64,000 nucleotides of DNA from Salipiger abyssi. GTDB taxonomy: Bacteria; Pseudomonadota; Alphaproteobacteria; Rhodobacterales; Rhodobacteraceae. A model generated the notes under the pieces. That model was not told where the DNA came from and did no database searches. It saw only the letters and a program-made list of their open reading frames with translations. The stretch spans positions 62,001 through 126,000 of the forward strand of contig NZ_JAEKIS010000009.1 of NCBI RefSeq assembly GCF_017311415.1, in the 5' to 3' direction. The position numbers and the translations under genes were made by a program. Shown here piece after piece: positions 1 to 64,000 of the stretch. Numbering within the stretch: position 1 is the first letter of the stretch; each line of letters opens with the position of its first letter.

Positions 1-1
1 C

Positions 2-124
2 ACGGAAAAGGACGCAGTACGGCTACCCGACGCCTTCCGCCCCAAGGTGCTGACCCTGCCCGTGCGGTTGCAGATCGACGATGCGGGGCCACTCGACACC
101 GCCCTGGACCGGCTGTTTCCCTGA
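2..124 (+). CDS. lpxK: Tetraacyldisaccharide 4'-kinase, C-terminal end (partial)
   Basis: Only the last 40 codons are present; the gene enters from the left edge and stops at a TGA. The start of the fragment, TEKDAVRLP, followed by a VLTLPVRL segment, matches the conserved C-terminal end of LpxK. LpxK is the membrane-associated kinase that phosphorylates the 4' position of the lipid A disaccharide precursor. The nucleotide-binding part lies outside the window, so the call rests on this short tail. It converges on the amidohydrolase gene, with a tandem palindrome between the two stop codons. Confidence 0.65.
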
Positions 125-135
125 CCGCCCGCGCC

Positions 136-179
136 CAAATTTCTTCGAAGAAATTTGCAAAAGTCTTCGAAGACTTTTG
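136..179. repeat. Tandem pair of perfect 22-bp palindromes, copy 1
   Basis: Two perfect 22-bp palindromes lie directly head to tail (136-157 and 158-179). Both are centred on CTTCGAAG; the left half-arms are CAAATTTCTTC and CAAAAGTCTTC. They are followed by CCGCC. The element fills the gap between two convergent genes, 11 bases after the lpxK stop and 9 bases before the amidohydrolase stop. A second copy with different arms is at 60759-60802. It could act as a bidirectional terminator or RNA-end structure, although there is no T-tract. Confidence 0.85.
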
Positions 180-188
180 CCGCCACCC

Positions 189-1055
189 CTATTCCGCCGC
201 CAGCGGCTGGTCCGCATCGCGGTGGCCGATGGCAGCGATTTCCGCCACCACCCCGCGCAAGAGCCGCCGGAAGGCCTGGAACTGCGCATTCGGCCGGATC
301 CGCGCCTCATCCATATAGATCGACCGGTCGATCTCCACCTGGATGGCGTGCTGGCCGCGCGACGGTCGCCCATAGGCCTGGGTCACATAAGCACCGGCAA
401 AGGGCGTATTGCGCACCACCGCCAGCCCCGCTCCGGCAAAGGCCGCCTCGACCCGCGCCACGATCTCCGGCGCGGCGGAGGCGCCGAACCGGTCGCCGAT
501 CACGATCTCCGGACGCCGCCCGGAGCTGCGCGCCACGCCCTCCACCGCCTCATGCGGCATCGAGTGGCAATCGATCAGAATCGCCTCGCCATGCTGCGCC
601 CGCGCGCGCTCGAGCAACCCGCGCAGCTGCTGGTGATAGGGGTGCCAGTAACGCGAGATCCGCCGCTCCGCCTCCGCCAGCGGCAGCTTGCCGCGATAGA
701 TCGCCCGACCGTTCGCCACCACCCGCGGCACGACGCCCAGCCCGCTCGACACGCGCGGATTGTGCCCGCCGCGACGCACCCCTTCGATCAGCGCGGGATC
801 GAGCTCATCGACCGAGCGATTGAGGTCGATAAAGGCGCGCGGCGCCCCGGCGCGCAGCAGCGGCGCGCCGAATTGCGGTGCGCAGTCGAAAAGCCGGTCG
901 ACAAAGGCATCCTCGGAAGAGCGGATCGACTGTTCGTCGAGAACCGTGCCGCGCAGGAAGCTCCACGGGTAATCGCGCCCCGAATGCGGCGAGGCGAAGA
1001 CCACGCAGGAGGTGGCCGCCTCCGGCAGATCGAGGTGATAGGCGACTTTCGGCAT
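189..1055 (-). CDS. N-formylglutamate amidohydrolase family protein
   Basis: 288 aa, usual length for the family. It carries the typical early ASPHSGRDYP segment, a DLNRSVDELDP segment, the metal-site-like LIDCHSMPH motif and a C-terminal VQVEI-like segment (AIQVEIDRSIYMDE). Family members hydrolyse N-formyl-L-glutamate to glutamate and formate (HutG-like, histidine degradation) or related N-formyl amino acids. No other hut genes are nearby, so the physiological substrate is open. The ATG is preceded by AAGGAG at good spacing. The protein has no signal peptide and should be cytoplasmic. It converges on lpxK across the tandem palindromes. Confidence 0.85.
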   Translation of the reverse strand: MPKVAYHLDLPEAATSCVVFASPHSGRDYPWSFLRGTVLDEQSIRSSEDAFVDRLFDCAPQFGAPLLRAGAPRAFIDLNRSVDELDPALIEGVRRGGHNPRVSSGLGVVPRVVANGRAIYRGKLPLAEAERRISRYWHPYHQQLRGLLERARAQHGEAILIDCHSMPHEAVEGVARSSGRRPEIVIGDRFGASAAPEIVARVEAAFAGAGLAVVRNTPFAGAYVTQAYGRPSRGQHAIQVEIDRSIYMDEARIRPNAQFQAFRRLLRGVVAEIAAIGHRDADQPLAAE

Positions 1056-1256
1056 TCCGGCTCCTTCCGCGCCAGTTTAGCCCCATTTGCATCCCCGCCA
1101 AAAGCCCGTTTTACAGACAGTTAGGAAACCGGGAAAAGCTCTGGAAAAGCGCTTGCCACCGCTTCCGACTCCTTTTATAGAGCGCTCCACCGGCGCGGTT
1201 CCTCCGCGCCCCGTTTTATTCTGGGGCACGGGGAACAGGATCGCGCGGTCCATAAC

Positions 1257-1331
1257 GGGCGGTTAGCTCAGCGGTAGAGCACTACGTTGACATCGTAGGG
1301 GCCACTGGTTCGATCCCAGTACCGCCCACCA
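1257..1331 (+). tRNA. tRNA-Val (anticodon GAC)
   Basis: A cloverleaf can be drawn. The acceptor stem GGGCGGT (1257-1263) pairs with ACCGCCC (1321-1327). The anticodon stem CTACG/CGTAG encloses the loop TTGACAT, giving anticodon GAC, which reads valine GUC/GUU codons. The T-arm contains GGTTCGATCCC. The CCA end is encoded (1329-1331). It lies about 80 bases upstream of rpmJ on the same strand. Confidence 0.95.
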
Positions 1332-1412
1332 TGGACATCATCCCCGCGGCCTCGTGCCACGGGAAATCGCAACGCCAGGCGCTCGCGCGCCGCGACAAGA
1401 GGAGAGACCGAA

Positions 1413-1538
1413 ATGAAGGTCGCAAACTCGCTCCGCTCGCTCAAAAAGCGCCATCGCGACTGTCGCGTTGTGCGCCGCAAGGGCCGTGTCTACGTGATCA
1501 ACAAGACCCAGCGTCGCTTCAAGGCCCGTCAGGGCTGA
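1413..1538 (+). CDS. rpmJ: 50S ribosomal protein L36 (zinc-free type)
   Basis: A 41-aa basic protein beginning [17 protein letters not shown] and ending [12 protein letters not shown], the pattern of bacterial L36, the smallest protein of the large ribosomal subunit. Only one cysteine is present, so the Cys-Cys-Cys-His zinc ribbon of the C+ form is missing. This is the C- type, normal in many alphaproteobacteria. AGGAGAG sits 6-12 bases before the ATG. It follows tRNA-Val and is closed by a clear terminator at 1568. Confidence 0.95.
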
Positions 1539-1567
1539 GGCGTCCAAAGATCGCGAATAACGGAACT

Positions 1568-1599
1568 GGCCGCCCCTCTCGGGTGGCCTTTCTGCTTTT
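1568..1599 (+). terminator. Rho-independent terminator after rpmJ
   Basis: An 8-bp stem (GGCCGCCC with GGGTGGCC, one G-U pair) around a 5-base loop is followed by TTTCTGCTTTT. It lies 29 bases after the rpmJ stop. Confidence 0.8.
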
Positions 1600-1629
1600 G
1601 GTGCTGCGGTTTTCCACTCCGCCGCACGC

Positions 1630-2454
1630 TCAATCCTCCGCGACGATCTCGACCCGGTAACGCAGGCTCGTACCCATCGGCGCGCCGTAATAGCCCCCCT
1701 CCACCGGCATGGTCTCCGCCTGTTCCGGCGCGGCGCAGAGCGCCACATGGCCATCGCTCACCCGCGTGCCATGGGTGGGGTCGTAGCCGCGCCAGCCAAG
1801 CCCCGGCAGGAAGGCCTCGGGCCAGGCATGCAGATGCCGCTTGCCGTCGACGCTCTCCGCCCGCGCCTGATAGCCGCTGACAAAGCGCGCCGGGATCCCC
1901 ATGAGCCGGCAGCAGGCGATGAACAGCACCGCCAGATCCCGGCAGGCCCCCTCTGCCCGCAGCAGCGTCTCCTCCGGGCTCTGGGCATAACCGGTGTCGC
2001 GAATGCGCCGGTCGGTGCGCTCATAGAGCGCCTGCGTCAGCGCATCGAGAAAGGCCGGCGCCTCGCCCCGCGACGCCGCCATCAGCAGACGCGCGAAATC
2101 CCGCACCGCCGCGCCGGGATCTGTCGCCGCGAGATAGGGCGCCAACTCCACCTCCTGCCCAAGCCAGGGCAGCGGCGGCAACGCAGCGTCCGCGGCCAGC
2201 GGCGCCTGCGTCTCGATCTCGAACTGGCTGTCGATGCGCAGCGCTCTGGCCGGATCGCCGAATTCCACCAGCGTCAGCACATTGCCATGGGCATCCTCGA
2301 TCTCGCGCAGCGCCGCCGGCTCCGGCTCGATCAACAGCCCGCGCAGCAACAGCCGCCCGGCCTCGCCGCGCGGCGTCAGCCGCAACCGGTGCGGCGCCAG
2401 GGCAACCGGCGCCTCGTAGCTGTAGACTGTCTCGTGACGGACCGAAAACCTCAT
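1630..2454 (-). CDS. Transglutaminase-like cysteine protease family protein
   Basis: 274 aa. The N-terminal half (MRFSVRHETVYSYEAPV, then HRLRLTPR) is the bacterial transglutaminase-associated region. The second half holds the papain-like triad: Cys at about 171 in EGACRDLAVLF, His at about 209 in HLHAWPEAF, and Asp at about 225 in GYDPTHG. This is the full layout of the large family of cytoplasmic transglutaminase-like enzymes, mostly uncharacterised and thought to be proteases or peptidases. The start at 2454 is chosen over an upstream in-frame ATG because GGGGAGG lies 6 bases before it and the family begins with MRF or MRL. Confidence 0.85.
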   Translation of the reverse strand: MRFSVRHETVYSYEAPVALAPHRLRLTPRGEAGRLLLRGLLIEPEPAALREIEDAHGNVLTLVEFGDPARALRIDSQFEIETQAPLAADAALPPLPWLGQEVELAPYLAATDPGAAVRDFARLLMAASRGEAPAFLDALTQALYERTDRRIRDTGYAQSPEETLLRAEGACRDLAVLFIACCRLMGIPARFVSGYQARAESVDGKRHLHAWPEAFLPGLGWRGYDPTHGTRVSDGHVALCAAPEQAETMPVEGGYYGAPMGTSLRYRVEIVAED

Positions 2455-2547
2455 CGTTGCCTCCCCGCATCCCCGGCAGTGAAGCATCGCAAACCATCGC
2501 AGCGCCAGTCAAATCCGTGACGCGCGCGCCCCCGCCGCACGCCCTGC

Positions 2548-3219
2548 CTAGAGGCGCGGCACCGCGCCTTCGCCCCCCGCCGCCAGCGCCGCCTCGACGA
2601 AGGCCGCGATGCGGTCGGGATCCTTCACCCCGGGCGCCGATTCGACCCCGGAAGAGACATCCACCTGCCGCGCGCCGGTCATCGCCACCGCCCGGCCGAC
2701 CGTCTCCGGCGTCAGCCCGCCCGCCAGCATCCACGGGCAGGGCCAGCGCCGCCCGGCGATCAGCCGCCAGTCGAAGGCCAGACCGTTGCCACCGGGCAGC
2801 GCCGCGCCCTTCGGCGCCTTGGCATCCACCAGAAGCTGATCCGCCACCTTGCCATATTCCAAGAGCGCCGGCAGATCCGCCTCGCGGGCAACCCCCACCG
2901 CCTTCATCACCGGCAAGCCATAGCGCGCCCGGATCTCGGCCACCCGCGCCACGCTCTCGCGCCCGTGCAACTGCACCATGTCGAGCGGCACCGCCTCCAG
3001 GATCTCGTCAAGCAGCGCATCCTCCGGATCCACCACGAGCCCGACCTTGGCGAGCCCCACCGGCGCCGCCAGCGCCAGCGCGCGCGCCTCCGCCACGCTC
3101 ACGCAGCGCGGGCTCCTGGCAAAGAACACCAGCCCGGCATAACGGGCCCCTGCCCGCGCCACGGCGTCCATGTCCTCGGGCCGTGTCAGCCCGCAGATCT
3201 TTACGCGAATATCATCCAT
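2548..3219 (-). CDS. trpF: Phosphoribosylanthranilate isomerase
   Basis: 223 aa TIM-barrel enzyme. It converts N-(5-phosphoribosyl)anthranilate to 1-(o-carboxyphenylamino)-1-deoxyribulose-5-phosphate in tryptophan synthesis. Diagnostic segments are [11 protein letters not shown] with the catalytic Cys near residue 9, [18 protein letters not shown], the LVDAKAPKG Asp segment, [10 protein letters not shown], and DVSSGVES near the end. Length and order are normal. In alphaproteobacteria it often precedes trpB, but here the downstream side carries the transglutaminase gene. Upstream lies an intergenic repeat, then the LapA-like gene and ihfB, all on the minus strand. Confidence 0.95.
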
Positions 3220-3236
3220 CCCGCACCAGCCCAGCG

Positions 3237-3300
3237 GTTTTCCATTGGCCCCAAATATCCCGGGGACGCCGCCCGGCGGGCGGCGGGGGCAGCGCCCCGA
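3237..3300 (-). repeat. Composite intergenic repeat (TCCATTGG...AAATATCCCGGGG), copy 1
   Basis: Reading the plus strand, TTTCCATTGGC.CCAAATATCCCGGGG is followed by a GC-rich inverted segment (CGCCGCCCGGCGGGCGGCG) and then GGGGGCAGCGCCCCG. The same order of pieces is found in opposite orientation at 20773-20848. The element lies between trpF and the LapA-like gene. Function unknown. Confidence 0.75.
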
Positions 3301-3319
3301 AAGGCGCCCCTGCCCGGTC

Positions 3320-3670
3320 TCAGGCGCTCTGGTCGAGAATCGCCAGAACCTCGTCCTTGTCCTTGTCGCGCTCGGCCTGGGTCTTTTTCAGCTCGCGCTC
3401 GAGCTTGCGCAGCTCGGTCTTGCGCTGCGCGGCGGCGGCGCGGTGCTTGTGCTCGCGCAGCCATTCCCAGAAGAACCCGATCAGCAGCCCCGCGACGATG
3501 CCGCCGAAAAACACCAGAAACACCGGCACGTTCAGCGATTGCTGGAAATTCACCAGCGCCGCCAGCTCCTCGGGCAGCAGCATCAGCTCCACCATGGAGC
3601 GGTTGGCCATGGCGATGGCCACGAGGACGACCGCGAGGACGCCCAGGAACGCGTAGCGAATATAGCGCAT
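3320..3670 (-). CDS. LapA-domain (DUF1049) membrane protein
   Basis: 116 aa. Two membrane segments, about residues 7-23 and 48-68, are followed by a highly charged coiled-coil tail rich in Lys, Arg and Glu (about 70-112). This is the layout of the lipopolysaccharide assembly protein A domain family, small inner-membrane proteins. The gene ends 19 bases into the space before trpF and starts 9 bases after the ihfB stop, so it is very likely cotranscribed with ihfB. In related genomes this ihfB-lapA pairing is common. No enzymatic function is expected. Confidence 0.8.
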
Positions 3671-3679
3671 AGGTCTGCC

Positions 3680-3961
3680 TTACTTTCCGTTCAGCCGGTC
3701 GCGCAGGAGCTTGCCCGTCTTGAAGAAGGGCACATGCTTTTCCTCGACATCGACCGCTTCGCCGGTCCGGGGGTTCCGGCCCAGCCGCGCGTCGCGCTTC
3801 TTGACCGAAAAGGCCCCGAAGCCGCGCAGTTCGACCCGGTCGCCCCGGGCCATGGCATTGGTGATCTCCTCAAAGATCGTATTCACGATCCTCTCCACGT
3901 CCCGCTGGTAGAGATGCGGATTCTCCTCCGCGATCTTCTGGATCAATTCTGATCTGATCAT
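3680..3961 (-). CDS. ihfB: Integration host factor subunit beta
   Basis: 93 aa. The sequence [44 protein letters not shown] and [16 protein letters not shown] is the complete HU/IHF DNA-bending fold, with the minor-groove-inserting proline in the RNPRTG arm. IHF beta pairs with IHF alpha and bends DNA at promoters, origins and att sites. The ATG at 3961 is chosen because the family begins with MIRSEL; an upstream in-frame TTG adds only six unrelated residues. GAGG lies directly before the ATG, with GAGGGG further upstream. Confidence 0.97.
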
Positions 3962-4206
3962 CCTCACACATCCCCTCAAGGCGTCTTTTCGCGCGCCCCT
4001 CTTCTACGACACTCCGGCCGTCCCCGCCAAATGGAAAGCTCGAGATAGCCGAAAAAAGCCATGAATAGCAGCGCTTTGACGCTGGGTTCGGCGGGGCTTC
4101 GCCACATCGGCCGCGCCCGCGCCCGATTGCTGCGGCGCAGCTAGCGCCGGCACGCCGGACGATTCGGCGCGCGCCCGTGGCGGCATTGCGCCCCGGAGGC
4201 GCACGT

Positions 4207-4240
4207 GAAAAGGCCCCGCCGGATCGCTCCGGCGGGGCCT
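4207..4240 (-). terminator. Rho-independent terminator of rpsA
   Basis: A perfect 12-bp stem (AGGCCCCGCCGG with its complement) closes a 6-base loop. On the minus strand it is followed by TTTT. It begins about 30 bases beyond the rpsA stop. Confidence 0.9.
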
Positions 4241-4269
4241 CTCGTCTCTTGCGCGGGCGCGCGTCAGGC

Positions 4270-5946
4270 TCAGTTGTCGCCTTTCAGCGCCGCGCCCAGG
4301 ATGTCGCCCAGCGATGCGCCGGAGTCCGAGGAGCCGTACTGTTCCACGGCCTCTTTCTCTTCGGCGATCTCGCGTGCCTTGATCGACAGGCCCAGACGGC
4401 GGGTCTTGCTGTCGATATTGGTGACGCGCACATCGACCTTGTCACCGACCGAGAAGCGCTCGGGGCGCTGTTCGGCACGGTCACGCGACAGGTCGGAGCG
4501 GCGGATGAAGGATTTCATGCCTTCGTATTCCACCTCGATGCCGCCATCCTCGATCGCGGTGACCTCGACGGTCACGATCGAGCCGCGCTTCACGCCGCCA
4601 ACCGCATCGGCGAACTTGTCGCCGCCCAGGGCCTTGATCGAGAGCGAGATACGCTCCTTGTCGGTATCCACTTCGGTGACCACGGCCTGAACCACGTCGC
4701 CCTTGCGGTATTCCTGGATGGCTTCCTCGCCGCGCTGATCCCAGCTGAGATCCGAGAGGTGCACCATGCCGTCGATCTCGCCGTCGAGGCCGATGAACAG
4801 ACCGAATTCGGTGATGTTCTTGACCTCGCCTTCGACCTGCGTGCCCTCGGGGTGGGTCTCGGAGAAGACTTCCCACGGGTTGCGCATGGTCTGCTTGAGG
4901 CCGAGCGACACGCGGCGCTTGGCCGGGTCGATTTCGAGCACCATGACGTCCACTTCCTGCGAGGTGGAGACGATCTTGCCCGGGTGCACGTTCTTCTTGG
5001 TCCAGGACATTTCCGAGACGTGAACGAGGCCCTCGACGCCCGGCTCCAGCTCCACGAAGGCACCGTAATCGGTGATGTTCGTGACGCGGCCCTTGTGGAC
5101 CGAACCCAGCGGGAACTTGACGGCAACCAGATCCCACGGATCTTCCTGGAGCTGCTTCATGCCCAGGCTGATACGGTGGGTTTCCTTGTTGATCTTGATG
5201 ACCTGGACCTTGACGGTCTCGCCGATCGACAGGATCTCGGAGGGGTGGTTCACACGGCGCCATGCCATGTCGGTGACGTGCAGCAGGCCGTCGACACCGC
5301 CGAGGTCCACAAAGGCCCCGTATTCGGTGATGTTCTTGACCACGCCGTCGACCGTCTGGCCTTCGGTGAGGTTCGAGATGACCTCGGCACGCTGTTCGGC
5401 GCGGCTCTCTTCAAGGATCGCGCGGCGCGAGACAACGATGTTGCCGCGGCGACGGTCCATCTTGAGGATCTGGAACGGCTGCTTGAGACCCATGAGCGGG
5501 CCGGCGTCGCGCACGGGGCGCACATCGACCTGGGAGCCGGGCAGGAAGGCCACGGCACCGCCGAGATCGACGGTGAAGCCGCCTTTGACGCGGCCGAAGA
5601 TCGCACCTTCGACACGGGCGTCGTCGGCATAGGCTTTTTCGAGACGGTCCCAGGCTTCTTCGCGGCGGGCCATCTCGCGGGAGATGACGGCTTCGCCGCG
5701 GGCGTTCTCGGCGGCGCGGAGATAGACTTCGACCTCATCGCCGACGGTGATGTCGGGCGCTTCGCCGGGATTCGCGAATTCCTTGAGTTCGACGCGGCCT
5801 TCCATCTTGTAGCCGACATCGATGATGGCCTGGCCCGCTTCGATCGCGATGACCTTGCCCTTGACGACAGTGCCCTCATCGGGCGTGTCCATTTCGAGGC
5901 TTTCATTAAGGAGGGCCTCGAATTCCTCCATGGTTGCGTTAGCCAT
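4270..5946 (-). CDS. rpsA: 30S ribosomal protein S1
   Basis: 558 aa, the usual alphaproteobacterial size. It contains six consecutive S1 (OB-fold RNA-binding) repeats, recognisable by recurring GxVxxITxYGAFV-like segments such as VKNITEYGAFVDLGG, VTNITDYGAFVELEPG and VKNITEFGLFIGLDG. Strand-end motifs such as GLVHVSEMSW and GMVHLSDLSWD also recur. S1 binds mRNA on the small subunit and is needed for initiation on most leaders. The ATG at 5946 has AAGGAT upstream. It lies downstream of cmk, the usual neighbour, with a small unknown gene between. A strong terminator follows. Confidence 0.98.
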   Translation of the reverse strand: MANATMEEFEALLNESLEMDTPDEGTVVKGKVIAIEAGQAIIDVGYKMEGRVELKEFANPGEAPDITVGDEVEVYLRAAENARGEAVISREMARREEAWDRLEKAYADDARVEGAIFGRVKGGFTVDLGGAVAFLPGSQVDVRPVRDAGPLMGLKQPFQILKMDRRRGNIVVSRRAILEESRAEQRAEVISNLTEGQTVDGVVKNITEYGAFVDLGGVDGLLHVTDMAWRRVNHPSEILSIGETVKVQVIKINKETHRISLGMKQLQEDPWDLVAVKFPLGSVHKGRVTNITDYGAFVELEPGVEGLVHVSEMSWTKKNVHPGKIVSTSQEVDVMVLEIDPAKRRVSLGLKQTMRNPWEVFSETHPEGTQVEGEVKNITEFGLFIGLDGEIDGMVHLSDLSWDQRGEEAIQEYRKGDVVQAVVTEVDTDKERISLSIKALGGDKFADAVGGVKRGSIVTVEVTAIEDGGIEVEYEGMKSFIRRSDLSRDRAEQRPERFSVGDKVDVRVTNIDSKTRRLGLSIKAREIAEEKEAVEQYGSSDSGASLGDILGAALKGDN

Positions 5947-6201
5947 GTGGCGTTATGATCCTTTTCATCTTCGGTTTTTTCTGGCCGGGCGGTTGTCTCC
6001 GCCGGTCTTGGTGATGTGGGCCTTGGGCCGCACGGATTGGTCCTTCGGGCGCTCCGCAATACGAAAGAGGGCCGGTGGTGCCGACCCTGCTCGTCTCGTC
6101 GTCCGCGGCGTTGTTTGCCTTGCTTGACGCGCGCGATATAACCGCTGGCTGCCCGTCGCGCAAGCGTGAATGGGCGGACCGCGCGGCCCGCCCGGGGCCG
6201 A

Positions 6202-6435
6202 TCAGCCCAGTAGCGGGTCCTCGAAACTCACGATCGCGGCCGGGCCAGGATCGAAATCCTTGGCTTCGCCGTCCACACCATCAAAGGCGCGCGGCTCCAC
6301 ATGCACCGAGGTGGCGGCAGTGCCGTTGGTGCCCCAGATCGCGAAAATGTCGATCTGGCTTTCGCCGTCGATGTCGGGGATCTTCATGGTGTTGATCACC
6401 TGGGCGCCGGGTTTCTTGAAAATGAAATGATCCAT
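6202..6435 (-). CDS. Small protein of unknown function between cmk and rpsA
   Basis: 77 aa, acidic, no membrane segment or signal peptide, no cysteines. It starts MDHFIFKKPGAQVINTMKIP and contains the segments DIDGESQIDIFAIWG and AATSVHVEPRAFDG. I do not recognise the family. It is considered real because it has AGGAGAG seven bases before its ATG, a compositionally even sequence, and sits on the coding strand inside a conserved cmk-rpsA block with gaps of about 120 and 255 bases. Confidence 0.6.
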   Translation of the reverse strand: MDHFIFKKPGAQVINTMKIPDIDGESQIDIFAIWGTNGTAATSVHVEPRAFDGVDGEAKDFDPGPAAIVSFEDPLLG

Positions 6436-6558
6436 AACGGACTCTCCTGAAATAACATGATCTGAAACGGGCGCCCAAATGGCCGCCCGCCTCAGCCTAA
6501 CAGAAAATGTCCGCCCAGAATACCGCGGGAAAGGCCCGCGTGGGCCTGACGAGCGCGC

Positions 6559-7170
6559 TCAGTCCGCGCGCGCGCGCCCCACCGCCGCGATGGCGTGCGC
6601 CACCGCCGCCTCGATATCGAGCGCCGACGTGTCCAGCACCACCGCATCCTCCGCCGGGCGCAGCGGCGCGTCGGCGCGGGTCGCATCGCGGTGATCGCGC
6701 TCGCGGGTCTCCTCGAGCACGGTCTCGTATTCGGTCTCGATCCCCTTGCCCAGCAGCTCCTCATAGCGGCGCCGGGCGCGCACTTCGGGGCTGGCGGTGA
6801 CAAAGAGCTTGGCCTCCGCCTCCGGGCAGATCACCGTGCCGATATCGCGCCCGTCCAGCACCGCGCCGCCGGCGCGTCGCGCATAGGCGCGCTGGAAATC
6901 CACAAGCGCCGCGCGCACCTCCGGGATTGCCGCGACCTTGCTTGCCGCCTGCGCCACTTCCGGGCTGCGCAGCCCCTCGGCCTCGAGATCTTCCGCCATC
7001 AGCCCGCGCGCCGCCGCGACCGGCTCGACCCCGTCGAGCATCTGCCGCCCGACAGCACGGTAGAGCAGCCCGGTATCCAGATGACCGAACCCGAAATGCC
7101 GCGCCACCGCCTGGCTGATCGTTCCCTTGCCCGCCGCCGCCGGCCCGTCGATTGCGATGGTGAACGCCAT
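6559..7170 (-). CDS. cmk: (d)CMP kinase
   Basis: 203 aa. It opens with [20 protein letters not shown], whose GPAAAGKGT is the P-loop. [12 protein letters not shown] (phosphate acceptor region), [15 protein letters not shown] and [10 protein letters not shown] then [15 protein letters not shown] (CMP-binding and lid) complete the fold. It phosphorylates CMP and dCMP in nucleotide salvage. The start at 7170 matches the family N-terminus; an upstream in-frame ATG adds only six residues. It sits downstream of aroA and upstream of rpsA, the standard alphaproteobacterial order. Confidence 0.97.
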
Positions 7171-7264
7171 ACCGCCTCTTTTCTGCAAAGCCTACAAACC
7201 CCGGTGTTATGGCGAGCCCTGACGCGCGCTTCAAGCCCCGCGACGGATGCCCCGCCGACGCGGC

Positions 7265-8611
7265 TCATCCCGCGCGTGAGATCTCCGCCCCGAGCGCCGC
7301 CATCAGCGGCTCGAACACCGGGAAAGAAGTGGCGATGGGCGCGCCGTCGTCCACCCGCACCGGCGCAGCGGTGGCCAGCCCAAGGATCAGGAAGGACATG
7401 GCGATGCGGTGATCGAGATGGCTCCGCGCCTCCGCCCCGCCCTTCACGCTGCCGTGGCCCCGGCCATGCACCGTCCACCAGTCCTCGCCCTCCTCGACCT
7501 CCACGCCATTGGCGCGCAGCCCCACGGCCATGGCGTCGATCCGATCGCTTTCCTTGACCCGCAGCTCCTTCACCCCGGGCATATGCGTCCTGCCCTCGGC
7601 AAAGGCCGCCACCACCGAGAGCACAGGGTATTCGTCGATCATGCTGGCGGCACGTTCGGGCGGCACCTCGATGCCCTTGAGATCCGGCGAGAAGCGCGCG
7701 CGCAGATCCGCCACCGGCTCGCCGCCCTCCTCACGCTCGTTCTCGAACGTCAGATCCGCGCCCATCTCGCGCAGGGTAAAGAACAGCCCCGCCCGCGTCG
7801 GGTTCAGCCCGATATTGGGCACCAGCACGTCCGAGCCCTCGCAGATCAGCGCCGCGCAGACCGGGAAGGCCGCCGAGGACGGATCGCGCGGCACGACAAT
7901 CTCCTGCGACCGCAGTTCCGGCTGGCCGGTGAGCGTGATCACCCAGCCCTCGTTGGTCTCTTCGGTCGTCACCGACGCGCCGAACCCCGCCAGCATGCGC
8001 TCGGAATGGTCCCGCGTCGCCTCGCGCTCGATCACCACCGTTTCGCCCGGCGCCGCCAGCCCGGCCAGCAACACCGCCGATTTCACCTGCGCGGAGGGAA
8101 CCGGCGTGGCATAGCGCACCGGCAGTGGATCGCGTGCGCCCAGAATGGTCATCGGTAGCCGCCCGCCCGAGCGGCCATAGGCCCGCGCCCCGAACAGCGC
8201 CAGCGGGTCGGTGACCCGCGCCATCGGCCGCTTGTTGAGGCTGGCATCGCCGGTAAAGGTCGCGGCGATGGGCGTGGTGGCCATCGCCCCCATGATCAGC
8301 CGCACGCCGGTGCCGGAATTGCCGCAATCGATCACCCGATCCGGCTCGGCGAAGCCGCCGACGCCGACGCCCTGCACATGCCAGGTATCGCCGCGCTTCT
8401 CGACCTCGGCCCCGAAGGCCCGCATCGCTTTCGCGGTGTCGAGCACGTCCTGCCCTTCCAGCAGCCCGGTGACCCGGGTCTCGCCCACCGCCATCGCGCC
8501 CAGGATCAGCGCCCGGTGCGAGATCGACTTGTCCCCCGGCACATGCGCCTCGCCGCGCAGCCCCGTGGACCGGCGCGCAATCATCGGTATGGCTTCCCCG
8601 TGGCTCGACAT
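7265..8611 (-). CDS. aroA: 3-phosphoshikimate 1-carboxyvinyltransferase (EPSP synthase)
   Basis: 448 aa. It makes EPSP from shikimate-3-phosphate and PEP in the shikimate pathway. Key segments are [76 protein letters not shown]-like [29 protein letters not shown] and LDHRIAMSF. These fit the class II (CP4-like) pattern. The position equal to Ala100 of CP4 is Gly here (NSGT). The start at 8611 has GAGGGGG seven bases upstream and matches the family; an in-frame ATG 48 codons further up runs through an intergenic repeat and is rejected. Confidence 0.97.
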
Positions 8612-8696
8612 GACGCCCCCTCGTGTTATCGCTCGCGCGCCTGATAGCAGCCGCCCCGCGCGCCGTCCATCGCCCGCGCGGACCCCGAAGCCGTTT

Positions 8697-8761
8697 GAGT
8701 ATTTTCCGGAAAGATGAAAGCAGGGCGCCGCACCCGGCCCTTCATCTTTCTGCAAATACTC
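8697..8761. repeat. Inverted pair of GAGTATTT...AAAGATGAA motifs
   Basis: GAGTATTTTCC then GGAAAGATGAA at 8697-8718 is mirrored by TTCATCTTTC then TGCAAATACTC at 8741-8761. Together they form a long imperfect inverted repeat with a 22-base spacer, lying between trmB and aroA. Single copies of the same motif occur at 18196, 32065 and 58430. It may serve as a terminator for trmB, or as a repeat of unknown function. Confidence 0.8.
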
Positions 8762-8771
8762 CCGAACGACC

Positions 8772-9485
8772 TCACCGCCGTCGGAAGGTCAGGTAATGCG
8801 GCACGCGTCCCTCGCGCAGCGCCTTCTGCTCGTAGCGGGTCGAGAGCCAGTCATCCCAGGGCCGGCGCCAGTCCTCGGGCCGCTCCGCCAGCCAGTCGAA
8901 CCCGGCTTTCGGCACCTCGACCAGCGTCTGGCGCACATAATCGGGAATATCCGTCGCCACGCGGAATATCGCGCCGGGCTTCAGCACCCGCGCCAGCGGC
9001 TCCAGATGCTCCTGCGTCACAAAGCGGCGCTTGTGATGGCGTTTCTTGGGCCAGGGATCGGGATAGAGCAGGAACGCCCGGTCGATGCTCGCCTCGGGCA
9101 GCACATCGAAGAGATTGCGCACATCGCCGGGATGCACCCGCACATTCTCGACACCCGCCGCGCGGATCTTGCCCAGCAGCATGGCGACGCCGTTCATGAA
9201 AGGCTCGCAGCCGATGATTCCCATATCCGGATGGGTGGCGGCCTGATGCACCATATGCTCGCCGCCGCCGAAGCCGATCTCCAGCCAGACCGGACGACCG
9301 CCGAACAGCGCCCCCAGATCCAGCGGCTTGCGCTCGGGGTTCTCCTCCCAGTCCACCGGTCCCGGCGAGAGCCCGGCCAGGTCCTCTTCGAGATAGGTCT
9401 CCTGCGACGCCTTCAGCGTCTTGCCGCGCACGCGACCGTAAAAATTGCGCCAGGGCGCGTCGGGATGTTTGTTCGAGCTCGTCAT
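8772..9485 (-). CDS. trmB: tRNA (guanine-N7)-methyltransferase
   Basis: 237 aa. It methylates G46 in the variable loop of tRNAs using S-adenosylmethionine. Motifs are [11 protein letters not shown] (SAM-binding), [18 protein letters not shown] and [16 protein letters not shown], the hallmark tRNA- and base-binding segment with PDPWPKKRH. The C-terminal [13 protein letters not shown] matches the substrate-specificity region. The start at 9485 ([18 protein letters not shown]) matches the family; its ribosome-binding site is weak. It is upstream of aroA on the same strand, separated by the inverted repeat pair. Confidence 0.95.
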
Positions 9486-9560
9486 GGGCGCGCCGTTTAG
9501 CGGCAAGCTCCGCGCGGGGCAATCCCGCACGGGGCCGGTCTCACCGCCCCGGGGCCTGTG

Positions 9561-10391
9561 TCAGAGCTGATCGCGCATGTATTCTTCGTCATAGCCGTAG
9601 TCGCCATTCTCATAGGTCGGCCCCCCGTCCTCGAGCTCGGGATACTCCTGCTCAGGCTCCTCGCGCCCGCCCAATTCGACATCGCGCTCGACATCGTCCG
9701 GATTCATGAAAGGAAAAAGACCCGGATGTTCGCGGATGAGCAGCCTTTCCAGCCGCCACAGCCGTGCTTCCAGCTCGGCCAGCGAGGGGTCGCGCTCCTC
9801 GATATAGCGCTTGGCCGCGCGCATCGCCCGCTGCTTGGGAACGGTGGGCACCTGATCGAGCGAATAATGGAAGTTCCAGCGCGGCCCCCCGAGCCAGACC
9901 GCCGCAAACATGATCTTGGCGCGCTGGTCGGGCGTGCCCGAGGCGACGAGCGCGTCATAGAACATGCGGTGCACATCTTCCCAGCGACCGTTATGGAAAT
10001 TCGCCCCGCCCTCGTTGCCGATGCCGCAATAGGCGTCGTGGATGGCGGCGGCATTGACATATTCCGGCGCCGTCGGCTGCCCGACGATGGCCACGAAGAT
10101 CGCCGGAATGGAGGCGCCGTCGGTCAGCGTGCCCGGCGGCGCGAACCAGGTCTTGGTTCGCGCATCGATAAAGCGCAGCGGCTCGGCCAGGGGGAAGAAC
10201 TGATACGGTCGCTTGGGCAAGGTCACAGGCCGGTCGACCACCTTCACCGGACTGTTTTCATAGGCGCAATTGCCGGGGCGCTGCGCACAGGTGATTTCGG
10301 AGAGGGCGCGCACCTCTTCGACATCTTTCATGGTAGGCGCGCAGGCGGTGAGCGCAAGAAAAGCGGCGCCCGCAAGGCTTGATCTCTGCAT
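9561..10391 (-). CDS. DUF1353 lipoprotein
   Basis: 276 aa. The N-terminus MQRSSLAGAAFLALTACAP is a lipoprotein signal with the lipobox LTAC, so the mature protein should start at Cys17 and be membrane-anchored. The centre (TWFAPPGTLTDGASIPAIF, then NAAAIHDAYCG) is the DUF1353 signature, with conserved Asp, Gly, Pro and a His-Asp pair. The C-terminal 50 residues are very acidic (Asp, Glu and Tyr rich) with low complexity. The function of DUF1353 is not known. The gene is monocistronic and diverges from the small membrane protein gene at 10579. Confidence 0.8.
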   Translation of the reverse strand: MQRSSLAGAAFLALTACAPTMKDVEEVRALSEITCAQRPGNCAYENSPVKVVDRPVTLPKRPYQFFPLAEPLRFIDARTKTWFAPPGTLTDGASIPAIFVAIVGQPTAPEYVNAAAIHDAYCGIGNEGGANFHNGRWEDVHRMFYDALVASGTPDQRAKIMFAAVWLGGPRWNFHYSLDQVPTVPKQRAMRAAKRYIEERDPSLAELEARLWRLERLLIREHPGLFPFMNPDDVERDVELGGREEPEQEYPELEDGGPTYENGDYGYDEEYMRDQL

Positions 10392-10504
10392 CGGATAATT
10401 CCTGAGGTTCTGAAAATGAAATCCCGAACCAAGACTATCGACATTTTGACCATTCGATCAAGAGCGCGGACGAGACCGAACACCGCCGGATGGCCCACCC
10501 GCAA

Positions 10505-10532
10505 TTGACCGGGATCAAGGAACACATATAAA
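10505..10532 (+). promoter_or_regulatory. Sigma-70-like promoter overlapping an FNR-like box
   Basis: TTGACCGGGATCAA (10505-10518) fits the FnrL consensus TTGAY-N4-RTCAA. Its first six bases also form a -35 hexamer, TTGACC, 16 bases before TATAAA (10527-10532). The start codon of the small membrane protein is 46 bases further on. A box over the -35 would fit repression rather than class II activation, but the start site is only inferred. Confidence 0.5.
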
Positions 10533-10578
10533 ATTCGTGATGTCTCTCGCGGGAACGCGCAGCCAAGGAGAGACAGCC

Positions 10579-10764
10579 ATGCTGAGACTTGCCGGAATCC
10601 TCTACTCTCTCATCGGAACCACGCTTGCGGGCAGCTTCATGATCGCCGCGCTGGTCACCGGGTACGACACGCTGATCCCGATTGTCGCCTCTGCGGCGGC
10701 AGGCGCCGTGGTCGCCCTGCCGGTGACCTGGTACGTGGCCAAGGCGATCTATTCGCCGAGCTGA
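10579..10764 (+). CDS. Small two-helix membrane protein
   Basis: 61 aa: MLRLAGILYSLIGTTLAGSF begins a first hydrophobic helix (about 3-26), followed by a second (about 31-53, TLIPIVASAAAGAVVALPV) and a short polar end. Similar small proteins in relatives are sometimes labelled CTP synthetase, which cannot be right for a 61-residue membrane protein; I know no function. AAGGAGAG precedes the ATG, which is why this start is chosen over an upstream in-frame ATG. Its last 16 bases overlap the end of the convergent phosphatase gene. Confidence 0.75.
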   Translation: MLRLAGILYSLIGTTLAGSFMIAALVTGYDTLIPIVASAAAGAVVALPVTWYVAKAIYSPS

Positions 10765-11204
10765 TCCAGCAGGCCGCGCGCGGCCACCTCGATGAGATCC
10801 AGCGCGCCGTCGAAATCGCGGGTGTAATAGGGATCGGGCACCTCGGTGGCGCCCGTCTCCGGCGCGTAATCGGTAAAGAGCCGCAGCTCGGCGCGCGCAT
10901 CGGCGGGGCGCATCGCTGTGAGATTGGCCATGTTGCTCTCATCCATTGCGAGGATCAGATCGAAGCGAGCGAAGTCCTCCACGCTCACCTGCCGCGCGCG
11001 CAGCGGCGACAGATCGTAGCCCCGCGCCTGCGCCGCTTTCTGCATCGGCCCGTAGGGCGGCTCGCCGAGATGCCAGTCGCCCGTGCCCGCGCTGTCGATC
11101 TCGAGCGCCTCTCCGCGTTCTGACGCCATGGCGCGCAGCACACCCTCGGCAGAGGGCGAGCGGCAGATATTGCCGAGACAGACAAAGAGGATAGTTTGGG
11201 CCAT
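10749..11204 (-). CDS. Low-molecular-weight protein-tyrosine phosphatase
   Basis: 151 aa, normal for the family. The N-terminal FVCLGNICRSPSAEG contains the CX5RS phosphate-binding loop with nucleophile Cys9 and Arg15. The C-terminal VPDPYYT carries the general acid Asp. It dephosphorylates tyrosine (or arginine) phosphoproteins in the cytoplasm. AAGGAG lies upstream of the ATG at 11204. It is divergent from the sirtuin gene with only 51 bases between start codons, so the two may share a control region. Its 3' end overlaps the small membrane protein gene by 16 bases. Confidence 0.93.
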   Translation of the reverse strand: MAQTILFVCLGNICRSPSAEGVLRAMASERGEALEIDSAGTGDWHLGEPPYGPMQKAAQARGYDLSPLRARQVSVEDFARFDLILAMDESNMANLTAMRPADARAELRLFTDYAPETGATEVPDPYYTRDFDGALDLIEVAARGLLDQLGE

Positions 11205-11255
11205 GGGCGTCTCCTTTGCGCCTCTACCTAATGCGTCCGGACAGGGGGGAAAAGC

Positions 11256-11951
11256 ATGGCCCGAAAGATCGTGATCCTGACAGGCGCGGGCATTTCCGCC
11301 GAAAGCGGGCTGGGCACCTTCCGCGACGAGGGCGGGCTCTGGGCGCAGCATCGGATCGAGGATGTGGCGACGCCGGAGGGCTTTGCCCGCGACCCAGGGC
11401 TGGTGCATCGCTTTTACAACACGCGCCGCGCGCAGGCGCTGGAGGCCGCCCCCAACCCCGCGCATGAGGCGCTGGCGAGGCTTCAGCGCGACTGGCCGGG
11501 CGAGGTGGTGATCGTCACCCAGAACGTCGACGCGCTGCACGAAAAGGCCGGCGCCGAGGCGATCCACATGCATGGCGAGCTTGCGGGCGCGCTGTGTTTT
11601 GCCTGCGGCCACCGCTGGCCGGCGCCGCTCGAAATGGTGCCTGGCACGCCCTGCCCGTCCTGCAACGCCCCCGCCGGGCGGCCCGATATCGTCTGGTTCG
11701 GCGAGATGCCCTATCACATGGAGATCATCGCGGAACATCTGCAAAGCTGCGATCTCTTCGCCGCGATCGGCACGTCGGGGCAGGTCTATCCGGCAGCGGG
11801 ATTCGTCGAGGAGGCCGCGATGGCCGGCGCCGAGACGGTGGAGCTGAACCTTGCGGACAGCGGGATAAGCCGCGCCTTCGACGACCACCGCGTCGGCCCG
11901 GCGAGCAAGGTGGTGCCGGACTGGGTCGCGGAGCTGCTGGCGTCGCCTTAG
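11256..11951 (+). CDS. cobB: NAD-dependent protein deacylase (sirtuin)
   Basis: 231 aa. GAGISAESGLGTFRD (about 10-24) binds NAD, TQNVDALHE follows, and His106 in IHMHGEL is the catalytic base. Cys114/Cys117 and Cys133/Cys136 form the zinc knuckle. Tyr54 and Arg57 (FYNTR) give the YxxR pair that, in SIRT5 and E. coli CobB, binds succinyl and malonyl lysine, so desuccinylase activity is expected in addition to deacetylation. GGGGGG lies upstream of the ATG. It is divergent from the tyrosine phosphatase gene. Confidence 0.93.
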   Translation: MARKIVILTGAGISAESGLGTFRDEGGLWAQHRIEDVATPEGFARDPGLVHRFYNTRRAQALEAAPNPAHEALARLQRDWPGEVVIVTQNVDALHEKAGAEAIHMHGELAGALCFACGHRWPAPLEMVPGTPCPSCNAPAGRPDIVWFGEMPYHMEIIAEHLQSCDLFAAIGTSGQVYPAAGFVEEAAMAGAETVELNLADSGISRAFDDHRVGPASKVVPDWVAELLASP

Positions 11952-12124
11952 CGCTGTCGGCGCCTCCGACGACTGGCGAAACTCTGCCTCAGGGGTCCGT
12001 CGACACCGGCGCAACGAAAGCCGGGTCCGGCGGCTGCCCGTGGGATGCCATCACGCCCTAGGAATCTCTTGATTTATCCCCGCCAAATCCGAAAGACCTC
12101 ACAACTCAGCGTCTGCGTCACTAA

Positions 12125-12185
12125 AGCGGCAGCCCGCCCGAACGGGCAGCCGCTGGGCCCGGCGCCTTCGGCTTGCTTCCGGGCC
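12125..12185. other. Two adjacent stem-loops in the cobB/copper-chaperone gap
   Basis: The 365-base gap 11952-12316 has no credible gene. It holds a hairpin with outer arms AGCGGC (12125) and GCCGCT (12149-12154) and inner arms GCCCG/CGGGC. A second hairpin follows, GGCCCGG (12156-12162) with CCGGGCC (12179-12185). They could be a cobB terminator, a small RNA or a repeat; there is no T-tract. Confidence 0.5.
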
Positions 12186-12265
12186 TGAGAGCGAAGATTA
12201 GACAAGTCACTTAGGTGCGCACTTCTTGCCCACTGCCACCCGTCACATCCCGAATCCGTGCCAAC

Positions 12266-12294
12266 AAAAAACCGCGCCCCGATGGAGCGCGGTT
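12266..12294 (-). terminator. Rho-independent terminator of the copper chaperone gene
   Basis: AACCGCGC and GCGCGGTT form an 8-bp stem with a 9-base loop. On the minus strand it is followed by a run of T. It lies about 20 bases past the stop. Confidence 0.8.
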
Positions 12295-12316
12295 CTCTCT
12301 CGGCGTGGCAAAACCT

Positions 12317-12793
12317 TCAGTTCGTCATGCCGCCCATCTTGCCATGCTGCATGGCGTGATCCGGCTGGCGCTCCAGATCCACCGGGATCTCGACCATCAT
12401 CTCGCCGGCCTTCTCGAAGGTCAGGGTAACGCTTAGCATCTTGTCCTGCTCGAAGGGCGCAGTGAGCCCCATGAACATCACATGATCGCCGCCGCGCGCC
12501 AGCGCGTGCGCGCCATGCGCGGGAATCACAAAGCCCTCCTCGACCTCGACCATGCGCATGACGCCGTTGTCACCGGCGATATGGGTGTGCAGCTCGACCT
12601 TGACCGCCGCGTCCGAGGCAACGGCGATCAGCCGGTCGTCCTCGTCGCCTGTGTTCTCGATCACCATGAAGGCGGCGCCGGTCTTGGCGCCGGCCATGGC
12701 GCTGCGGGCATAGGCATCCTGCACCGCGATCTCGGCAAAGGCAGGGGTGGCGAGCGCCAGCGCGCAGGCGCCGGCGAGAATCAGGGATTTCAT
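12317..12793 (-). CDS. Periplasmic copper chaperone PCu(A)C
   Basis: 158 aa with a cleavable signal peptide (MKSLILAGACALALATPAFA). The fold signature includes VELHTHIAGDNGVMRM and later PAHGAHALARGGDHVMFMGL. His and Met residues in these stretches are the copper ligands of the H(M)X10MX21HXM family motif. The C-terminal tail HAMQHGKMGGM is a further His/Met-rich metal-binding segment. PCu(A)C proteins deliver Cu(I) to cytochrome oxidase in the periplasm, which fits the presence of ctaD in this genome. The gene follows a small exported protein gene by 42 bases on the same strand. Confidence 0.92.
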   Translation of the reverse strand: MKSLILAGACALALATPAFAEIAVQDAYARSAMAGAKTGAAFMVIENTGDEDDRLIAVASDAAVKVELHTHIAGDNGVMRMVEVEEGFVIPAHGAHALARGGDHVMFMGLTAPFEQDKMLSVTLTFEKAGEMMVEIPVDLERQPDHAMQHGKMGGMTN

Positions 12794-12835
12794 TGTCGGA
12801 ATGTCCTTTGGTCTGTCTGAATGTCGCTTGGGAGA

Positions 12836-13186
12836 TCAGACAGCGGCAGGCGGATCGCGCGCCTGCGGCACCGGCACGCGCATCCCCTGCCCGCGCCGCG
12901 CGGCGAATTCCGGCGCCACGCGCAGCCAGAGCGGCAGGGCCTGCGGCGGGGTCCAGCCCCCGCCCGCCGCCGCGAACAGCGTCAAAAGCCCGTCCGGACA
13001 GACATGGCTGTGACCGACCGGATTGCCCTCGGCATCCACCATCACCGTGACCAGCCCCAGCCCGGAGCAGATCACGATCTCGCCCGCCGGCGCCGGCTGA
13101 GCACGCGCCACGGCCATCTGGTAGCCTGTCAGCGCAAGCACCAGGGCGAGAAAAAAGGCAGCCAGTGGATATCTTTTCCGGAACAT
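12836..13186 (-). CDS. Small exported protein upstream of the copper chaperone
   Basis: 116 aa. The N-terminus MFRKRYPLAAFFLALVLALTG is a signal peptide or membrane anchor. The mature part contains an ICSGLGLVTVMVD segment and a HSHVCPDG segment, giving two Cys and two His that could bind metal. A proline-rich C-terminus follows. It resembles small DUF2946-like proteins found beside copper genes, but I am not certain of the family. The start at 13186 is chosen because it begins the signal peptide; the ribosome-binding site is weak. Likely one operon with the PCu(A)C gene. Confidence 0.6.
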   Translation of the reverse strand: MFRKRYPLAAFFLALVLALTGYQMAVARAQPAPAGEIVICSGLGLVTVMVDAEGNPVGHSHVCPDGLLTLFAAAGGGWTPPQALPLWLRVAPEFAARRGQGMRVPVPQARDPPAAV

Positions 13187-13227
13187 CGGCCAAGAATTAG
13201 GCAAAGTGCCCCGGATTGTCACGCGAC

Positions 13228-13266
13228 AAAAGGAAACAGCCCCGGCGCTGCGGGGCGCCAGGGCTG
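13228..13266 (-). terminator. Rho-independent terminator of rpmB
   Basis: CAGCCC.GGCGC and GCGCC.GGGCTG form a 12-bp stem with one mismatch around a 6-base loop. On the minus strand T-rich sequence follows. It lies 24 bases beyond the rpmB stop. Confidence 0.85.
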
Positions 13267-13289
13267 TGGATAAGCCTGTGGAGGCCGAA

Positions 13290-13580
13290 TCAGCCCTGAG
13301 CGGCCTGTGCCTTGGCAATCTCTTTCTTCACCTTCAGCGCGTTTGCGCTGAGCTCGGTGTCCTTGGCTTTCGCCAGGAACTTGTCGAGCCCGCCGCGATG
13401 ATCGACCGACCGCAGCGCGGAGGCCGAGATCCGCAGCTTGACGCCACGGCCAAGGGTTTCCGACTGAAGCGTCACATCGTTCAGGTTCGGCAGAAAGCGC
13501 CGCTTGGTCTTGTTGTTGGCGTGGCTTACGTTGTGACCCGTCATCGGGCCTTTGCCGGTCAGTTCGCATACGCGCGACAT
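13290..13580 (-). CDS. rpmB: 50S ribosomal protein L28
   Basis: 96 aa. [20 protein letters not shown] and [20 protein letters not shown] are the L28 signature, followed by [21 protein letters not shown]28 is part of the large ribosomal subunit. The alphaproteobacterial form is about 95-100 residues, longer than that of E. coli, which fits. The start at 13580 is fixed by family N-terminus and GAGGATGG upstream. It is monocistronic, ending in a strong terminator. Confidence 0.97.
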
Positions 13581-13737
13581 GGGTCCATCCTCATCGTCTC
13601 GGGGCGAAAATCCGGCTCTGGCAGTTCTGTGCCGTTCCTTCGCCAATATGAAAGGGCGCCACAGCGGCGCCCGGAAATCTGATCGGGCTTCTCTAGCCCC
13701 AAGCCCCCGGCGCGTCAAGCCCTTCTCCGGCAGGCTT

Positions 13738-14541
13738 TCACCCCTTGTTCACAACCGGCACCGCCGCCGCGCCGAGCGCGCTGAACCGCGCCGCGAGCGC
13801 CGGTCTGCCGTGCCGCTCGGCGACCCGGCGCATATGGTCGAAATAGCTCGGCGACAGGCGCCGCGCCGCCCGGTGTCCGGCGATCAGCCGCGCCGCATCG
13901 ACACCGCCATGCACCAGCTCTGCCTGCATCTGCGGAAAGAACCCGCCCTGCCGCAGCACCCGCGTCGGCGGGTGCCCGCCCCCGGACAGCCGGCAGATGC
14001 GCAGGCGCGGAAAGATCACCTGGGCCAGCAGCGCGTGCCGCAGATCGTTGGCCACGAAGGGATCGCAGAGCACCGCACCGCGCAGCGCCGGGCTGCCATG
14101 CCGCGCCAGATCGCCGAGTGCCGCGTCGAATCCCTCCGCCTCGCGCCGATAGCGCCGGTCGAAGGGCACAAGCTCCGGCGCGATGGAGATCTGCGGCGAG
14201 ATCGCGATCACATGCGCGATGTTCAGCGCCGCCGAAAACCGAAAGGCGCCGTAGCCGCCCATGGAAAACCCCATCGACACCACCCGGCGAAAGCGCGGCG
14301 CCAGCGCGCGCAGCACCGCCTCCAGCGCCTGTGTCTCGTCATTGACGAACCAGTCGTTCCAGCGGCTCTGGATATGCAGATGCGCATATCCTCGCGCGGT
14401 ATAGGCGCGCACCGGGCGCACTGTATCGAAATCGCCGGGCTCGCCGATCCGCTGGCGGAAACTCACGAAAAGCCGCTTGTTGCCGCCCTTGAAGAGATCG
14501 GCCCGCAGCAGCGCGCCGTCGAAGACGCGCTCGCTCTTCAT
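13738..14541 (-). CDS. Alpha/beta-hydrolase-fold protein coupled to meaB
   Basis: 267 aa. The segment [17 protein letters not shown] is a nucleophile elbow of the GxSxGG type, so a serine hydrolase fold is likely. [14 protein letters not shown] and a late GGGHPP segment (possible catalytic His) agree. No close family or substrate is recognised. The start ATG overlaps the meaB stop in an ATGA arrangement, showing translational coupling. The coupling suggests shared expression with MeaB rather than a shared reaction. Confidence 0.65.
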
Positions 14542-15527
14542 GCGCCGGGGGTCTCTCCCAGATAGGTCTCGAGCAATTCGTCGGCAGCGGCGGCGGCGCT
14601 GATCCCGCCCTCCTCCACCTGATGCGCCAGCGCCGTCATGGCGCCCTTGACCGGCTCGCGCCGCAGCCGCGCCAGCAGCCCCTCGCGCACCTCGGATTCG
14701 AACCAGAACCGCGCCTGCCCGGCGCGGCGCGCGGCGAAATGCCCGGTCTCGCGGCGCCATTCGGTCAGCGCCTGCATTTCCTCCCAGGCCTTCTGCAGGC
14801 CCTCCTCCTCCAGCGCCGAGACGGTCAGCGCCTTGGGAAAGCCCTGCGGATCCTGAGGCCGCTTGCGCAAGAGCCGCAGCGCGCCCGCGTAATCGGCGCA
14901 GGTGCGCGTGGCGGTGGCCTTGAGATCGCCATCGGCCTTGTTGATCAGGATGATATCGGCGGTCTCCATGATGCCGCGCTTCACCCCCTGCAACTCGTCG
15001 CCGCCCGCCGGCGCCAGCAGCAACAGGAAGAGATCCGACATCTCCGCCACCACGGTTTCCGACTGGCCCACACCAACGGTCTCGATGAGAATCACGTCGA
15101 AACCGGCGGCCTCGCAAAGCCCGATCGCCTCGCGGGTGCGCCGCGCCACGCCGCCCAGATGCGATTGCGCGGGCGAGGGCCGGATAAAGGCATTGGGGTC
15201 GCGCGACAGCCGCTCCATCCGGGTCTTGTCGCCGAGGATCGAGCCGCCCGACCGCGCCGAGGACGGATCCACCGCCAGCACCGCCACCTTCAGCCCCTGC
15301 GCCGTCAGCATCATGCCGAAGGCCTCGATAAAGGTGGATTTCCCCACCCCCGGCGTGCCCGAAAGCCCGATGCGCAGCGCCTCGCGCCCGGCGCCGCGCA
15401 GCTTTTCCAGCAGCTCCCGCGCCGCCGCCCGGTGATCGGCCCGCCCGCTTTCCACCAGCGTGATCGCCCGCGCCAGCGCGCGCCGCTCGCCTTTCAGAAT
15501 GCGTTCCGCCAGATCGCCGATATCCAT
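14538..15527 (-). CDS. meaB: Methylmalonyl-CoA mutase-associated GTPase
   Basis: 329 aa. It contains the SIMIBI GTPase motifs: [13 protein letters not shown] (P-loop), [32 protein letters not shown] (switch II) and ILINKADGD (base specificity). MeaB is a chaperone GTPase that guards and reloads adenosylcobalamin in methylmalonyl-CoA mutase. The mutase genes are not in the window. The start at 15527 is chosen from the family N-terminus ([14 protein letters not shown]) and GAGGTGG upstream. The stop overlaps the start of the hydrolase gene. It diverges from hrpB. Confidence 0.94.
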
Positions 15528-15607
15528 GCCGTCCACCTCGTCAATTCCGCCTCCGAAATGACCCGCCCCGCGCCGCGATGTCCACCCCCCTGCCGGCGCC
15601 TGTGCGT

Positions 15608-15627
15608 CTTCTCTTTCACAAATACGC
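15608..15627 (-). repeat. Intergenic motif, GCGTATTT...AAAGAGAAG variant
   Basis: The plus strand reads CTTCTCTTTCACAAATACGC. It is the same motif shape as GAGTATTT...AAAGATGAA at 8697, with GCG and GAGAAG at the ends. It lies in the divergent meaB/hrpB gap. A near-identical copy is at 19758. Confidence 0.65.
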
Positions 15628-15703
15628 AAAATGCCTCCGCCGCCACGCTCGCGCCCATCCGCCGCGATGGACCCTGCCCGCCACATGCGCCATAAGCCGC
15701 GCC

Positions 15704-18148
15704 ATGGACCGCCTGCCCATCGACGCCGCCCTGCCCGAGCTGATATCCGCCCTGCGCGATGCGGGCCGCGCCGTGCTGCAAGCCCCGCCCGGCGCCGGCA
15801 AGACCACCCGCGTGCCGCTCGCCATGCTGGAGGCCGGCCTCACGCCGCAAAAGATCGTCATGCTGGAGCCGCGCCGCCTCGCCGCCCGCGCCGCCGCCGC
15901 GCGCATGGCCGAGACGCTGGGCGAGGCCGCGGGGCAAACCGTCGGCTACCGCATCCGCGGCGAGGCCAAGGTCTCGAAAGCCACCCGCATCGAGGTGGTG
16001 ACCGAGGGCATCCTCACCCGCATGATCCAGTCCGACCCGGAGCTTTCCGGCATCGGCGCGGTGATCTTCGACGAGTTCCACGAACGCTCGCTCAATGCCG
16101 ATCTCGGCCTCGCGCTTTGCCTGGAAATCGCCGGCGCCCTGCGCGACGACCTGCTCCTGCTGGCGATGTCGGCGACGCTCGACGCCCAGCCGGTGGCCGA
16201 TCTCATGGCCGCCCCCATCGTCACCTCCGAGGGCCGCGCCTTCCCGGTCGAGACCCGCTGGCTCGACGCGCCCCTGCCCAAGCGCCAGCGCTTCGAAGAC
16301 GCCATGGCCGATCTCATCGCCCGGGCCGCATCCGAGACCGAGGGCGGCATTCTCGCCTTCCTGCCCGGCGAGGGCGAGATCCGACGCACCCAGGCGCTGC
16401 TGGCCAGGCGCCTGCCGAAAGACATCCAGATCCGTCCGCTCTTCGGCGCCATGGAGTTCGCCGCCCAGCGCGCCGCGATCCGCCCCGAGACGCAGGGCCG
16501 CAAGCTGGTGCTGGCCACCGCCATCGCCGAAACCTCGCTCACCATCGAGGATATCCGCGTGGTGGTGGACGGTGGCCGCGCCCGCCGCGCCCGCTTCGAT
16601 CCGGGCTCCGGCATGGCGCGGCTGGTGACCGAGCGCGTCACCCGCGCCGAGGCCACCCAGCGCGCGGGCCGCGCGGGGCGTGCCGCGGAAGGCACCGCCT
16701 ACCGGCTCTGGACCAGGGGCGAAGAGGGCGCGCAGCTCGCTTATCCGCCCGCCGAGATCGAAAGCGCCGATCTCGCCGCACTGGCGCTGGAGCTGGCGCT
16801 CTGGGGGGCGGCGCCCGAGGATCTGCCCTTCCTCACCCCGCCCAATCCCGGCGCCTATGCGGAGGCGCAGGCGCTCTTGCGGATGCTCGGCGCACTCGAT
16901 GCCGAGGCGCGCATCACCGCCCATGGCAAGGTGCTGGCCGCCCTGCCGCTGCATCCGCGCCTCGCCCATATGCTGGCGCTGGCCGGCCCCGCCGCCGCGC
17001 CGCTGGCGGCGCTGCTCTCCGATCGCGACCCGCTCACCAGCGCGCCCTCCGACCTCACCCTGCGGCTCGAAGCGCTCACTGATCTGCGCCGCTTTACCGA
17101 GACGCGGCCACATGGCGTCAATCGCGGCGCGCTGGAGCGCATCAAATCCGAAGCCCGGCGGCTGAGCGCGCGGGCGAAGAGCCTCCGTAAGGAGGCGATG
17201 AGCCCCGCCGCCATGGCCGCGCTCGCCTATCCCGACCGTATCGGGCTGCGCCGCAAGGGCGATGCCCCGCGCTACCAGCTCTCCGGCGGCAAGGGCGCTG
17301 TGATGGACGAGGCCGATCCGCTGGCCTCGGCGCGCCTGATCGTGGTCACCGATACCGACGGCAACCCGCGCGAGGCCCGCATCCGCCAGGCGATCCGGAT
17401 CACCGACTCCGAGCTGCGCGACCTCTTCGCCGATCAGATCCGCTGGGAGGATAGCTGCGCCTGGTCGAAACGCGAGCGCCGCGTCATCGCGCGGCGGCAG
17501 GAACGCCTCGGCGCCATCGCGCTCGACGACCGCATCTGGAAAGACGCGCCGCCCGACGCCATCGCCCGCGCCATGCTCGACGGGGTGCGCGATCTCGGCC
17601 TCACGCTCTCCGACGCCGCCCGCCGCTTCTCTGCCCGCGTCGCCATCGCCCGCGACGGCGGGCTCGACCTGCCCGAAATGTCCGACCCCGCGCTTCTGGA
17701 CACGTTAGAGGAGTGGCTGCTGCCCTATCTCACCGGGGTCAAGACCGCCGAGGACTGGAAACGGTTCGACCTGCTGCCCGCGCTGCGCGCCCGGCTCGAC
17801 TGGGGCCAGATGCAGGCGCTCGACACGGCGGTGCCCGGCAAGTTCACCACCCCGCTCGGACGCGACATCCCCATCGACTATTCCGGCGAGCACCCGGAAA
17901 TCTCGCTGCGCCTGCAAGAGATGTTCGGCCAGCGCAGCCACCCGACGGTCGGCAACACGCCGCTGCGCGTCACCCTGCTCTCCCCGGCCCGGCGCCCGGT
18001 GCAGACCACGATGGACCTGCCCGGCTTCTGGGACGGCTCCTATGCGGATGTGCGCAAGGACATGAAGGCGCAATACCCCAAACACCCCTGGCCCGAGGAC
18101 CCGCGCGAGGCCGACCCGACCCTGCGCGCCAAACCGCGCGGGCGGTGA
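15704..18148 (+). CDS. hrpB: ATP-dependent helicase HrpB
   Basis: 814 aa DExH-box helicase. [13 protein letters not shown] is Walker [17 protein letters not shown] holds the DEFH box, LLAMSATLD is motif III, and [15 protein letters not shown] is motif VI. The C-terminal DUF-like HrpB region ends with [20 protein letters not shown] and [15 protein letters not shown], diagnostic of the HrpB subfamily. The cellular substrate is poorly known. The ATG at 15704 starts the conserved part ([13 protein letters not shown]); an upstream in-frame ATG would run through an intergenic repeat. It converges on gnd. Confidence 0.94.
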
Positions 18149-18195
18149 GCGACGCGCGAGCAGGCTCGGCGCAGCGCAACGCCACCGTTTTTTTT

Positions 18196-18217
18196 GAGTA
18201 TTTTTAGAAAGATGAAG
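18196..18217 (+). repeat. GAGTATTT...AAAGATGAA intergenic motif
   Basis: GAGTATTTTTAGAAAGATGA preceded by eight T. It lies between the convergent ends of hrpB and gnd, 47 bases after the hrpB stop and 8 bases before the gnd stop. Related copies are at 8697, 8741, 32065 and 58430. Confidence 0.75.
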
Positions 18218-18224
18218 ACCCGGG

Positions 18225-19625
18225 TCAGTCCCACCACGGGCCGTGCGGCGCGTCTTTTCCATCGACCCGGTCGAAGCCGTGATGGCCGAAGAAATCGCGC
18301 TGCGCCTGGATCAGTGCCGCCGTGCCGCGCGGCTGGCGCATCGTGTCCCAGAAGCTCAGCGCCGAGCCCAGCACCGGCAGCGGGAACCCGGCTCCGATGG
18401 CCTGCGCCACGAGGCGGCGCAGCGCCGGGATGCCGCGCGCGAAGGTCTCGGCAAAGCCCGGCGCCAGGATCAGCTGACCCTCCGGCGCGCCGTCGCGGAA
18501 CGCCGCCGCGATATCGTCGAGCAATTTCGCGCGGATGATGCAGCCCGCCCGCCAGATCTCGGCGATCCGCGCGAAATCGAGCTGCCAGCCATACTCCTCC
18601 GAGGCAGCACCGAGAATCCGGAATCCCTGCGCATATTCCAGCACCCGTGCCGCCAGCAGCGCCGCCTCCAGATCGTCCGGCACCACCTCCAGCGCGCCGC
18701 GTTCGCTTCCGAACGCCTCCCCGGCCCGTTCGCGCAGCGGCTTTTCCGCCGACCAGGCGCGCGCGGCCACAGCCCCCTCGATCATCGTCGCCGACTGGCC
18801 GAGCCGCACCGCCTCGATGGCGGTCCAGCGGCCCGTGCCCTTCTGGCCGGCGCGGTCGAGAATGGCATCCACCATCGGCCCGGCCCCCAGCGGATCGTCA
18901 TGGCGCAGCACCTCGGCGGTGATCTCGTAGAGATAGCTGCCGAGCGGCCCCGCGTTCCAGGCCGCGAAGCGCTCCGCCACCTCGTCCACCGACAGCCCCG
19001 CGCCAAAGCGCAGCAGGTCGTAGGTTTCCGCGATCATCTGCATGTCGGCATATTCGATGCCGTTATGCACCGTCTTGACGAAATGCCCCGCCCCGTCCGG
19101 CCCCATGCGGTCGACACAGGCCGCGCCCCCGAAGCGCGCGGCGATGGCGGTCAGGATCGGTTTCAGCCCCGCCCAGCTCTCTTCCGAGCCGCCGAACATC
19201 ATCGACGGCCCGTGCCGTGCGCCGTCCTCGCCGCCGGACACGCCCATGCCGACGAAATGCAGCCCCGCCGCCGCCATCCGCTCTGTGCGCCGGATGGTAT
19301 CGTGAAAATCCGCATTGCCCGCGTCGATCACCGTATCGCCGGGATCGAGCAGCGGGATCGCCTCGTCCAGCATGTCGTCGATCGGCCTCGTCGACGGGAT
19401 CATCGCCAGCAGCAGCCGGGGCCGCGGCAGCGCCGCGATCAGCGCCGGCAGATCGGGCGCGGAGGTGACATCGCCAGCAAACGGCGCGGCGCGGGAGGCA
19501 AAGGCCTCGATCAGATCGTCGGTCCGGTTCGAGACCGCAATGGCGATGCCCTGCTCGGCCATATTGAGCGCCAGCGCCGAGCCCATCGTGCCCAGCCCGT
19601 AAATTCCGATCTTCGGCTCCGCCAT
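18225..19625 (-). CDS. gnd: 6-phosphogluconate dehydrogenase, decarboxylating
   Basis: 466 aa. IYGLGTMGSALALNMAEQG is the NADP-binding Rossmann turn. GVSGGEDGARHGPSMMFGG is the substrate loop, and FVKTVHNGIEYADMQ contains the catalytic Lys and the IEYxDMQ signature. The C-terminal part (GTGRWTAIEAV, WRAGCIIRAKLLDDI) belongs to the all-helical domain. It oxidises 6-phosphogluconate to ribulose-5-phosphate with release of CO2 in the oxidative pentose phosphate pathway. Full length for the dimeric long-chain form. No zwf is nearby. Confidence 0.96.
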   Translation of the reverse strand: MAEPKIGIYGLGTMGSALALNMAEQGIAIAVSNRTDDLIEAFASRAAPFAGDVTSAPDLPALIAALPRPRLLLAMIPSTRPIDDMLDEAIPLLDPGDTVIDAGNADFHDTIRRTERMAAAGLHFVGMGVSGGEDGARHGPSMMFGGSEESWAGLKPILTAIAARFGGAACVDRMGPDGAGHFVKTVHNGIEYADMQMIAETYDLLRFGAGLSVDEVAERFAAWNAGPLGSYLYEITAEVLRHDDPLGAGPMVDAILDRAGQKGTGRWTAIEAVRLGQSATMIEGAVAARAWSAEKPLRERAGEAFGSERGALEVVPDDLEAALLAARVLEYAQGFRILGAASEEYGWQLDFARIAEIWRAGCIIRAKLLDDIAAAFRDGAPEGQLILAPGFAETFARGIPALRRLVAQAIGAGFPLPVLGSALSFWDTMRQPRGTAALIQAQRDFFGHHGFDRVDGKDAPHGPWWD

Positions 19626-19757
19626 CTCTGCCTCCTTGCGCGTGACAGCGCTAACCTAGCTATCCCGCCGCTGCCGGCAATACGCATTCGCGCACAGCCG
19701 CCCTTCGCGCGCGCCCTCAAGGAAAAGGCGCGGAGACATCCGCCCCGCGCCCTGTGT

Positions 19758-19779
19758 ATCTTCTCTTTGGCAAATACGC
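19758..19779 (-). repeat. Intergenic motif, GCGTATTT...AAAGAGAAG variant
   Basis: The plus strand reads ATCTTCTCTTTGGCAAATAC then GC. It differs from the copy at 15608 only in the centre. It lies in the 197-base gap between gnd and argF, both on the minus strand. Confidence 0.65.
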
Positions 19780-19822
19780 CGCCGTAGCCGTGCCACGGAC
19801 GGCACCTGCGCATCAGGTCGGC

Positions 19823-20749
19823 TCAGCCGCCCACGCACCAGCGCATGATCGCCTTTTGCGCGTGCAGCCGGTTCTCGGCCTCGTCCCAGATCACCGATTG
19901 CGGCCCGTCCATCACCTCCGAGGTCACTTCTTCCCCGCGATGCGCCGGCAGGCAATGCATGAAGAGCGCGTCCTTGCCCGCCGCCTCCATCAGCTTTTCG
20001 TTCACCTGATAGGGCCGCAGCATATTGTGGCGCCGCTCGCGGGCGCTCTGCGCATCATGCATCGAGACCCAGGTATCGGCGACCACCAGATCGGCGCCCT
20101 CGACCGCCTTGAACGGATCGCGCTCGATGGTGACGGTGCTGCCAGCGTTGCGCGCCAGCCCGACGAATTCCATCTCGGGATCGAGCTGCACCGGGCCGGT
20201 GAAGGTGAGGTCGAAGCCGAACTGTCCCGCCGCGTGTAGGAAGGAGGCACAGACATTGTTGCCGTCGCCGCACCACACCACCTTCTTGCCGGCGATGGGG
20301 CCGCGATGCTCTTCGAAGGTCATCACATCGGCCATGATCTGGCAGGGATGCGTGCGGTCGGTCAACCCGTTGATCACCGGCACCGTGGCGTATTCCGCCA
20401 TCTCGGTGAGCACGCTCTCGTCGAAGGTCCGGATCATGATCATGTCGACAAAGCGCGACATCACCCGCGCGGTATCCGCGATGGTCTCGCCATGGCCGAG
20501 CTGCATGTCGCTGCCCGAGAGCACCATGGTCTGCCCGCCCATCTGGCGCACACCCACGTCGAAGGAGGTGCGCGTCCGGGTGGAGGGTTTCTCGAAGATC
20601 AGCGCGACCATATGGTCCTTGAGCGGCAGATCGTCGTCTTTGGCGGCCTTGGGGCGACCGTTGCGGGCGGTCTTGATCGCCCTGGCGCTGTCGATGATCT
20701 CCCGCAGGGCAGTCTTGTCGGTTTTGTGGATGTCCAGAAAATGGTTCAT
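19823..20749 (-). CDS. argF: Ornithine carbamoyltransferase
   Basis: 308 aa. [15 protein letters not shown] holds the carbamoyl-phosphate STRTR motif, [11 protein letters not shown] holds HPCQ, and [14 protein letters not shown] contains the catalytic Cys of the HCLP loop. [11 protein letters not shown] is the ornithine loop. It makes citrulline from ornithine and carbamoyl phosphate. The start at 20749 ([11 protein letters not shown]) fits the family; an upstream in-frame ATG lies inside the repeat. It follows argD in the same direction, separated by a 102-base gap that holds a composite repeat. carA at 61470 supplies its other substrate. Confidence 0.97.
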
Positions 20750-20772
20750 GATCGTATCGCTTTTTTCGGAGG

Positions 20773-20848
20773 GGGTGGCGGGGCGCTGCCCCCTGCCCCC
20801 GGAACGGGTCCGGGGGCATTCCCCCGGGATATTTAGAGCCAATGGAAA
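20773..20848 (+). repeat. Composite intergenic repeat (TCCATTGG...AAATATCCCGGGG), copy 2
   Basis: GGGGCGCTGCCCC, a palindromic GGGGGCA-type spacer around CCCCGGAACGGGTCCGGGG, and GGGATATTTAGAGCCAATGG then AAA occur in the same order as the reverse of the copy at 3237-3300. It sits between argD and argF, so it is probably transcribed in the arg operon. Confidence 0.75.
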
Positions 20849-20851
20849 CGC

Positions 20852-22027
20852 TCAGGCGGTTTCCAGCGCGGAGGCGGCGGCATCGAGACGGGCGATGGCC
20901 TCGGCGATCTCGTCATCCGAGATCGTCAGCGCCGGCAGCAGGCGGACCACATTGTCGGCGGCGGGCACGGTGATCACCAGCGCCTCGTAACCGGCCTTGA
21001 CGAAATCCGCCGGGGCCGGCTTGACCTTGAGCCCCAGCATCAGGCCAGAGCCGCGCACCTCCTCGAAGATGTCGGGATGCGCCGCGACCAGCCCTTCGAG
21101 CTTCTGCCGCAGGAAGCCGGCCTTGCGGTTGACCTCCGCCAGAAACTCCGGCTCGGCGATGTGATCCATCACCGCGCAGCCGACGGCGCAGCCCAGCGGG
21201 TTGCCGCCATAGGTCGAGCCATGGGTGCCGGCGGTCATGCCGGAGGCCGCCTCTTCGGTGGCCAGCACCGCGCCCAGCGGGAAGCCGCCGCCGATGCCCT
21301 TGGCCACCATCATGATGTCGGGGACGATCCCCGCCCATTCATGGGCGAAGAGCCGCCCCGTGCGGCCCATGCCGCACTGCACCTCGTCGAGCACCAGCAG
21401 GCAGCCCTTTTCGTCGCAAAGCGCGCGGATCGCCTTCAGCTCGTCGTCGGGCAGCGGCCGGATGCCGCCCTCGCCCTGGATCGGCTCCAGCAGCACGGCG
21501 GCGGTATTGTCGTCGATGGCGTCTTTCAGCGCGTCGAAATCGCGCCAGTCGAGATGTTTGAAGCCGGGCAGCAGCGGGCCGAAGCCCTTGACCATCTTCT
21601 CCGAACCGGCGGCGGCGATCCCCGCCGAGGACCGGCCATGGAACGAGCCGCTGAACGCGATGATATCGGTCTTTTCGGGCAGGCCTTTGTCATACCAGTA
21701 TTTCCGCGCCATCTTGACCGCCAGCTCGCAGGCCTCGGTGCCGGAATTGGTAAAGAAGACCGTGTCGGCGAATGTCGCCCCCACCAGCTTGTCGGCCAGC
21801 GCCTGTTGCTGCGGGATCTCGTAGAGGTTCGAGACATGCCAGAGCTTGCCCGCCTGCTCGGTCAGCGCCGCGACCAGCGCGGGATGGGCATGGCCCAGCG
21901 CGTTCACCGCGATGCCGCTGCCCAGATCGAGGAAGCGGCGCCCGTCTTCCTCCACCAGCCAGGAGCCTTCGCCCTTCACGAAGTGCAGGGGCGCGCGGGT
22001 ATAGGTGGGCAGGACGGACGGGATCAT
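20852..22027 (-). CDS. argD: Acetylornithine/succinyldiaminopimelate aminotransferase
   Basis: 391 aa class III PLP aminotransferase. Segments include FLDLGSGIAVNALGHAHP, FFTNSGTEACELAVKMAR, FHGRSSAGIAAAGSEK, LLVLDEVQCGMGRTGRLFA and MMVAKGIGGGFPLGAVLAT with the PLP-binding Lys. It interconverts N-acetylglutamate semialdehyde and N-acetylornithine and often serves lysine synthesis too. The start at 22027 has GAGGAT upstream and the family N-terminus MIPSVLPTYTR. With argF downstream it forms an arginine synthesis operon. Confidence 0.95.
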   Translation of the reverse strand: MIPSVLPTYTRAPLHFVKGEGSWLVEEDGRRFLDLGSGIAVNALGHAHPALVAALTEQAGKLWHVSNLYEIPQQQALADKLVGATFADTVFFTNSGTEACELAVKMARKYWYDKGLPEKTDIIAFSGSFHGRSSAGIAAAGSEKMVKGFGPLLPGFKHLDWRDFDALKDAIDDNTAAVLLEPIQGEGGIRPLPDDELKAIRALCDEKGCLLVLDEVQCGMGRTGRLFAHEWAGIVPDIMMVAKGIGGGFPLGAVLATEEAASGMTAGTHGSTYGGNPLGCAVGCAVMDHIAEPEFLAEVNRKAGFLRQKLEGLVAAHPDIFEEVRGSGLMLGLKVKPAPADFVKAGYEALVITVPAADNVVRLLPALTISDDEIAEAIARLDAAASALETA

Positions 22028-22564
22028 TGAGAAATCCTCAGCATAGGAGGCCCGATAGGTGCCAAGGGCTTGGGGCCAAGTCAAGTTTTATGGGATTGTG
22101 ACGTGCAACGGGGCGCCGTCCCTTGCGGGAGGCGGGAAAGAGGAGCGCTCAGGCTCGTCGGATTCGGGTCGCGTGCGTCATGGGATGTGCTGATACAGGA
22201 TCGGCGGGAATTGGCAAGGGGGTCTGACAGGGCAGAGCCGGCCATGCGGGCCATTCCAATGCAGGCTCGCGGCGGATGATGGTAATGTTCGGCAAGGCCG
22301 CCGCCCCTGTACCGGCCCCTCGCCGCTGCGAAAGACGACCTACGTGATTGCCGCGGACCGCCCCGTATTTGCGCCATATCCGCAACGCGGCGGCACAGGC
22401 GACACCCCGGCCTGCCCGCGCAGTTCGGGAAATGTGGATATTCCCCATATCCCGCAGGAAATTCGACAATGCCCAATTAGACTTGAAATAAAATTCCTTT
22501 TTATATACGAATAATTACCAAAGAATTTCGCGCCATACTCTGCGCCGGACATGGCGAATGACCG
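22028..22564. other. Gap between argD and the histidine kinase gene
   Basis: This 537-base divergent gap has no gene I can support: the open frames in it have no ribosome-binding site and no recognisable composition. The part from about 22465 to 22540 is much richer in A and T than its surroundings (for example AAATAAAATTCCTTTTTATA) and probably carries the kinase promoter. The argD promoter should lie near 22030-22100. Confidence 0.5.
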
Positions 22565-24652
22565 GTGGCGCTTTCCGCCCTGTCATCCCAGCATTGCGGG
22601 ATCGTCTCAATTCAGAGGAGGGCCGACGCTATCGAAAGAAAAGCCAGTGCGGATCCGGACTTTCGGACCTGGTCGATAGGGCTTGCGGGGGTCTGCGCCG
22701 CGATTGCGCTGCTGGACCTGTTCCTCGGCTGGCTTGTCGGCATCGACTTTTTTGTACGGTTGCGGCCCGACTATCCGGCGATGGTTCCCGGCACGGCAAT
22801 CTGCCTGCTTCTGGGCAGCGCCGGAACCGTGGCAAAGACACAGCGGGACGGCAGGTTTTCGGCAATCAGCTCGGCCTGCGGCGCGGTGATCCCGATCATC
22901 GTTCTTCTGACCTATGTGGTGCCGGCCTTCGATTTCGGGCCGGATGCCATGTCGATCGGTACGGCGGTGGCCAGCCTTTCGGTGGCGGCCTGCCTGCTAT
23001 TCGGCCATTTTATATATCGCGGCGATTTTATCACGTTGATGTCCGCGACACTCGGGCTGAGTGCCGTGGCGATTCCGCTGCTGGGCTATATCTTCAATGC
23101 CGAGGCGCTATTTTCCAATCCGATCTATACGAAAATGGCGCTGCATACGGCGGCGAGCTTTATGCTGCTCTTTCTCGCGCTGCTTCTGCTGATCCCGGAG
23201 ACCGGCTGGATGCGGGTCGTCACCGCGCCGGAACGCGGCAGCCAGATGCTGCGCCGGCTGCTGCCCGTTCTGGTGCTCGGGCCGGTGGCGCTGACCGAGC
23301 TGGCGCTGATCGCCTCGCGCCGGAACATGCTGTCTCCCGATCTCCGTGCCGCGGTCCTGACATATGTCATGATCGCCGTGACCGCCAGCGCGGCCATATA
23401 TTTCGCCCATCTGGTGAATCTCTCCGAGCGCCGGACCGCAGAGGCGGAACGCCGGCGGCGCGACAGCGAACGGGCACGGCAGGCCGTGGAGCTGGCCATG
23501 GAACGCGGCCAGAGGATCGAGTCGCTGGGCCGGCTGGTCGGCGGGGTCGCGCATGATTTCAACAACACGCTCGCGGTCATTGTCGGCAATCTGGAACTGC
23601 TGCAAAACGACAAGGACCAGCAGGCCCATGACCTCTATGTCGCCGAGGCGATCAGCGCCGCGAACCAGGCGGCACAACTCACCGGCCAGCTTCTGGCCTA
23701 TGGCCGCAAGTCGCGGCTCAAACCCTCCGATGCGCACATAGACGAGCTGGCGCGCGAGGCGGTGCGGATGTTCGAGCGGCTCTGCCCGGCCAATATCACG
23801 GTCGACCTGCGCTTCGCCGCGCCGCAGGCGGTGATCCATGTGGACGAGTCGGGCTTTCGCCAGGCGCTGCTGAATATTCTCATCAACGCGCGCGACGCCC
23901 AGCCCGATGGCGGTCGTATCAAGCTTTCCACCGCGATCGAACGGCACGGTCAGGACAACGTGACCGGCTTCGCGACCCAGGAAGAACTCTGGCCGGGCCT
24001 TTTTGCGGTGGTTGCGGTTGCAGATAGCGGGCCGGGCATGGTGCCGCAGACGCTGGCGCTCGCAACCGACCCGTTCTTTACCACCAAGCCGGTCGGAGAG
24101 GGAACCGGGCTGGGCCTTTCGGTCGCCTCGGGCTTTTGCCGGCAATCCGGCGGCGGTCTGTCGCTGGAAAATGCGGAAGGCGCCGGGCTGGTGGTCAAGA
24201 TGGCCTTCCCGCTTGCCGACTGTGTCGGAGCGGTCGATGTCGCGGCGGACACCGATCTGCAAAGCGCAACGCTCGGGCTCGTGCGGCGGATCCTCGTGGT
24301 GGAGGACGAGGCGCAGGTGCAGCAGGTCATGATGCGCCAGCTCACCCTTGACGGGCACGAGGTCGAGCTGTGCGCCTCGGGCCAGGAGGCGCTCGATCTG
24401 CTGCAAAGCGGTTACCGGCCCGACCTGGTCATCACCGACCTCGCCATGCCCGGCCCGATCCAGGGCGGCGCGCTATCGCGCAGGATCCGGGCGGAGTATC
24501 CCGGGATACATGTCATCCTGATGTCGGGCTACGAATCTCCCCGCCAGAAACTGGAACGCGAAAGCGGCGAGCGCTTTCTGCAAAAGCCGATCAACTGGCA
24601 GGTGCTGCGCGAGGTCGTGGCCTCGATACCGAAATCGTCGCAGGATAGCTGA
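22565..24652 (+). CDS. Membrane-bound hybrid sensor histidine kinase
   Basis: 695 aa. About eight membrane helices fill residues 37-285 with no large periplasmic domain. A charged linker (286-315) leads to the dimerisation domain with phospho-acceptor His330 in GGVAHDFNNTLAVIVGNLE. The ATPase domain shows NILINARDAQPDG (N box), VADSGPGM, FFTTKPVGEGTGLGLS and a final glycine-rich stretch. A receiver domain (about 573-690) has Asp625 in ITDLAMPG and Lys674. No output domain or partner regulator is adjacent, so it is orphan. The GTG start at 22565 is uncertain; a strong AGAGGAGGG further in has no start codon after it. Confidence 0.85.
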   Translation: MALSALSSQHCGIVSIQRRADAIERKASADPDFRTWSIGLAGVCAAIALLDLFLGWLVGIDFFVRLRPDYPAMVPGTAICLLLGSAGTVAKTQRDGRFSAISSACGAVIPIIVLLTYVVPAFDFGPDAMSIGTAVASLSVAACLLFGHFIYRGDFITLMSATLGLSAVAIPLLGYIFNAEALFSNPIYTKMALHTAASFMLLFLALLLLIPETGWMRVVTAPERGSQMLRRLLPVLVLGPVALTELALIASRRNMLSPDLRAAVLTYVMIAVTASAAIYFAHLVNLSERRTAEAERRRRDSERARQAVELAMERGQRIESLGRLVGGVAHDFNNTLAVIVGNLELLQNDKDQQAHDLYVAEAISAANQAAQLTGQLLAYGRKSRLKPSDAHIDELAREAVRMFERLCPANITVDLRFAAPQAVIHVDESGFRQALLNILINARDAQPDGGRIKLSTAIERHGQDNVTGFATQEELWPGLFAVVAVADSGPGMVPQTLALATDPFFTTKPVGEGTGLGLSVASGFCRQSGGGLSLENAEGAGLVVKMAFPLADCVGAVDVAADTDLQSATLGLVRRILVVEDEAQVQQVMMRQLTLDGHEVELCASGQEALDLLQSGYRPDLVITDLAMPGPIQGGALSRRIRAEYPGIHVILMSGYESPRQKLERESGERFLQKPINWQVLREVVASIPKSSQDS

Positions 24653-24695
24653 TCCGGGTCGGGATGCGCGAGGAAACGCCCCGCCTCACCTCGTC

Positions 24696-25463
24696 TCAGC
24701 CGAATACCGCCTGCGGATACCCCACCCCCATCAGATAGAGCCCGTGCGGCGGGCAGACCGGCCCGCAGGCAGCGCGGGCGCGGGCCTCCAGCGCCGTCTG
24801 CACCTCCTCCGGCGCCCAGCTCCCCGCACCGACCCGCTCCAGCGTGCCCACGATGCTGCGCACCTGATTGTGCAGGAAGCTGCGGGCGCGGAGCGAGAAG
24901 TGGAACTCCGTGCCCGCGCCGGTCTCGACCTGCGCGATACGGATCTCGTCCAGCGTCTTCACTGGAGAGGCCGCCTGGCACATGGTCGAGCGGAAGGTGG
25001 TGAAATCGTGCAGACCGATGAGATGCGCGGCCCCCGCCCGCATCGCCCCGAGGTCGAGCGGGTTCATCACCCGCCAGACCTGCCCCGCCTCCAGCGTGCA
25101 GGGCGCGCGGCGCACGAGCAGGCGGAAGAGATAGCGCCTCTCCACCGCCGAGAACCGCGCGTGCCAGTCGTCATCCACCGCGACACAGGCGCGGATCGCC
25201 ACCGGCGCGGGTTTGAGGTGAAAGTTCAGCGCCTCGGAGAGCCGGAACGGATCCCAGTCCTTCGCCATGTCGCAATGGGCCACCTGCCCGCGCGCATGCA
25301 CGCCCGCATCGGTGCGCCCGGCGGCGGCAATCGTGTGGTCGCGCGGTTCAAGCTTTGCCAGCGCAGCCTCGATCGCGCCCTGCACCGAGGGCTGATCCGC
25401 CTGCCGCTGCCAGCCCGCAAAGGGACGACCGTCATATTCCACCAAAAGCGCGTATCTGGGCAT
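24696..25463 (-). CDS. truA: tRNA pseudouridine(38-40) synthase
   Basis: 255 aa. It converts uridines 38-40 of tRNA anticodon arms to pseudouridine. The catalytic Asp lies in [30 protein letters not shown] at the N-terminus, [34 protein letters not shown] and the final [10 protein letters not shown] are all family signatures. Length is normal. The start matches [12 protein letters not shown]. It converges on the histidine kinase gene with a 43-base gap and diverges from the Nudix gene. Confidence 0.96.
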
Positions 25464-25595
25464 ATCCGCCCCTTAGCCCCTCCGTCCGTGTCCGGCAATC
25501 CCCACCCTTGCGCATCCGTGCCGGGACGGGTTGAGAAATTGTAACAGTTTCACTACACAGCGCCGATCCATGACCAAGCCCTAGGTAGCCCTGCT

Positions 25596-26075
25596 GTGTT
25601 CGCCCGTCTCTGGAAACGCTACATCGCCCCGGTTCTGAGCCGCCCGCCGCGGTTTCAGGTGGCAGCGCTTTGCTACCGTCACGGCGAAACCGGTCCCGAG
25701 GTTCTGATGATCACCTCGCGCACGACGAAACGCTGGATCATTCCCAAGGGCTGGCCGATCCATGGCACCGATGGCGGCGGCACCGCGCTTCAGGAGGCCT
25801 GGGAAGAGGCCGGGGTGAAGCCGCGCGGCGGCCGGCCCCTGCGCATCGGGCGCTACCGCTATCACAAGGTGCTGAGCGGCGGTCTCCCGATCATGACCGA
25901 TGTCGATGTCTATGCCATCGAGGTCGAGAAGCTCTATGAAACCTTTCCCGAAGCCGGCGAACGCCAGCGCCGCTGGATGACGCCCGAGGAGGCCGCCGAG
26001 CTGGTCGACGAGGACCAGCTCAAGGCGCTGCTGCGCGATCTGCCGGAACTGCCGGACAGCAAGCGCCGGGGCTGA
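25596..26075 (+). CDS. Nudix hydrolase (diphosphoinositol-phosphatase-like)
   Basis: 159 aa. The segment WIIPKGWPIHGTDGGGTALQ continuing EAWEEAGVKPRG is a Nudix box of the type found in small bacterial DIPP-like proteins. The EAWEEAGV core with its metal-binding glutamates is present. Compared with the canonical GX5EX7REUXEEXGU, the first Glu is Thr and the Arg is Gln. RYRYHKVLSGG and a C-terminal PEEAAELV match the subfamily. The substrate is unknown. The start is GTG. It precedes the phosphate transporter gene by 37 bases on the same strand. Confidence 0.85.
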   Translation: MFARLWKRYIAPVLSRPPRFQVAALCYRHGETGPEVLMITSRTTKRWIIPKGWPIHGTDGGGTALQEAWEEAGVKPRGGRPLRIGRYRYHKVLSGGLPIMTDVDVYAIEVEKLYETFPEAGERQRRWMTPEEAAELVDEDQLKALLRDLPELPDSKRRG

Positions 26076-26112
26076 GCCCCACGCGCCCGCGCCATCAAGG
26101 ACGACACTTTCC

Positions 26113-27594
26113 GTGCCACAGGACAGCCCCAGCCATCAGTGGAAAACACTGGACCAGGACCTCAACCGCCTGTCGCGCCTCGAGGCCGCCACCATGTACA
26201 GCGCCAGGCCGCTGGTCGGGGTCGGCGTCTCGCTGGTCTTCGTCACGCTGGCAGCGCTGGCGGCGGCGCTCTTCACCGGTGGCGAGCCGCAGGGGCTCGC
26301 GGTGGTCGTAGCGGCGGCCTTCGGCGCCTATATGGCGCTGAATATCGGCGCCAATGACGTGGCCAACAATATGGGCCCGGCGGTGGGCGCCAAGGCGCTG
26401 TCGATGCTGGGTGCCATCGCCATCGCGGCGATCTGCGAAAGCGCCGGCGCGCTGTTGGCGGGCGGCGATGTGGTCTCGACGATCTCCAAGGGCATCATCG
26501 ACCCGCAGGGGCTGGCGGACGGACGGGTCTTCGTCTGGGCAATGATGGCGGCGCTGCTCTCAGCCTCGATCTGGGTGAACATCGCCACCTGGATCGGCGC
26601 GCCGGTCTCGACCACCCATTCCGTCGTCGGCGGGGTCATGGGCGCGGGCATCGCGGCGGCGGGGCTCGGCACGGTGAGCTGGCCCACGATGGGCGCCATC
26701 GCGGCAAGCTGGGTGATCTCGCCGCTGCTGGGCGGGGTGATCGCGGCGGCGATGCTGGCCTTCATCAAGTGGCGGGTGATCTATGTCGCCGACAAGATCG
26801 CCGCCGCGCGGGTCTGGGTGCCGGTGCTGATCGGCGTGATGAGCGCCGCCTTCGCCACCTATCTCTCGATCAAGGGGCTGAGCCATGTGATGAAGATCGG
26901 CCTGCCGCTGGCGCTGGGGATCGGCGCGGCGGCGGGTGTTCTGGTCTGGCTGATCTCGATGCCCTTCATCCGCCGGCAATCGCGCGGGATGGAGAACCGC
27001 AACCGCTCGCTCAAGACGCTGTTCCGGCTGCCGCTGGTGGTCTCGGCGGGGCTCCTGTCCTTTGCCCATGGCGCCAATGATGTGGCAAATGCCGTGGGAC
27101 CGCTGGCCGCCGTGGTCTATGCCCAGCAATCGGCGGAGGTCGCGGGCGAGGTGTCGATTCCGCTCTGGGTGATGGTGATCGGCGCGCTGGGGATCTCCTT
27201 CGGTCTGGTGCTCTTCGGCCCCAAGCTCATCGGCATGGTGGGCAGCCAGATCACCAAGCTCAACCCGATGCGCGCCTATTGCGTGGCGCTCTCGGCGGCG
27301 GTGACGGTGATCGCCGCCTCCTGGCTCGGCCTGCCGGTCAGCTCCACCCATATCGCCGTGGGCGGGGTGTTCGGCGTCGGCTTCTTCCGCGAATGGTACA
27401 TGGAGCGCCGCGCCCGCCGCATCGCCGACACCCGCCCGGCGGCACAGCGCATCGCCCGGCAGGAACGCGCCCGGCGCAAGCTGGTGCGGCGGTCGCATTT
27501 CATGACCATCGTCGCGGCCTGGGTGGTCACCGTGCCCGCCGCGGCGCTGCTTTCGGCGCTTTGCTTCTGGCTGCTTCAAGGCCTGGGCTTCTGA
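26113..27594 (+). CDS. pit: Inorganic phosphate transporter, Pit family
   Basis: 493 aa inner-membrane protein with about ten to twelve helices. It has the two inverted PiT signatures: ALNIGANDVANNMGPAVGAK (about residue 76) and FAHGANDVANAVGPLAAV (about 318). GLPVSSTHIAVGGVFGVG and APVSTTHSVVGGVMGAG are the paired THxxxGG loops. It imports phosphate or metal-phosphate with the proton gradient. A cytoplasmic N-terminal tail of about 30 residues carries no known domain. The start is GTG. No PhoU-like DUF47 gene is adjacent, unlike many Pit operons. Confidence 0.93.
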   Translation: MPQDSPSHQWKTLDQDLNRLSRLEAATMYSARPLVGVGVSLVFVTLAALAAALFTGGEPQGLAVVVAAAFGAYMALNIGANDVANNMGPAVGAKALSMLGAIAIAAICESAGALLAGGDVVSTISKGIIDPQGLADGRVFVWAMMAALLSASIWVNIATWIGAPVSTTHSVVGGVMGAGIAAAGLGTVSWPTMGAIAASWVISPLLGGVIAAAMLAFIKWRVIYVADKIAAARVWVPVLIGVMSAAFATYLSIKGLSHVMKIGLPLALGIGAAAGVLVWLISMPFIRRQSRGMENRNRSLKTLFRLPLVVSAGLLSFAHGANDVANAVGPLAAVVYAQQSAEVAGEVSIPLWVMVIGALGISFGLVLFGPKLIGMVGSQITKLNPMRAYCVALSAAVTVIAASWLGLPVSSTHIAVGGVFGVGFFREWYMERRARRIADTRPAAQRIARQERARRKLVRRSHFMTIVAAWVVTVPAAALLSALCFWLLQGLGF

Positions 27595-27641
27595 GCTCTC
27601 TGCCCGCGCCGCGCCCGGACAAAGACGGCAGCCCCAAATGA

Positions 27642-27672
27642 AAACGCCCCGCGCGGACTGCGCGGGGCGTTT
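27642..27672. terminator. Bidirectional terminator between pit and sodB
   Basis: A perfect 13-bp stem, AAACGCCCCGCGC with GCGCGGGGCGTTT, has a 5-base loop. It carries A and T at its ends, so it can terminate both convergent genes. Confidence 0.9.
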
Positions 27673-27697
27673 GCGTTCAACAGGGATGACCCGCGGA

Positions 27698-28297
27698 TCA
27701 CATGCGCGAGGCGACGTTTTCCCAGTTCACCAGGTTGTCGAGGAAGTTGGCCAGATAGGCCGGGCGCTTGTTGCGGAAGTCGATGTAGTAGGAATGCTCC
27801 CACACGTCGCAGCCCAGCAGCGCGGTCTGGCCGAAGCAGAGCGGGTTCACGCCGTTTTCGGTCTTGGTGATCTTCAGGGCACCGTCGGTGTCCTTCACCA
27901 GCCAGGCCCAGCCCGAGCCGAACTGGCCGGCGCCGGCGGCCGAGAAATCTTCCTTGAATTTTTCGATCGTGCCGAAGGCCTCCTTCAGCGCCGCTTCCAG
28001 CTCAGACGGCATGCCGGTCTCGTCGCCGCCCATCATTTCCCAGAACTGGGTGTGGTTCCAGTGCTGCGAGGCGTTGTTGAAAAGGCCGCTCTGTGCCACG
28101 GCGCCGGCTTCATAGGTGCCGGTCACGATCTCTTCGAGGCTCTTGCCCGCCCACTCGGTGCCATCGACCAGCTTGTTCAGCGTGGTCACATAGGTGTTGT
28201 GGTGGATGTCATGGTGGTATTCCAGCGTCTCCTTGGACATGCCCTTGGAGGCGAGAGCGTCATGTGCATAGGGAAGATCGGGAAGTTCGAACGACAT
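27698..28297 (-). CDS. sodB: Superoxide dismutase, Fe/Mn type
   Basis: 199 aa. Metal ligands are His in LEYHHDIHHNTYVTTLNKL, His in NNASQHWNHTQFW, and Asp and His in CDVWEHSYYIDFRN. The pattern AGAGQFGSGWAWLV with Gln on the second-shell loop and the ALLGCDVWEHSYY segment point to the iron form, but metal choice cannot be settled from sequence. It removes superoxide in the cytoplasm. The start at 28297 is supported by AAGAGGAT upstream and the family N-terminus MSFELPDLPY. It is monocistronic with its own terminator. Confidence 0.96.
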   Translation of the reverse strand: MSFELPDLPYAHDALASKGMSKETLEYHHDIHHNTYVTTLNKLVDGTEWAGKSLEEIVTGTYEAGAVAQSGLFNNASQHWNHTQFWEMMGGDETGMPSELEAALKEAFGTIEKFKEDFSAAGAGQFGSGWAWLVKDTDGALKITKTENGVNPLCFGQTALLGCDVWEHSYYIDFRNKRPAYLANFLDNLVNWENVASRM

Positions 28298-28423
28298 TGA
28301 GATATCCTCTTGGCGTTGAGTGAATTTGCACGACATTCCTAGACCCGCTGGACGCGAGGTCAAGTCAGTCCTTGGAAAAACGTACCGGGATGCGGAATGT
28401 TCCACGACCCGTGACCGGGGCAG

Positions 28424-28993
28424 TCAGGCGGGGTGAAACCCGACCTCTCCGCCGGGCTCTGCCGCCACGCTCATCGCGCGGAAGGCATAGTCTGCGACCG
28501 AACGGAACACAAAGACCTGCGCCTCCTCCGGCCCGCGCAGCCAGAAGCCGGCGGCGACCTGCGCCAGCCGCGAACGTCGGAGATCGCCGGGCGCAAAGGC
28601 CCCGGGCGCCATGTCGGCGGGGGTGATCTTTGACAGCACGTCGCGCAGATGCGGGCCGCGCAGGCGGAAATGCGCCCGCATGTCGGAGACATCGGCGGCG
28701 AGCAGGATCCAGTTCGGAAAGGTCTCCTCAAGCCGCGCCAGCATCCCGGGCACCTCGTCATAGGGCAGCAGGAGCAAGAGCTCGTCCGGCGACATCCAGA
28801 GCAGCGCGCGCTCGCCCTCCGCCGTAGCCTTGAGCGGCTCGGGAAAGCCGAGCCCCAGCAGCCCGGTGAGCTTTGCGCGGTAATCGTCGGAAAACTCGCA
28901 GCGCAGGGCGATCTGGCCCAGCGGCGGCAGCGCCTCGATCTCGACCAGCCCGTCGCTATGGGCGCCCTGCATCGGGGCCATGACCTCAGACAT
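28424..28993 (-). CDS. soxG: Sarcosine oxidase, gamma subunit
   Basis: 189 aa. It is the small folate-type subunit of heterotetrameric sarcosine oxidase, which oxidises sarcosine to glycine, passing the methyl group to tetrahydrofolate as 5,10-methylene-THF. Segments ALLWMSPDELLLLLPYDEVP and AADVSDMRAHFRLRG, then LRDVLSKITPADM, fit the family. The start at 28993 overlaps the soxA stop by eight bases, so the two are translationally coupled. It is the last gene of the minus-strand sox operon. Confidence 0.92.
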   Translation of the reverse strand: MSEVMAPMQGAHSDGLVEIEALPPLGQIALRCEFSDDYRAKLTGLLGLGFPEPLKATAEGERALLWMSPDELLLLLPYDEVPGMLARLEETFPNWILLAADVSDMRAHFRLRGPHLRDVLSKITPADMAPGAFAPGDLRRSRLAQVAAGFWLRGPEEAQVFVFRSVADYAFRAMSVAAEPGGEVGFHPA

Positions 28994-31900
28994 TCTGTTT
29001 CTCCCCTTCCGGATCGTAGAAGACCGGGCTGACGATGCGCGCCTCGACCACCGAAGGCTTCTCATCGGTCGGGTCCTGATCTTCGGCGGTGAAGGCCAGC
29101 ACCTCGCCCATGCGCTCGGGCCCGTGCTTGACCAGGCCCATGGCGATGCCCTTTTCCAGCGTCGGCGACCAGTAGGTCGAGGTCACACGGCCCTGAACGT
29201 TGCGTTGTCCGTTGGCGTTGCGCCCCGGCGCGATGGCATAGGCGCCGTCCGGCAACACCGTGCCGTCGAGCGTCTCCAGCCCGACGAGCTGCCAGCGGTC
29301 GCCGCGCGCCATGTCCTCGCGCGCCTGGGCGCGCTTGCCGAGGAAATCCTCTTTCTTCTTCGAGATCGCCCAGGAGAGGCCGAGATCCTGTGGGATCACC
29401 GTGCCGTCGCTCTCGTCGCCGATCATGATAAAGCCCTTTTCGGCGCGCATCACATGCAGCGCCTCGGTGCCGTAGGGGGTGATGTTCCACTCCGCCCCGG
29501 CCTCCAGCAGCTTGCCCCAGAAGGCGCGGCCACGGTTGGCGGGCACAGCGATCTCGTAGCTGAGTTCACCGGAGAAGCTGATCCGGTAGACCCGCACCGG
29601 CGTGTCGGCGAGCGTCCCGTCGGCCCATTGCATGAAGGGCAGCGTTTCCTTGCTGACATCCATGCCGCCGAGCTTTTCCAGAAGGTTACGGGCATTGGGA
29701 CCGACCACGGCAATCTGGGCGTATTGCTCGGTGAGATTGGTCGTGAGAACCTTCCAGTCCCACCATTCGCATTGCAGCCAGTCTTCCATATGGGCGTGGA
29801 CGTGATCGGCGCCGCCGGAGGTGGTGTGGCAAAGCCAGCTATCCTCGCTGAGGCGCACGACGACGCCGTCATCCATCAGAAAGCCGTTTTCGCTACACAT
29901 CAGCCCGTAACGGCATTTGCCCACCGGTAGGGTCGACATCATGTTGGTATACATCATGTCGAGGAATCTGCCCGCGTCCGGCCCTTTGACAAGGATCTTG
30001 CCAAGCGTCGATGCATCAAGAATTCCAAGGCTTTGCCGCGTAGACTTAATCTCGCGCTTGACGGCATCGTGCTTGGTCTCGCCCGGGCGCGGATAGCAAT
30101 ACGGGCGGCGCCAGTGGCCGACCGGCTCCCAGGCGGCATTGTTCGATTCGTGCCAGTCATGCATTGGCGTGCGGCGCAGCGGCTGGAAGATCTCGCCCCG
30201 TGCCTCGCCGGCGATGGCGCCGAAGCTGATCGGCGTGTAAGGCGGGCGAAAGGTGGTCGTGCCGACCTGCGGCACCGGTGTGCCGAGCGCATCAGAAAGA
30301 ACGGCCAGACCGTTGATATTAGAAAGCTTTCCCTGATCGGTCGCCATGCCCAGCGTGGTGTAGCGCTTGGTGTGTTCAACGCTTTCGTAGCCCTCGCGCG
30401 CGGCGAGCTGCACGTCGGAAACCTTGACGTCGTTCTGGTAGTCGAGAAACGCCTTCATGCGCAGCCCGGCATGGGCGCCCTGCGGCATCAGCCAGACGGG
30501 CGCGAGCGGCGCCTCCTTCGTGGCCTCGGCCTGCGGCGCGGCCTCACTGGCCTTATGGCCCAGCGCCTCGGCGGCCGCGACCGCGGCCTTCTCGGCTTCG
30601 GCCAGCGTGTCGGAAAGGTGGAACGCGCCGTTCGCCGCCCCGGCCACGCTCACGAAGGGCGCGCCGTCGGCACCGGTGGGTGCGCGGGAGGGATCGGGGC
30701 GGAAGAAGGCGCCGGCCTCGTCCCAGGCAAGCTTGCCGCCGCAATGCGACCACAGATGCACCACCGGCGACCAGCCGCCGGACATCGCCACCGCGTCGCA
30801 GGGGATTTCTTCCAGCACCGCGCCCTCGCCGGCCTGAAGGCAGGTGGCCACGCCCGTCACACGCTTGCCGCCCAGCACCTTGGCGATGCCGCGCCCGGGC
30901 TCTACCCGGATGCCCAGCGCCCTGGCCTCCCCCATCAGCGCGCCGCCGCCCAGCGGGCGTGCGTCGAGAATGGCTGGCACATCGAGCCCGGCCTGTTTCA
31001 GCGCGATGGCGGTGCGGTAGCCGTCATCGTTATTGGTCACCACCACGGTGCGGTCGCCGGCGGAAACGCCGTAATTCACCACATAATCGCGCAGCGCCGA
31101 GGCCAGCATGACGCCCGGCACATCGTTGCCGGCAAAGCTCAGCGGACGCTCGATGGCGCCGGTGGCGGCAAGGATCTGCTTGCAGCGAATGCGCCAGAGC
31201 CTGTGGCGCGGCCCCCTGGCGCCGGGCTTGTGATCGGTGACGCGCTCATAGCCCAGCGCATAGCCGTGATCGTAGACGCCCGCCCCCATGCAGCGCAGGC
31301 GCAGGCGCACATTGTCCATCGCCTCCAACTCGGCCACGGTCTTGGTCACCCAGTCTTCGGGGGCCATGCCGTCGATGCTGCCGCCATCGACCGGTACACG
31401 ACCGCCCCAATGGGCGCCCTGCTCGATCAGCAGCACCTGCGCGCCGGCGGCCCCGGCGGCCTTTGCAGCCTGCAAGCCTGCGACGCCGCCGCCGACGATC
31501 AGCAGATCGACATGGGCGTGGAAATGCTCGTAGCGGTCGGCGTCGCGCACCTCCGGATGCGGCGCCTTGCCGAGGCCCGCCGATTGCCGGATCACCGGCT
31601 CGTAGAGATGTTTCCAGAAGGCGCGCGGCCAGAGGAAGGTCTTGTAATAGAACCCCGCCGGCAGGAAACGCGCCAGGGCCGCGTTGACCTCGCCGACATC
31701 GAATTCCAGGCTCGGCCAGTGGTTCTGACTGTCGGCGACCAGCCCGTCGAAGAGCTCGGTCGTGGTGGCGCGCTGGTCGGGTTCGAACCGCGCGCCCTGC
31801 CCGAGCCCCACCAGCGCGTTGGGCTCTTCGGCGCCGGAGGCCACCAGCCCGCGCGGGCGGTGATATTTGAAGCTGCGGCCCAGCAGCATCTGATCGTTGG

Positions 31901-32021
31901 CGAGCAGCGCCGAAGCCAGCGTATCGCCCGCGAAGCCGGTGAAGCGCTTGCCGTTGAAGGTGAAGCCGATCTGTTTCGACCGGTCGGTGAAGCGGCCGCC
32001 CTTGGCCAGTCGCGTGCTCAT
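28986..32021 (-). CDS. soxA: Sarcosine oxidase, alpha subunit
   Basis: 1011 aa, normal size. The N-terminal 2Fe-2S-like fold (FTFNGKRFTGFAGDTLASALL) leads into a dinucleotide-binding domain with DLLIVGGGVAGLQAAKAAG. The C-terminal 400 residues form a GcvT-like aminomethyltransferase domain (LSWAISKKKEDFLGKRA, GRVTSTYWSPTLEKGIAMG) that binds tetrahydrofolate. The ATG at 32021 matches the family N-terminus MSTRLAKGGRF and has CGAGGT upstream; an in-frame ATG 50 codons earlier is rejected. It follows soxD and overlaps soxG. Confidence 0.95.
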   Translation of the reverse strand: MSTRLAKGGRFTDRSKQIGFTFNGKRFTGFAGDTLASALLANDQMLLGRSFKYHRPRGLVASGAEEPNALVGLGQGARFEPDQRATTTELFDGLVADSQNHWPSLEFDVGEVNAALARFLPAGFYYKTFLWPRAFWKHLYEPVIRQSAGLGKAPHPEVRDADRYEHFHAHVDLLIVGGGVAGLQAAKAAGAAGAQVLLIEQGAHWGGRVPVDGGSIDGMAPEDWVTKTVAELEAMDNVRLRLRCMGAGVYDHGYALGYERVTDHKPGARGPRHRLWRIRCKQILAATGAIERPLSFAGNDVPGVMLASALRDYVVNYGVSAGDRTVVVTNNDDGYRTAIALKQAGLDVPAILDARPLGGGALMGEARALGIRVEPGRGIAKVLGGKRVTGVATCLQAGEGAVLEEIPCDAVAMSGGWSPVVHLWSHCGGKLAWDEAGAFFRPDPSRAPTGADGAPFVSVAGAANGAFHLSDTLAEAEKAAVAAAEALGHKASEAAPQAEATKEAPLAPVWLMPQGAHAGLRMKAFLDYQNDVKVSDVQLAAREGYESVEHTKRYTTLGMATDQGKLSNINGLAVLSDALGTPVPQVGTTTFRPPYTPISFGAIAGEARGEIFQPLRRTPMHDWHESNNAAWEPVGHWRRPYCYPRPGETKHDAVKREIKSTRQSLGILDASTLGKILVKGPDAGRFLDMMYTNMMSTLPVGKCRYGLMCSENGFLMDDGVVVRLSEDSWLCHTTSGGADHVHAHMEDWLQCEWWDWKVLTTNLTEQYAQIAVVGPNARNLLEKLGGMDVSKETLPFMQWADGTLADTPVRVYRISFSGELSYEIAVPANRGRAFWGKLLEAGAEWNITPYGTEALHVMRAEKGFIMIGDESDGTVIPQDLGLSWAISKKKEDFLGKRAQAREDMARGDRWQLVGLETLDGTVLPDGAYAIAPGRNANGQRNVQGRVTSTYWSPTLEKGIAMGLVKHGPERMGEVLAFTAEDQDPTDEKPSVVEARIVSPVFYDPEGEKQNV

Positions 32022-32064
32022 CGCTCGGACCTCGTGATGCTGGCGCCGGCGGAGCCTCCGGCGG

Positions 32065-32086
32065 GAGTATTTGTCGAAAGATGAAG
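32065..32086 (+). repeat. GAGTATTT...AAAGATGAA intergenic motif inside the sox operon
   Basis: GAGTATTTGTCGAAAGATGA then AG lies in the 67-base gap between soxD and soxA. It is therefore in transcribed operon DNA, unlike the copy at a convergent junction (18196). Confidence 0.7.
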
Positions 32087-32088
32087 GA

Positions 32089-32412
32089 TCATGCGCTTTG
32101 TGCCCGGTCCGGGTGACGCCGCGCGATGCGGTCGAGGATCTCCTGCGGCGGGCTGTGGGTCTGGGCGGCATAGGTGCCGTAGACCTCCATCGTCACGCTG
32201 TCGCGCGCGGCGAGGAACCACTTGCCGCAGCCATAAGCATGGCGCCAGCGCTCCAGCACCACGCCGCGCGGGTTGTCACGGGTGAAGAGATAGGTCTCGA
32301 AATCGGCGTCGGAGCTGCCCGGGCCTTCGCGTTTCAGATGCGCCTCGCCGCCGGGGGCAAGCTCGATCTCGGCGGCGTCGATGCCGCAGCAGGGACAATG
32401 CAGGCTCAGCAT
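32089..32412 (-). CDS. soxD: Sarcosine oxidase, delta subunit
   Basis: 107 aa zinc-binding subunit. MLSLHCPCCGIDAAEIE at the start and YGCGKWFLAARDSVT later provide the Cys ligands. EVYGTYAAQTHSPPQEIL is conserved in the family. It structures the heterotetramer with soxA, soxB and soxG. In most relatives soxD follows soxB directly; here soxB is 1.7 kb away with three small genes in between. Confidence 0.95.
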   Translation of the reverse strand: MLSLHCPCCGIDAAEIELAPGGEAHLKREGPGSSDADFETYLFTRDNPRGVVLERWRHAYGCGKWFLAARDSVTMEVYGTYAAQTHSPPQEILDRIARRHPDRAQSA

Positions 32413-32514
32413 GGAAGGGCTCCTAATCCGGATCCAAAACGCGAAAACCCGACCGCCGCGCTATGCCGCGCGGGGCCGGGTCCGATGAGGGAAAATGTTT
32501 TCGGGAGGTCGGCG

Positions 32515-32808
32515 TTACTGACCGTCGGTTGCCTCTTCGGCAGCGCCTTCGATGGCATTGGCCGCACCTTGCAGCGCGTTGCCGGCATCGTCGACCGCGT
32601 CGCCCGCGCCTTCGATGGTGACGGTGACATCGTCGCCGGACTCGCCGGACACGCTCTCGGCACCGCCGAACACGACAAAGCCGATGACCGCCACCACGAC
32701 AACGAGAATGCCGACGATGAAGGCCAACCCGGTGCTGCCGCCGGAGCCTGTCGTGGTTGTGGTCGTGGTGGTGTTGTTGCGGGGCGGCGTATCGGCGTGA
32801 TCGGACAT
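32515..32808 (-). CDS. Small single-helix membrane protein with a poly-Thr run
   Basis: 97 aa. A hydrophilic start (MSDHADTPPRNN) leads into eight consecutive Thr, then a single membrane helix (about residues 27-48, GLAFIVGILVVVVAVIGFVV). The end is an acidic Gly/Ala/Asp-rich tail with imperfect repeats of GxGDAVDDAGNAL type. The tail should face the periplasm. I do not recognise a family. It is preceded by a poor ribosome-binding site and lies in the interrupted part of the sox region. Confidence 0.6.
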   Translation of the reverse strand: MSDHADTPPRNNTTTTTTTTGSGGSTGLAFIVGILVVVVAVIGFVVFGGAESVSGESGDDVTVTIEGAGDAVDDAGNALQGAANAIEGAAEEATDGQ

Positions 32809-33029
32809 GTGAGCGTTCCTGTGCAGTTTCGAACTGCACTGGCAACGCGCCGTGCCGGAGCTCCGTTCCATCCGCGTTTCGCCCCATTGGCGGTATTTCG
32901 CCCATATACTCGCGCAAATTCCGGGCAGTTTCGAATTTTCGCGGGCTTTTTTGCCCAGCCTTGCGCTGCGTTAAACGTGCGGGGGGCGTTGCCGCTTACG
33001 CTAACGGCGAGGCAACAAGAAAGGGCAGA

Positions 33030-33449
33030 ATGATGGGCAGACTGATGACCCTGACACTGACGAGTCATCGCGGGCGGCAGTATCCGGTGGAGCTGTTTTC
33101 GCGCGATACCGTCTTTACCGATACCGGCGCGGTTTACCTGTTCCTGCGCGCGCCCGAGGGGCGCTCGGTGCAGGCGCAGGTGCTCTATGCGGGCGAGACC
33201 GGCGCCATGGGCCGCCAGATGATCGAGGACCGACGCCCGGGCGGCCCGTGGGAGCGCGCCGAGGCCATGGGCTTCGACACCATCGGCGGGCTGGCGCTGG
33301 CGCGTCCCGAGGACAGGGCAATGATCGCGCAGGAATTCATCCATAGCTGGCACCCGCCCTGCAATGACGGCCACGGCGCACTGGCCGGCCTCGTGGGGCT
33401 GGTGGCGCCGGCGCCGTTCCAGATGAAGCGGGCGATCGGCGGCAAGTGA
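33030..33449 (+). CDS. GIY-YIG-like domain protein
   Basis: 139 aa, read opposite to the sox genes. The order of motifs matches the GIY-YIG nuclease fold: GAVYLFLRAPEG (position of GIY), VLYAGETGAMGRQM (position of YIG followed by the catalytic Arg), AQEFIHSW with the metal-site Glu, and HPPCND with the terminal Asn. A C-terminal Gly/Ala segment follows. The two Tyr, the Arg, the Glu and the Asn are all present; Gly replaces nothing essential that I can see. GIY-YIG proteins are nucleases or nucleic-acid repair enzymes, but this one may be a non-catalytic relative. AAGGG lies upstream. Confidence 0.55.
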   Translation: MMGRLMTLTLTSHRGRQYPVELFSRDTVFTDTGAVYLFLRAPEGRSVQAQVLYAGETGAMGRQMIEDRRPGGPWERAEAMGFDTIGGLALARPEDRAMIAQEFIHSWHPPCNDGHGALAGLVGLVAPAPFQMKRAIGGK

Positions 33450-33559
33450 CGGATCCCCGCTGGCGCTATGCCGGTCGAAGCACCATCGGATCACACGATT
33501 CCCCGTCCTGGCGCCGGGGATATTATGACCGTTGTTGGGATGGAACAGCGGCGTGCCCC

Positions 33560-34096
33560 TTAGCATGCCCGGACCTTTCCGAGTATCAAATCACCGTATC
33601 CGGTCATCAAAGTTCCGATCAGAACGGAGAGCAATTCCACCCCCTTCCGAAATTTGAGAAAATGAGAAACCGAGCTTTTATAGAGTTCGTCCTCTCCATC
33701 AAAACGGCATTCCTTTGGGAGCTCTTCAAAGAGCCTGTGGATCGCTTTGAAATGCACGATACGGTCAGTATCTTTTATTTCCCAAAAAACGATCAGCAAT
33801 GACAAAACGATCCACACAACACCGAAACGTTGCAGGGATGCCCAGTCACTACAGGACTGACTCAGAACGTAAGTGACGCCCAAAAGGGCTATGACAGCGA
33901 CAACGGGCATCAAAGCCAAAAGCGCACCCTCCGCACGCGCGAAGAGTCGATGCAACGCCTGCAACTGTTCTTTCTGACGCGACGCCGCGACGCCATCGCG
34001 CTTTTCCATTGCGGCGAGGTGCCACTTGACCAGCGGCGCGAGAGCCTTGGCTACAAGCAGATCAAGTAGATCTTCACCGAAATAGAATATCCTCAA
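33560..34096 (-). CDS. Low-GC putative membrane protein downstream of soxB
   Basis: About 178 aa if it starts at a TTG at 34096 that overlaps the soxB TGA; the first ATG in frame is at 34009. Two hydrophobic segments (about ALLALMPVVAVIALLGVTYV and VVWIVLSLLIVFWEI) are separated by a short loop, with charged ends and a final hydrophobic stretch. The base composition (about 40-53% GC by 60-base lines) is far below its neighbours. No family is recognised. The low GC indicates horizontal origin. Confidence 0.55.
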   Translation of the reverse strand: MRIFYFGEDLLDLLVAKALAPLVKWHLAAMEKRDGVAASRQKEQLQALHRLFARAEGALLALMPVVAVIALLGVTYVLSQSCSDWASLQRFGVVWIVLSLLIVFWEIKDTDRIVHFKAIHRLFEELPKECRFDGEDELYKSSVSHFLKFRKGVELLSVLIGTLMTGYGDLILGKVRAC

Positions 34097-35337
34097 TGCG
34101 CCACCCCCGCCGCGACGCTTTCGTCGATGAACCGCCCCTCGCGGAAGCGGTCGAGCCCGAACGCCTCGGTGAGCGGCGAATGCCCCTTCGCCATTAGCTC
34201 GGCAAAGCCCCAGCCCGAGCCTGGGATCGCCTTGAACCCGCCTGTGCCCCAGCCGCAATTGATGAAACAGCCCTCGAGCGGGGTTTTCGACAGGATCGGC
34301 GAGCGGTCGCCCGTCACATCGACGATGCCGCCCCATTGCCGCAGCATCTTCAGCCGCGAGATCATCGGGAAGGTCTCGACCAGCGCGCGCACGGTCTCTT
34401 CGATATGCTGGAAACTGCCGCGCTGGGTGTAGTTCACATAGCCGTCGGTGCCGCCGCCAATAACCATCTCGCCCTTGTCGGACTGGCTCATATAGCCGTG
34501 CACGGTATTGGCCATGACGACCACGTCCATGCAGGGCTTGATCGGTTCCGAGACCAGCGCCTGGAGCGCCACCGATTCCAGCGGCAGGCGGAAGCCGGCC
34601 ATCTCGGCCAGCACGCCGGAATGGCCCGCGACCACGATGCCCAGCTTGTCGCAGGCGATGTCTCCTTGTGTGGTGGAGACGCCGGTCACGCGGTCGCCGT
34701 CGCGCTGCACGGCGGTGACCTCGCAATTCTGGATAATGTCCATGCCCATGTCGGAACAGGCGCGCGCATAGCCCCATGCCACCGCATCGTGCCGGGCGGT
34801 GCCGCCGCGGGCCTGCCAGAGCGCGCCCAGCACCGGGTAGCGCGGGCCGTCGATATTCATGATCGGGCAGAGCCGCTTGACCTCGCGCGGCGAGATCATC
34901 TCGGTGTCGATGCCCTGCATGCGGTTGGCATGGACCGTGCGCTGATAGCCACGCAGCTCATGCTCGGTCTGGGCCAGCATCATCACGCCGCGCGGGCTGA
35001 ACATGACGTTGTAGTTCAGATCCTGGCTCAGCGTCTCGTAGAGCGAGCGCGCCTTTTCATAGAGCGCCGCCGAGGGATCCTGAAGGTAGTTCGACCGGAT
35101 GATCGTGGTGTTGCGCCCGGTATTGCCGCCGCCGAGCCAGCCCTTCTCGATGATCGCGACATTGGTGATGCCGAAATTCTTGCCGAGGTAATAGGCGGTG
35201 GCGAGCCCGTGCCCGCCGGCCCCCACGATCACCACGTCATAGCGCGGTTTCGGCTGCGGGCGGCGCCAGGCGCGGCCCCATCCGGTGTGATAGCGTGCGG
35301 CCTCGCGGGCGATGGCAAAGACGGAGTAACGTTTCAT
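34093..35337 (-). CDS. soxB: Sarcosine oxidase, beta subunit
   Basis: 414 aa flavoprotein. VVIVGAGGHGLATAYYLGK is the FAD-binding Rossmann turn, GGGNTGRNTTIIRSNYL is the family segment around the flavin, and CGWGTGGFKAIPGSGWG is the C-terminal FAD loop. It carries the covalent FMN and the site where sarcosine is oxidised. Length is normal. It is the first sox gene and diverges from ccmI across a 179-base gap. Downstream order is disrupted by unrelated small genes before soxD. Confidence 0.95.
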   Translation of the reverse strand: MKRYSVFAIAREAARYHTGWGRAWRRPQPKPRYDVVIVGAGGHGLATAYYLGKNFGITNVAIIEKGWLGGGNTGRNTTIIRSNYLQDPSAALYEKARSLYETLSQDLNYNVMFSPRGVMMLAQTEHELRGYQRTVHANRMQGIDTEMISPREVKRLCPIMNIDGPRYPVLGALWQARGGTARHDAVAWGYARACSDMGMDIIQNCEVTAVQRDGDRVTGVSTTQGDIACDKLGIVVAGHSGVLAEMAGFRLPLESVALQALVSEPIKPCMDVVVMANTVHGYMSQSDKGEMVIGGGTDGYVNYTQRGSFQHIEETVRALVETFPMISRLKMLRQWGGIVDVTGDRSPILSKTPLEGCFINCGWGTGGFKAIPGSGWGFAELMAKGHSPLTEAFGLDRFREGRFIDESVAAGVAH

Positions 35338-35516
35338 CGGGCCTCGAATCCGGGACAGGCGCGTCCCCTACCACCAGAACTCAACATCAGCCGGGCGCGA
35401 ACCGCAACCACCCTGTCCCCCGGCGGCGCGCAGGGCCATTTGGCCGCGCCTCTGAGGGCTTTTTTCCGCCGCCTTGCATCTATACATGGATCCGGAGGAC
35501 GTGGACGGGAGTGAGC

Positions 35517-36761
35517 ATGACCCTTTTCTGGATCGTTGCAGGCGCGGGCGCGCTGATCGTGGCGGCGCTGCTGGCGCTGGCGCTGCTGCGCGGGCAGCGC
35601 GAGACCGGCCCGGCGGAGGCCTACGACCTCCAGATCTATCGCGACCAGCTCAAGGAGATCGAGCGCGACGCGGCGCGCGGGGTGATTGGCAGCGAAGAGG
35701 CCGAGCGGCTCAAGACCGAGGTGTCGCGCCGCATCCTCGCCGCCGATGCCAAGATCCACGATACCGGGGGCGAGACCGCGCGCGGGCGCGGCCCGGCCAC
35801 GGCCATGGCGGTGCTGATCGCACTGGCGCTGCTCGGCGGCGGCTTCGGGCTTTACGCCACGCTGGGCGCGCCAGGCTATGGCGATCTCGGCTTGCAGGAC
35901 CGTATCGCCTCTGCCCGTGAGCTGCGCGCCAACCGCCCCAGCCAGGAGGAGGTCGAGGCGCAACTGCCCGCCTCGCCGCAGGTCGAGGCGCCCGAGGATT
36001 ACATGACGCTGGTCGAACGCCTGCGCGGCGCCGTGCAGGAACGGCCCGACGACATTCAGGGCCATATGCTGCTTGCCCGCTCCGAGGCGGCGCTGGGGAA
36101 CTACCCGGCCGCCTATGCGGCGCAGCGCCGGCTGATCGAGCTGAAGGGCGAGAGCGCCACCGCCAAGGATTACGCCGATCTCGCCGACATGCTGGTGCTG
36201 GCCGCCGGCGGCTATGTCTCGCCCGAGGCCGAGCGGGTGCTCGACGAGATCATGGCGCGCGATCCGGCGAACGGCGTGGCGCGCTATTACGGCGGGCTGA
36301 TGATGGCGCAGACCGGGCGGCCCGATTCCGCCTTCCGCATCTGGGACCAGCTCCTGCGCAACAGCGCGCCCGACGATCCCTGGGTGCCGCCGATCCGCGA
36401 GCAGATCGGCGAGCTGGCCATGGCCGCCGGCAAGAACGACTACCAGCTTCCCGCCGGCGCCGCGCCGCGCGGCCCCGGGCTCGCCGGCCCCAGCGCCGCC
36501 GATGTGGAGGCCACCGCCGATCTGACCGATGCCGAACGTCAGGACATGATCCAGGGCATGGTCGACCGGCTGGGCGAGCGGCTGGCCACCGAGGGCGGCT
36601 CGCCGCAGGAATGGGCGCAGCTTCTGGGCGCGCTCGGCGTGCTGGGCGAGACCGAGCGCGCCGGCGCGATCTGGGCCGAGGCGCAGACCGTCTTTGCCGG
36701 ACAGCCCGAGATGCTGGACATCGTCCGCGCCGGCGCGCGCCAGGCCGGGGTGGTGGAATGA
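35517..36761 (+). CDS. ccmI: c-type cytochrome biogenesis protein CcmI
   Basis: 414 aa. An N-terminal membrane helix ([20 protein letters not shown]) is followed by a cytoplasmic coiled-coil loop ([17 protein letters not shown]) and a second helix near residue 95-115. A large periplasmic TPR-like domain follows ([40 protein letters not shown]). CcmI holds apocytochrome c for heme attachment by CcmF/H. The ATG at 35517 has GGGAG upstream and begins the first helix. Its stop overlaps the ruvX start (ATGA). Confidence 0.93.
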
Positions 36762-37228
36762 TCCTCGACGAGATCGAAGACTTTGCCGCCGCCCTGCCCC
36801 CGATGCGCGCCATCGCCGGGCTCGACCTCGGCACCAAGACCATCGGCGTGGCGCTGTCGGACCGGTTGCTGACCGTGGCCACGCCGCTGGAAACGATCAA
36901 GCGCAAGAAATTCACCGAGGACGCGCAGCGCCTGCAAGCGATCCTCTCCGCGCGCGAGATCGGCGGCATCGTGCTCGGCCTGCCGCGCAATATGGACGGT
37001 TCCGAAGGCCCGCGCTGCCAGTCGACCCGCGCCTTCGCGCGCAATTTCGCGCAGCTCTGGGACGGGCCGCTGACCTTCTGGGACGAACGCCTTTCCACCG
37101 TCGCCGCCGAGCGTACGCTGCTGGAGGCCGATACCTCGCGCAAGAAGCGCGCCGAGCTGATCGACCATGTGGCGGCCTCCTACATCCTTCAGGGCGCGCT
37201 CGACCGGCTGCGCCATCTGCGGGGCTGA
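36758..37228 (+). CDS. ruvX: Putative pre-16S rRNA nuclease (YqgF/RuvX)
   Basis: 156 aa RNase H-like fold. [16 protein letters not shown] is the first metal-site strand, [15 protein letters not shown] and [16 protein letters not shown] follow, and [15 protein letters not shown] closes with the last acidic residue. It is implicated in 5' maturation of 16S rRNA. Its ATG overlaps the ccmI TGA, showing coupling, and DUF1289 follows after 3 bases. Confidence 0.94.
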
Positions 37229-37231
37229 GCC

Positions 37232-37462
37232 ATGAGCGACGATGTCTGGAAACGCGACGAGATCGAGAGCCCCTGCATCAAGATCTGCGTCATCCACCCG
37301 GAGGCGCGACTCTGCACCGGCTGCCTGCGCAGCATCGACGAAATCGCCGCCTGGTCGAAGATGACCCAGGCGGAGCGCCGTGCGGTGATGGCAGAGCTGC
37401 CGGGCCGCAAGAGCCAGCTCATCCGCCGCCGCGGCGGGCGCGCGGGCCGGCGCGACCGGTAA
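37232..37462 (+). CDS. DUF1289 small metal-binding protein
   Basis: 76 aa. Four cysteines (15, 19, 28, 31) in ESPCIKICVIHPEARLC and TGCLRSIDEIAAW form the DUF1289 signature, probably a zinc or iron-sulfur site. The tail is arginine-rich (RRRGGRAGRRDR), so nucleic-acid contact is possible. Function unknown. It lies 3 bases behind ruvX in one operon with ccmI and converges on dusA. Confidence 0.88.
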   Translation: MSDDVWKRDEIESPCIKICVIHPEARLCTGCLRSIDEIAAWSKMTQAERRAVMAELPGRKSQLIRRRGGRAGRRDR

Positions 37463-37465
37463 GGC

Positions 37466-38452
37466 TCAGGCCGCCTCGGTCACCCGCGTCAGCGCCTTTT
37501 CGATCAGCTCGGGCCCCACACCGTCGCGCGTCGCCTCTTCCGACAGCACCCGCCGCCAGCCGCGCGCGCCGGGACGGCCCGCGAACAGCCCCAGCATGTG
37601 CCGGGTGACCTGATGCAGCCGCCCGCCCTGCGCCAGATGGCGCTCGATATAGGGCAGCATGGCGCGCGCAATGTCCTCGGGCGCGTTGGTCTCCGCCGCC
37701 GCGCCATAGATCCGCGCATCCGCCCCGGCGAGGATCTCCCAGGGCTTGTGATAGGCAGCGCGCCCGATCATCACCCCGTCGAGCCCTTCATCCAGAAACG
37801 CTTGCGCCGCGTCGAGACTGTCGATCCCGCCATTGATCGAGATCTCCAGCTCCGGGAAGGCCCGCTTCATCTCTACCACCAGCGGATAGTCGAGCGGCGG
37901 GATATCGCGGTTTTCCTTGGGGCTGAGCCCTTGCAGCCAGGCCTTGCGCGCATGGATCGTCACCTTGCGGCACCCTGCCCCGGCGACCTTTTCGACAAAG
38001 CGCGGCAGCACCTCGCGCGGCTCCTGTTCGTCGACCCCGATACGGCATTTCACGCTCACCTCGATGCCCACCGCCGCGCGCATGGCAGCGACGCAGTCGG
38101 CCACCAGCTCGGGCGTCTTCATCAGCACCGCGCCGAACGTACCCGACTGCACCCGGTCCGACGGGCAGCCGCAATTGAGGTCGATCTGATCGTATCCCGC
38201 CTGCTCGCCCAGCCGCGCCGCCTCGGCCAGTTCCTGCGGGTCGGACCCGCCAAGTTGCAGCACGACGGGATGTTCCTCAGGGCTGAAATCGAGCAGATGC
38301 AGCGCCCCGCCCCGCACCAGCGCCGGCGCGGTGACCATCTCGGTATAGAGCAGCGTCTGCCGCGACAATAGCCGGTGGAAATACCGGCAATGCCGGTCAG
38401 TCCAGTCCATCATCGGGGCAATGGCGATACTATGTGATTGATATTTATTCAT
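37466..38452 (-). CDS. dusA: tRNA-dihydrouridine(20/20a) synthase
   Basis: 328 aa FMN enzyme that reduces U20/U20a in tRNA. IAPMMDWTDRHCRYFHRLL, LQLGGSDPQELAEAA, NCGCPSDRVQSGTFGAVLM with the catalytic Cys, and INGGIDSLDAAQ are DusA hallmarks. The first ten codons (MNKYQSHSIA) are unusually A/T-rich and unlike the GC-rich body. This is expected when an integrated element has replaced the original 5' end, since dusA is a known genomic-island target. An integrase remnant starts 112 bases upstream on the other strand. Confidence 0.95.
   Translation of the reverse strand: MNKYQSHSIAIAPMMDWTDRHCRYFHRLLSRQTLLYTEMVTAPALVRGGALHLLDFSPEEHPVVLQLGGSDPQELAEAARLGEQAGYDQIDLNCGCPSDRVQSGTFGAVLMKTPELVADCVAAMRAAVGIEVSVKCRIGVDEQEPREVLPRFVEKVAGAGCRKVTIHARKAWLQGLSPKENRDIPPLDYPLVVEMKRAFPELEISINGGIDSLDAAQAFLDEGLDGVMIGRAAYHKPWEILAGADARIYGAAAETNAPEDIARAMLPYIERHLAQGGRLHQVTRHMLGLFAGRPGARGWRRVLSEEATRDGVGPELIEKALTRVTEAA
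38393..38428. other. Candidate att core in the 5' end of dusA
   Basis: The segment coding IAPMMDWTDRHC, with ATGATGGACTGGAC read on the minus strand, is the region where many islands integrate into dusA. The sequence turns from GC-rich to A/T-rich at its start-codon side. I did not find a second copy in the window. Confidence 0.45.
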
Positions 38453-38564
38453 TTCTCCAGAATCATCAACTCATTGCGCGGCGACGTGTGCACTCCAATT
38501 TACGACCCAGTACGCCCCTTTTCGCCACGTTTCGACCGCGCACTGCACACATAGAGCACATGAA

Positions 38565-39000
38565 ATGGCGACCATATCAAAGCTTCCTTCGGGCTCCTTG
38601 CGAGTCCAGGTCAGACGCAAAGGGCACGACTTCAGTGAATCCTTCCTGCGTCGCGGTGACGCGGAGCTTTGGGCGCGGACCATGGAGGGCAAGATCGATC
38701 AGGGGGAACCTATACACATTGGCGTTGCCGCGGCCAAGACATTCGGAGACCTTATCGAGCTTCACAGAGCGGATCTGGCGGAAGTCGGGAGAACGCTCGG
38801 TAGGTCGAAAGCCGCGAGCCTGGATTTTCTTGCGCTACGCCTCGGGGCTTTGAGACCCGCCGAGCCGAGCCGGGAAACGCTCGTCGAGCTCGGTCGACAG
38901 CGCGCCAAAGAAGAGGCTGGCCCGGTAAAAGTTGGCATCGACCTCGAGTATATTAAGACGATCCTTTCGCATGTTGCCGCCGTTCACGGTATCATCGCCC
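38565..39000 (+). pseudogene. Truncated tyrosine integrase (dusA-associated)
   Basis: About 145 residues remain: MATISKLPSGSLRVQVRRKG, DAELWARTMEGKIDQG and FGDLIELHRADLAEVGRTLG. This is the arm-binding and SAM-like core-binding N-terminal region of phage integrases that sit next to dusA. The catalytic domain with Arg, His and Tyr is missing. The frame runs instead into a transposase fragment at about 39001, so the protein cannot act. The direction, away from dusA, fits a dusA-integrating island. Confidence 0.75.
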
Positions 39001-39320
39001 CAACTGACCTCCAATGCCGTCCTGCGCTGGCAGGAGGGCCGCAAAGTCGAATGGCACGACATCGCTCCGGGCAACCCCATGCGGAACGGCTTGGTCGAGA
39101 GCGTCAACGGCCGCTTCCGGGACGAGTGCCTCGACCAGCACCTGTTCTCGAACCTGCGCCGTGCCCGGAACCTGGTCGCGGCGTGGCGCGACGACTATAA
39201 TCATCGCCGCCCCCCACACGAGCTTCGACGGGCTCACACCGTGGGAGTATCACCAACACTCAATAGACGACGAATCCCTGAACAGAGCGAACCAAAGAAC
39301 GCGGACTCTATGGGGGATCA
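39001..39320 (+). pseudogene. IS3-family transposase (orfB) fragment, frameshifted
   Basis: LTSNAVLRWQEGRKVEWHDI, APGNPMRNGLVESVNGRFRD, ECLDQHLFSNLRRARNLV and AAWRDDYNHRRP are the C-terminal part of an IS3-type DDE integrase core, including the catalytic Glu of VESVNGRFRDE. The N-terminal half is missing. The frame changes at a run of six C (39210-39215), after which HTSFDGLTPWEYHQ continues in another frame. The right end and any inverted repeat are not clear. From here to 39531 I see no gene. Confidence 0.75.
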
Positions 39321-39531
39321 GATCAAGATGGACACGCCGCAACTGCATCGAACCAGCATCTTGTCGGCAGCCTTCCAGGCTGACCACGGACCGAAGCACG
39401 TTCCCGAAATGCCTTGATCAGGAGTCGCGCAATGGCAATCGGAGCGACTGCGCCGAAGGAACACGCCAGCGGGATCAGGTCTGATGGTCGAAATCCCTTG
39501 ACGGACGGAGACCCGTTACCGAAGTGCTGAG

Positions 39532-41001
39532 CTAGGAGATCCCGCCCAGACAGACGTTCTTCAGCTCCAGGAAATCATCGATCCCGTACTTGGAGCCTTC
39601 GCGGCCCAAGCCGGACTGCTTGATGCCGCCAAAGGGTGCCACCTCGGTCGAGATCAGGCCGGTGTTCACGCCGACCATGCCGCTTTCGAGCGCCTCGGCC
39701 ACCCGCCAGACCCGGGACAGGTCGTTGGCGTAGAAGTAGGACGCCAAGCCGAATTCACTGTCATTGGCCATGTCGATGACCTCGGCCTCGGTTTCGAAAC
39801 GGACCAGCGCGGCAAGAGGGCCGAAGGTTTCTTCGTGACAGACCAGCATGTCGCGGGTCACGCCCGTCAGCACGGTCGGCGCAAAGAAGGTGTTGCCGGT
39901 GTTCGATCGGCTGCCGCCCGTGGTGACCTCGGCCCCCTTGCTGACCGCATCGGAGATATGCGCCTCGATCTTGGTGACGGCGGCTTTGTTGATCAATGGG
40001 CCGGTGGTCACGCCTTCGTCGAAACCATTGCCGACGTTCAGCCGCCGGACGGCGTTCTTCAGCTTTTCGGCAAAGGCATCGTAGATCCCCGACTGCACAT
40101 AGATCCGGTTGGCGCAGACACAGGTCTGACCATTGTTGCGGAACTTGGCGATCATCGCGCCCTCGACCGCCGCATCGACATCGGCGTCGTCGAAGACGAT
40201 GAATGGCGCGTTGCCGCCGAGTTCGAGCGACATCTTCTTGATGGTGCCGGCGGCCTGTTCCATCAGGATCTTTCCGACGCGGGTCGAGCCGGTGAAGGTG
40301 ATCTTGCGCACTTTGGGATTTGTGCAGAGCTCCTTGCCGACGCCCGAGGCATCGGTCGACGGGATGACATTGAACACACCCGCCGGAATGCCCGCGCGCT
40401 CCGCCAGAACCGCCAGGGCCAGCGCCGATAGCGGCGTCAGTTCCGCTGGGCGGGCGACAAAGGTACAGCCGGCGGCCAAAGCAGGGCCGACCTTGCGCGC
40501 GATCATCGCGTTGGGGAAATTCCACGGCGTGATGGAGCCGACGACACCCACGGGCTGTTTCAGCACCATGATCCGTTTGTCGCGCTGATGGCCGGGGATC
40601 ACATCGCCATAGATGCGCTTGGCCTCTTCGGCGAACCATTCGATGAAGGAGGCACCATAGAGGATCTCTCCCCGCGCCTCCGCCCAGGGCTTGCCCATCT
40701 CGGCGGTCAGGATCGTGGCCAGATCGTCCGCGTTTTCGATCATCAGATCGTTCCAGCGGCGCAGGATCGCGGCGCGCTCCTTGCCGGTCATCGCAGCCCA
40801 GCCGGGGCCGGCGGCGTGCGCCGCCTCCACCGCCCGTGCCGTTGCAGCCACATCCAGATCTGCAACCGAGGCAACAAGCTTCCCGGTGGCGGGATCAAAG
40901 ACGTCGAAGCGCGCCTCGCCCTCGATCCATGCGCCGTTCACATAGGCGCGGGTTTCCAGAAGGCTGGGGTCTTTCAGCGTCAGATTCATCAGGTCGTTCA
41001 T
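39532..41001 (-). CDS. gabD: NAD(P)-dependent succinate-semialdehyde dehydrogenase
   Basis: 489 aa aldehyde dehydrogenase. [37 protein letters not shown] (cofactor), [17 protein letters not shown] (Glu base) and [19 protein letters not shown] with the catalytic Cys are typical of GabD. It oxidises succinate semialdehyde, or a similar omega-semialdehyde, to the acid. It sits one base after gabT in the same direction and is clearly cotranscribed. The end is near the mobile-element remnant, with no terminator visible. Substrate assignment follows from its pairing with gabT. Confidence 0.88.
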
Positions 41002-41002
41002 C

Positions 41003-42280
41003 TCAGGCCCCTTTCACGGCGTCGATTGAGGCCTCCAGAATGTCGAGCGCCTCGGCAAAGACGTCCTCGGGGATGGTCAGCGGCGCTAGGAAACGGATCA
41101 CGTTGCCGTGGACCCCGCAGGTCAGCAGAACGAGCCCGCGTCTGAGCGCTTCAGCACGAATGGCGTTGGTCATTTCGGGGTTCGGCGCGCTGCCATCGGC
41201 GGTGTTGAACTCTGCCGCGACCATGAAGCCGGGGCCGCGCACATCGACAATTTCCGGCACTCGCGACCGGATTTCGTTAAGACGCTGTTTCAGACGCGAT
41301 CCAAGGATATTGGCGCGATTGCAGAGGTCTTCTTCCTCGATCACGTCCAGCACCGCATGGGCGGCGGCGATGCCCAGGGGATTGCCGCCATAGGTGCCGC
41401 CCAGCCCGCCGGGCGCCGCGGCGTCCATGATCTCGGCCCGGCCGGTGAGCGCGGCCAGCGGCAGGCCCCCGGCCAGACCTTTGGCCATGGTCGTGATGTC
41501 GGCGGCGACGTCATAGCCCTCCATCGCGAAGAGGTGACCGGTGCGTGCGAAACCCGTCTGAACCTCATCCGCGATCAACAGGATGCCATGGGTGTCACAC
41601 AGCTTGCGCAGCCCGCGCATCAATTCGGCGGGCGCGGGATAGAAGCCGCCCTCGCCCTGCACCGGCTCAAGGATGATCGCGGCCACGCGGTCGGGGTCCA
41701 GATCGGCCTTGAACAGCTTTTCGATCCCTGCCAGCGCATCGACCGTGGAGGTGCCGTGCAGCTCGACCGGGAAGGGCACATGGAAGACGTCGGGCATCAT
41801 CGCGCCGAAGCCCTTCTTGTAGGGCGCGACCTTGCCGGTGAGGCTCATCCCCATGAAGGTCCGGCCGTGGAAGCCGCCGCCAAAGGCGATGATGGCGTTG
41901 CGACCGGTGGCGGCGCGGGCGACCTTGATGGCGTTTTCTACCGCCTCGGCGCCGGTGGTGACAAAGACGGTCTTTTTCTCGAAATCGCCGGGCACCTTGT
42001 CGTTCAGCCGTTCGGCCAGCCGGATGTAATTCTCGTAAGGCAGAACCTGATGGCAGGTATGGGTGAAGGCCTCGGTCTGGCGGCGCACCGCCTCCATCAC
42101 CTTGGGGTGGCAATGGCCGGTGTTCACAACGGCGATCCCGGCGGCAAAGTCGATATAGCGTTTGCCTTCGACGTCCCAGACCTCCGACCCGGAGGCGCGT
42201 TCGACATAGACCTGCGTCTGCATGCCGACACCCCGAGAGATGGCGGCGTCGCGGCGGGCGGAGATTTCGGCATTCAGCAT
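41003..42280 (-). CDS. gabT: 4-aminobutyrate (omega-amino acid) aminotransferase
   Basis: 425 aa class III PLP enzyme. [72 protein letters not shown] and [19 protein letters not shown] (PLP-Lys) match bacterial GabT. It should move the amino group of GABA, or a close omega-amino acid, to 2-oxoglutarate. It is the first gene of the gabTD operon and diverges from an XRE-cupin regulator, the usual arrangement for PuuR-like control. A perfect 10-bp inverted repeat lies in its leader. Confidence 0.88.
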
Positions 42281-42284
42281 TGTT

Positions 42285-42344
42285 CCATATCCTGGCTGGA
42301 GCGGGGGCAGGCCCCCGTCGATTGTGGTGAGCGGCAGGATATGG
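42285..42344. promoter_or_regulatory. Perfect 10-bp inverted repeat in the gabT leader
   Basis: CCATATCCTG (42285-42294) and CAGGATATGG (42335-42344) are exact inverse complements 40 bases apart. A GC-rich 7-bp hairpin (CGGGGGC AG GCCCCCG) lies between them. It begins 5 bases upstream of the gabT start. It could be a two-site operator for the divergent regulator or an mRNA structure hiding the gabT start. Confidence 0.55.
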
Positions 42345-42427
42345 CGTTGAATTTTTGGCGAAAGTCTGTTTCTTTAATATCTTAAGTCACTGAATTATAT
42401 ATGGTGAAACAAGAACGTTGATCTATC

Positions 42428-43000
42428 ATGAACGATACTAACAGCGCGCCCGAGGAACGCGAGTTGGGTCTGCGCCTGCGGGCGGTGCGTGACCGGGCCG
42501 GACTGTCGCAGCGGGCACTTGCCAAAAAGACGGGCGTGCCCAACTCGACGATTTCGCTGATCGAGGCGGGAAAGATGAACCCGTCCGTCGGCGCGTTGCG
42601 GCGTATTCTCGATGGCGTGCCGATCAGCCTGTCGGAGTTCTTTGCCTTCGAGCCGGAGCGCGAGAAAACCAGCTTTTACGCCGCCGGGGAGCTGACCGAA
42701 ATCGGCAAGGGCAAGGTGTCGCTGAAACAGGTCGGGGCGAGCCTCTTCGGGCGTCAGCTGATGATCCTATACGAGACCTACGAGCTTGGGGCCGACACGG
42801 GCCGGGTGATGTATGGCCACGAGGGCGAGGAGGGCGGCATTGTGCTGTCCGGTCGGGTCGAGATCACCGTCGGCGAAGACCGCAAGATCCTCGGGCCGGG
42901 TGATGCCTATTACTTCGACAGCCGCGCGCCGCATCGCTTTCGCCAGGTGGGGCCCGAGAAATGCGTGCTGGTCAGCGCCTGCACCCCGCCGACCTTCTGA
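42428..43000 (+). CDS. XRE-family regulator with cupin domain (PuuR-like)
   Basis: 190 aa. Residues 12-67 form an XRE helix-turn-helix (LRLRAVRDRAGLSQRALAKK, then TISLIEAGKMNPSVGALRRI). Residues 110-185 form a cupin (RVMYGHEGEEGGIVLSGRVE, then GPGDAYYFDSRAPHRFRQVG). PuuR-type regulators repress putrescine and GABA genes and sense the substrate through the cupin. The gene diverges from gabT, so it most likely controls gabTD. There is no strong ribosome-binding site. It converges on the LuxR-type regulator gene, 21 bases apart. Confidence 0.88.
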   Translation: MNDTNSAPEERELGLRLRAVRDRAGLSQRALAKKTGVPNSTISLIEAGKMNPSVGALRRILDGVPISLSEFFAFEPEREKTSFYAAGELTEIGKGKVSLKQVGASLFGRQLMILYETYELGADTGRVMYGHEGEEGGIVLSGRVEITVGEDRKILGPGDAYYFDSRAPHRFRQVGPEKCVLVSACTPPTF

Positions 43001-43021
43001 ACACGGGCGCATGCCGGCCGG

Positions 43022-44062
43022 TCAGGTCTGGGCAAGCTCCAGAAGCAGGATGAAGAGCTCGCGCTCTGTGGTGATATCGAGCTTGTAATACAGGCGATGC
43101 TTGTGATTCCGCACGGTCCCGGCACTGATCGCCAGCGCGTCGGCGATGCGTGAATTCGGCTCTCCCTGAACCATCATCGAGACGATCTGCCGCTCTCGCG
43201 AGGTGAGCTGATATTTCACCTGAAGCTGGTCCACCAGATCGGCGGCTTCGAGCGCGGTATAGCCCGGCGATTTCTGCTCGACCGTCAGAACCTTTCCTTC
43301 CGGCGCGACCGGGTTGGTCTCTGAAAGTTCCGACCATTTCAGGATGAATTCCGTGCCGATCCCGGCTTCGCCGGATTTGCCCGTGGCCAGAAGGGCGTCG
43401 ATCTCGTGCCGGATGTCCGGAGAGATCGCGCTGTTCCAGGAATCGTTCCTGAAGATCTCCCGGCCCCTGCGGTCCTGCACCAGCATGGAGATCTCGGAAT
43501 TCTTCAGATCCGTTGCGCCATAATTGACGAAGCTGAGACGGACATGTTGCTGATGCACCATGTTGATCGTGTCGAAGATGAGCTTGGCGCGGAAGATGTC
43601 CTGTTCGGAAAAGGTGCGCGAGGACAGATCAATGCAGATCGCGACAAAGACTCCGTTGACGATCGGCAGCATGAAAATCAGCTCGTCGCGTATGTTCGCG
43701 GTGCGGAACATGGCGTCGTAAAAGAACGTATCAGCGCTGCCCCGGCGCAGCTCATCGAAGGTTAGAACGGGATTCACGCGGCCTTCCCGCACCCGCCGGA
43801 GCAGCGGATCGATCCGGTAATACTGGTCCAGATATTGCGAGACGGCAGCCTCTTCCATGGCATGGTTGGACAGGAATTCCGGCTTTGCGTGCATCGCGTA
43901 GCGAATGACCAGGTATCTGTCTGTATTGAAGAAACTGGCCAGTTCCCGGGCCAGGGAGGGGTAGAACATATCCTGGCCGCTGCGCGCGATCACCGTGCCG
44001 AGCGACACGAGAAAGTCGATCGCCAGTTTGTCTTTCATGCCGGTGTCATCATCCTCTTGCAT
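43022..44062 (-). CDS. LuxR-type transcriptional regulator
   Basis: About 346 aa. The C-terminal 65 residues are a LuxR/FixJ helix-turn-helix (YQLTSRERQIVSMMVQGEPN, then ALAISAGTVRNHKHRLYYKL). The N-terminal 200 residues look like a GAF/PAS-like sensor (FFNTDRYLVIRYAMHAKPEF) with no receiver Asp and no clear autoinducer motif. Several ATGs are possible; 44062 is chosen for its AGGG upstream. It diverges from the amidase gene, with an 18-bp palindrome between, and probably controls the amidase-M24-transporter operon. Confidence 0.82.
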   Translation of the reverse strand: MQEDDDTGMKDKLAIDFLVSLGTVIARSGQDMFYPSLARELASFFNTDRYLVIRYAMHAKPEFLSNHAMEEAAVSQYLDQYYRIDPLLRRVREGRVNPVLTFDELRRGSADTFFYDAMFRTANIRDELIFMLPIVNGVFVAICIDLSSRTFSEQDIFRAKLIFDTINMVHQQHVRLSFVNYGATDLKNSEISMLVQDRRGREIFRNDSWNSAISPDIRHEIDALLATGKSGEAGIGTEFILKWSELSETNPVAPEGKVLTVEQKSPGYTALEAADLVDQLQVKYQLTSRERQIVSMMVQGEPNSRIADALAISAGTVRNHKHRLYYKLDITTERELFILLLELAQT

Positions 44063-44114
44063 GCTTGCCCTGTTCTCTCCCTCCGGCATATGCCCGATCA
44101 TCCGTCCGCGGCGA

Positions 44115-44132
44115 TGGTGACGGTTGTCACCA
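44115..44132. promoter_or_regulatory. 18-bp perfect palindrome between the LuxR regulator and amidase genes
   Basis: TGGTGAC and GTCACCA flank GGTT. The spacing and perfect symmetry fit a dimeric operator. It is 53 bases from the putative regulator start and 64 bases from the amidase start. Confidence 0.55.
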
Positions 44133-44196
44133 TACACATGTGAGCCGTCCTGGGGTTTGCTTGATTGCGTCACAGCGCATCGCAACCGGGGACCGA

Positions 44197-45582
44197 ATGC
44201 ACCGTCAGACCGTTCACACGATTCAGCAAACCCTCCTGAAACGGGAGCGCTCTGCTGCGGAGATTGTAGCGGATGCGCTGGCGCGGGCTGAAGAGGTCCA
44301 AAAGCACTGCAATGCCTTCACGCGCATCTTTGCGGAGGAGGCGCTGCAAAGCGCGCGGCGGGCGGATGAGGCTTTGGCCGGCGGAAAGCCCATGCGCGCG
44401 CTGGAGGGCGTCCCGGTCTGCATCAAGGATATGACGCCCATAGCCGGGCATCCGCCGACATACGGAACATGGGCGCGGGCGCGAAACGGTGCGCCGGGCG
44501 AGGCGGTGATCGTGTCCCGCCTGAAGCGGGCCGGCGCCATCGTTCTGGCCCGGACCACCACCGCCGAGCTGGCGTTTTCCAGCTTCACCGCGACAGAGCG
44601 TTACGGCGTCACGCGAAACCCCTGGGACGGTCGGCGGACCTCCGGCGGCTCGTCCGGCGGCAGCGCAGTCGCGGTGGCCGCGGGTGTTGTGCCACTGGCC
44701 GAAGGCTCCGACATGGGCGGCTCCGTGCGCATTCCCGCCGCCGCCTGTGGCGTGGTTGGCTTCAAGCCGAGCCTCGGGCGGATCCCGATGGATATTCTGC
44801 CCACGCCTTGCGATACGATCTCGCATTTCGGTCCGCTCGCGGGCTCCGTGCAGGATGCCGTCACGTTCCTGTCGGTGACCGCCGGGCATTCCCCGGCGGA
44901 TCTTCTGAGCCAGAAGCGACCGTTTCGCGCCACCGAGGCCGCGCCGGGATCTGTGCCCGGGCTGCGGATCGCCGCTTCGGTCGATCTTGGCTATTGCGGT
45001 GTCTCTCCGGAGGTCGCGGAGACGTTTCACACCGTTCTGGACCGCCTGCGCGCGCATGGCGCCGATATCCGCGAAGTGCGCCTGCCCTGGACGCGGGCGG
45101 TCTTTGACCTCTGGGCCACACATTGGAACGCGCTGCTCTGCGCGATGGCCGAAGAGTTCGAAGACACCTCCCGGATGGGCGTACCACTTCGGCGCTGTCT
45201 CGCGCAGGGGCAGGCGGTCAGGGCGCGGGATCTGATGCAGGCGGACCGTCTGCGGAAGGCCATGGCTGCGGACATGGCCGGTATCTTCGAACACTGCGAT
45301 GCCTTCCTCTGCCCGACGCTGGCGCGCCTCGCGCCCGCCGTCGACAAGACCGATGCTGATTTCGAAGACGATCTGCCAGACGGTCGCTTTCATGCCTTCG
45401 ACATGACGCACCCCTTCAACATGCTGTCCGCTTATCCCGCCATATCCATGCCCGTAAGCCTATCCGGGGATCTTCCGGTCGGCATCCAGATCGTCGGCCC
45501 GGCCTATGAGGACGAGCGCACGCTGGCCGTGGCGGGTGCATTCGAGAAGCTTTTTCCTCCGCTCCCTCTGCCCAAATTCTGA
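44197..45582 (+). CDS. Amidase signature-family hydrolase
   Basis: 461 aa. The Ser-cisSer-Lys triad is complete: Lys in VPVCIKDMTPIAG, and two Ser in RTSGGSSGGSAVAVAAGVVP and SDMGGSVRIPAAACG. It hydrolyses amide bonds in the cytoplasm; the substrate of this clade is unknown. The ATG at 44197 has GGGGA nearby. It is the first gene of a tight seven-gene operon with an M24 hydrolase and an ABC importer, so it probably acts on what the importer brings in, releasing ammonia or an acyl group. Confidence 0.88.
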   Translation: MHRQTVHTIQQTLLKRERSAAEIVADALARAEEVQKHCNAFTRIFAEEALQSARRADEALAGGKPMRALEGVPVCIKDMTPIAGHPPTYGTWARARNGAPGEAVIVSRLKRAGAIVLARTTTAELAFSSFTATERYGVTRNPWDGRRTSGGSSGGSAVAVAAGVVPLAEGSDMGGSVRIPAAACGVVGFKPSLGRIPMDILPTPCDTISHFGPLAGSVQDAVTFLSVTAGHSPADLLSQKRPFRATEAAPGSVPGLRIAASVDLGYCGVSPEVAETFHTVLDRLRAHGADIREVRLPWTRAVFDLWATHWNALLCAMAEEFEDTSRMGVPLRRCLAQGQAVRARDLMQADRLRKAMAADMAGIFEHCDAFLCPTLARLAPAVDKTDADFEDDLPDGRFHAFDMTHPFNMLSAYPAISMPVSLSGDLPVGIQIVGPAYEDERTLAVAGAFEKLFPPLPLPKF

Positions 45583-45594
45583 AAGGAGACAGAT

Positions 45595-46815
45595 GTGACA
45601 CTCCCCGCAATACCAGATGCCGAGTTCGAAGCCCGGCGTGACCGTGCCCGAAAGATGGCGAAAGACGCGGGCCTTGATGCGCTGGTGATCTGGTCGCGCA
45701 GCGGCAATTCGGTCGAGGCCTATGGCGATCTTTTCTACCTGACGAATTTCGTGTCGCTGTTCCCCTGCGTGCCCGACCGGAAGACCTGGAGCAGCCGTGG
45801 CCATGCCGCCCTGATCCTGCCGGTGGACGGCGCGCCGGTGCTTCTGACCGATTATCTCGACGATCCGGAAGACCGCATCAAGGTGACCGATGTCCGCTTT
45901 GCTCTCGATCTGGCAGCGGGCACCGGCAAGGCTCTGGCCGATATGGGGCTGCTGGATCGCCGGATCGGGATGGTGGGCATGATGTCCTATCTGGTCAGCG
46001 CGCATCAGCGCCTGGAGGCCGCCGCCGGACGCCCCGTTACGTTCGAAAGCGCCGATCATATTCTCGAACGTCTGCGGCTGATCAAGAGCCCGTCCGAGAT
46101 CGCCATGCTGCGGCACTCCGCCAGCGTTGGGAAAAAATGGATGGATGCCACCATGGCGGCGCTGGTCGAGGGCAATACCGAAGGCGACGCGGTGGGCGCG
46201 GGGCTTGCGGTGCTGGCGGCCAATGGCGGTACGCAACAGGACATCGCCATTGCCAGCGGGCCGAACGCGATCCACTACATGGGCAGCTCCGGCGTGCCGC
46301 ACTGGAACGTGCAGCGGGCGCTGGAACCCGGTGACCTCGTCCATGTCGACCTCTGGGGGCCGGTCTTCGGCTATTATACCGATTTCGCCCGCTCCACCGT
46401 TGTCGGTGGCAAGCCCGATGGCGGGCAGAAAGAGCTGCTCGAAGGCAGCCGGGCGCTGATCCATCACATCATCGCCGGGATCGAACCGGGCAAAACCCGG
46501 TTCCGCGATCTCTACACGCGCGGCACCGCGTGGCTCGATGCCAACGGCTTTGCCAATCACAAGAGCACGGCGGACGAGACCAACAATTTCAGCCAGCAAT
46601 TCCCGTGTTTCGGCCATGCCATCGGCCTCGGGATCGACGGGCCGTGGATCGTCGAGGACGAGCAGACCGTGATTCAGCCGAACATGACGATCGCGGTCGA
46701 GGCGCTGGTGTCGAAGCTCGGGGTTGGCGCTGCCAACTATGAAGAAGACGTGCTGGTGACCGATAAGGGCGCGGAAATCCTGACCTCGGCCTGCGACGGC
46801 GTGCGCTGGGGCTGA
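45595..46815 (+). CDS. M24-family metallohydrolase (pita-bread fold)
   Basis: 406 aa. A creatinase-like N-terminal domain (about 1-160) precedes the catalytic domain. All five dinuclear metal ligands appear present: Asp in LVHVDLWGP, Asp in YYTDFARSTV, His in FGHAIGLGIDGPW, Glu in IAVEALVS and Glu in NYEEDVLVT. The family includes Xaa-Pro peptidases, creatinase and ectoine hydrolase, so this could open a C-N bond of a small imported amide. The GTG start has AAAGGAG seven bases upstream and lies 12 bases after the amidase stop. Confidence 0.85.
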   Translation: MTLPAIPDAEFEARRDRARKMAKDAGLDALVIWSRSGNSVEAYGDLFYLTNFVSLFPCVPDRKTWSSRGHAALILPVDGAPVLLTDYLDDPEDRIKVTDVRFALDLAAGTGKALADMGLLDRRIGMVGMMSYLVSAHQRLEAAAGRPVTFESADHILERLRLIKSPSEIAMLRHSASVGKKWMDATMAALVEGNTEGDAVGAGLAVLAANGGTQQDIAIASGPNAIHYMGSSGVPHWNVQRALEPGDLVHVDLWGPVFGYYTDFARSTVVGGKPDGGQKELLEGSRALIHHIIAGIEPGKTRFRDLYTRGTAWLDANGFANHKSTADETNNFSQQFPCFGHAIGLGIDGPWIVEDEQTVIQPNMTIAVEALVSKLGVGAANYEEDVLVTDKGAEILTSACDGVRWG

Positions 46816-46883
46816 GGCCCGGACTGGCGGACCGGACAGGCTCCGGTCCGCCTTACAGAAACACAAACGACAGGGAAAACGAC

Positions 46884-48074
46884 ATGAAACTCACTTATTT
46901 TGCAGGCGCGATGCTCGCCGCCGGTGCGATGTCTCAGATGGCCGCCGCGCAGGAGACGATCAAGATCGGCGCCCCCATTCCCTTGACGGGGTATTTCGCC
47001 GCCGATGGTCAGACCATGCAGGAGGCGGTCGATCTGGCCGCCGCTGATCTGAATGCCGAGGGCGGTGTGCTGGGCAGGCAGGTCGAGGTCGTCACCTTCG
47101 ATATCGGCGACCTGACGCCCGACAAGCTCACCGCCGCTGCCGCCAATCTGATCGAACGCGACGAGGTGAGCGTGCTCATCAACGGCTATGGCGGCATGGG
47201 GCCGGATATCCCGGCATTCTGCCCCTATGGCATCCCCTACATCCACAACGATGCCGTCAGCAGCGTGGTCGATCTCGCCGAGCGGATGAATTGCGGCGCC
47301 ATTTTCAACGCCTCGGATATCGACGTGAATTACGGTCGCATCGTCTTCGAGCAGATGCTTGCAAGCGGCTACGACTTCCCCTCCGAAACCCTCGCGCTCG
47401 TGCATGGCGATTACGAATGGGACATCAATGTCGCCAAGGGCATGGCGGAGGCGGCGGAAGCGGCCGGATGGACCGTCGTTTATGAACAGGAAGTGCCCTA
47501 CGATACGGTCGAGTGGACCAACGTCATCGGCAAGCTGAACGACGCCAAGCCCGGCCTGATCCATTTCGAGGCGCTTGATCCGTCGGTCGCCACGACCTTC
47601 ATGTCGCAGCTCGCCCTCGACCCGGTTCCGGGCGCGGCGCTCAATATCGGCTATATCGGCGCGACCCCGGGTGTCGACGACGCGATTGCCCAGGGACAGG
47701 CTGAGGGGGTCTTTACCTTCACCCTGAACGCACACGGCACCGACGAGGCGGGCGTGGCTTTCGAGCAGGAGTGGATGGCGGCCTATGATGCGGAACCTCC
47801 GGTCAGCCTCGCCGCTGCGGTTTATGATATGGTCCACCTTTGGGCGGGCGCTGTCGAAGCCGTTGGCGACGACCGCGATTTCGCGGCTGTTGCGGAGCAG
47901 ATCGGGGCGCTCGATTTCGACGGGATCGCCGGCACCTATGCCTTCAACGACCGCAACTTCATCGACTCCAGTGCCGAGACCCAGCCGGCCCAGCTGTTCC
48001 AGATCCAGGATGGCAAACGCGTACCGGTTGTCATCGGCGACGAGGTCGTTGCGCCGGTAACCGCCGCGGAGTGA
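46884..48074 (+). CDS. ABC transporter substrate-binding protein, Liv/amide type
   Basis: 396 aa with a signal peptide (MKLTYFAGAMLAAGAMSQMAAA). The mature start ETIKIGAPIPLTGYFAADGQ is typical of type I periplasmic binding proteins of the branched-chain amino acid and amide class. It binds the ligand in the periplasm and hands it to the permeases below. The sequence has one close Cys pair region but no known ligand signature. It follows the M24 gene by 68 bases and leads the transporter part of the operon. Confidence 0.88.
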   Translation: MKLTYFAGAMLAAGAMSQMAAAQETIKIGAPIPLTGYFAADGQTMQEAVDLAAADLNAEGGVLGRQVEVVTFDIGDLTPDKLTAAAANLIERDEVSVLINGYGGMGPDIPAFCPYGIPYIHNDAVSSVVDLAERMNCGAIFNASDIDVNYGRIVFEQMLASGYDFPSETLALVHGDYEWDINVAKGMAEAAEAAGWTVVYEQEVPYDTVEWTNVIGKLNDAKPGLIHFEALDPSVATTFMSQLALDPVPGAALNIGYIGATPGVDDAIAQGQAEGVFTFTLNAHGTDEAGVAFEQEWMAAYDAEPPVSLAAAVYDMVHLWAGAVEAVGDDRDFAAVAEQIGALDFDGIAGTYAFNDRNFIDSSAETQPAQLFQIQDGKRVPVVIGDEVVAPVTAAE

Positions 48075-48145
48075 CGTGTCTCGTGGCGCCGGCCCGCATC
48101 TGACGGGCCGGCGCCCGCGCGTCGATGTCTGCCGGAGGGGATCAA

Positions 48146-48868
48146 ATGACGTCAAATCATATCATGTCGCTGAACAAGGTCGGAATGCGGTTCGGGTCCT
48201 TCCAGGCCCTGTCCGATCTGTCTTTCGATATCGACGCGGGCGAAGTGCTCGGCGTCGCGGGGCCGAACGGCGCGGGCAAGAGCACGCTGCTCAATGTCTG
48301 TACCGGCGGGCTCTGCCCGACATCCGGGAGCGTGCTGCTCGACGGGCAGGACATCACCGCCCTGCCGCGCCATTCGAGATGCTCCAAGGGCATCGCGATG
48401 ACCTTTCAGATTCCAACGGTCATTTCGTCGCTGACCGTGGCCGAAAACCTGCTGGTGGGCCGGAGTTTTGGCGGCAGCCACAGGCATGATTTCGACGCCA
48501 TTGTCGAGATCGCCGGGCTGGGCGATGTGCTCGGCGCCGATGCCGGGACGGTGGATCTGCTGACGCGCAAGGCGATCATGCTCGGCGCCGCCCTCGCGAC
48601 GGGCCCGCGGATCGTTTTCATGGACGAGCCGCTTGGCGGTCTGAACGCGGACGAGATCAAGCGCTTCGTGCAGATGATCGACCGCTGCCGGCAGGCATTC
48701 GGTGTCACCGTCGTCATGGTCGAGCACAAGACCCGCGCGCTTGCCGAGATCGCCGACCGTATTCTGATCATCAATTTCGGCAAGTTCGTCTGCCTCGACC
48801 GCCCCTCCGTCGTACTCAACGACGACCACGTTGTCGAAATCTACCTCGGGAAGAAACACGATGCTTGA
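48146..48868 (+). CDS. ABC transporter ATP-binding protein, LivG type
   Basis: 240 aa. GVAGPNGAGKSTLLNVCTGG is Walker A, VIFMDEPLGGLN-like RIVFMDEPLGGLNADEIK is Walker B. The usual signature LSGG is replaced by VDLLTRKAIMLGAALATGP, so the canonical C-motif is degenerate in this subunit. FQIPTVISSLTVAENLLVG is the Q-loop region. The start at 48146 has GGAGGGG six bases upstream. The stop overlaps the LivF-type gene by eight bases. Confidence 0.88.
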   Translation: MTSNHIMSLNKVGMRFGSFQALSDLSFDIDAGEVLGVAGPNGAGKSTLLNVCTGGLCPTSGSVLLDGQDITALPRHSRCSKGIAMTFQIPTVISSLTVAENLLVGRSFGGSHRHDFDAIVEIAGLGDVLGADAGTVDLLTRKAIMLGAALATGPRIVFMDEPLGGLNADEIKRFVQMIDRCRQAFGVTVVMVEHKTRALAEIADRILIINFGKFVCLDRPSVVLNDDHVVEIYLGKKHDA

Positions 48869-49535
48869 AGTTGACAGGATCAATGTCAGCTATGGCGACT
48901 TTCATGTGCTGCACGACGTTTCGCTGAAGGTTGAAAAGGGCGAAATGGTCGCCGTCCTCGGCGCCAATGGCCATGGCAAGAGCACCCTGCTGAAAGCCCT
49001 GTGCGGTCTGCTGCCAATCCAGAACGGGACTGTCCGCTATGAGGGGTCCGACATCACCCGGCTTGCATCGACGGAGCTGGTGCAGCGCGGTCTCGTCTAC
49101 GTCGCCGAAGACCGGCGGCTGTTCCGCGACATGACGGTGCTCGACAACCTCATGCTCGGCGCGTTCAACACACGCGCCTGGAAATGCCGCGAAAAGACGC
49201 TCGATCAGGTCTTTGCGCTCTATCCGCGTCTGGAGGAGCGCCGGCATCAGCTTTGCCGCCATCTCAGCGGGGGTGAGGCGCAGATGGTTGCGCTGGGGCG
49301 CGGGCTCATGTCGAAGCCGCATCTTCTGGTCATCGACGAGCCGTCTCTCGGGCTCGCGCCGAACCTGACGGCGCAGATGATGGAAACGATCCACGACCTG
49401 AACAGGGCCGGGATGACCATCCTGTTGGTCGAGCAGAACGCGGCGCTGCTGACCGGACACATAAGCCGGAGCTACGTGATCGAAGAGGGTGTGATTGCCG
49501 AGGGCGATCTTTCGGCATTCGGGGAGTTGCAGTGA
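48861..49535 (+). CDS. ABC transporter ATP-binding protein, LivF type
   Basis: 224 aa. VLGANGHGKSTLLKALCGLL is Walker A (with His in place of Ala), LSGGEAQMVALGRGLMSKPH contains the intact LSGGE signature, and LLVIDEPSLGLAPN is Walker B. LVEQNAALLTGHISRSYVIE is the family H-loop replacement. It pairs with the LivG-type subunit to power import. Its ATG lies inside the end of the preceding gene and its stop overlaps the permease start (TGATG), so translation is coupled. Confidence 0.92.
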   Translation: MLEVDRINVSYGDFHVLHDVSLKVEKGEMVAVLGANGHGKSTLLKALCGLLPIQNGTVRYEGSDITRLASTELVQRGLVYVAEDRRLFRDMTVLDNLMLGAFNTRAWKCREKTLDQVFALYPRLEERRHQLCRHLSGGEAQMVALGRGLMSKPHLLVIDEPSLGLAPNLTAQMMETIHDLNRAGMTILLVEQNAALLTGHISRSYVIEEGVIAEGDLSAFGELQ

Positions 49536-50404
49536 TGAACATCGTCGAAATCCTGATCAGCGGCACGACACAGGGTGCTGTCTACTGCGTGATCGCGATG
49601 GGACTGTCGCTCGTCTATGGCACGTCCCGCATTCTCAATTTCGCCCATGGCGCGCTCTACACCCTTGGCGGCTATATCGCGTGGTTTCTGATGTATGGCG
49701 GCCCGGGCCTGTCCTTTGGCCTCGCATTCGTCGTGTCGCTGCCGCTGCTCTTCTGTATCGGCGTGGCACTTGAGGCGGGCATCATCCGCCCGCTCCGGCG
49801 CCACGCGAACTGGCAGATCAACGCAATCATGGTCACCCTCGGACTGGCCTTCGTGATCGAGAACGGGTTGCAGCTCCTCTTCGGGCCGAAAACCAAGACC
49901 ATTCCCGCCTTTATCGAGGGCGGTGTCTCCATCGGCGGGACGACGGTCTCGCTCTACAAGATTGCGCTTGTCGGCATTTCGGTCCTGCTCGTGGTGCTGC
50001 TGGAGCTGTTCCTGGCGCGCACGCGGGCGGGAAAATCCGTTCAGGCGGTGTCGCAGGATCTTCAGGCGGCGGCGCAGGTCGGGATCAATGTGAACCGTGT
50101 CTTCGGTCTGGCCCTCGGCCTGTCGGTCGTGCTGACCGGGGCGGCGGGCATTCTGCTCGCACCGGTCTTTCAGATTTCGCCCACCGGCGGCTGGTCGCCT
50201 TTTCTGAAAGCCTTCGTGATCGTCGTCTTCGGCGGGCTGGGAAGCACGCGGGGCGCCATGCTCGCGGCGTTCATCCTGGCGTTTCTGGAGGCCATCGTCG
50301 TTGCCTCCGTGGGGCCGGGCTGGGCGATGCCGGCCTGGCTCATCGTGCTGATGATCGTCCTGATGACACGGCCGAAGGGCCTCTTGGGGGTATGGGAGAA
50401 CTGA
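49535..50404 (+). CDS. ABC transporter permease, LivH type
   Basis: 289 aa with about eight membrane helices. GTTQGAVYCVIAMGLSLVYG, RILNFAHGALYTLGGYIAW and the late GKSVQAVSQDLQAAAQVGIN (the cytoplasmic EAA-like coupling loop) are hallmarks of LivH. A GTG three bases upstream is an alternative start. It forms the transmembrane channel together with the LivM-type subunit. Confidence 0.92.
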   Translation: MNIVEILISGTTQGAVYCVIAMGLSLVYGTSRILNFAHGALYTLGGYIAWFLMYGGPGLSFGLAFVVSLPLLFCIGVALEAGIIRPLRRHANWQINAIMVTLGLAFVIENGLQLLFGPKTKTIPAFIEGGVSIGGTTVSLYKIALVGISVLLVVLLELFLARTRAGKSVQAVSQDLQAAAQVGINVNRVFGLALGLSVVLTGAAGILLAPVFQISPTGGWSPFLKAFVIVVFGGLGSTRGAMLAAFILAFLEAIVVASVGPGWAMPAWLIVLMIVLMTRPKGLLGVWEN

Positions 50405-50405
50405 G

Positions 50406-51428
50406 ATGACAAAACCGATACAAGACAGCCGGTCCAGACCCGCCGGCCTGAGCTCGCGGTTCACGGGCGCCCACTATCTCCGCGACAGCCTGGCGTTTCT
50501 CGGCTGCGCGATGGCGTTTCTCGCCGCAGGGCTCGTGATCGGCGAAAACTACGTGTTCCACATCCTGATCCTGATCTGCATCTGGAGCGCGGTCATCGCG
50601 GGGTGGGATCTTCTGATCGGCTATGCCGGTGTCTTCAACTACGCTCAACTCGTGTTTTTCGCCGTCGGCGCCTATGGCAGCGCGATGCTGTCGGTGTCGG
50701 GCGGCCTGCCCGCGCTCGCCGCAATCCCGCTCGCCGCCGGGATCGGCGGGCTTTTCGGCGCGCTGATCGCCATTCCAAGCGCCCGCCTCAAGGGGGAATA
50801 CGTCGCCCTCTTCACCTTTGCGGTGCATCTCGCGCTGCCGTCGATCCTGCAACAGACACGGGGTCTCGGGACAGGGGGCAGTACGGGTATTCTGGGCCTG
50901 CCGCCGATCTCGCTGTTCAGCCAAACGTTCTATGCGATCGACAAACAGGCCTGGTTCCTCATGGCCCTGATCGTCGCCGTGATCTGCATCTACCTGATCT
51001 ATTTCGTCGTGCTGCGCAGCAGGTTCGGCCTGGCGCTTCTGGCGATGCGCGACGCGCCGGCCTTTTCCGAGGCGCTCGGCGTGAACGGGCGCCGGTATCA
51101 GATCGCCGCCTTTGCAATCTCGGCTGCCATCACCGCCTTTGCCGGCGCGTTCTATGCACATTACACCGCCGTGGTGACGCCGCGCATTCTCGGGACGGAG
51201 TTCTTCCTGATGGCGATGGTGATGCTCGCCATCGGGGGCATGGGCCGGTTTCCCGGGGCGCTGCTCGGTGTCTGTGTCGTCGTTATCGGCAACGAAGTGC
51301 TTCGCAGTTTCGACAGTTATCGGCTGTTCGCGCTGGGGCTGATCGTCATCGGTTCGGTGATATTCCTGCCGCACGGGCTGGGTGGTGTCCTAAGACGTTT
51401 TGGTAAAAAGGATTCTCCTCGGGCTTAG
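50406..51428 (+). CDS. ABC transporter permease, LivM type
   Basis: 340 aa with about nine membrane helices. WDLLIGYAGVFNYAQLVFFA, GEYVALFTFAVHLALPSIL and LALLAMRDAPAFSEALGVNG (coupling loop) match LivM. It starts one base after the LivH stop. The last residues (GKKDSPRA) and the TAG stop abut an IS5-type fragment, so the extreme C-terminus may have been rewritten by the insertion. It is the last gene of the island operon. Confidence 0.92.
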   Translation: MTKPIQDSRSRPAGLSSRFTGAHYLRDSLAFLGCAMAFLAAGLVIGENYVFHILILICIWSAVIAGWDLLIGYAGVFNYAQLVFFAVGAYGSAMLSVSGGLPALAAIPLAAGIGGLFGALIAIPSARLKGEYVALFTFAVHLALPSILQQTRGLGTGGSTGILGLPPISLFSQTFYAIDKQAWFLMALIVAVICIYLIYFVVLRSRFGLALLAMRDAPAFSEALGVNGRRYQIAAFAISAAITAFAGAFYAHYTAVVTPRILGTEFFLMAMVMLAIGGMGRFPGALLGVCVVVIGNEVLRSFDSYRLFALGLIVIGSVIFLPHGLGGVLRRFGKKDSPRA

Positions 51429-51556
51429 GCTCAGGACCCATTGATTGTGGCGGAGAGGCGTGATTCACCGTCCGGCAACAAAGCGGTGATCTGTCTGATC
51501 TCTTCTGGCTGAGCGATGCGCAGATGGCGCGTCTGGAGCCTTACTGCCCCAAGCCG
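51429..51556 (+). mobile_element. IS5-family insertion sequence, 5' fragment
   Basis: The frame reading DLSDLFWLSDAQMARLEPYC then PKP (from about 51490) matches the start of IS5-type transposases (xSDLFWLSDxQMARLEPF). It is cut after about 23 residues and the normal ATG is lost. A left terminal repeat may lie near 51421-51440 (GGCTTAGGCTCAGGACCC), but the partner end is absent. Confidence 0.7.
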
Positions 51557-52711
51557 CCCAGAAAATGAAGGCGCGCATGCAGGCCGGCTATTGGGTGCAC
51601 AGGGCTGCCTATCGCACCCAGAAGGGCCACGGCAAGATCCTGGTCCGCGACGAACCGCTTGCCTCGATTGTCCAGGAAGCCTTCGAAGGCTATGCATCTG
51701 GCCGCTTCCAGACCCAGGCCGAAATCAAACGCTTCTTCGAGGGGTTTCCCGCGTTTCCGCGCGACCAGAAAGGTACGGTCACGCAACAACGCGTCACCGA
51801 CATCCTGACCCACCCCATCTATACCGGCCATATCCCCAGCGCGCATTCCGGCCTCAGCTGGTTCAAGGGGCATCATGAGGCGCTGATCACGCTGGAGCTC
51901 TTCGACAGGGTCCAGACCCTTCGCCAAGGCACCCAAGCGCAAGAATATCGGCGATGCCTTCGCCCTGCGCGGCACGATCGTCTGTGCCGAGTGCGAAGTG
52001 CCGCTGCGCCCCTCCCTCACCCGCGGCCATTACCCATACGACCTCTGCCAGACCAAAACCTGCTCGAGCTATGGCAAATCCATTCCCCGCGACCGGCTGG
52101 AGGAGGAAGTCGGAACGATCATCAAAACCCTGCAACCCTCTCGCGACCTGATCGCCCTGGCCACGGCCATGTTCCGCCACGCGTGGGACCAGCGCCGCGC
52201 CCAGGCCGAAGACATCCGCGGCGCCGCCCTCCGCCAGATCGCGGATTGCGACAAACAAATCGCCAAGCCCCTCGACCGCGTCGTCGAAACGACAAATGCC
52301 AGAGTCGTCACGGCCTATGAAACCAAGATTGCCAGCCTCGAACATGACAAGGCGCGTGTCGCCGAGAATCTGGTGCTTCGAACAGAACCGGTGGGACCGT
52401 TCGAGGAAAAACGAGAACCTCTCCTGACATTCCTCGCAGGCCCCTGGAAACTCTGGGCATCCGAGCAAATCACCCTACGCAGGACGGTGCTCAAACTGGC
52501 CTTCGCAGGGCGGCTCAAATATGACGGGAAAACAGGGCCTAAAAGCCCGGAAATCTCCTTCACATTCAAGGCATTACAGCGCCTTCAGGAAGGGGAAGTC
52601 TGTTTTGGTGCGGTCGAGAAGACTCGAACTTCCACGGGAGTTACCCCACAGCGACCTCAACGCTGCGCGTCTACCAATTCCGCCACGACCGCACTGCCAT
52701 TGGCTTGGTGA
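51557..52711 (+). pseudogene. Large serine recombinase, N-truncated and frameshifted
   Basis: QKMKARMQAGYWVHRAAYRT, GKILVRDEPLASIVQEAFEG and YASGRFQTQAEIKRFFEG are the recombinase domain of large serine recombinases. A frameshift near 51920-51930 moves the remainder into another frame. There RGTIVCAECEVPLRPSLTRG then YDLCQTKTC is the zinc ribbon, followed by a coiled coil to about 52600. The N-terminal resolvase domain with the catalytic Ser is gone, replaced by the IS5 fragment. The open frame runs antisense into tRNA-Leu before stopping at 52711. Confidence 0.82.
52606..52692 (-). tRNA. tRNA-Leu (anticodon GAG)
   Basis: On the minus strand GCGGTCG pairs with CGACCGC as acceptor stem. The anticodon stem CAGCG/CGCTG encloses TTGAGGT, giving GAG. 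There is a long variable arm (class II tRNA) and a T-arm with GTTCGAGTC. CCA is encoded. Length 87 nt. Its 3' end faces the island, the usual orientation for a tRNA used as an integration site. Confidence 0.95.
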
Positions 52712-52795
52712 CGCGCTCTCTACAAAAGCTGCGCGGAGAAGGGAAGAGGGAAATCGCATTCCGATCAGATTTTCGCGCACCGCGTGCATCGACGC

Positions 52796-52824
52796 AAAAA
52801 GGCGGGCGCCAGCGGCACCCGCCT
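52796..52824 (-). terminator. Rho-independent terminator of the peptidoglycan-binding protein gene
   Basis: AGGCGGGTGCC and GGCGCCCGCCT on the minus strand form an 11-bp stem (one G-U) with a 3-base loop, followed by five T. Confidence 0.88.
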
Positions 52825-52843
52825 GCCCGCCCTCAACGGGCAC

Positions 52844-54550
52844 TCAGTTCTCGATCGTGAAGACCGGCAGGGTCGCCGCCTTTGTCACCATACCTTCCGG
52901 CGCCGTCTGCACCGCGGCATTGCCGCCGAGCATGAGCGAGGCCTTGCGCAGCAAGCCCGCGCGCTCCGGCTGTCCGGACGCAAAGACCGGCACAGCACCA
53001 CCGTCCAGCGCGTCGAGCGCCTGACCGTACCAAGAGACCGCGAGATCGAGCCGTTTGCTGGCGCCGAAGCCCTGGCTTAGGTGATGGCCCAGAAGCTCTG
53101 CATAGGGCGCCTGGCCGAGCGAGACCAGCATCAGCGCCGCAGCCATCGCGGTATCGAGATCATCGGTCTTGTAGCCGGAGGCAAGGCAGATCTGCGCGGT
53201 TTTTTCCAGCTGCGCCGGCGACATGCCCGTCGAGAGCAGGAACTGTCCGACGCCTTGCAGCACCTCTTCGCGCGGTTGCAGCGACACCGCCGCCACGTTT
53301 TCCTTGAGGAGCTCGCCGAAGCTCGCGCATTGCGCGGCGATCTGCTGCGGTGTCGCGCCGGCCACCTGCGCCATGAGCTCTTCGCCACGCGCAATGGCAT
53401 AGGTGCGGGTGAGGCACATCTGCTCGTCCATCGCCACGACCGGGTCAGTCAGCGTGTCGGCGGTGATGTAGCCGCCATTGGTCGAGGTCACGAGGCTGAC
53501 TGTGTTGCAATGCGACGCGAGCGAGGCCTCCACCGGGGCCGCGCCGAAGAAATTCGGCAGCGCCGGGCTGGCGGGCTGCGCGGCAACGGGCGCGGTCGAG
53601 GGCACCACCGGCTGCGCAGAGGCAACCGGCGGTGCCACCCCTGCCCCGGACATCGCCGCCATCTGGGTCTGCGGCGGCAGCTGCGGTGCGGGCATGCCCG
53701 GAGAGGCCGCCGTCATGGTGCCGCCATCGCCGGTCTTGGCGCAGGTGCCGCGCTGACAGGTGAACATCGCCGGTGTCACGTTGAAGGCCTGGAAATCATT
53801 GCGCTCGTAGCCATCGGGCGTCGAGGCGAAGACCCGCACCGCGCAACTCTGCGCGCTGCACCAGAAGGCCGAGCCGGTCACCGAGGTGTCGATCAGGTAA
53901 TCGGTGCGCCCGTCGCCATTGATATCGGCGAGCTGGATGAAACCGTGGCGCTGCACCAGCTGCTCCGCCGTCGGATCGGAGCTCTTGGCGATCTCGTTCA
54001 CGGCCGCAGCCACAACGCTGGGCAGGCCGTAATGTCCGCCGATGGAGGCGGTGGCCAAGTTGCCGCTGCCATTCATCTGCTCGTCGCGATAGGCCGTCAG
54101 CAGCCCCTTCACGCCCATCGGAGAAGAGGCGATCATCTGCGCAGTGGTCGGCCCGCCCGCCTGGGCGCGATGATAGGAACCGATTAGGAAATCGCGCTCG
54201 TACTGGGTGATCTGGCCGGTGGGCGAATAGCCCATATGCGCCTGATAGGCAGAGATCGCGCTACGGCTGCGGCTGCCCATCACACCATCTACCGAACCCG
54301 CGTCGAAGCCGAAATAGTTCAGCGCGGTCTGGGTGTCGCGATTCTGCTGGCGCTGCGCGGAGTTCGCAGAACTGCTCTTGTAGGTCTTCTTGGCGGGTGC
54401 GCGATAGACCTTCTTCTGCGGCTGGTTGGCGATGGCGCTGCCGATGATGCCCCCCACCAGACCGCCGACAAAGGCGTTGTCGGCAAGGGCGGGAAGCGGG
54501 GTAAGCGCGACGCTAGCGGTCAGCAAACCTGTTACGAAACGACGTTTCAC
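52844..54550 (-). CDS. Exported protein with peptidoglycan-binding domain
   Basis: 568 aa. A signal peptide (MKRRFVTGLLTASVALTPLPALA) is followed by a glycine-zipper-like segment (FVGGLVGGIIGSAIANQ). A PG_binding_1-type domain lies at about 73-110 (TQTALNYFGFDAGSVDGVMG, then AISAYQAHMGY). A FG-GAP-like calcium motif is possible in DINGDGRTDYLID. A Pro/Ala linker separates a helical C-terminal domain (about 350-568) of unknown fold. It probably acts at the cell wall or outer membrane. The start is GTG with GAGGAGA seven bases upstream. Single gene. Confidence 0.8.
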   Translation of the reverse strand: MKRRFVTGLLTASVALTPLPALADNAFVGGLVGGIIGSAIANQPQKKVYRAPAKKTYKSSSANSAQRQQNRDTQTALNYFGFDAGSVDGVMGSRSRSAISAYQAHMGYSPTGQITQYERDFLIGSYHRAQAGGPTTAQMIASSPMGVKGLLTAYRDEQMNGSGNLATASIGGHYGLPSVVAAAVNEIAKSSDPTAEQLVQRHGFIQLADINGDGRTDYLIDTSVTGSAFWCSAQSCAVRVFASTPDGYERNDFQAFNVTPAMFTCQRGTCAKTGDGGTMTAASPGMPAPQLPPQTQMAAMSGAGVAPPVASAQPVVPSTAPVAAQPASPALPNFFGAAPVEASLASHCNTVSLVTSTNGGYITADTLTDPVVAMDEQMCLTRTYAIARGEELMAQVAGATPQQIAAQCASFGELLKENVAAVSLQPREEVLQGVGQFLLSTGMSPAQLEKTAQICLASGYKTDDLDTAMAAALMLVSLGQAPYAELLGHHLSQGFGASKRLDLAVSWYGQALDALDGGAVPVFASGQPERAGLLRKASLMLGGNAAVQTAPEGMVTKAATLPVFTIEN

Positions 54551-54756
54551 AGGGAATCTCCTCTATAAAAATATGGGCGCCGGGAGATTATGAGCGCTGC
54601 GTGCCATGCCCTCACCAAACGATCCGTGGCAAAAATCGTCCCCCCAGATCACGATTCTGTCAACCTTGCACTGACGCCAATTCGCGACAAGCCGGGAATA
54701 CCCGCGCCAAAACCCGGTCTTGACGCCCTCCGAAACTGCGCCTAGCCCGCTTTTTC

Positions 54757-55407
54757 ATGACCGAATGGATCACCAGCGACGGCCTGACCGGCTATGAAGA
54801 GGCGGTCTCCTTCATGGAGGACCGCGCCGGCAAGATCGCGCGCGGCGAGGCCGAGGAGGCGATCTGGCTGCTCGAACACCCGCCGCTCTACACCGCCGGC
54901 ACCTCGGCACGGCGTGAAGACCTGCGCGACCCGGGCCGCTTCCCGGTCTTTGAGAGCAAGCGCGGCGGGCAGTACACCTATCACGGGCCGGGCCAGCGCG
55001 TGGTCTATGTGATGCTCGACCTAAACAAGCGTGGGCGCGACATCCGCCGCTTTGTCCAGCAGCTCGAAGCCTGGGTCATCGCAGCGCTCGCCGAATTCAA
55101 CGTCACCGGCCATATCCGCGAGGGCCGGGTCGGCGTCTGGGTCGAGCGGCCCGACCGGCCGCGCCTGCCCGACGGGCGCATGGCCGAGGACAAGATCGCC
55201 GCCATCGGCATCCGCTTGCGCAAATGGGTGAGCTTTCACGGCATCTCGATCAATGTGGAGCCGGATCTGGAGCATTTCTCCGGCATCGTGCCCTGCGGCA
55301 TTTCCGATTACGGCGTGACCAGCCTGGTCGATCTCGGCCTGCCGGTGACGATGACAGATGTCGATGTGGCGCTAAAGCGCGGCTTTGCCGAGACCTTTGG
55401 CGACTGA
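54757..55407 (+). CDS. lipB: Octanoyl-(acyl carrier protein):protein transferase
   Basis: 216 aa. It moves octanoyl groups from acyl carrier protein to lipoyl domains, the first step of lipoate attachment. The catalytic Cys lies in [15 protein letters not shown] and the Lys in [39 protein letters not shown] is the octanoyl-binding loop. Length is normal. Monocistronic, facing the acetyltransferase gene. Confidence 0.96.
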
Positions 55408-55419
55408 CCGGGGACGCGG

Positions 55420-55881
55420 CTATCGCAGCCGCTTTTCCATATAGACCCGGTGCAGCCCGTTCACCTCGGCGCGGTGTGTCTCCTCATAGCCGCGCCTGGC
55501 ATAGATCGCGATATTCTCGACCATTGTCACATGGGTATAGAGGCAGATCCGGTCGTAGCCCCGGCGCAGCGCCTCTGACTCTGCGTGATCCATCAGCAGG
55601 CGGCCATAGCCCCTGCCCTGCGCCTCCCCCGCGACGGCCACATTGTCGAGCAGCAGGTGATCCGGCGCATCGATCAGCACGAGGAGGCCCGCGACCTGCC
55701 CCGCCGCGCACAGCACCAGCAGACGTCCGGCGGCGAGATGAGCGGCGTAATCGTCGCGCATCGGGCCGGGCAGCAGCCCCATGCGCGGCACGTAAGGACG
55801 ATAGGCCGCGTCGACCAGCGCGCGGATCGCCTCCAGCTCCTCGGGCTCCGCCGGGGCGATGGTGACAGGTGTGTCCTGCAT
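55420..55881 (-). CDS. GNAT-family N-acetyltransferase
   Basis: 153 aa. AVAGEAQGRGYGRLLMDHAE is the acetyl-CoA pyrophosphate loop (QGRGYG) and NIAIYARRGYEETHR is the motif B end. The acceptor is unknown. The start at 55881 has AGGGAG upstream. It converges on lipB with 12 bases between stops. Confidence 0.87.
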   Translation of the reverse strand: MQDTPVTIAPAEPEELEAIRALVDAAYRPYVPRMGLLPGPMRDDYAAHLAAGRLLVLCAAGQVAGLLVLIDAPDHLLLDNVAVAGEAQGRGYGRLLMDHAESEALRRGYDRICLYTHVTMVENIAIYARRGYEETHRAEVNGLHRVYMEKRLR

Positions 55882-56039
55882 GGGGGCTCCCTGCAAAAAA
55901 TCTGACCGGAGCGGCTGGATCTGGGGAGAAGGCCGCCCCGGTCAGGCTATCCCGCGTGCGGTGGGAACAAAACCGTCCGCGGGTGCAAACGCGGCCGCCT
56001 TGGGACGGGACGGCGCGTCTGTTCGATTGCTTTGCGGCC

Positions 56040-56237
56040 TCAGCGGGCGCCGAAGACATGCGCGAGGATCTGATCCCGGCGCAGCCCCATCTCTGCCAGT
56101 TCGCCATCGTCGAGCGCCCGCAGCGCCGCCACCCGGGCGGCAAGCCGGCGCTGGCGCTCGGCGAAGGGCGTGTCGAAGAGCCGGGCCAGCCGACGCGACA
56201 ACGGCTCGGCGAGGCTGTGGTCGGTGAAATAGGTCAT
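56040..56237 (-). CDS. DUF1127-like small protein
   Basis: 65 aa. The C-terminal half (LAARVAALRALDDGELAEMG, then LRRDQI) matches the DUF1127 (YjiS-like) pattern LxxLDDxxLxDIGLxRxxI. Such proteins in alphaproteobacteria affect RNA and phosphate or carbon metabolism, partly by binding RNA. It is basic and lacks membrane segments. It diverges from ctaD, with an FNR box between. Confidence 0.7.
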   Translation of the reverse strand: MTYFTDHSLAEPLSRRLARLFDTPFAERQRRLAARVAALRALDDGELAEMGLRRDQILAHVFGAR

Positions 56238-56414
56238 GGCGGTTTCCCCGGAGGCAGCGGTGATGAACAGAAGTTGTGATGGAGTGTGCCGGGTTCCGCC
56301 GCCGCGCGCAGGTCAGGAAAACCTGACGCAGGGGCAGGATCGGGGTGGGGAATACCCGACCCAGGCCCGGATATGACGCCGCAGCGCCGATGCAAGAAGG
56401 TGCGACAATAAAGT

Positions 56415-56428
56415 TTGATCCAGATCAA
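56415..56428. promoter_or_regulatory. Perfect FNR/FnrL box upstream of ctaD
   Basis: TTGATCCAGATCAA matches TTGAT-N4-ATCAA exactly. It lies 119 bases before the ctaD ATG and 177 bases before the DUF1127 start, in a 310-base gap with no other gene. TATATG at 56434-56439 could be a -10 for ctaD, which would put the box over the -35 region and suggest repression at low oxygen. Confidence 0.75.
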
Positions 56429-56547
56429 ACGGCTATATGGACGCGCCAGTGGCGACCTTTTAAAAGGGAGACTGGAAAGAGGGGTGGTCTGCACATGTTT
56501 GCGGCCCCCGGGGACGCGATCAAGACGAGATCAACAGGAGGCAGACA

Positions 56548-58221
56548 ATGGCAGACGCCGCCATTCACGGCCACGAACATGAGGACAACCGGGGGTTCTT
56601 TACCCGCTGGTTCATGTCCACGAATCACAAGGATATCGGGATTCTTTACCTGATTACCGCTGCGATCGTGGGCCTCATCTCGGTGTGCTTTACCGTTTAC
56701 ATGCGACTGGAGCTCATGGAGCCCGGCGTGCAGTACATGTGCATGGAAGGGGCGCGGCTGTTCCCCACCTCCACCGCGGAGTGCTCGCCCAACGGCCATC
56801 TCTGGAACGTGATGATCACCGGCCACGGCATCCTGATGATGTTCTTCGTGGTGATTCCCGCGCTGTTCGGCGGTTTCGGCAACTATTTCATGCCGTTGCA
56901 GATCGGCGCGCCGGACATGGCCTTCCCGCGGCTGAACAACCTCAGCTACTGGCTCTATGCCGCCGGCACCACGCTCGCGGTCTGCTCGGTCTTCGCTCCG
57001 GGCGGCAACGGCCAGCTCGGCTCGGGCATCGGCTGGGTGCTCTACCCGCCGCTCTCGACCAACGAGGCCGGCATGTCGACCGACCTGGCGATCTTTGCGG
57101 TGCACGTCTCGGGCGCCAGCTCGATCCTCGGCGCGATCAACATCATCACCACCTTCCTGAACATGCGTGCCCCCGGCATGACCCTGTTCAAGGTGCCGCT
57201 CTTCGCCTGGTCGGTCTTCGTCACCGCCTGGCTGATCCTGCTGTCGCTGCCGGTTCTGGCGGGCGCCATCACCATGCTGCTCACCGACCGTAACTTCGGC
57301 ACGACCTTCTTCGATCCGGCCGGCGGCGGCGACCCGGTGCTCTACCAGCACATCCTGTGGTTCTTCGGCCACCCGGAAGTGTATATCGTGATCCTGCCGG
57401 GCTTCGGCATCGCCAGCCACGTCATCGCCACCTTCTCGCGCAAACCGGTCTTCGGCTACCTGCCGATGGTCTGGGCGATCATCGCCATCGGCGCGCTCGG
57501 CTTCGTGGTGTGGGCGCACCACATGTATACCGTGGGCATGTCGCTGACCCAGCAGAGTTACTTCATGCTGGCCACCATGGTGATCGCGGTGCCGACCGGG
57601 GTGAAGATCTTCTCCTGGATCGCGACGATGTGGGGCGGCTCGATCGAGTTCAAGACGCCGATGCTCTTCGCCATCGGCTTCCTGATCCTGTTCACCGTCG
57701 GCGGCGTGACCGGCATCGTGCTGAGCCAGGCCGGCGTGGACCGCGCCTATCACGACACCTATTACGTCGTGGCGCATTTCCACTACACCATGTCGATGGG
57801 CGCCGCCTTCACGATCTTTGCGGGCTGTTACTTCTACATGCCCAAGATGACCGGCAAGATGTATCCGGAACTGCTCGGCAAGCTGCATTTCTGGATGTTC
57901 TTCATCGGCGTGAACCTGACCTTCTTCCCGCAGCACTTCCTGGGCCGTCAGGGCATGCCGCGCCGCTATATCGACTATCCGGAGGCCTTCGCCACCTGGA
58001 ACGCCGTGTCGAGCTGGGGTGCGCTGTTGTCCTTCTCCTCGTTCCTGCTGTTCTTCGGCATCGTGATCTACACGGTGCGCGCGGGCAAACCCGCCACCGA
58101 GAAGAACCCGTGGAACGAATACGCGGACACGCTGGAATGGACCCTGCCCTCGCCGCCGCCGGAGCACACGTTCGAACAGCTCCCGAAGCGCGAAGACTGG
58201 GACAAGCAGCACGCCCACTAA
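56548..58221 (+). CDS. ctaD: Cytochrome c oxidase subunit I (aa3 type)
   Basis: 557 aa with twelve membrane helices. Metal sites are visible: [12 protein letters not shown] (low-spin heme a ligand), [17 protein letters not shown] (CuB His and cross-linked Tyr), [12 protein letters not shown] (two CuB His) and [13 protein letters not shown] (heme a3 and heme a His). It is the catalytic subunit reducing O2 to water and pumping protons. AGGAGG precedes the ATG. Subunits II and III are not adjacent, as in other Rhodobacteraceae where ctaD is separate. The upstream FNR box points to oxygen control. Confidence 0.97.
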
Positions 58222-58241
58222 GCGCTGCCTGACAAACCACC

Positions 58242-58274
58242 AAAAAGGCCCCGGCTCCCCGCCGGGGCCTTTTT
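58242..58274 (+). terminator. Rho-independent terminator of ctaD
   Basis: AAAAAGGCCCCGG and CCGGGGCCTTTTT form a 13-bp stem with a 7-base loop, 20 bases after the stop. Confidence 0.93.
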
Positions 58275-58329
58275 GCATGGGCAGAGCGGCCCGTCCGGCT
58301 TCGCCCGCCGGCATCGCATCCGCCCCGGG

Positions 58330-58384
58330 CTCTCCCTCTCCCTCTCCCTCTCCCTCTCCCTCTCCCTCTCCCTCTCCCTCTCCC
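58330..58384. repeat. Tandem hexanucleotide repeat (CTCTCC)9
   Basis: Nine exact copies of CTCTCC plus one base lie downstream of the ctaD terminator. The strand is a homopyrimidine tract, so a purine-pyrimidine triplex is possible. It lies in an upstream extension of the frame of the metallophosphoesterase gene (coding Ser-Pro repeats if read), but that extension is probably not translated. Confidence 0.95.
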
Positions 58385-58429
58385 TTCAGAAAGGGCGCGC
58401 AAGACCAGCGTCTTTCTCAACCCCGTCCC

Positions 58430-58450
58430 TTCATCTTTCTCCAAATACTC
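58430..58450 (-). repeat. GAGTATTT...AAAGATGAA intergenic motif
   Basis: The plus strand reads TTCATCTTTCTCCAAATACT then C. It lies 70 bases before the metallophosphoesterase start. It is the closest match to the inverted copy at 8741. Confidence 0.75.
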
Positions 58451-58519
58451 CCCGCAACGCCGGCCACAGGCGGGCCCATCCCCCTTGCGCGCCGTCGCAA
58501 AACAGGCTGCACTCATCCC

Positions 58520-59269
58520 ATGACTCTGCCCGACCGTTTCGCCGTCCTCGCCGACATCCATGGCAATGCCGACGCCCTGCGTGCGGTGCTGCAAGACATC
58601 GACGCACAGGGGATCGATACAATTCTGAACCTTGGCGACATGTTCAGCGGACCGCTCGCGGCGGGCGAGACCTGGGCGCTCCTGCGCGACCGCGCCTTCC
58701 CGACCGTGCGGGGCAATCACGACCGCTATCTCATCGAGCAATCCCCTGCGGAGATGCAGCCCTCCGACCGCGCGGCCCATGACGATCTCCCGCCCGAGGC
58801 GCTCGACTGGCTGCGCAATCTGCCGGTGGGCCTGGAGCTGGACGAGGCCCTGCTCTGCCATGCCACGCCGGAGGACGATCAGACCTACTGGCTCGAAGAC
58901 GTGAGCGCCGAGGGCCATGTCCACCCCGCGCCCCGCCCGAGCGTTGCGGAGAGGCTGGGCGCGGTCGCGCAGCCGCTCATCCTCTGCGCCCACACGCATC
59001 TGCCGCGCACAGTGCGGCTGGGGGATCAGCTCATCGTCAACCCGGGCAGCGTCGGCTGCCCAGGCTATACCGACACGCATCCGGTGCCCCATGTCGTGCA
59101 GACCGGCACGCCCGATGCCTGCTATGCCCTGCTCGCCCGCGCGGGCGCGCGCTGGCAGGTCACGCACCGGCATGTGCCTTATGACAGCACCCGCATGGCG
59201 GCGCTCGCCCGCGCCCGGGGGCGCGAAGATTGGGCAGAGGCGGTGGCGACGGGTTGGCTCACGCAATAA
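58520..59269 (+). CDS. Calcineurin-like metallophosphoesterase (MJ0936/YfcE type)
   Basis: 249 aa. Metal-site motifs are in order: VLADIHGNADALRAV, ILNLGDMFSGPL, TVRGNHDRYLIE, LCHATPED and LCAHTHLPRT, then IVNPGSVGCPGYTDT. The family hydrolyses phosphodiesters; the substrate is unknown. The ATG at 58520 is chosen because it directly starts the fold (MTLPDRFAVLADIHG). An in-frame ATG further up would add the Ser-Pro hexamer repeat and a repeat element. Confidence 0.88.
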   Translation: MTLPDRFAVLADIHGNADALRAVLQDIDAQGIDTILNLGDMFSGPLAAGETWALLRDRAFPTVRGNHDRYLIEQSPAEMQPSDRAAHDDLPPEALDWLRNLPVGLELDEALLCHATPEDDQTYWLEDVSAEGHVHPAPRPSVAERLGAVAQPLILCAHTHLPRTVRLGDQLIVNPGSVGCPGYTDTHPVPHVVQTGTPDACYALLARAGARWQVTHRHVPYDSTRMAALARARGREDWAEAVATGWLTQ

Positions 59270-59331
59270 ATGCAATCCTGCGGCATCTTTGCCTTAGACG
59301 CCGCCGGCACAGCTGATAAATTCGCGCCGTC

Positions 59332-59829
59332 ATGCCGTATCGCTGGGAACAGAAAACCGCCGAACCGCAGGCGGCCGAGCTGCATCTCTGGCCGCACCAG
59401 TCGCTCTCGGCGCACGGGTTCTCGCTGTTCATCCTCAGCTTCTTCCTGCTGGCGCTGATCCCTTTCTTCGGACTCATCGGCACGGTGCTGCTCTGGGGGC
59501 TTCTGCCCTTCATGCTGGCGGCGGTGGCGGGGATCTGGTTCGCCATAATGCGCAACAGCCGCGACCGGCGCATCCTCGAAGTGCTGACGCTCAGCCCCGA
59601 GCGCACCTGCCTCATTCGTCACAACCCGCGCGGCCCCGCGCAGGACTGGGAGAGCAACACCTACTGGGTGCGCGTTGCGATGCACGAGCGCGGCGGGCCG
59701 GTGCCCTTCTATGTCACGCTCCAGGGGGGTGGACGGGAGGTTGAGATCGGCGCGTTTCTGAGCGAAGACGAGCGCAAGGCGCTTTTTGCCGAGCTGAGCG
59801 ACAGGGTGCGGATCCTCACCCGCCCCTGA
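59332..59829 (+). CDS. DUF2244 integral membrane protein
   Basis: 165 aa. Two membrane helices in one hydrophobic hairpin (about 30-76, LFILSFFLLALIPFFGLIGT onward) are followed by a cytoplasmic beta-rich domain (RILEVLTLSPERTCLIRHNP, PFYVTLQGGGREVEIGAFLS, DERKALFAELSDRV). This is the DUF2244 layout, often near cytochrome oxidase genes in alphaproteobacteria. Function unknown. Confidence 0.8.
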   Translation: MPYRWEQKTAEPQAAELHLWPHQSLSAHGFSLFILSFFLLALIPFFGLIGTVLLWGLLPFMLAAVAGIWFAIMRNSRDRRILEVLTLSPERTCLIRHNPRGPAQDWESNTYWVRVAMHERGGPVPFYVTLQGGGREVEIGAFLSEDERKALFAELSDRVRILTRP

Positions 59830-59852
59830 CGCCACCCCTGAAGGATGATGCG

Positions 59853-60749
59853 ATGGCGCAGGCCCAAGCGACGCCGAAACTCAAACGCGCCGCGCTGCTG
59901 GCAGCGGCAGCGCTCAGCCCAGGGCTCGCCCGGGCGTTCTCGCCCGCTCCCTCGGAGACGGCGGCACTGGATCTGCGCGCGGCGCTGCGCGGGCGGGCGC
60001 AACCGCGGGCGGAACAGGTGATCTTCCTCGTGCCGCTGGTCGGCCCGCATCACGTGAGCGACTGGCAGGCGGTGACGGCGCGGCTGGCGCAGACCGTCGA
60101 AAGCTTCCGCCGGCAGGAGGGCGCCTGGCAGGCGGTGATCTGCTGTCAGGAACGCCCGCCCCTGCCCGACGACCCACGGCTGCACTGGCTGCCCTTCAAC
60201 GACCCGACCCCTGGCAACGACAAGTGGCGCAAGCTGGCGGCGCTCTGCGATCATCTCGCCACGATGCAGACCGGCCCGGCGTATGTCATGAGCTTCGACG
60301 CCGACGACCTGCTGCGCGAAGGCCGCGTGGGCGAGATGCTGGAGCGGCAGGCGCGGGGCTATCTGGCCGAGACCGGCTATGTCATGGATCATGGCACCCG
60401 CGACGTGGCGCTGGCCGGGCCGCGCAGCCCCCGGCATCCGCTGCGCAAACCCTTATGGAAGCTCTGCGGCTCCTGCGCGGCGCTGCTGCACGACCCGGCC
60501 CTGCCGCAAAGCGCCGCCTTCCTGCGCGCCATGACGGCGCATGAGCACCGCATGTTCCCCTATCTCGCCCGACTCGCGGGCAGGCGGCTTGCCGCGCTGC
60601 GCCACCCTTCGGTGCTCTACGTGCTCAATCACGGCGAAAATTTCGGCGCGCGGCGCGGGCGCGTGGGCTTCAAGAGCCGCTTCGTGCGGCGCTACCCGGT
60701 CGATCCTCTGGACTGGGCGCAAGCGGCCGGAGAATTCCCCGCCCCCTGA
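59853..60749 (+). CDS. Putative glycosyltransferase (GT-A-like)
   Basis: 298 aa. After a basic N-terminus, VIFLVPLVGPHHVSDWQAV and YVMSFDADDLLREGRVG suggest a GT-A nucleotide-sugar fold, the DADD being a DxD-like metal motif. The late NHGENFGARRGR segment matches small family-2-like transferases that I cannot assign more closely. It could modify a cell-surface polymer. It starts 23 bases after the DUF2244 stop and converges on yqeY across tandem palindromes. Confidence 0.5.
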   Translation: MAQAQATPKLKRAALLAAAALSPGLARAFSPAPSETAALDLRAALRGRAQPRAEQVIFLVPLVGPHHVSDWQAVTARLAQTVESFRRQEGAWQAVICCQERPPLPDDPRLHWLPFNDPTPGNDKWRKLAALCDHLATMQTGPAYVMSFDADDLLREGRVGEMLERQARGYLAETGYVMDHGTRDVALAGPRSPRHPLRKPLWKLCGSCAALLHDPALPQSAAFLRAMTAHEHRMFPYLARLAGRRLAALRHPSVLYVLNHGENFGARRGRVGFKSRFVRRYPVDPLDWAQAAGEFPAP

Positions 60750-60758
60750 ACCGCGCCA

Positions 60759-60802
60759 CAAATCTCTTCGAAGAGATTTGCAAGATCCTTCGAAGGATCT
60801 TG
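60759..60802. repeat. Tandem pair of perfect 22-bp palindromes, copy 2
   Basis: Two perfect palindromes (60759-60780 and 60781-60802), left half-arms CAAATCTCTTC and CAAGATCCTTC, both centred on CTTCGAAG and followed by CCGCC. It has the same architecture as 136-179 but with different arm bases that change on both sides together. It lies 9 bases after one stop and 7 before the other of a convergent pair. Confidence 0.85.
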
Positions 60803-60809
60803 CCGCCGC

Positions 60810-61274
60810 TCAGCCGCCGGCCGCCAGCCGGTCCTTGACCATGGGTCCGACCGAGCCGAAATCCATGCGGCCCTGATAGCGCGTCTTCAGCACCCCCATC
60901 ACCCGCCCCATATCGCGGATCGAGCTTGCACCCACCTCCGCCACGGCGGTGTCGAGCGCGGCCGAAATCTCTTTCTCGCTCAGCGGCTTGGGTAGAAACT
61001 CCTCGATCACCTCGACCTCGGCCAGCTCGCGCTCCGCCAGGTCCAGCCGGCCACCCTCTTCATAGGTCCGCGCGCTCTCGCGGCGCTGCTTGACCATCTT
61101 GCCGAGGATCGCCAGCAGCTCGCTCTCGGCGACCCCGTCGCTGCCGTCGGCCCGTGCCGCGATGTCGCGGTCCTTGAAGGCGGCATTGATCAGCCGCAGT
61201 GTCGACAGACGGTCCGCCGCCTTGTCCTTCATCGCCTGCTTGGTCGCAGCCGAGATGCGTTCACGCAATTCCAT
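60810..61274 (-). CDS. yqeY: GatB/YqeY domain-containing protein
   Basis: 154 aa. It consists of the YqeY domain: LSTLRLINAAFKDRDIAARA, VKQRRESARTYEEGGRLDLA, ELAEVEVIEEFLPKPLSEKE and DMGRVMGVLKTRYQGRMDF. The domain resembles the tRNA-binding tail of GatB, and a role in tRNA amidation or binding is presumed. GGGGA lies upstream of the ATG. It diverges from carA. Confidence 0.92.
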   Translation of the reverse strand: MELRERISAATKQAMKDKAADRLSTLRLINAAFKDRDIAARADGSDGVAESELLAILGKMVKQRRESARTYEEGGRLDLAERELAEVEVIEEFLPKPLSEKEISAALDTAVAEVGASSIRDMGRVMGVLKTRYQGRMDFGSVGPMVKDRLAAGG

Positions 61275-61397
61275 TGAAACGGTATCCCCAAAGCCATTCC
61301 GAGCGTCCAAACTACCGAAAGCCCCGCGGCGGCGCAACTCTGCTTCCCGCCACGTTATCCCATTGATTTTCATGTACTTTACATTTTTCACGGAGTC

Positions 61398-61426
61398 TTG
61401 ACCCCGCCCCGTGCAGGTTTTACCTA
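61398..61426 (+). promoter_or_regulatory. Sigma-70-like promoter for carA
   Basis: TTGACC (61398-61403) and TACCTA (61421-61426) are separated by 17 bases. The predicted start would be about 37 bases before the carA ATG. Confidence 0.45.
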
Positions 61427-61469
61427 TGGCGCAATTTGCCGTCCGCCCGCTGCCATCAGGAGTCGCCCC

Positions 61470-62609
61470 ATGCCCCAGAACCCCAAGCCCACCGCCTGCC
61501 TCGCCCTCGCCGACGGCACGCTGTTCTATGGCCAGGGCTTCGGCGCCACCGGCCAGACCGAGGCGGAGCTTTGCTTCAACACCGCGATGTCGGGCTATCA
61601 GGAGATCATGACCGACCCCTCCTATGCGGGCCAGATCGTGACCTTCACCTTCCCGCATATCGGCAATGTCGGCGTGAACCCGGAGGATGACGAGACCGCC
61701 GATCCGGTCGCCGCCGGCATGGTGGTGAAATGGATGCCAACGGCGGCGTCGAACTGGCGCGCGGTGCAGGAGCTCTCGGACTGGCTGGCGCCGCGCGGAC
61801 GCATCGCCATCGGCGGCATCGATACGCGGCGGCTGACCCGAGCGATCCGCCAGTCGGGCGCGCCGCATGTGGCGCTGGCGCACGATCCCGACGGCAATTT
61901 CGATGTCGAGAAGCTGGTCGCGGCCGCCCGCGCCTTCCCCGGTCTCACCGGGCTCGACCTCGCCAAGGACGTGACCTGCGCGCAGAGCTACCGCTGGGAC
62001 GAAATGCGCTGGGCCTGGCCCGAGGGCTATGCCCCCCAGACCGCCCCCAAGAAAAAGGTGGTTGCCGTGGATTACGGCGCCAAGCGCAATATCCTGCGTT
62101 GCCTCGCCTCGGCGGGCTGCGACGTGACCGTACTGCCGGCCTCCGCGACCAAGGAGGAGGTGCTGGCGCACAACCCCGACGGCGTGTTCCTGTCGAACGG
62201 CCCGGGCGATCCGGCAGCGACCGGCAAATATGCCGTGCCGATGATCAAGGGCCTGCTCGACGACACCGATTTTCCGATCTTCGGCATCTGTCTCGGCCAC
62301 CAGATGCTGGCGCTGGCGCTTGGCGGCAAAACCGTCAAGATGAACCACGGCCATCACGGCGCGAACCACCCGGTCAAGGAGATCGAGACCGGCAAGGTCG
62401 AGATCACCTCGATGAACCACGGCTTTGCCGTCGATGGCCAGTCGCTGCCCGCGGGCGTGGTCGAGACGCATGTCTCGCTCTTCGACGGCTCCAACTGCGG
62501 GATCCGCATGGCCGACCGTCCGGTGTTTTCGGTCCAGCACCACCCCGAGGCGAGCCCGGGTCCGCAAGACAGCTTCTATCTCTTCGAACGCTTCGTGCAA
62601 TCGATGTGA
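61470..62609 (+). CDS. carA: Carbamoyl-phosphate synthase small subunit
   Basis: 379 aa. The N-terminal half contains LALADGTLFYGQGFGATGQT and IGGIDTRRLTRAIRQSG; the C-terminal class I glutamine amidotransferase has FGICLGHQMLALALG with the nucleophile Cys and SVQHHPEASPGP with His and Glu. It supplies ammonia to CarB for carbamoyl phosphate used in arginine (argF, 19823) and pyrimidine synthesis. AGGAG is 8 bases upstream. carB is not in the window. Confidence 0.97.
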   Translation: MPQNPKPTACLALADGTLFYGQGFGATGQTEAELCFNTAMSGYQEIMTDPSYAGQIVTFTFPHIGNVGVNPEDDETADPVAAGMVVKWMPTAASNWRAVQELSDWLAPRGRIAIGGIDTRRLTRAIRQSGAPHVALAHDPDGNFDVEKLVAAARAFPGLTGLDLAKDVTCAQSYRWDEMRWAWPEGYAPQTAPKKKVVAVDYGAKRNILRCLASAGCDVTVLPASATKEEVLAHNPDGVFLSNGPGDPAATGKYAVPMIKGLLDDTDFPIFGICLGHQMLALALGGKTVKMNHGHHGANHPVKEIETGKVEITSMNHGFAVDGQSLPAGVVETHVSLFDGSNCGIRMADRPVFSVQHHPEASPGPQDSFYLFERFVQSM

Positions 62610-62701
62610 CGCCAGTAGAATTCTCTGCAAGCCTCTGATTATTAACCCTCTGTTTACCGTCTTCTGCTGATCTGCTCCCATTGCGGGGACAGGAGACGGA
62701 G

Positions 62702-64000
62702 ATGAACAGGCAAAGCGCGGTCTTTGAGACGTCTCGTCGCGCTCAATCGGCGTCGCCGCGCGGGCGACCGCTCGGCGCGATCCTGATGCAGAACGGGCAT
62801 CTGCGCCCGGCCGACGCGGCACTGGCGCTGGCGGAGTGCCACCGCAGCGGTGCAGCGCTGCCGCGGGTGCTGATCGCAGAGGCTCTGGCCAGCCCCGAAG
62901 AGGTTCTTGAGGCGCAGGCGCTGCAATACGGCGCCATGCGTCTGGACCGGCTCAGCCATCCACCAGATCCCGAGCTCTCCGGGCTGCTGCCACCGGAAAC
63001 CTGCCTGCGCCATTCGGTCTTGCCCTGGATGCGGCTCGGCGACACGCTGATCCTGGCGACCGCACGGCCGGAACGGGCCGGTGCGGCGATGGCGGCGCTG
63101 TCCAGCGGCGGAACAAAGGTCGCGATGGCCCTGGCGCTGGAAACCGACATCCATACCGAGATCGCCCAGCGCCATGGCGACGCCATGGCGCGACGGGCGG
63201 AAACCCAGGTACCCGCGCCAGACAGCTGCCGCGACCTGAATCAGGTGACGCCGGTGCGCGCGCTTCTCGCCGCCGGGTTTGCGCTGTCCTGCCTGTTGCT
63301 GCTCGCCACGCAACCGGGGCTGCTGTTTTCGCTGGCGATCGCCGCCGCGGTGACGACGCTCTGTCTCGCGCAGATCCTGAAGCTGGCCGCCCTGTTCGCC
63401 AGCCGGCGCCAGACCGACCGCGACGGAGCCGCACTCGAAACTCTGCCCGTGGTCTCGCTTCTCGTGCCGCTCTTTCGCGAAGAAAATATCGCGCGGGATC
63501 TGCTTCAGCGCCTGTCGCGCCTCGACTATCCGCGCGCGCGGCTCGATGTGCTGCTGATCCTCGAAGCGCGCGACGACACCACCCGCGCCGCGCTCGCGGC
63601 CTTGCAGCTGCCGCCCTGGATGCGGGTGATCGAGGTGCCGGACGGCCCGGTCACCACGAAACCCCGTGCCCTGAACTATGCGCTGCGCTTCAGCCGGGGC
63701 GAGATCGTGGGCATCTACGATGCCGAGGACGCGCCCGCCTCCGACCAGTTGCGCCGGGTCGCGGGGCATTTCGGGCGCGCCCCGCCGGCCGTCGCCTGCC
63801 TTCAGGGCATTCTCGATTTCTACAACCCCAAGGCCAACTGGCTGTCGCGCTGCTTTACCATCGAATACGCCACCTGGTTCCGGATCATGCTGCCCGGGCT
63901 CGCACGGTTGGGCTTTGCCGTGCCGCTGGGCGGCACCACGGTGTTCTTCCGCCGCGCCGCTCTGGAACAGGTCGGCGGCTGGGATGCGCACAATGTCACC
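62702..64000 (+). CDS. Glycosyltransferase family 2 with N-terminal GspE/MshEN-like domain (partial)
   Basis: 433 codons to the window edge with no stop. Residues about 22-155 (RPLGAILMQNGHLRPADAAL, ALAECHRSG) resemble the T2SSE-N/MshEN fold that binds cyclic-di-GMP in MshE and NfrB. A hydrophobic region (about 187-232) is a pair of membrane helices. From 248 a GT2 domain starts (LPVVSLLVPLFREENIARDL), with IYDAEDAP (DxD) at 340 and VPLGGTTVFFRRAALEQVGG further on. GGAGACGGAG lies directly before the ATG. It likely makes or exports a surface polysaccharide under second-messenger control. Confidence 0.8.
   Translation, partial: MNRQSAVFETSRRAQSASPRGRPLGAILMQNGHLRPADAALALAECHRSGAALPRVLIAEALASPEEVLEAQALQYGAMRLDRLSHPPDPELSGLLPPETCLRHSVLPWMRLGDTLILATARPERAGAAMAALSSGGTKVAMALALETDIHTEIAQRHGDAMARRAETQVPAPDSCRDLNQVTPVRALLAAGFALSCLLLLATQPGLLFSLAIAAAVTTLCLAQILKLAALFASRRQTDRDGAALETLPVVSLLVPLFREENIARDLLQRLSRLDYPRARLDVLLILEARDDTTRAALAALQLPPWMRVIEVPDGPVTTKPRALNYALRFSRGEIVGIYDAEDAPASDQLRRVAGHFGRAPPAVACLQGILDFYNPKANWLSRCFTIEYATWFRIMLPGLARLGFAVPLGGTTVFFRRAALEQVGGWDAHNVT

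What the first reader, a model, noticed from the sequence alone, without database searches (positions are those of the whole stretch)
39532..51428. Self-contained catabolic island for an unknown GABA-type amide
gabT-gabD, two regulators of different families, an amidase, a full-metal-site M24 hydrolase and a complete Liv-type importer lie together, tightly spaced, and are bounded on both sides by dead mobile elements. The logic is import, hydrolysis by two different C-N hydrolases, transamination and oxidation to succinate. No combination of known pathways (putrescine, ectoine, creatine, urea) fits all parts, so a new compound such as a lactam, N-acyl GABA or GABA amide may be degraded.
Basis: partly seen in the sequence, partly recalled or inferred. 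Interest (0 to 1): 0.7.

Follow-up and report, generated by a model that had tools for sequence, protein, structure and literature searches.

The report
Mobile GABA-feeding amide-degradation gene cassette
A marine Salipiger bacterium carries a transferable block of eleven genes that probably imports and breaks down an unidentified nitrogen-rich compound into GABA and then succinate; relatives of the block in other marine bacteria carry a guanidine-cutting enzyme, which points to a guanidino compound as the food.

Summary
39532-51428 encodes gabD, gabT, a PuuR-like cupin regulator, a LuxR-type regulator, an amidase, an M24 hydrolase with five metal ligands and a five-gene Liv/Urt-type importer, between mobile-element remnants. 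It is a transferable cassette: Salipiger abyssi plasmid pPABY1 carries the same eleven genes (95.8% DNA identity over 39538-51391) without flanking homology in the 41 kb read. It joins two units. gabDT-cupin is an ordinary GABA unit, found alone in Ruegeria and other Salipiger. LuxR-amidase-M24-importer is a rare core; all four M24 copies found at 70% identity or more lie in it. Related loci sharpen the substrate. Celeribacter neptunius has the core beside a non-orthologous transaminase and aldehyde dehydrogenase. Paracoccus seriniphilus adds an arginase-family ureohydrolase with the conserved palindrome upstream. In Sulfitobacter dubius the importer sits with that ureohydrolase and a nitrilase-fold hydrolase. 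Best reading: uptake and amide cleavage of a C4 amino or guanidino compound, ending at GABA and succinate. The guanidino part is inferred; the window's own island has no ureohydrolase. The binding protein reaches neither the Liv nor the UrtA cut-off. Substrate unproven; the kind of system is known, and my paper searches found no description of this combination.

The parts
39532..41001 (-). gabD, succinate-semialdehyde dehydrogenase
   Evidence: TIGR01780 731.8 bits, cut-off 646.35
41003..42280 (-). gabT, 4-aminobutyrate:2-oxoglutarate transaminase
   Evidence: NF005692 828.4 bits, cut-off 724; TIGR00700 575.1, cut-off 506.65
42428..43000 (+). HTH-cupin regulator, PuuR-like; part of the gabDT-cupin triad also found without the core
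   Evidence: (PuuR 126.2 bits, cut-off 211: not a PuuR equivalog)
43022..44038 (-). LuxR-type regulator (C-terminal GerE domain, N-terminal part unassigned); start by the S. abyssi annotation, open frame runs on to 44185
44114..44133 (.). 20-bp perfect palindrome ATGGTGAC-GGTT-GTCACCAT, probable operator of the LuxR-type regulator
44197..45582 (+). amidase-signature hydrolase; K77, S152, S176 conserved (triad assignment recalled); start by the S. abyssi annotation
45595..46815 (+). M24 (prolidase/creatinase fold) hydrolase with five metal ligands D252 D263 H341 E369 E383
46884..48074 (+). periplasmic binding protein of the Liv/Urt type
48146..48868 (+). ABC ATPase 1 (open frame from 48125)
48861..49535 (+). 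ABC ATPase 2 (open frame from 48831)
49532..50404 (+). permease 1, UrtB/LivH type
   Evidence: UrtB 147.1 bits against LivH 101.5, both below cut-off
50406..51428 (+). permease 2 (PF02653)
38565..39200 (+). open frame just upstream of dusA, broken off in the window; looks like the start of a tyrosine integrase (by eye; no Pfam match)
38932..39417 (+). transposase remnant (integrase core, rve_3)
51430..51553 (+). end of a dispersed repeat, probably an insertion sequence; found in 18 of 19 other Salipiger genomes
51565..52320 (+). broken serine-recombinase gene (PF07508)
52606..52692 (-). tRNA-Leu(gag), start of the right chromosomal flank

Best explanation
A mobile catabolic cassette made of two joined units. 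Unit 1 (LuxR-type regulator, amidase, M24 hydrolase, five-gene importer) takes up and cleaves a small C4 compound that carries an amide, most likely an omega-guanidino or omega-amino acyl amide. Unit 2 (gabT-gabD with its own cupin regulator) turns the resulting GABA through succinic semialdehyde into succinate. Shown here: gene content, family assignments, conserved catalytic and metal residues, recurrence of the core, occurrence as a block in a second species, and the shared palindrome. Inferred: order of reactions, control of the core by the LuxR-type protein through the palindrome, and substrate class. In this window any guanidino group would have to be removed by the M24 enzyme or by a ureohydrolase encoded elsewhere in the genome. 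My estimates: catabolic cassette ending at GABA 0.65; guanidino-type substrate 0.35.
For: Same eleven genes in S. abyssi pPABY1, DNA match starting inside gabD and stopping inside the last permease. All 4 loci found with an M24 at 70% identity or more (window, L010, L011, L012) have luxR, amidase, M24 and the five importer genes in the same order. Celeribacter has a class-III transaminase of another branch (29% to gabT; 669 bits to 5kr6, named 4-aminobutyrate transaminase; its two best solved matches are named only putative aminotransferase) and an SSADH-like dehydrogenase (49% to gabD, below the SSADH cut-off) beside the core: a separate pairing with omega-amine oxidation. The Paracoccus ureohydrolase, searched in 72,556 plasmid records at E<=1e-70, found itself and Sulfitobacter only, both beside this importer; a third copy lies beside the importer in G541. 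Its metal and substrate-site residues are conserved. All 9 distinct loci found with the binding protein at 50% identity or more have an amide hydrolase nearby, of amidase or nitrilase type. The palindrome RTGAC-N4-GTCAY occurs 8 times in 734,304 bases of the window plus 33 loci of 10 kb or more; 6 of the 8 lie at system genes, one of them upstream of the Paracoccus ureohydrolase.
Against: No ureohydrolase in the window's island, and Paracoccus has both M24 and ureohydrolase, so M24 is not simply its substitute. The palindrome is absent from the gabDT promoter (1 match in the window at up to 3 mismatches; 11 of 100 shuffles also had one), so the two units do not share that operator. Paracoccus and Celeribacter lack gabDT beside the core; gabDT-cupin exists alone in other genomes. 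The Paracoccus and Sulfitobacter ureohydrolases pass the TIGR01230 agmatinase cut-off (184.8 and 196.1 against 174.3), though not PRK02190 (190.5 and 202.9 against 302); TIGR01230 is also passed by this genome's guanidinopropionase-like protein. Agmatine or an acyl-agmatine is therefore as possible as a guanidino acid. Three of the 9 importer loci (M382, Alisedimentitalea, G356) show neither ureohydrolase nor gabTD in the stretches read, and their amidase is only 29-31% identical. The order search with the Paracoccus ureohydrolase found 0 of 390 genomes and has no positive control. Structure matches do not single out a ligand or substrate.
Confidence: 0.5

Rival explanations
1. The substrate has no guanidino group: a GABA amide, N-acyl GABA or GABA-containing dipeptide is imported, the M24 enzyme acts as a prolidase-like dipeptidase and the amidase removes the second amide.
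For: M24 has the full metal site of peptide-cleaving family members; no ureohydrolase in the window's island; gabTD close by.
Against: A ureohydrolase accompanies the same importer in Paracoccus, Sulfitobacter and G541, with a copy of the palindrome upstream of it in Paracoccus.
Confidence: 0.25
2. Chance joining: gabDT-cupin is an unrelated GABA unit that landed next to the core; the core degrades something that never becomes GABA.
For: gabDT-cupin is autonomous elsewhere; no shared palindrome; Paracoccus and Celeribacter cores lack it; one evolutionary event could explain both Salipiger copies.
Against: The two units occur as one block in two species and two genomic settings; Celeribacter pairs the core with another transaminase plus SSADH-like dehydrogenase.
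Confidence: 0.2
3. An ordinary branched-chain amino acid or peptide importer with unrelated hydrolases beside it.
For: The importer has the Liv gene set; the predicted binding-protein fold matches LivJ-type proteins among others.
Against: Binding protein far below the Liv cut-off (44.2 against 477 bits); first permease closer to UrtB than LivH; an amide hydrolase near each of the 9 importer loci.
Confidence: 0.05

Closest known systems
gabDT with PuuR-type regulator (GABA shunt and end of the putrescine Puu pathway)
   Same: gabT and gabD by curated cut-offs, with an HTH-cupin regulator; same end reactions
   Different: Regulator below the PuuR cut-off; no puuA-D genes seen in the island; joined to an importer and two hydrolases
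Arginine oxygenase / guanidinobutyrate route (arginine to 4-guanidinobutyramide to 4-guanidinobutyrate to GABA plus urea; recalled)
   Same: Amidase, transaminase and SSADH present in the window; ureohydrolase in related loci
   Different: Ureohydrolase missing from this island; M24 enzyme and dedicated importer are extra; an arginine monooxygenase was not searched for
Ectoine hydrolase DoeA/EutD and creatinase (M24 fold)
   Same: Fold and Creatinase_N + M24 domains
   Different: Below DoeA cut-offs (45.3 against 575; 24.2 against 613); five metal ligands present, unlike metal-free creatinase (recalled)
Urea (Urt) and branched-chain (Liv) ABC importers
   Same: Five-gene architecture; best named match of permease 1 is UrtB
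   Different: Named matches of binding protein and permease 1 far below curated cut-offs
Guanidine hydrolase (PDB label 'agmatinase 2'; function recalled) and metformin hydrolase subunit A
   Same: Best solved relatives of the Paracoccus and Sulfitobacter ureohydrolases
   Different: Those ureohydrolases are not in the window's island; their substrate is unknown

Membership tests
4-aminobutyrate transaminase (gabT) | NCBIfam equivalog cut-off | tested here: met
   NF005692 828.4 against 724; TIGR00700 575.1 against 506.65
Succinate-semialdehyde dehydrogenase (gabD) | NCBIfam TIGR01780 (subfamily) cut-off | tested here: met
   731.8 against 646.35; the NADP-dependent equivalog NF008415 is missed (751.2 against 828)
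PuuR regulator | NCBIfam equivalog cut-off | tested here: not met
   126.2 against 211
M24 metal-dependent peptidase (prolidase type) | M24 domain and five metal ligands (D, D, H, E, E) | tested here: met
M24 metal-dependent peptidase (prolidase type) | cleavage of Xaa-Pro | not testable with these tools
   archaeal PepQ model 55.9 against 630 bits
Ectoine hydrolase DoeA/EutD | NCBIfam cut-off | tested here: not met
   45.3 against 575 and 24.2 against 613
DMSP lyase DddP | NCBIfam cut-off | tested here: not met
   27.6 against 600
Creatinase | loss of the metal site | tested here: not met
   (five ligands present); that creatinase lacks the metal is recalled
Amidase-signature hydrolase | PF01425 and Lys/cis-Ser/Ser triad | tested here: met
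   (K77, S152, S176 invariant in 7 of 7 sequences; triad roles recalled)
AtzE (1-carboxybiuret) or allophanate hydrolase | NCBIfam cut-off | tested here: not met
   260.2 against 461; 188.4 against 487
Urea importer Urt | UrtA cut-off | tested here: not met
   60.7 against 492.75
Branched-chain importer Liv | binding-protein cut-off | tested here: not met
   44.2 against 477
Guanidinobutyrate route | ureohydrolase with intact active site in the island | tested here: not met
   none in the window's island; present in L012, L037, L052; four arginase-family genes elsewhere in this genome, one closest to guanidinopropionase and guanidinobutyrase
Agmatinase (the Paracoccus and Sulfitobacter ureohydrolases) | NCBIfam cut-offs | tested here: inconclusive
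   TIGR01230 met (184.8, 196.1 against 174.3), PRK02190 not met (190.5, 202.9 against 302)

The most novel reading that the evidence does not exclude
The core and its relatives degrade a guanylureido or guanidino butyric acid derivative of red algae, such as gongrine (gamma-(guanylureido)butyric acid) or 4-guanidinobutyrate relatives. These are abundant nitrogen compounds of some algae, and the papers I searched show no bacterial degradation pathway for them. Importer, amide hydrolase and ureohydrolase would strip the carbamoyl and amidino groups and leave GABA for gabTD.
Probability: 0.08. Interest if true: 0.75.

Novelty: new variant of a known kind. Interest (0 to 1): 0.45.

Why it matters
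Marine bacteria exchange many transport-and-hydrolysis blocks whose substrates are unknown. Here comparison of related loci narrows the chemistry to amide plus probably guanidino plus C4 omega-amino, and names cultured strains in which it can be tested. A confirmed substrate would give a dissolved organic nitrogen pathway, a binding protein and a set of uncharacterised amidase, M24 and ureohydrolase enzymes at once.

Tried and rejected
G832 (L026) has a 35% amidase about 5 kb from its M24, but with molybdopterin-dehydrogenase and dipeptide-importer genes around, so I did not count it. Predicted structures of the binding protein (mean pLDDT 72.8) and M24 (79.6) matched many ligand classes and did not discriminate: urea, amide, aromatic acid and leucine binders for the first; prolidase, creatinase, EutD and DddP for the second. 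I looked for an empty site: the dusA and tRNA-Leu flanks are not neighbours in S. abyssi or in other Salipiger with both on one contig, so no simple empty site was found. Repeats shared by the two flanks: none of 12 bases or more between 38400-39600 and 51350-52900; the earlier repeat search treated each flank alone. ARAGORN's tRNA-??? at 46467-46557 lies inside the M24 gene and is taken as spurious. Paper searches on guanidinobutyramide, guanidinobutyrate with Roseobacter or marine bacteria, guanidinobutyrase (25 of 34 listed) and mixed gene-set terms listed nothing on such a cluster by title or abstract start. Amidase relatives in Shinella and Sagittula (L040, L041) lack the importer in the stretches read. 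Sagittula has an arginase-family gene about 6 kb away, and Shinella has a LuxR-type gene next to the amidase and an SSADH gene about 7 kb away; I left both out as weak. Three other own-genome arginase-family proteins: one passes both agmatinase models (L053), one is close to the 'agmatinase 2' guanidine hydrolases (L055, 537 bits), one closest to agmatinase 1wog (L056).


Full report
Check of the observation. gabT and gabD pass curated cut-offs. The cupin regulator is PuuR-like but below the PuuR cut-off. The amidase, M24, binding protein and first permease pass no curated NCBIfam cut-off, so their substrates are open. The M24 enzyme has five metal ligands, in line with its alignment to Pyrococcus prolidase (ligand roles recalled). 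Both flanks hold mobile-element remnants. G+C is 63% in the cassette against 66-67% in the flanks.

Distribution of the core. The M24 protein (E<=1e-60) matched in 1 of 292 order genomes, the window's own, and in 2 of 20 genomes of the genus, the window's and S. abyssi. Looser samples (E<=1e-40) gave 3 of 394 family genomes and 9 of 385 class genomes, the window's own included; the others were at 39% identity or less. A protein search of 72,556 plasmid records gave 4: S. abyssi 97%, P. seriniphilus 75%, and two at 34%. The genome-contig scan, which reaches close relatives only, gave 1, Celeribacter neptunius, 94%. All 4 loci found with an M24 at 70% identity or more share the order luxR (divergent), amidase, M24, binding protein, two ATPases, two permeases.

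A transferable block. Between the window and pPABY1 the DNA match runs 39538-51391 at 95.8% and stops at both ends of the gene set; no other match was found in the 41 kb read. The window copy sits among chromosomal-type genes (tRNAs, RuvX, DusA); the other is on a plasmid. The left flank (dusA) and the right flank (tRNA-Leu onward) are close here. In S. abyssi they lie at 4.22 Mb and 0.60 Mb of one 4.25-Mb contig, about 0.6 Mb apart if that contig is circular and 3.6 Mb if not. In G963, G966 and G969 they lie 0.17-0.73 Mb apart on one contig; in G957 1.9 Mb apart and in G159 24 kb apart, both in another arrangement. So a rearrangement, or an assembly join, also lies at this place. Another Salipiger (G965, L077) shares the sequence next to dusA up to window position 39007. 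The two flanks share no repeat of 12 bases or more.

Two units. gabD-gabT-cupin occurs without the core in Ruegeria pomeroyi and Ruegeria sp. TM1040 and in 5 further Salipiger genomes at 71-78% protein identity; those 5 have no M24 match at E<=1e-60. In this genome and S. abyssi the cassette copy is the only gabT at E<=1e-150.

What sits beside the core or importer elsewhere. Celeribacter: an SSADH-like dehydrogenase (49% to gabD, 578 bits against the TIGR01780 cut-off of 646) and a class-III transaminase from another branch (29% to gabT; passes the unnamed subfamily NF005684), whose solved relatives include chains named 4-aminobutyrate transaminase. Paracoccus: an arginase-family gene annotated speB just after the last permease. 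Rhodobacteraceae M382, Alisedimentitalea and G356 have the importer with an amidase 29-31% identical to the window's. The importer loci came from 5 of 72,556 plasmid records (E<=1e-30), 4 of 394 family genomes (E<=1e-80) and Celeribacter. So 9 of 9 distinct loci with this binding protein have an amide hydrolase nearby, of two unrelated families. Amidases are common in such genomes, so for the three most distant loci this is weak.

The ureohydrolase. The Paracoccus and Sulfitobacter proteins are 49% identical; the search with the former in 72,556 plasmid records at E<=1e-70 returned only these two. A sample of 390 order genomes gave none at E<=1e-80, without a positive control. Arginase-family metal ligands and the substrate-site His and Glu are invariant in the 7 aligned sequences (roles recalled). 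Their best solved relatives are two chains labelled agmatinase 2 (guanidine hydrolases, recalled) and metformin hydrolase subunit A. Guanidinobutyrase scores above the agmatinase chain 7lol for Sulfitobacter (164.5 against 137.9) but not for Paracoccus (139.0 against 139.7). Both pass the TIGR01230 agmatinase cut-off and miss PRK02190. TIGR01230 is lax: this genome's guanidinopropionase-like protein passes it too. The agmatinase label is unsafe in this family: the human enzyme so annotated hydrolyses guanidino acids, and agmatine hydrolysis was not detected (PMC9772407, passages). So a guanidino substrate is likely for this enzyme, but guanidino acid and agmatine cannot be told apart here. The window's genome has four arginase-family genes elsewhere: an agmatinase by both models, a guanidinopropionase/guanidinobutyrase-like one, one close to the agmatinase 2 chains, one closest to agmatinase 1wog. 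The genome could supply the activity, but nothing ties those genes to the cassette.

A shared palindrome. The gap between luxR and amidase holds ATGGTGACGGTTGTCACCAT in the window, S. abyssi and Celeribacter, and a related palindrome in Paracoccus. RTGAC-N4-GTCAY occurs 8 times in 734,304 bases, the window plus 33 loci of 10 kb or more, some overlapping: 4 in luxR-amidase gaps, 1 about 100 bp upstream of the Paracoccus ureohydrolase, 1 at the luxR start of S. dubius, and 2 elsewhere (L037 6001, L040 13800). G541 does not match the full pattern. Under equal base use about 3 would be expected in that much DNA (my estimate). Three of the luxR-amidase copies are closely related and not independent. 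The palindrome is absent before gabT, which has its own regulator.

How it most likely works. The LuxR-type protein senses the compound and switches on uptake and hydrolysis. The importer brings it in. Amidase and M24 each break a C-N bond. Where a guanidino group is present a ureohydrolase releases urea. The C4 omega-amino product is transaminated and oxidised to succinate by gabTD here, or by the other pair in Celeribacter. Only the gene content, residues, recurrence and palindrome are shown; reaction order, ligand and regulation are inferred. The guanidino step is the weakest for this window, since its island has no ureohydrolase.

Candidate compounds. 4-guanidinobutyramide or an acyl-agmatine fits amide hydrolase plus ureohydrolase plus gabTD (routes recalled). 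A bolder candidate is gongrine, gamma-(guanylureido)butyric acid of red algae, reported at about 30% of total nitrogen in one alga in January (PMC13208526, abstract and passages). Metformin hydrolase, a ureohydrolase, splits metformin into guanylurea and dimethylamine (PMC11271267, abstract and passages). Searches for gongrine and gigartinine listed 1 and 4 papers, none on bacterial degradation by title or abstract start (listings only, apart from PMC13208526). No direct evidence links gongrine to these genes.

Verdict. A real, mobile and rare catabolic cassette of a familiar kind, with an unassigned substrate.

Noticed in passing
window 38453 and 52605: The chromosomal flanks left (dusA) and right (tRNA-Leu) of the cassette lie hundreds of kilobases apart in most Salipiger that have both on one contig, so a rearrangement or assembly join lies here.
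   Followed up: partly
window 38420-39007: A frame starting next to dusA and broken off in the window, shared with another Salipiger (L077); dusA 5' ends are known sites for integrases (recalled).
   Followed up: partly
window 51430-51553: A dispersed repeat found in 18 of 19 other Salipiger genomes searched, several copies in some, probably the end of an insertion sequence; no second copy of it was listed in this genome.
   Followed up: partly
G000 C1:577087, C2:8630, C2:264422, C11:73737: Four arginase-family genes in the same genome: agmatinase, guanidinopropionase/guanidinobutyrase-like, 'agmatinase 2' (guanidine hydrolase, recalled) and a fourth closest to agmatinase 1wog.
   Followed up: partly
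L035/L036 3037-11592: The related importer in M382 and Alisedimentitalea sits beside genes annotated ADP-ribosylglycohydrolase family, urea carboxylase-associated, amidohydrolase and polysaccharide deacetylase: perhaps another ureide or guanidino pathway.
   Followed up: no
window 46467-46557: ARAGORN calls a tRNA with unclear anticodon inside the M24 gene, probably spurious.
   Followed up: no
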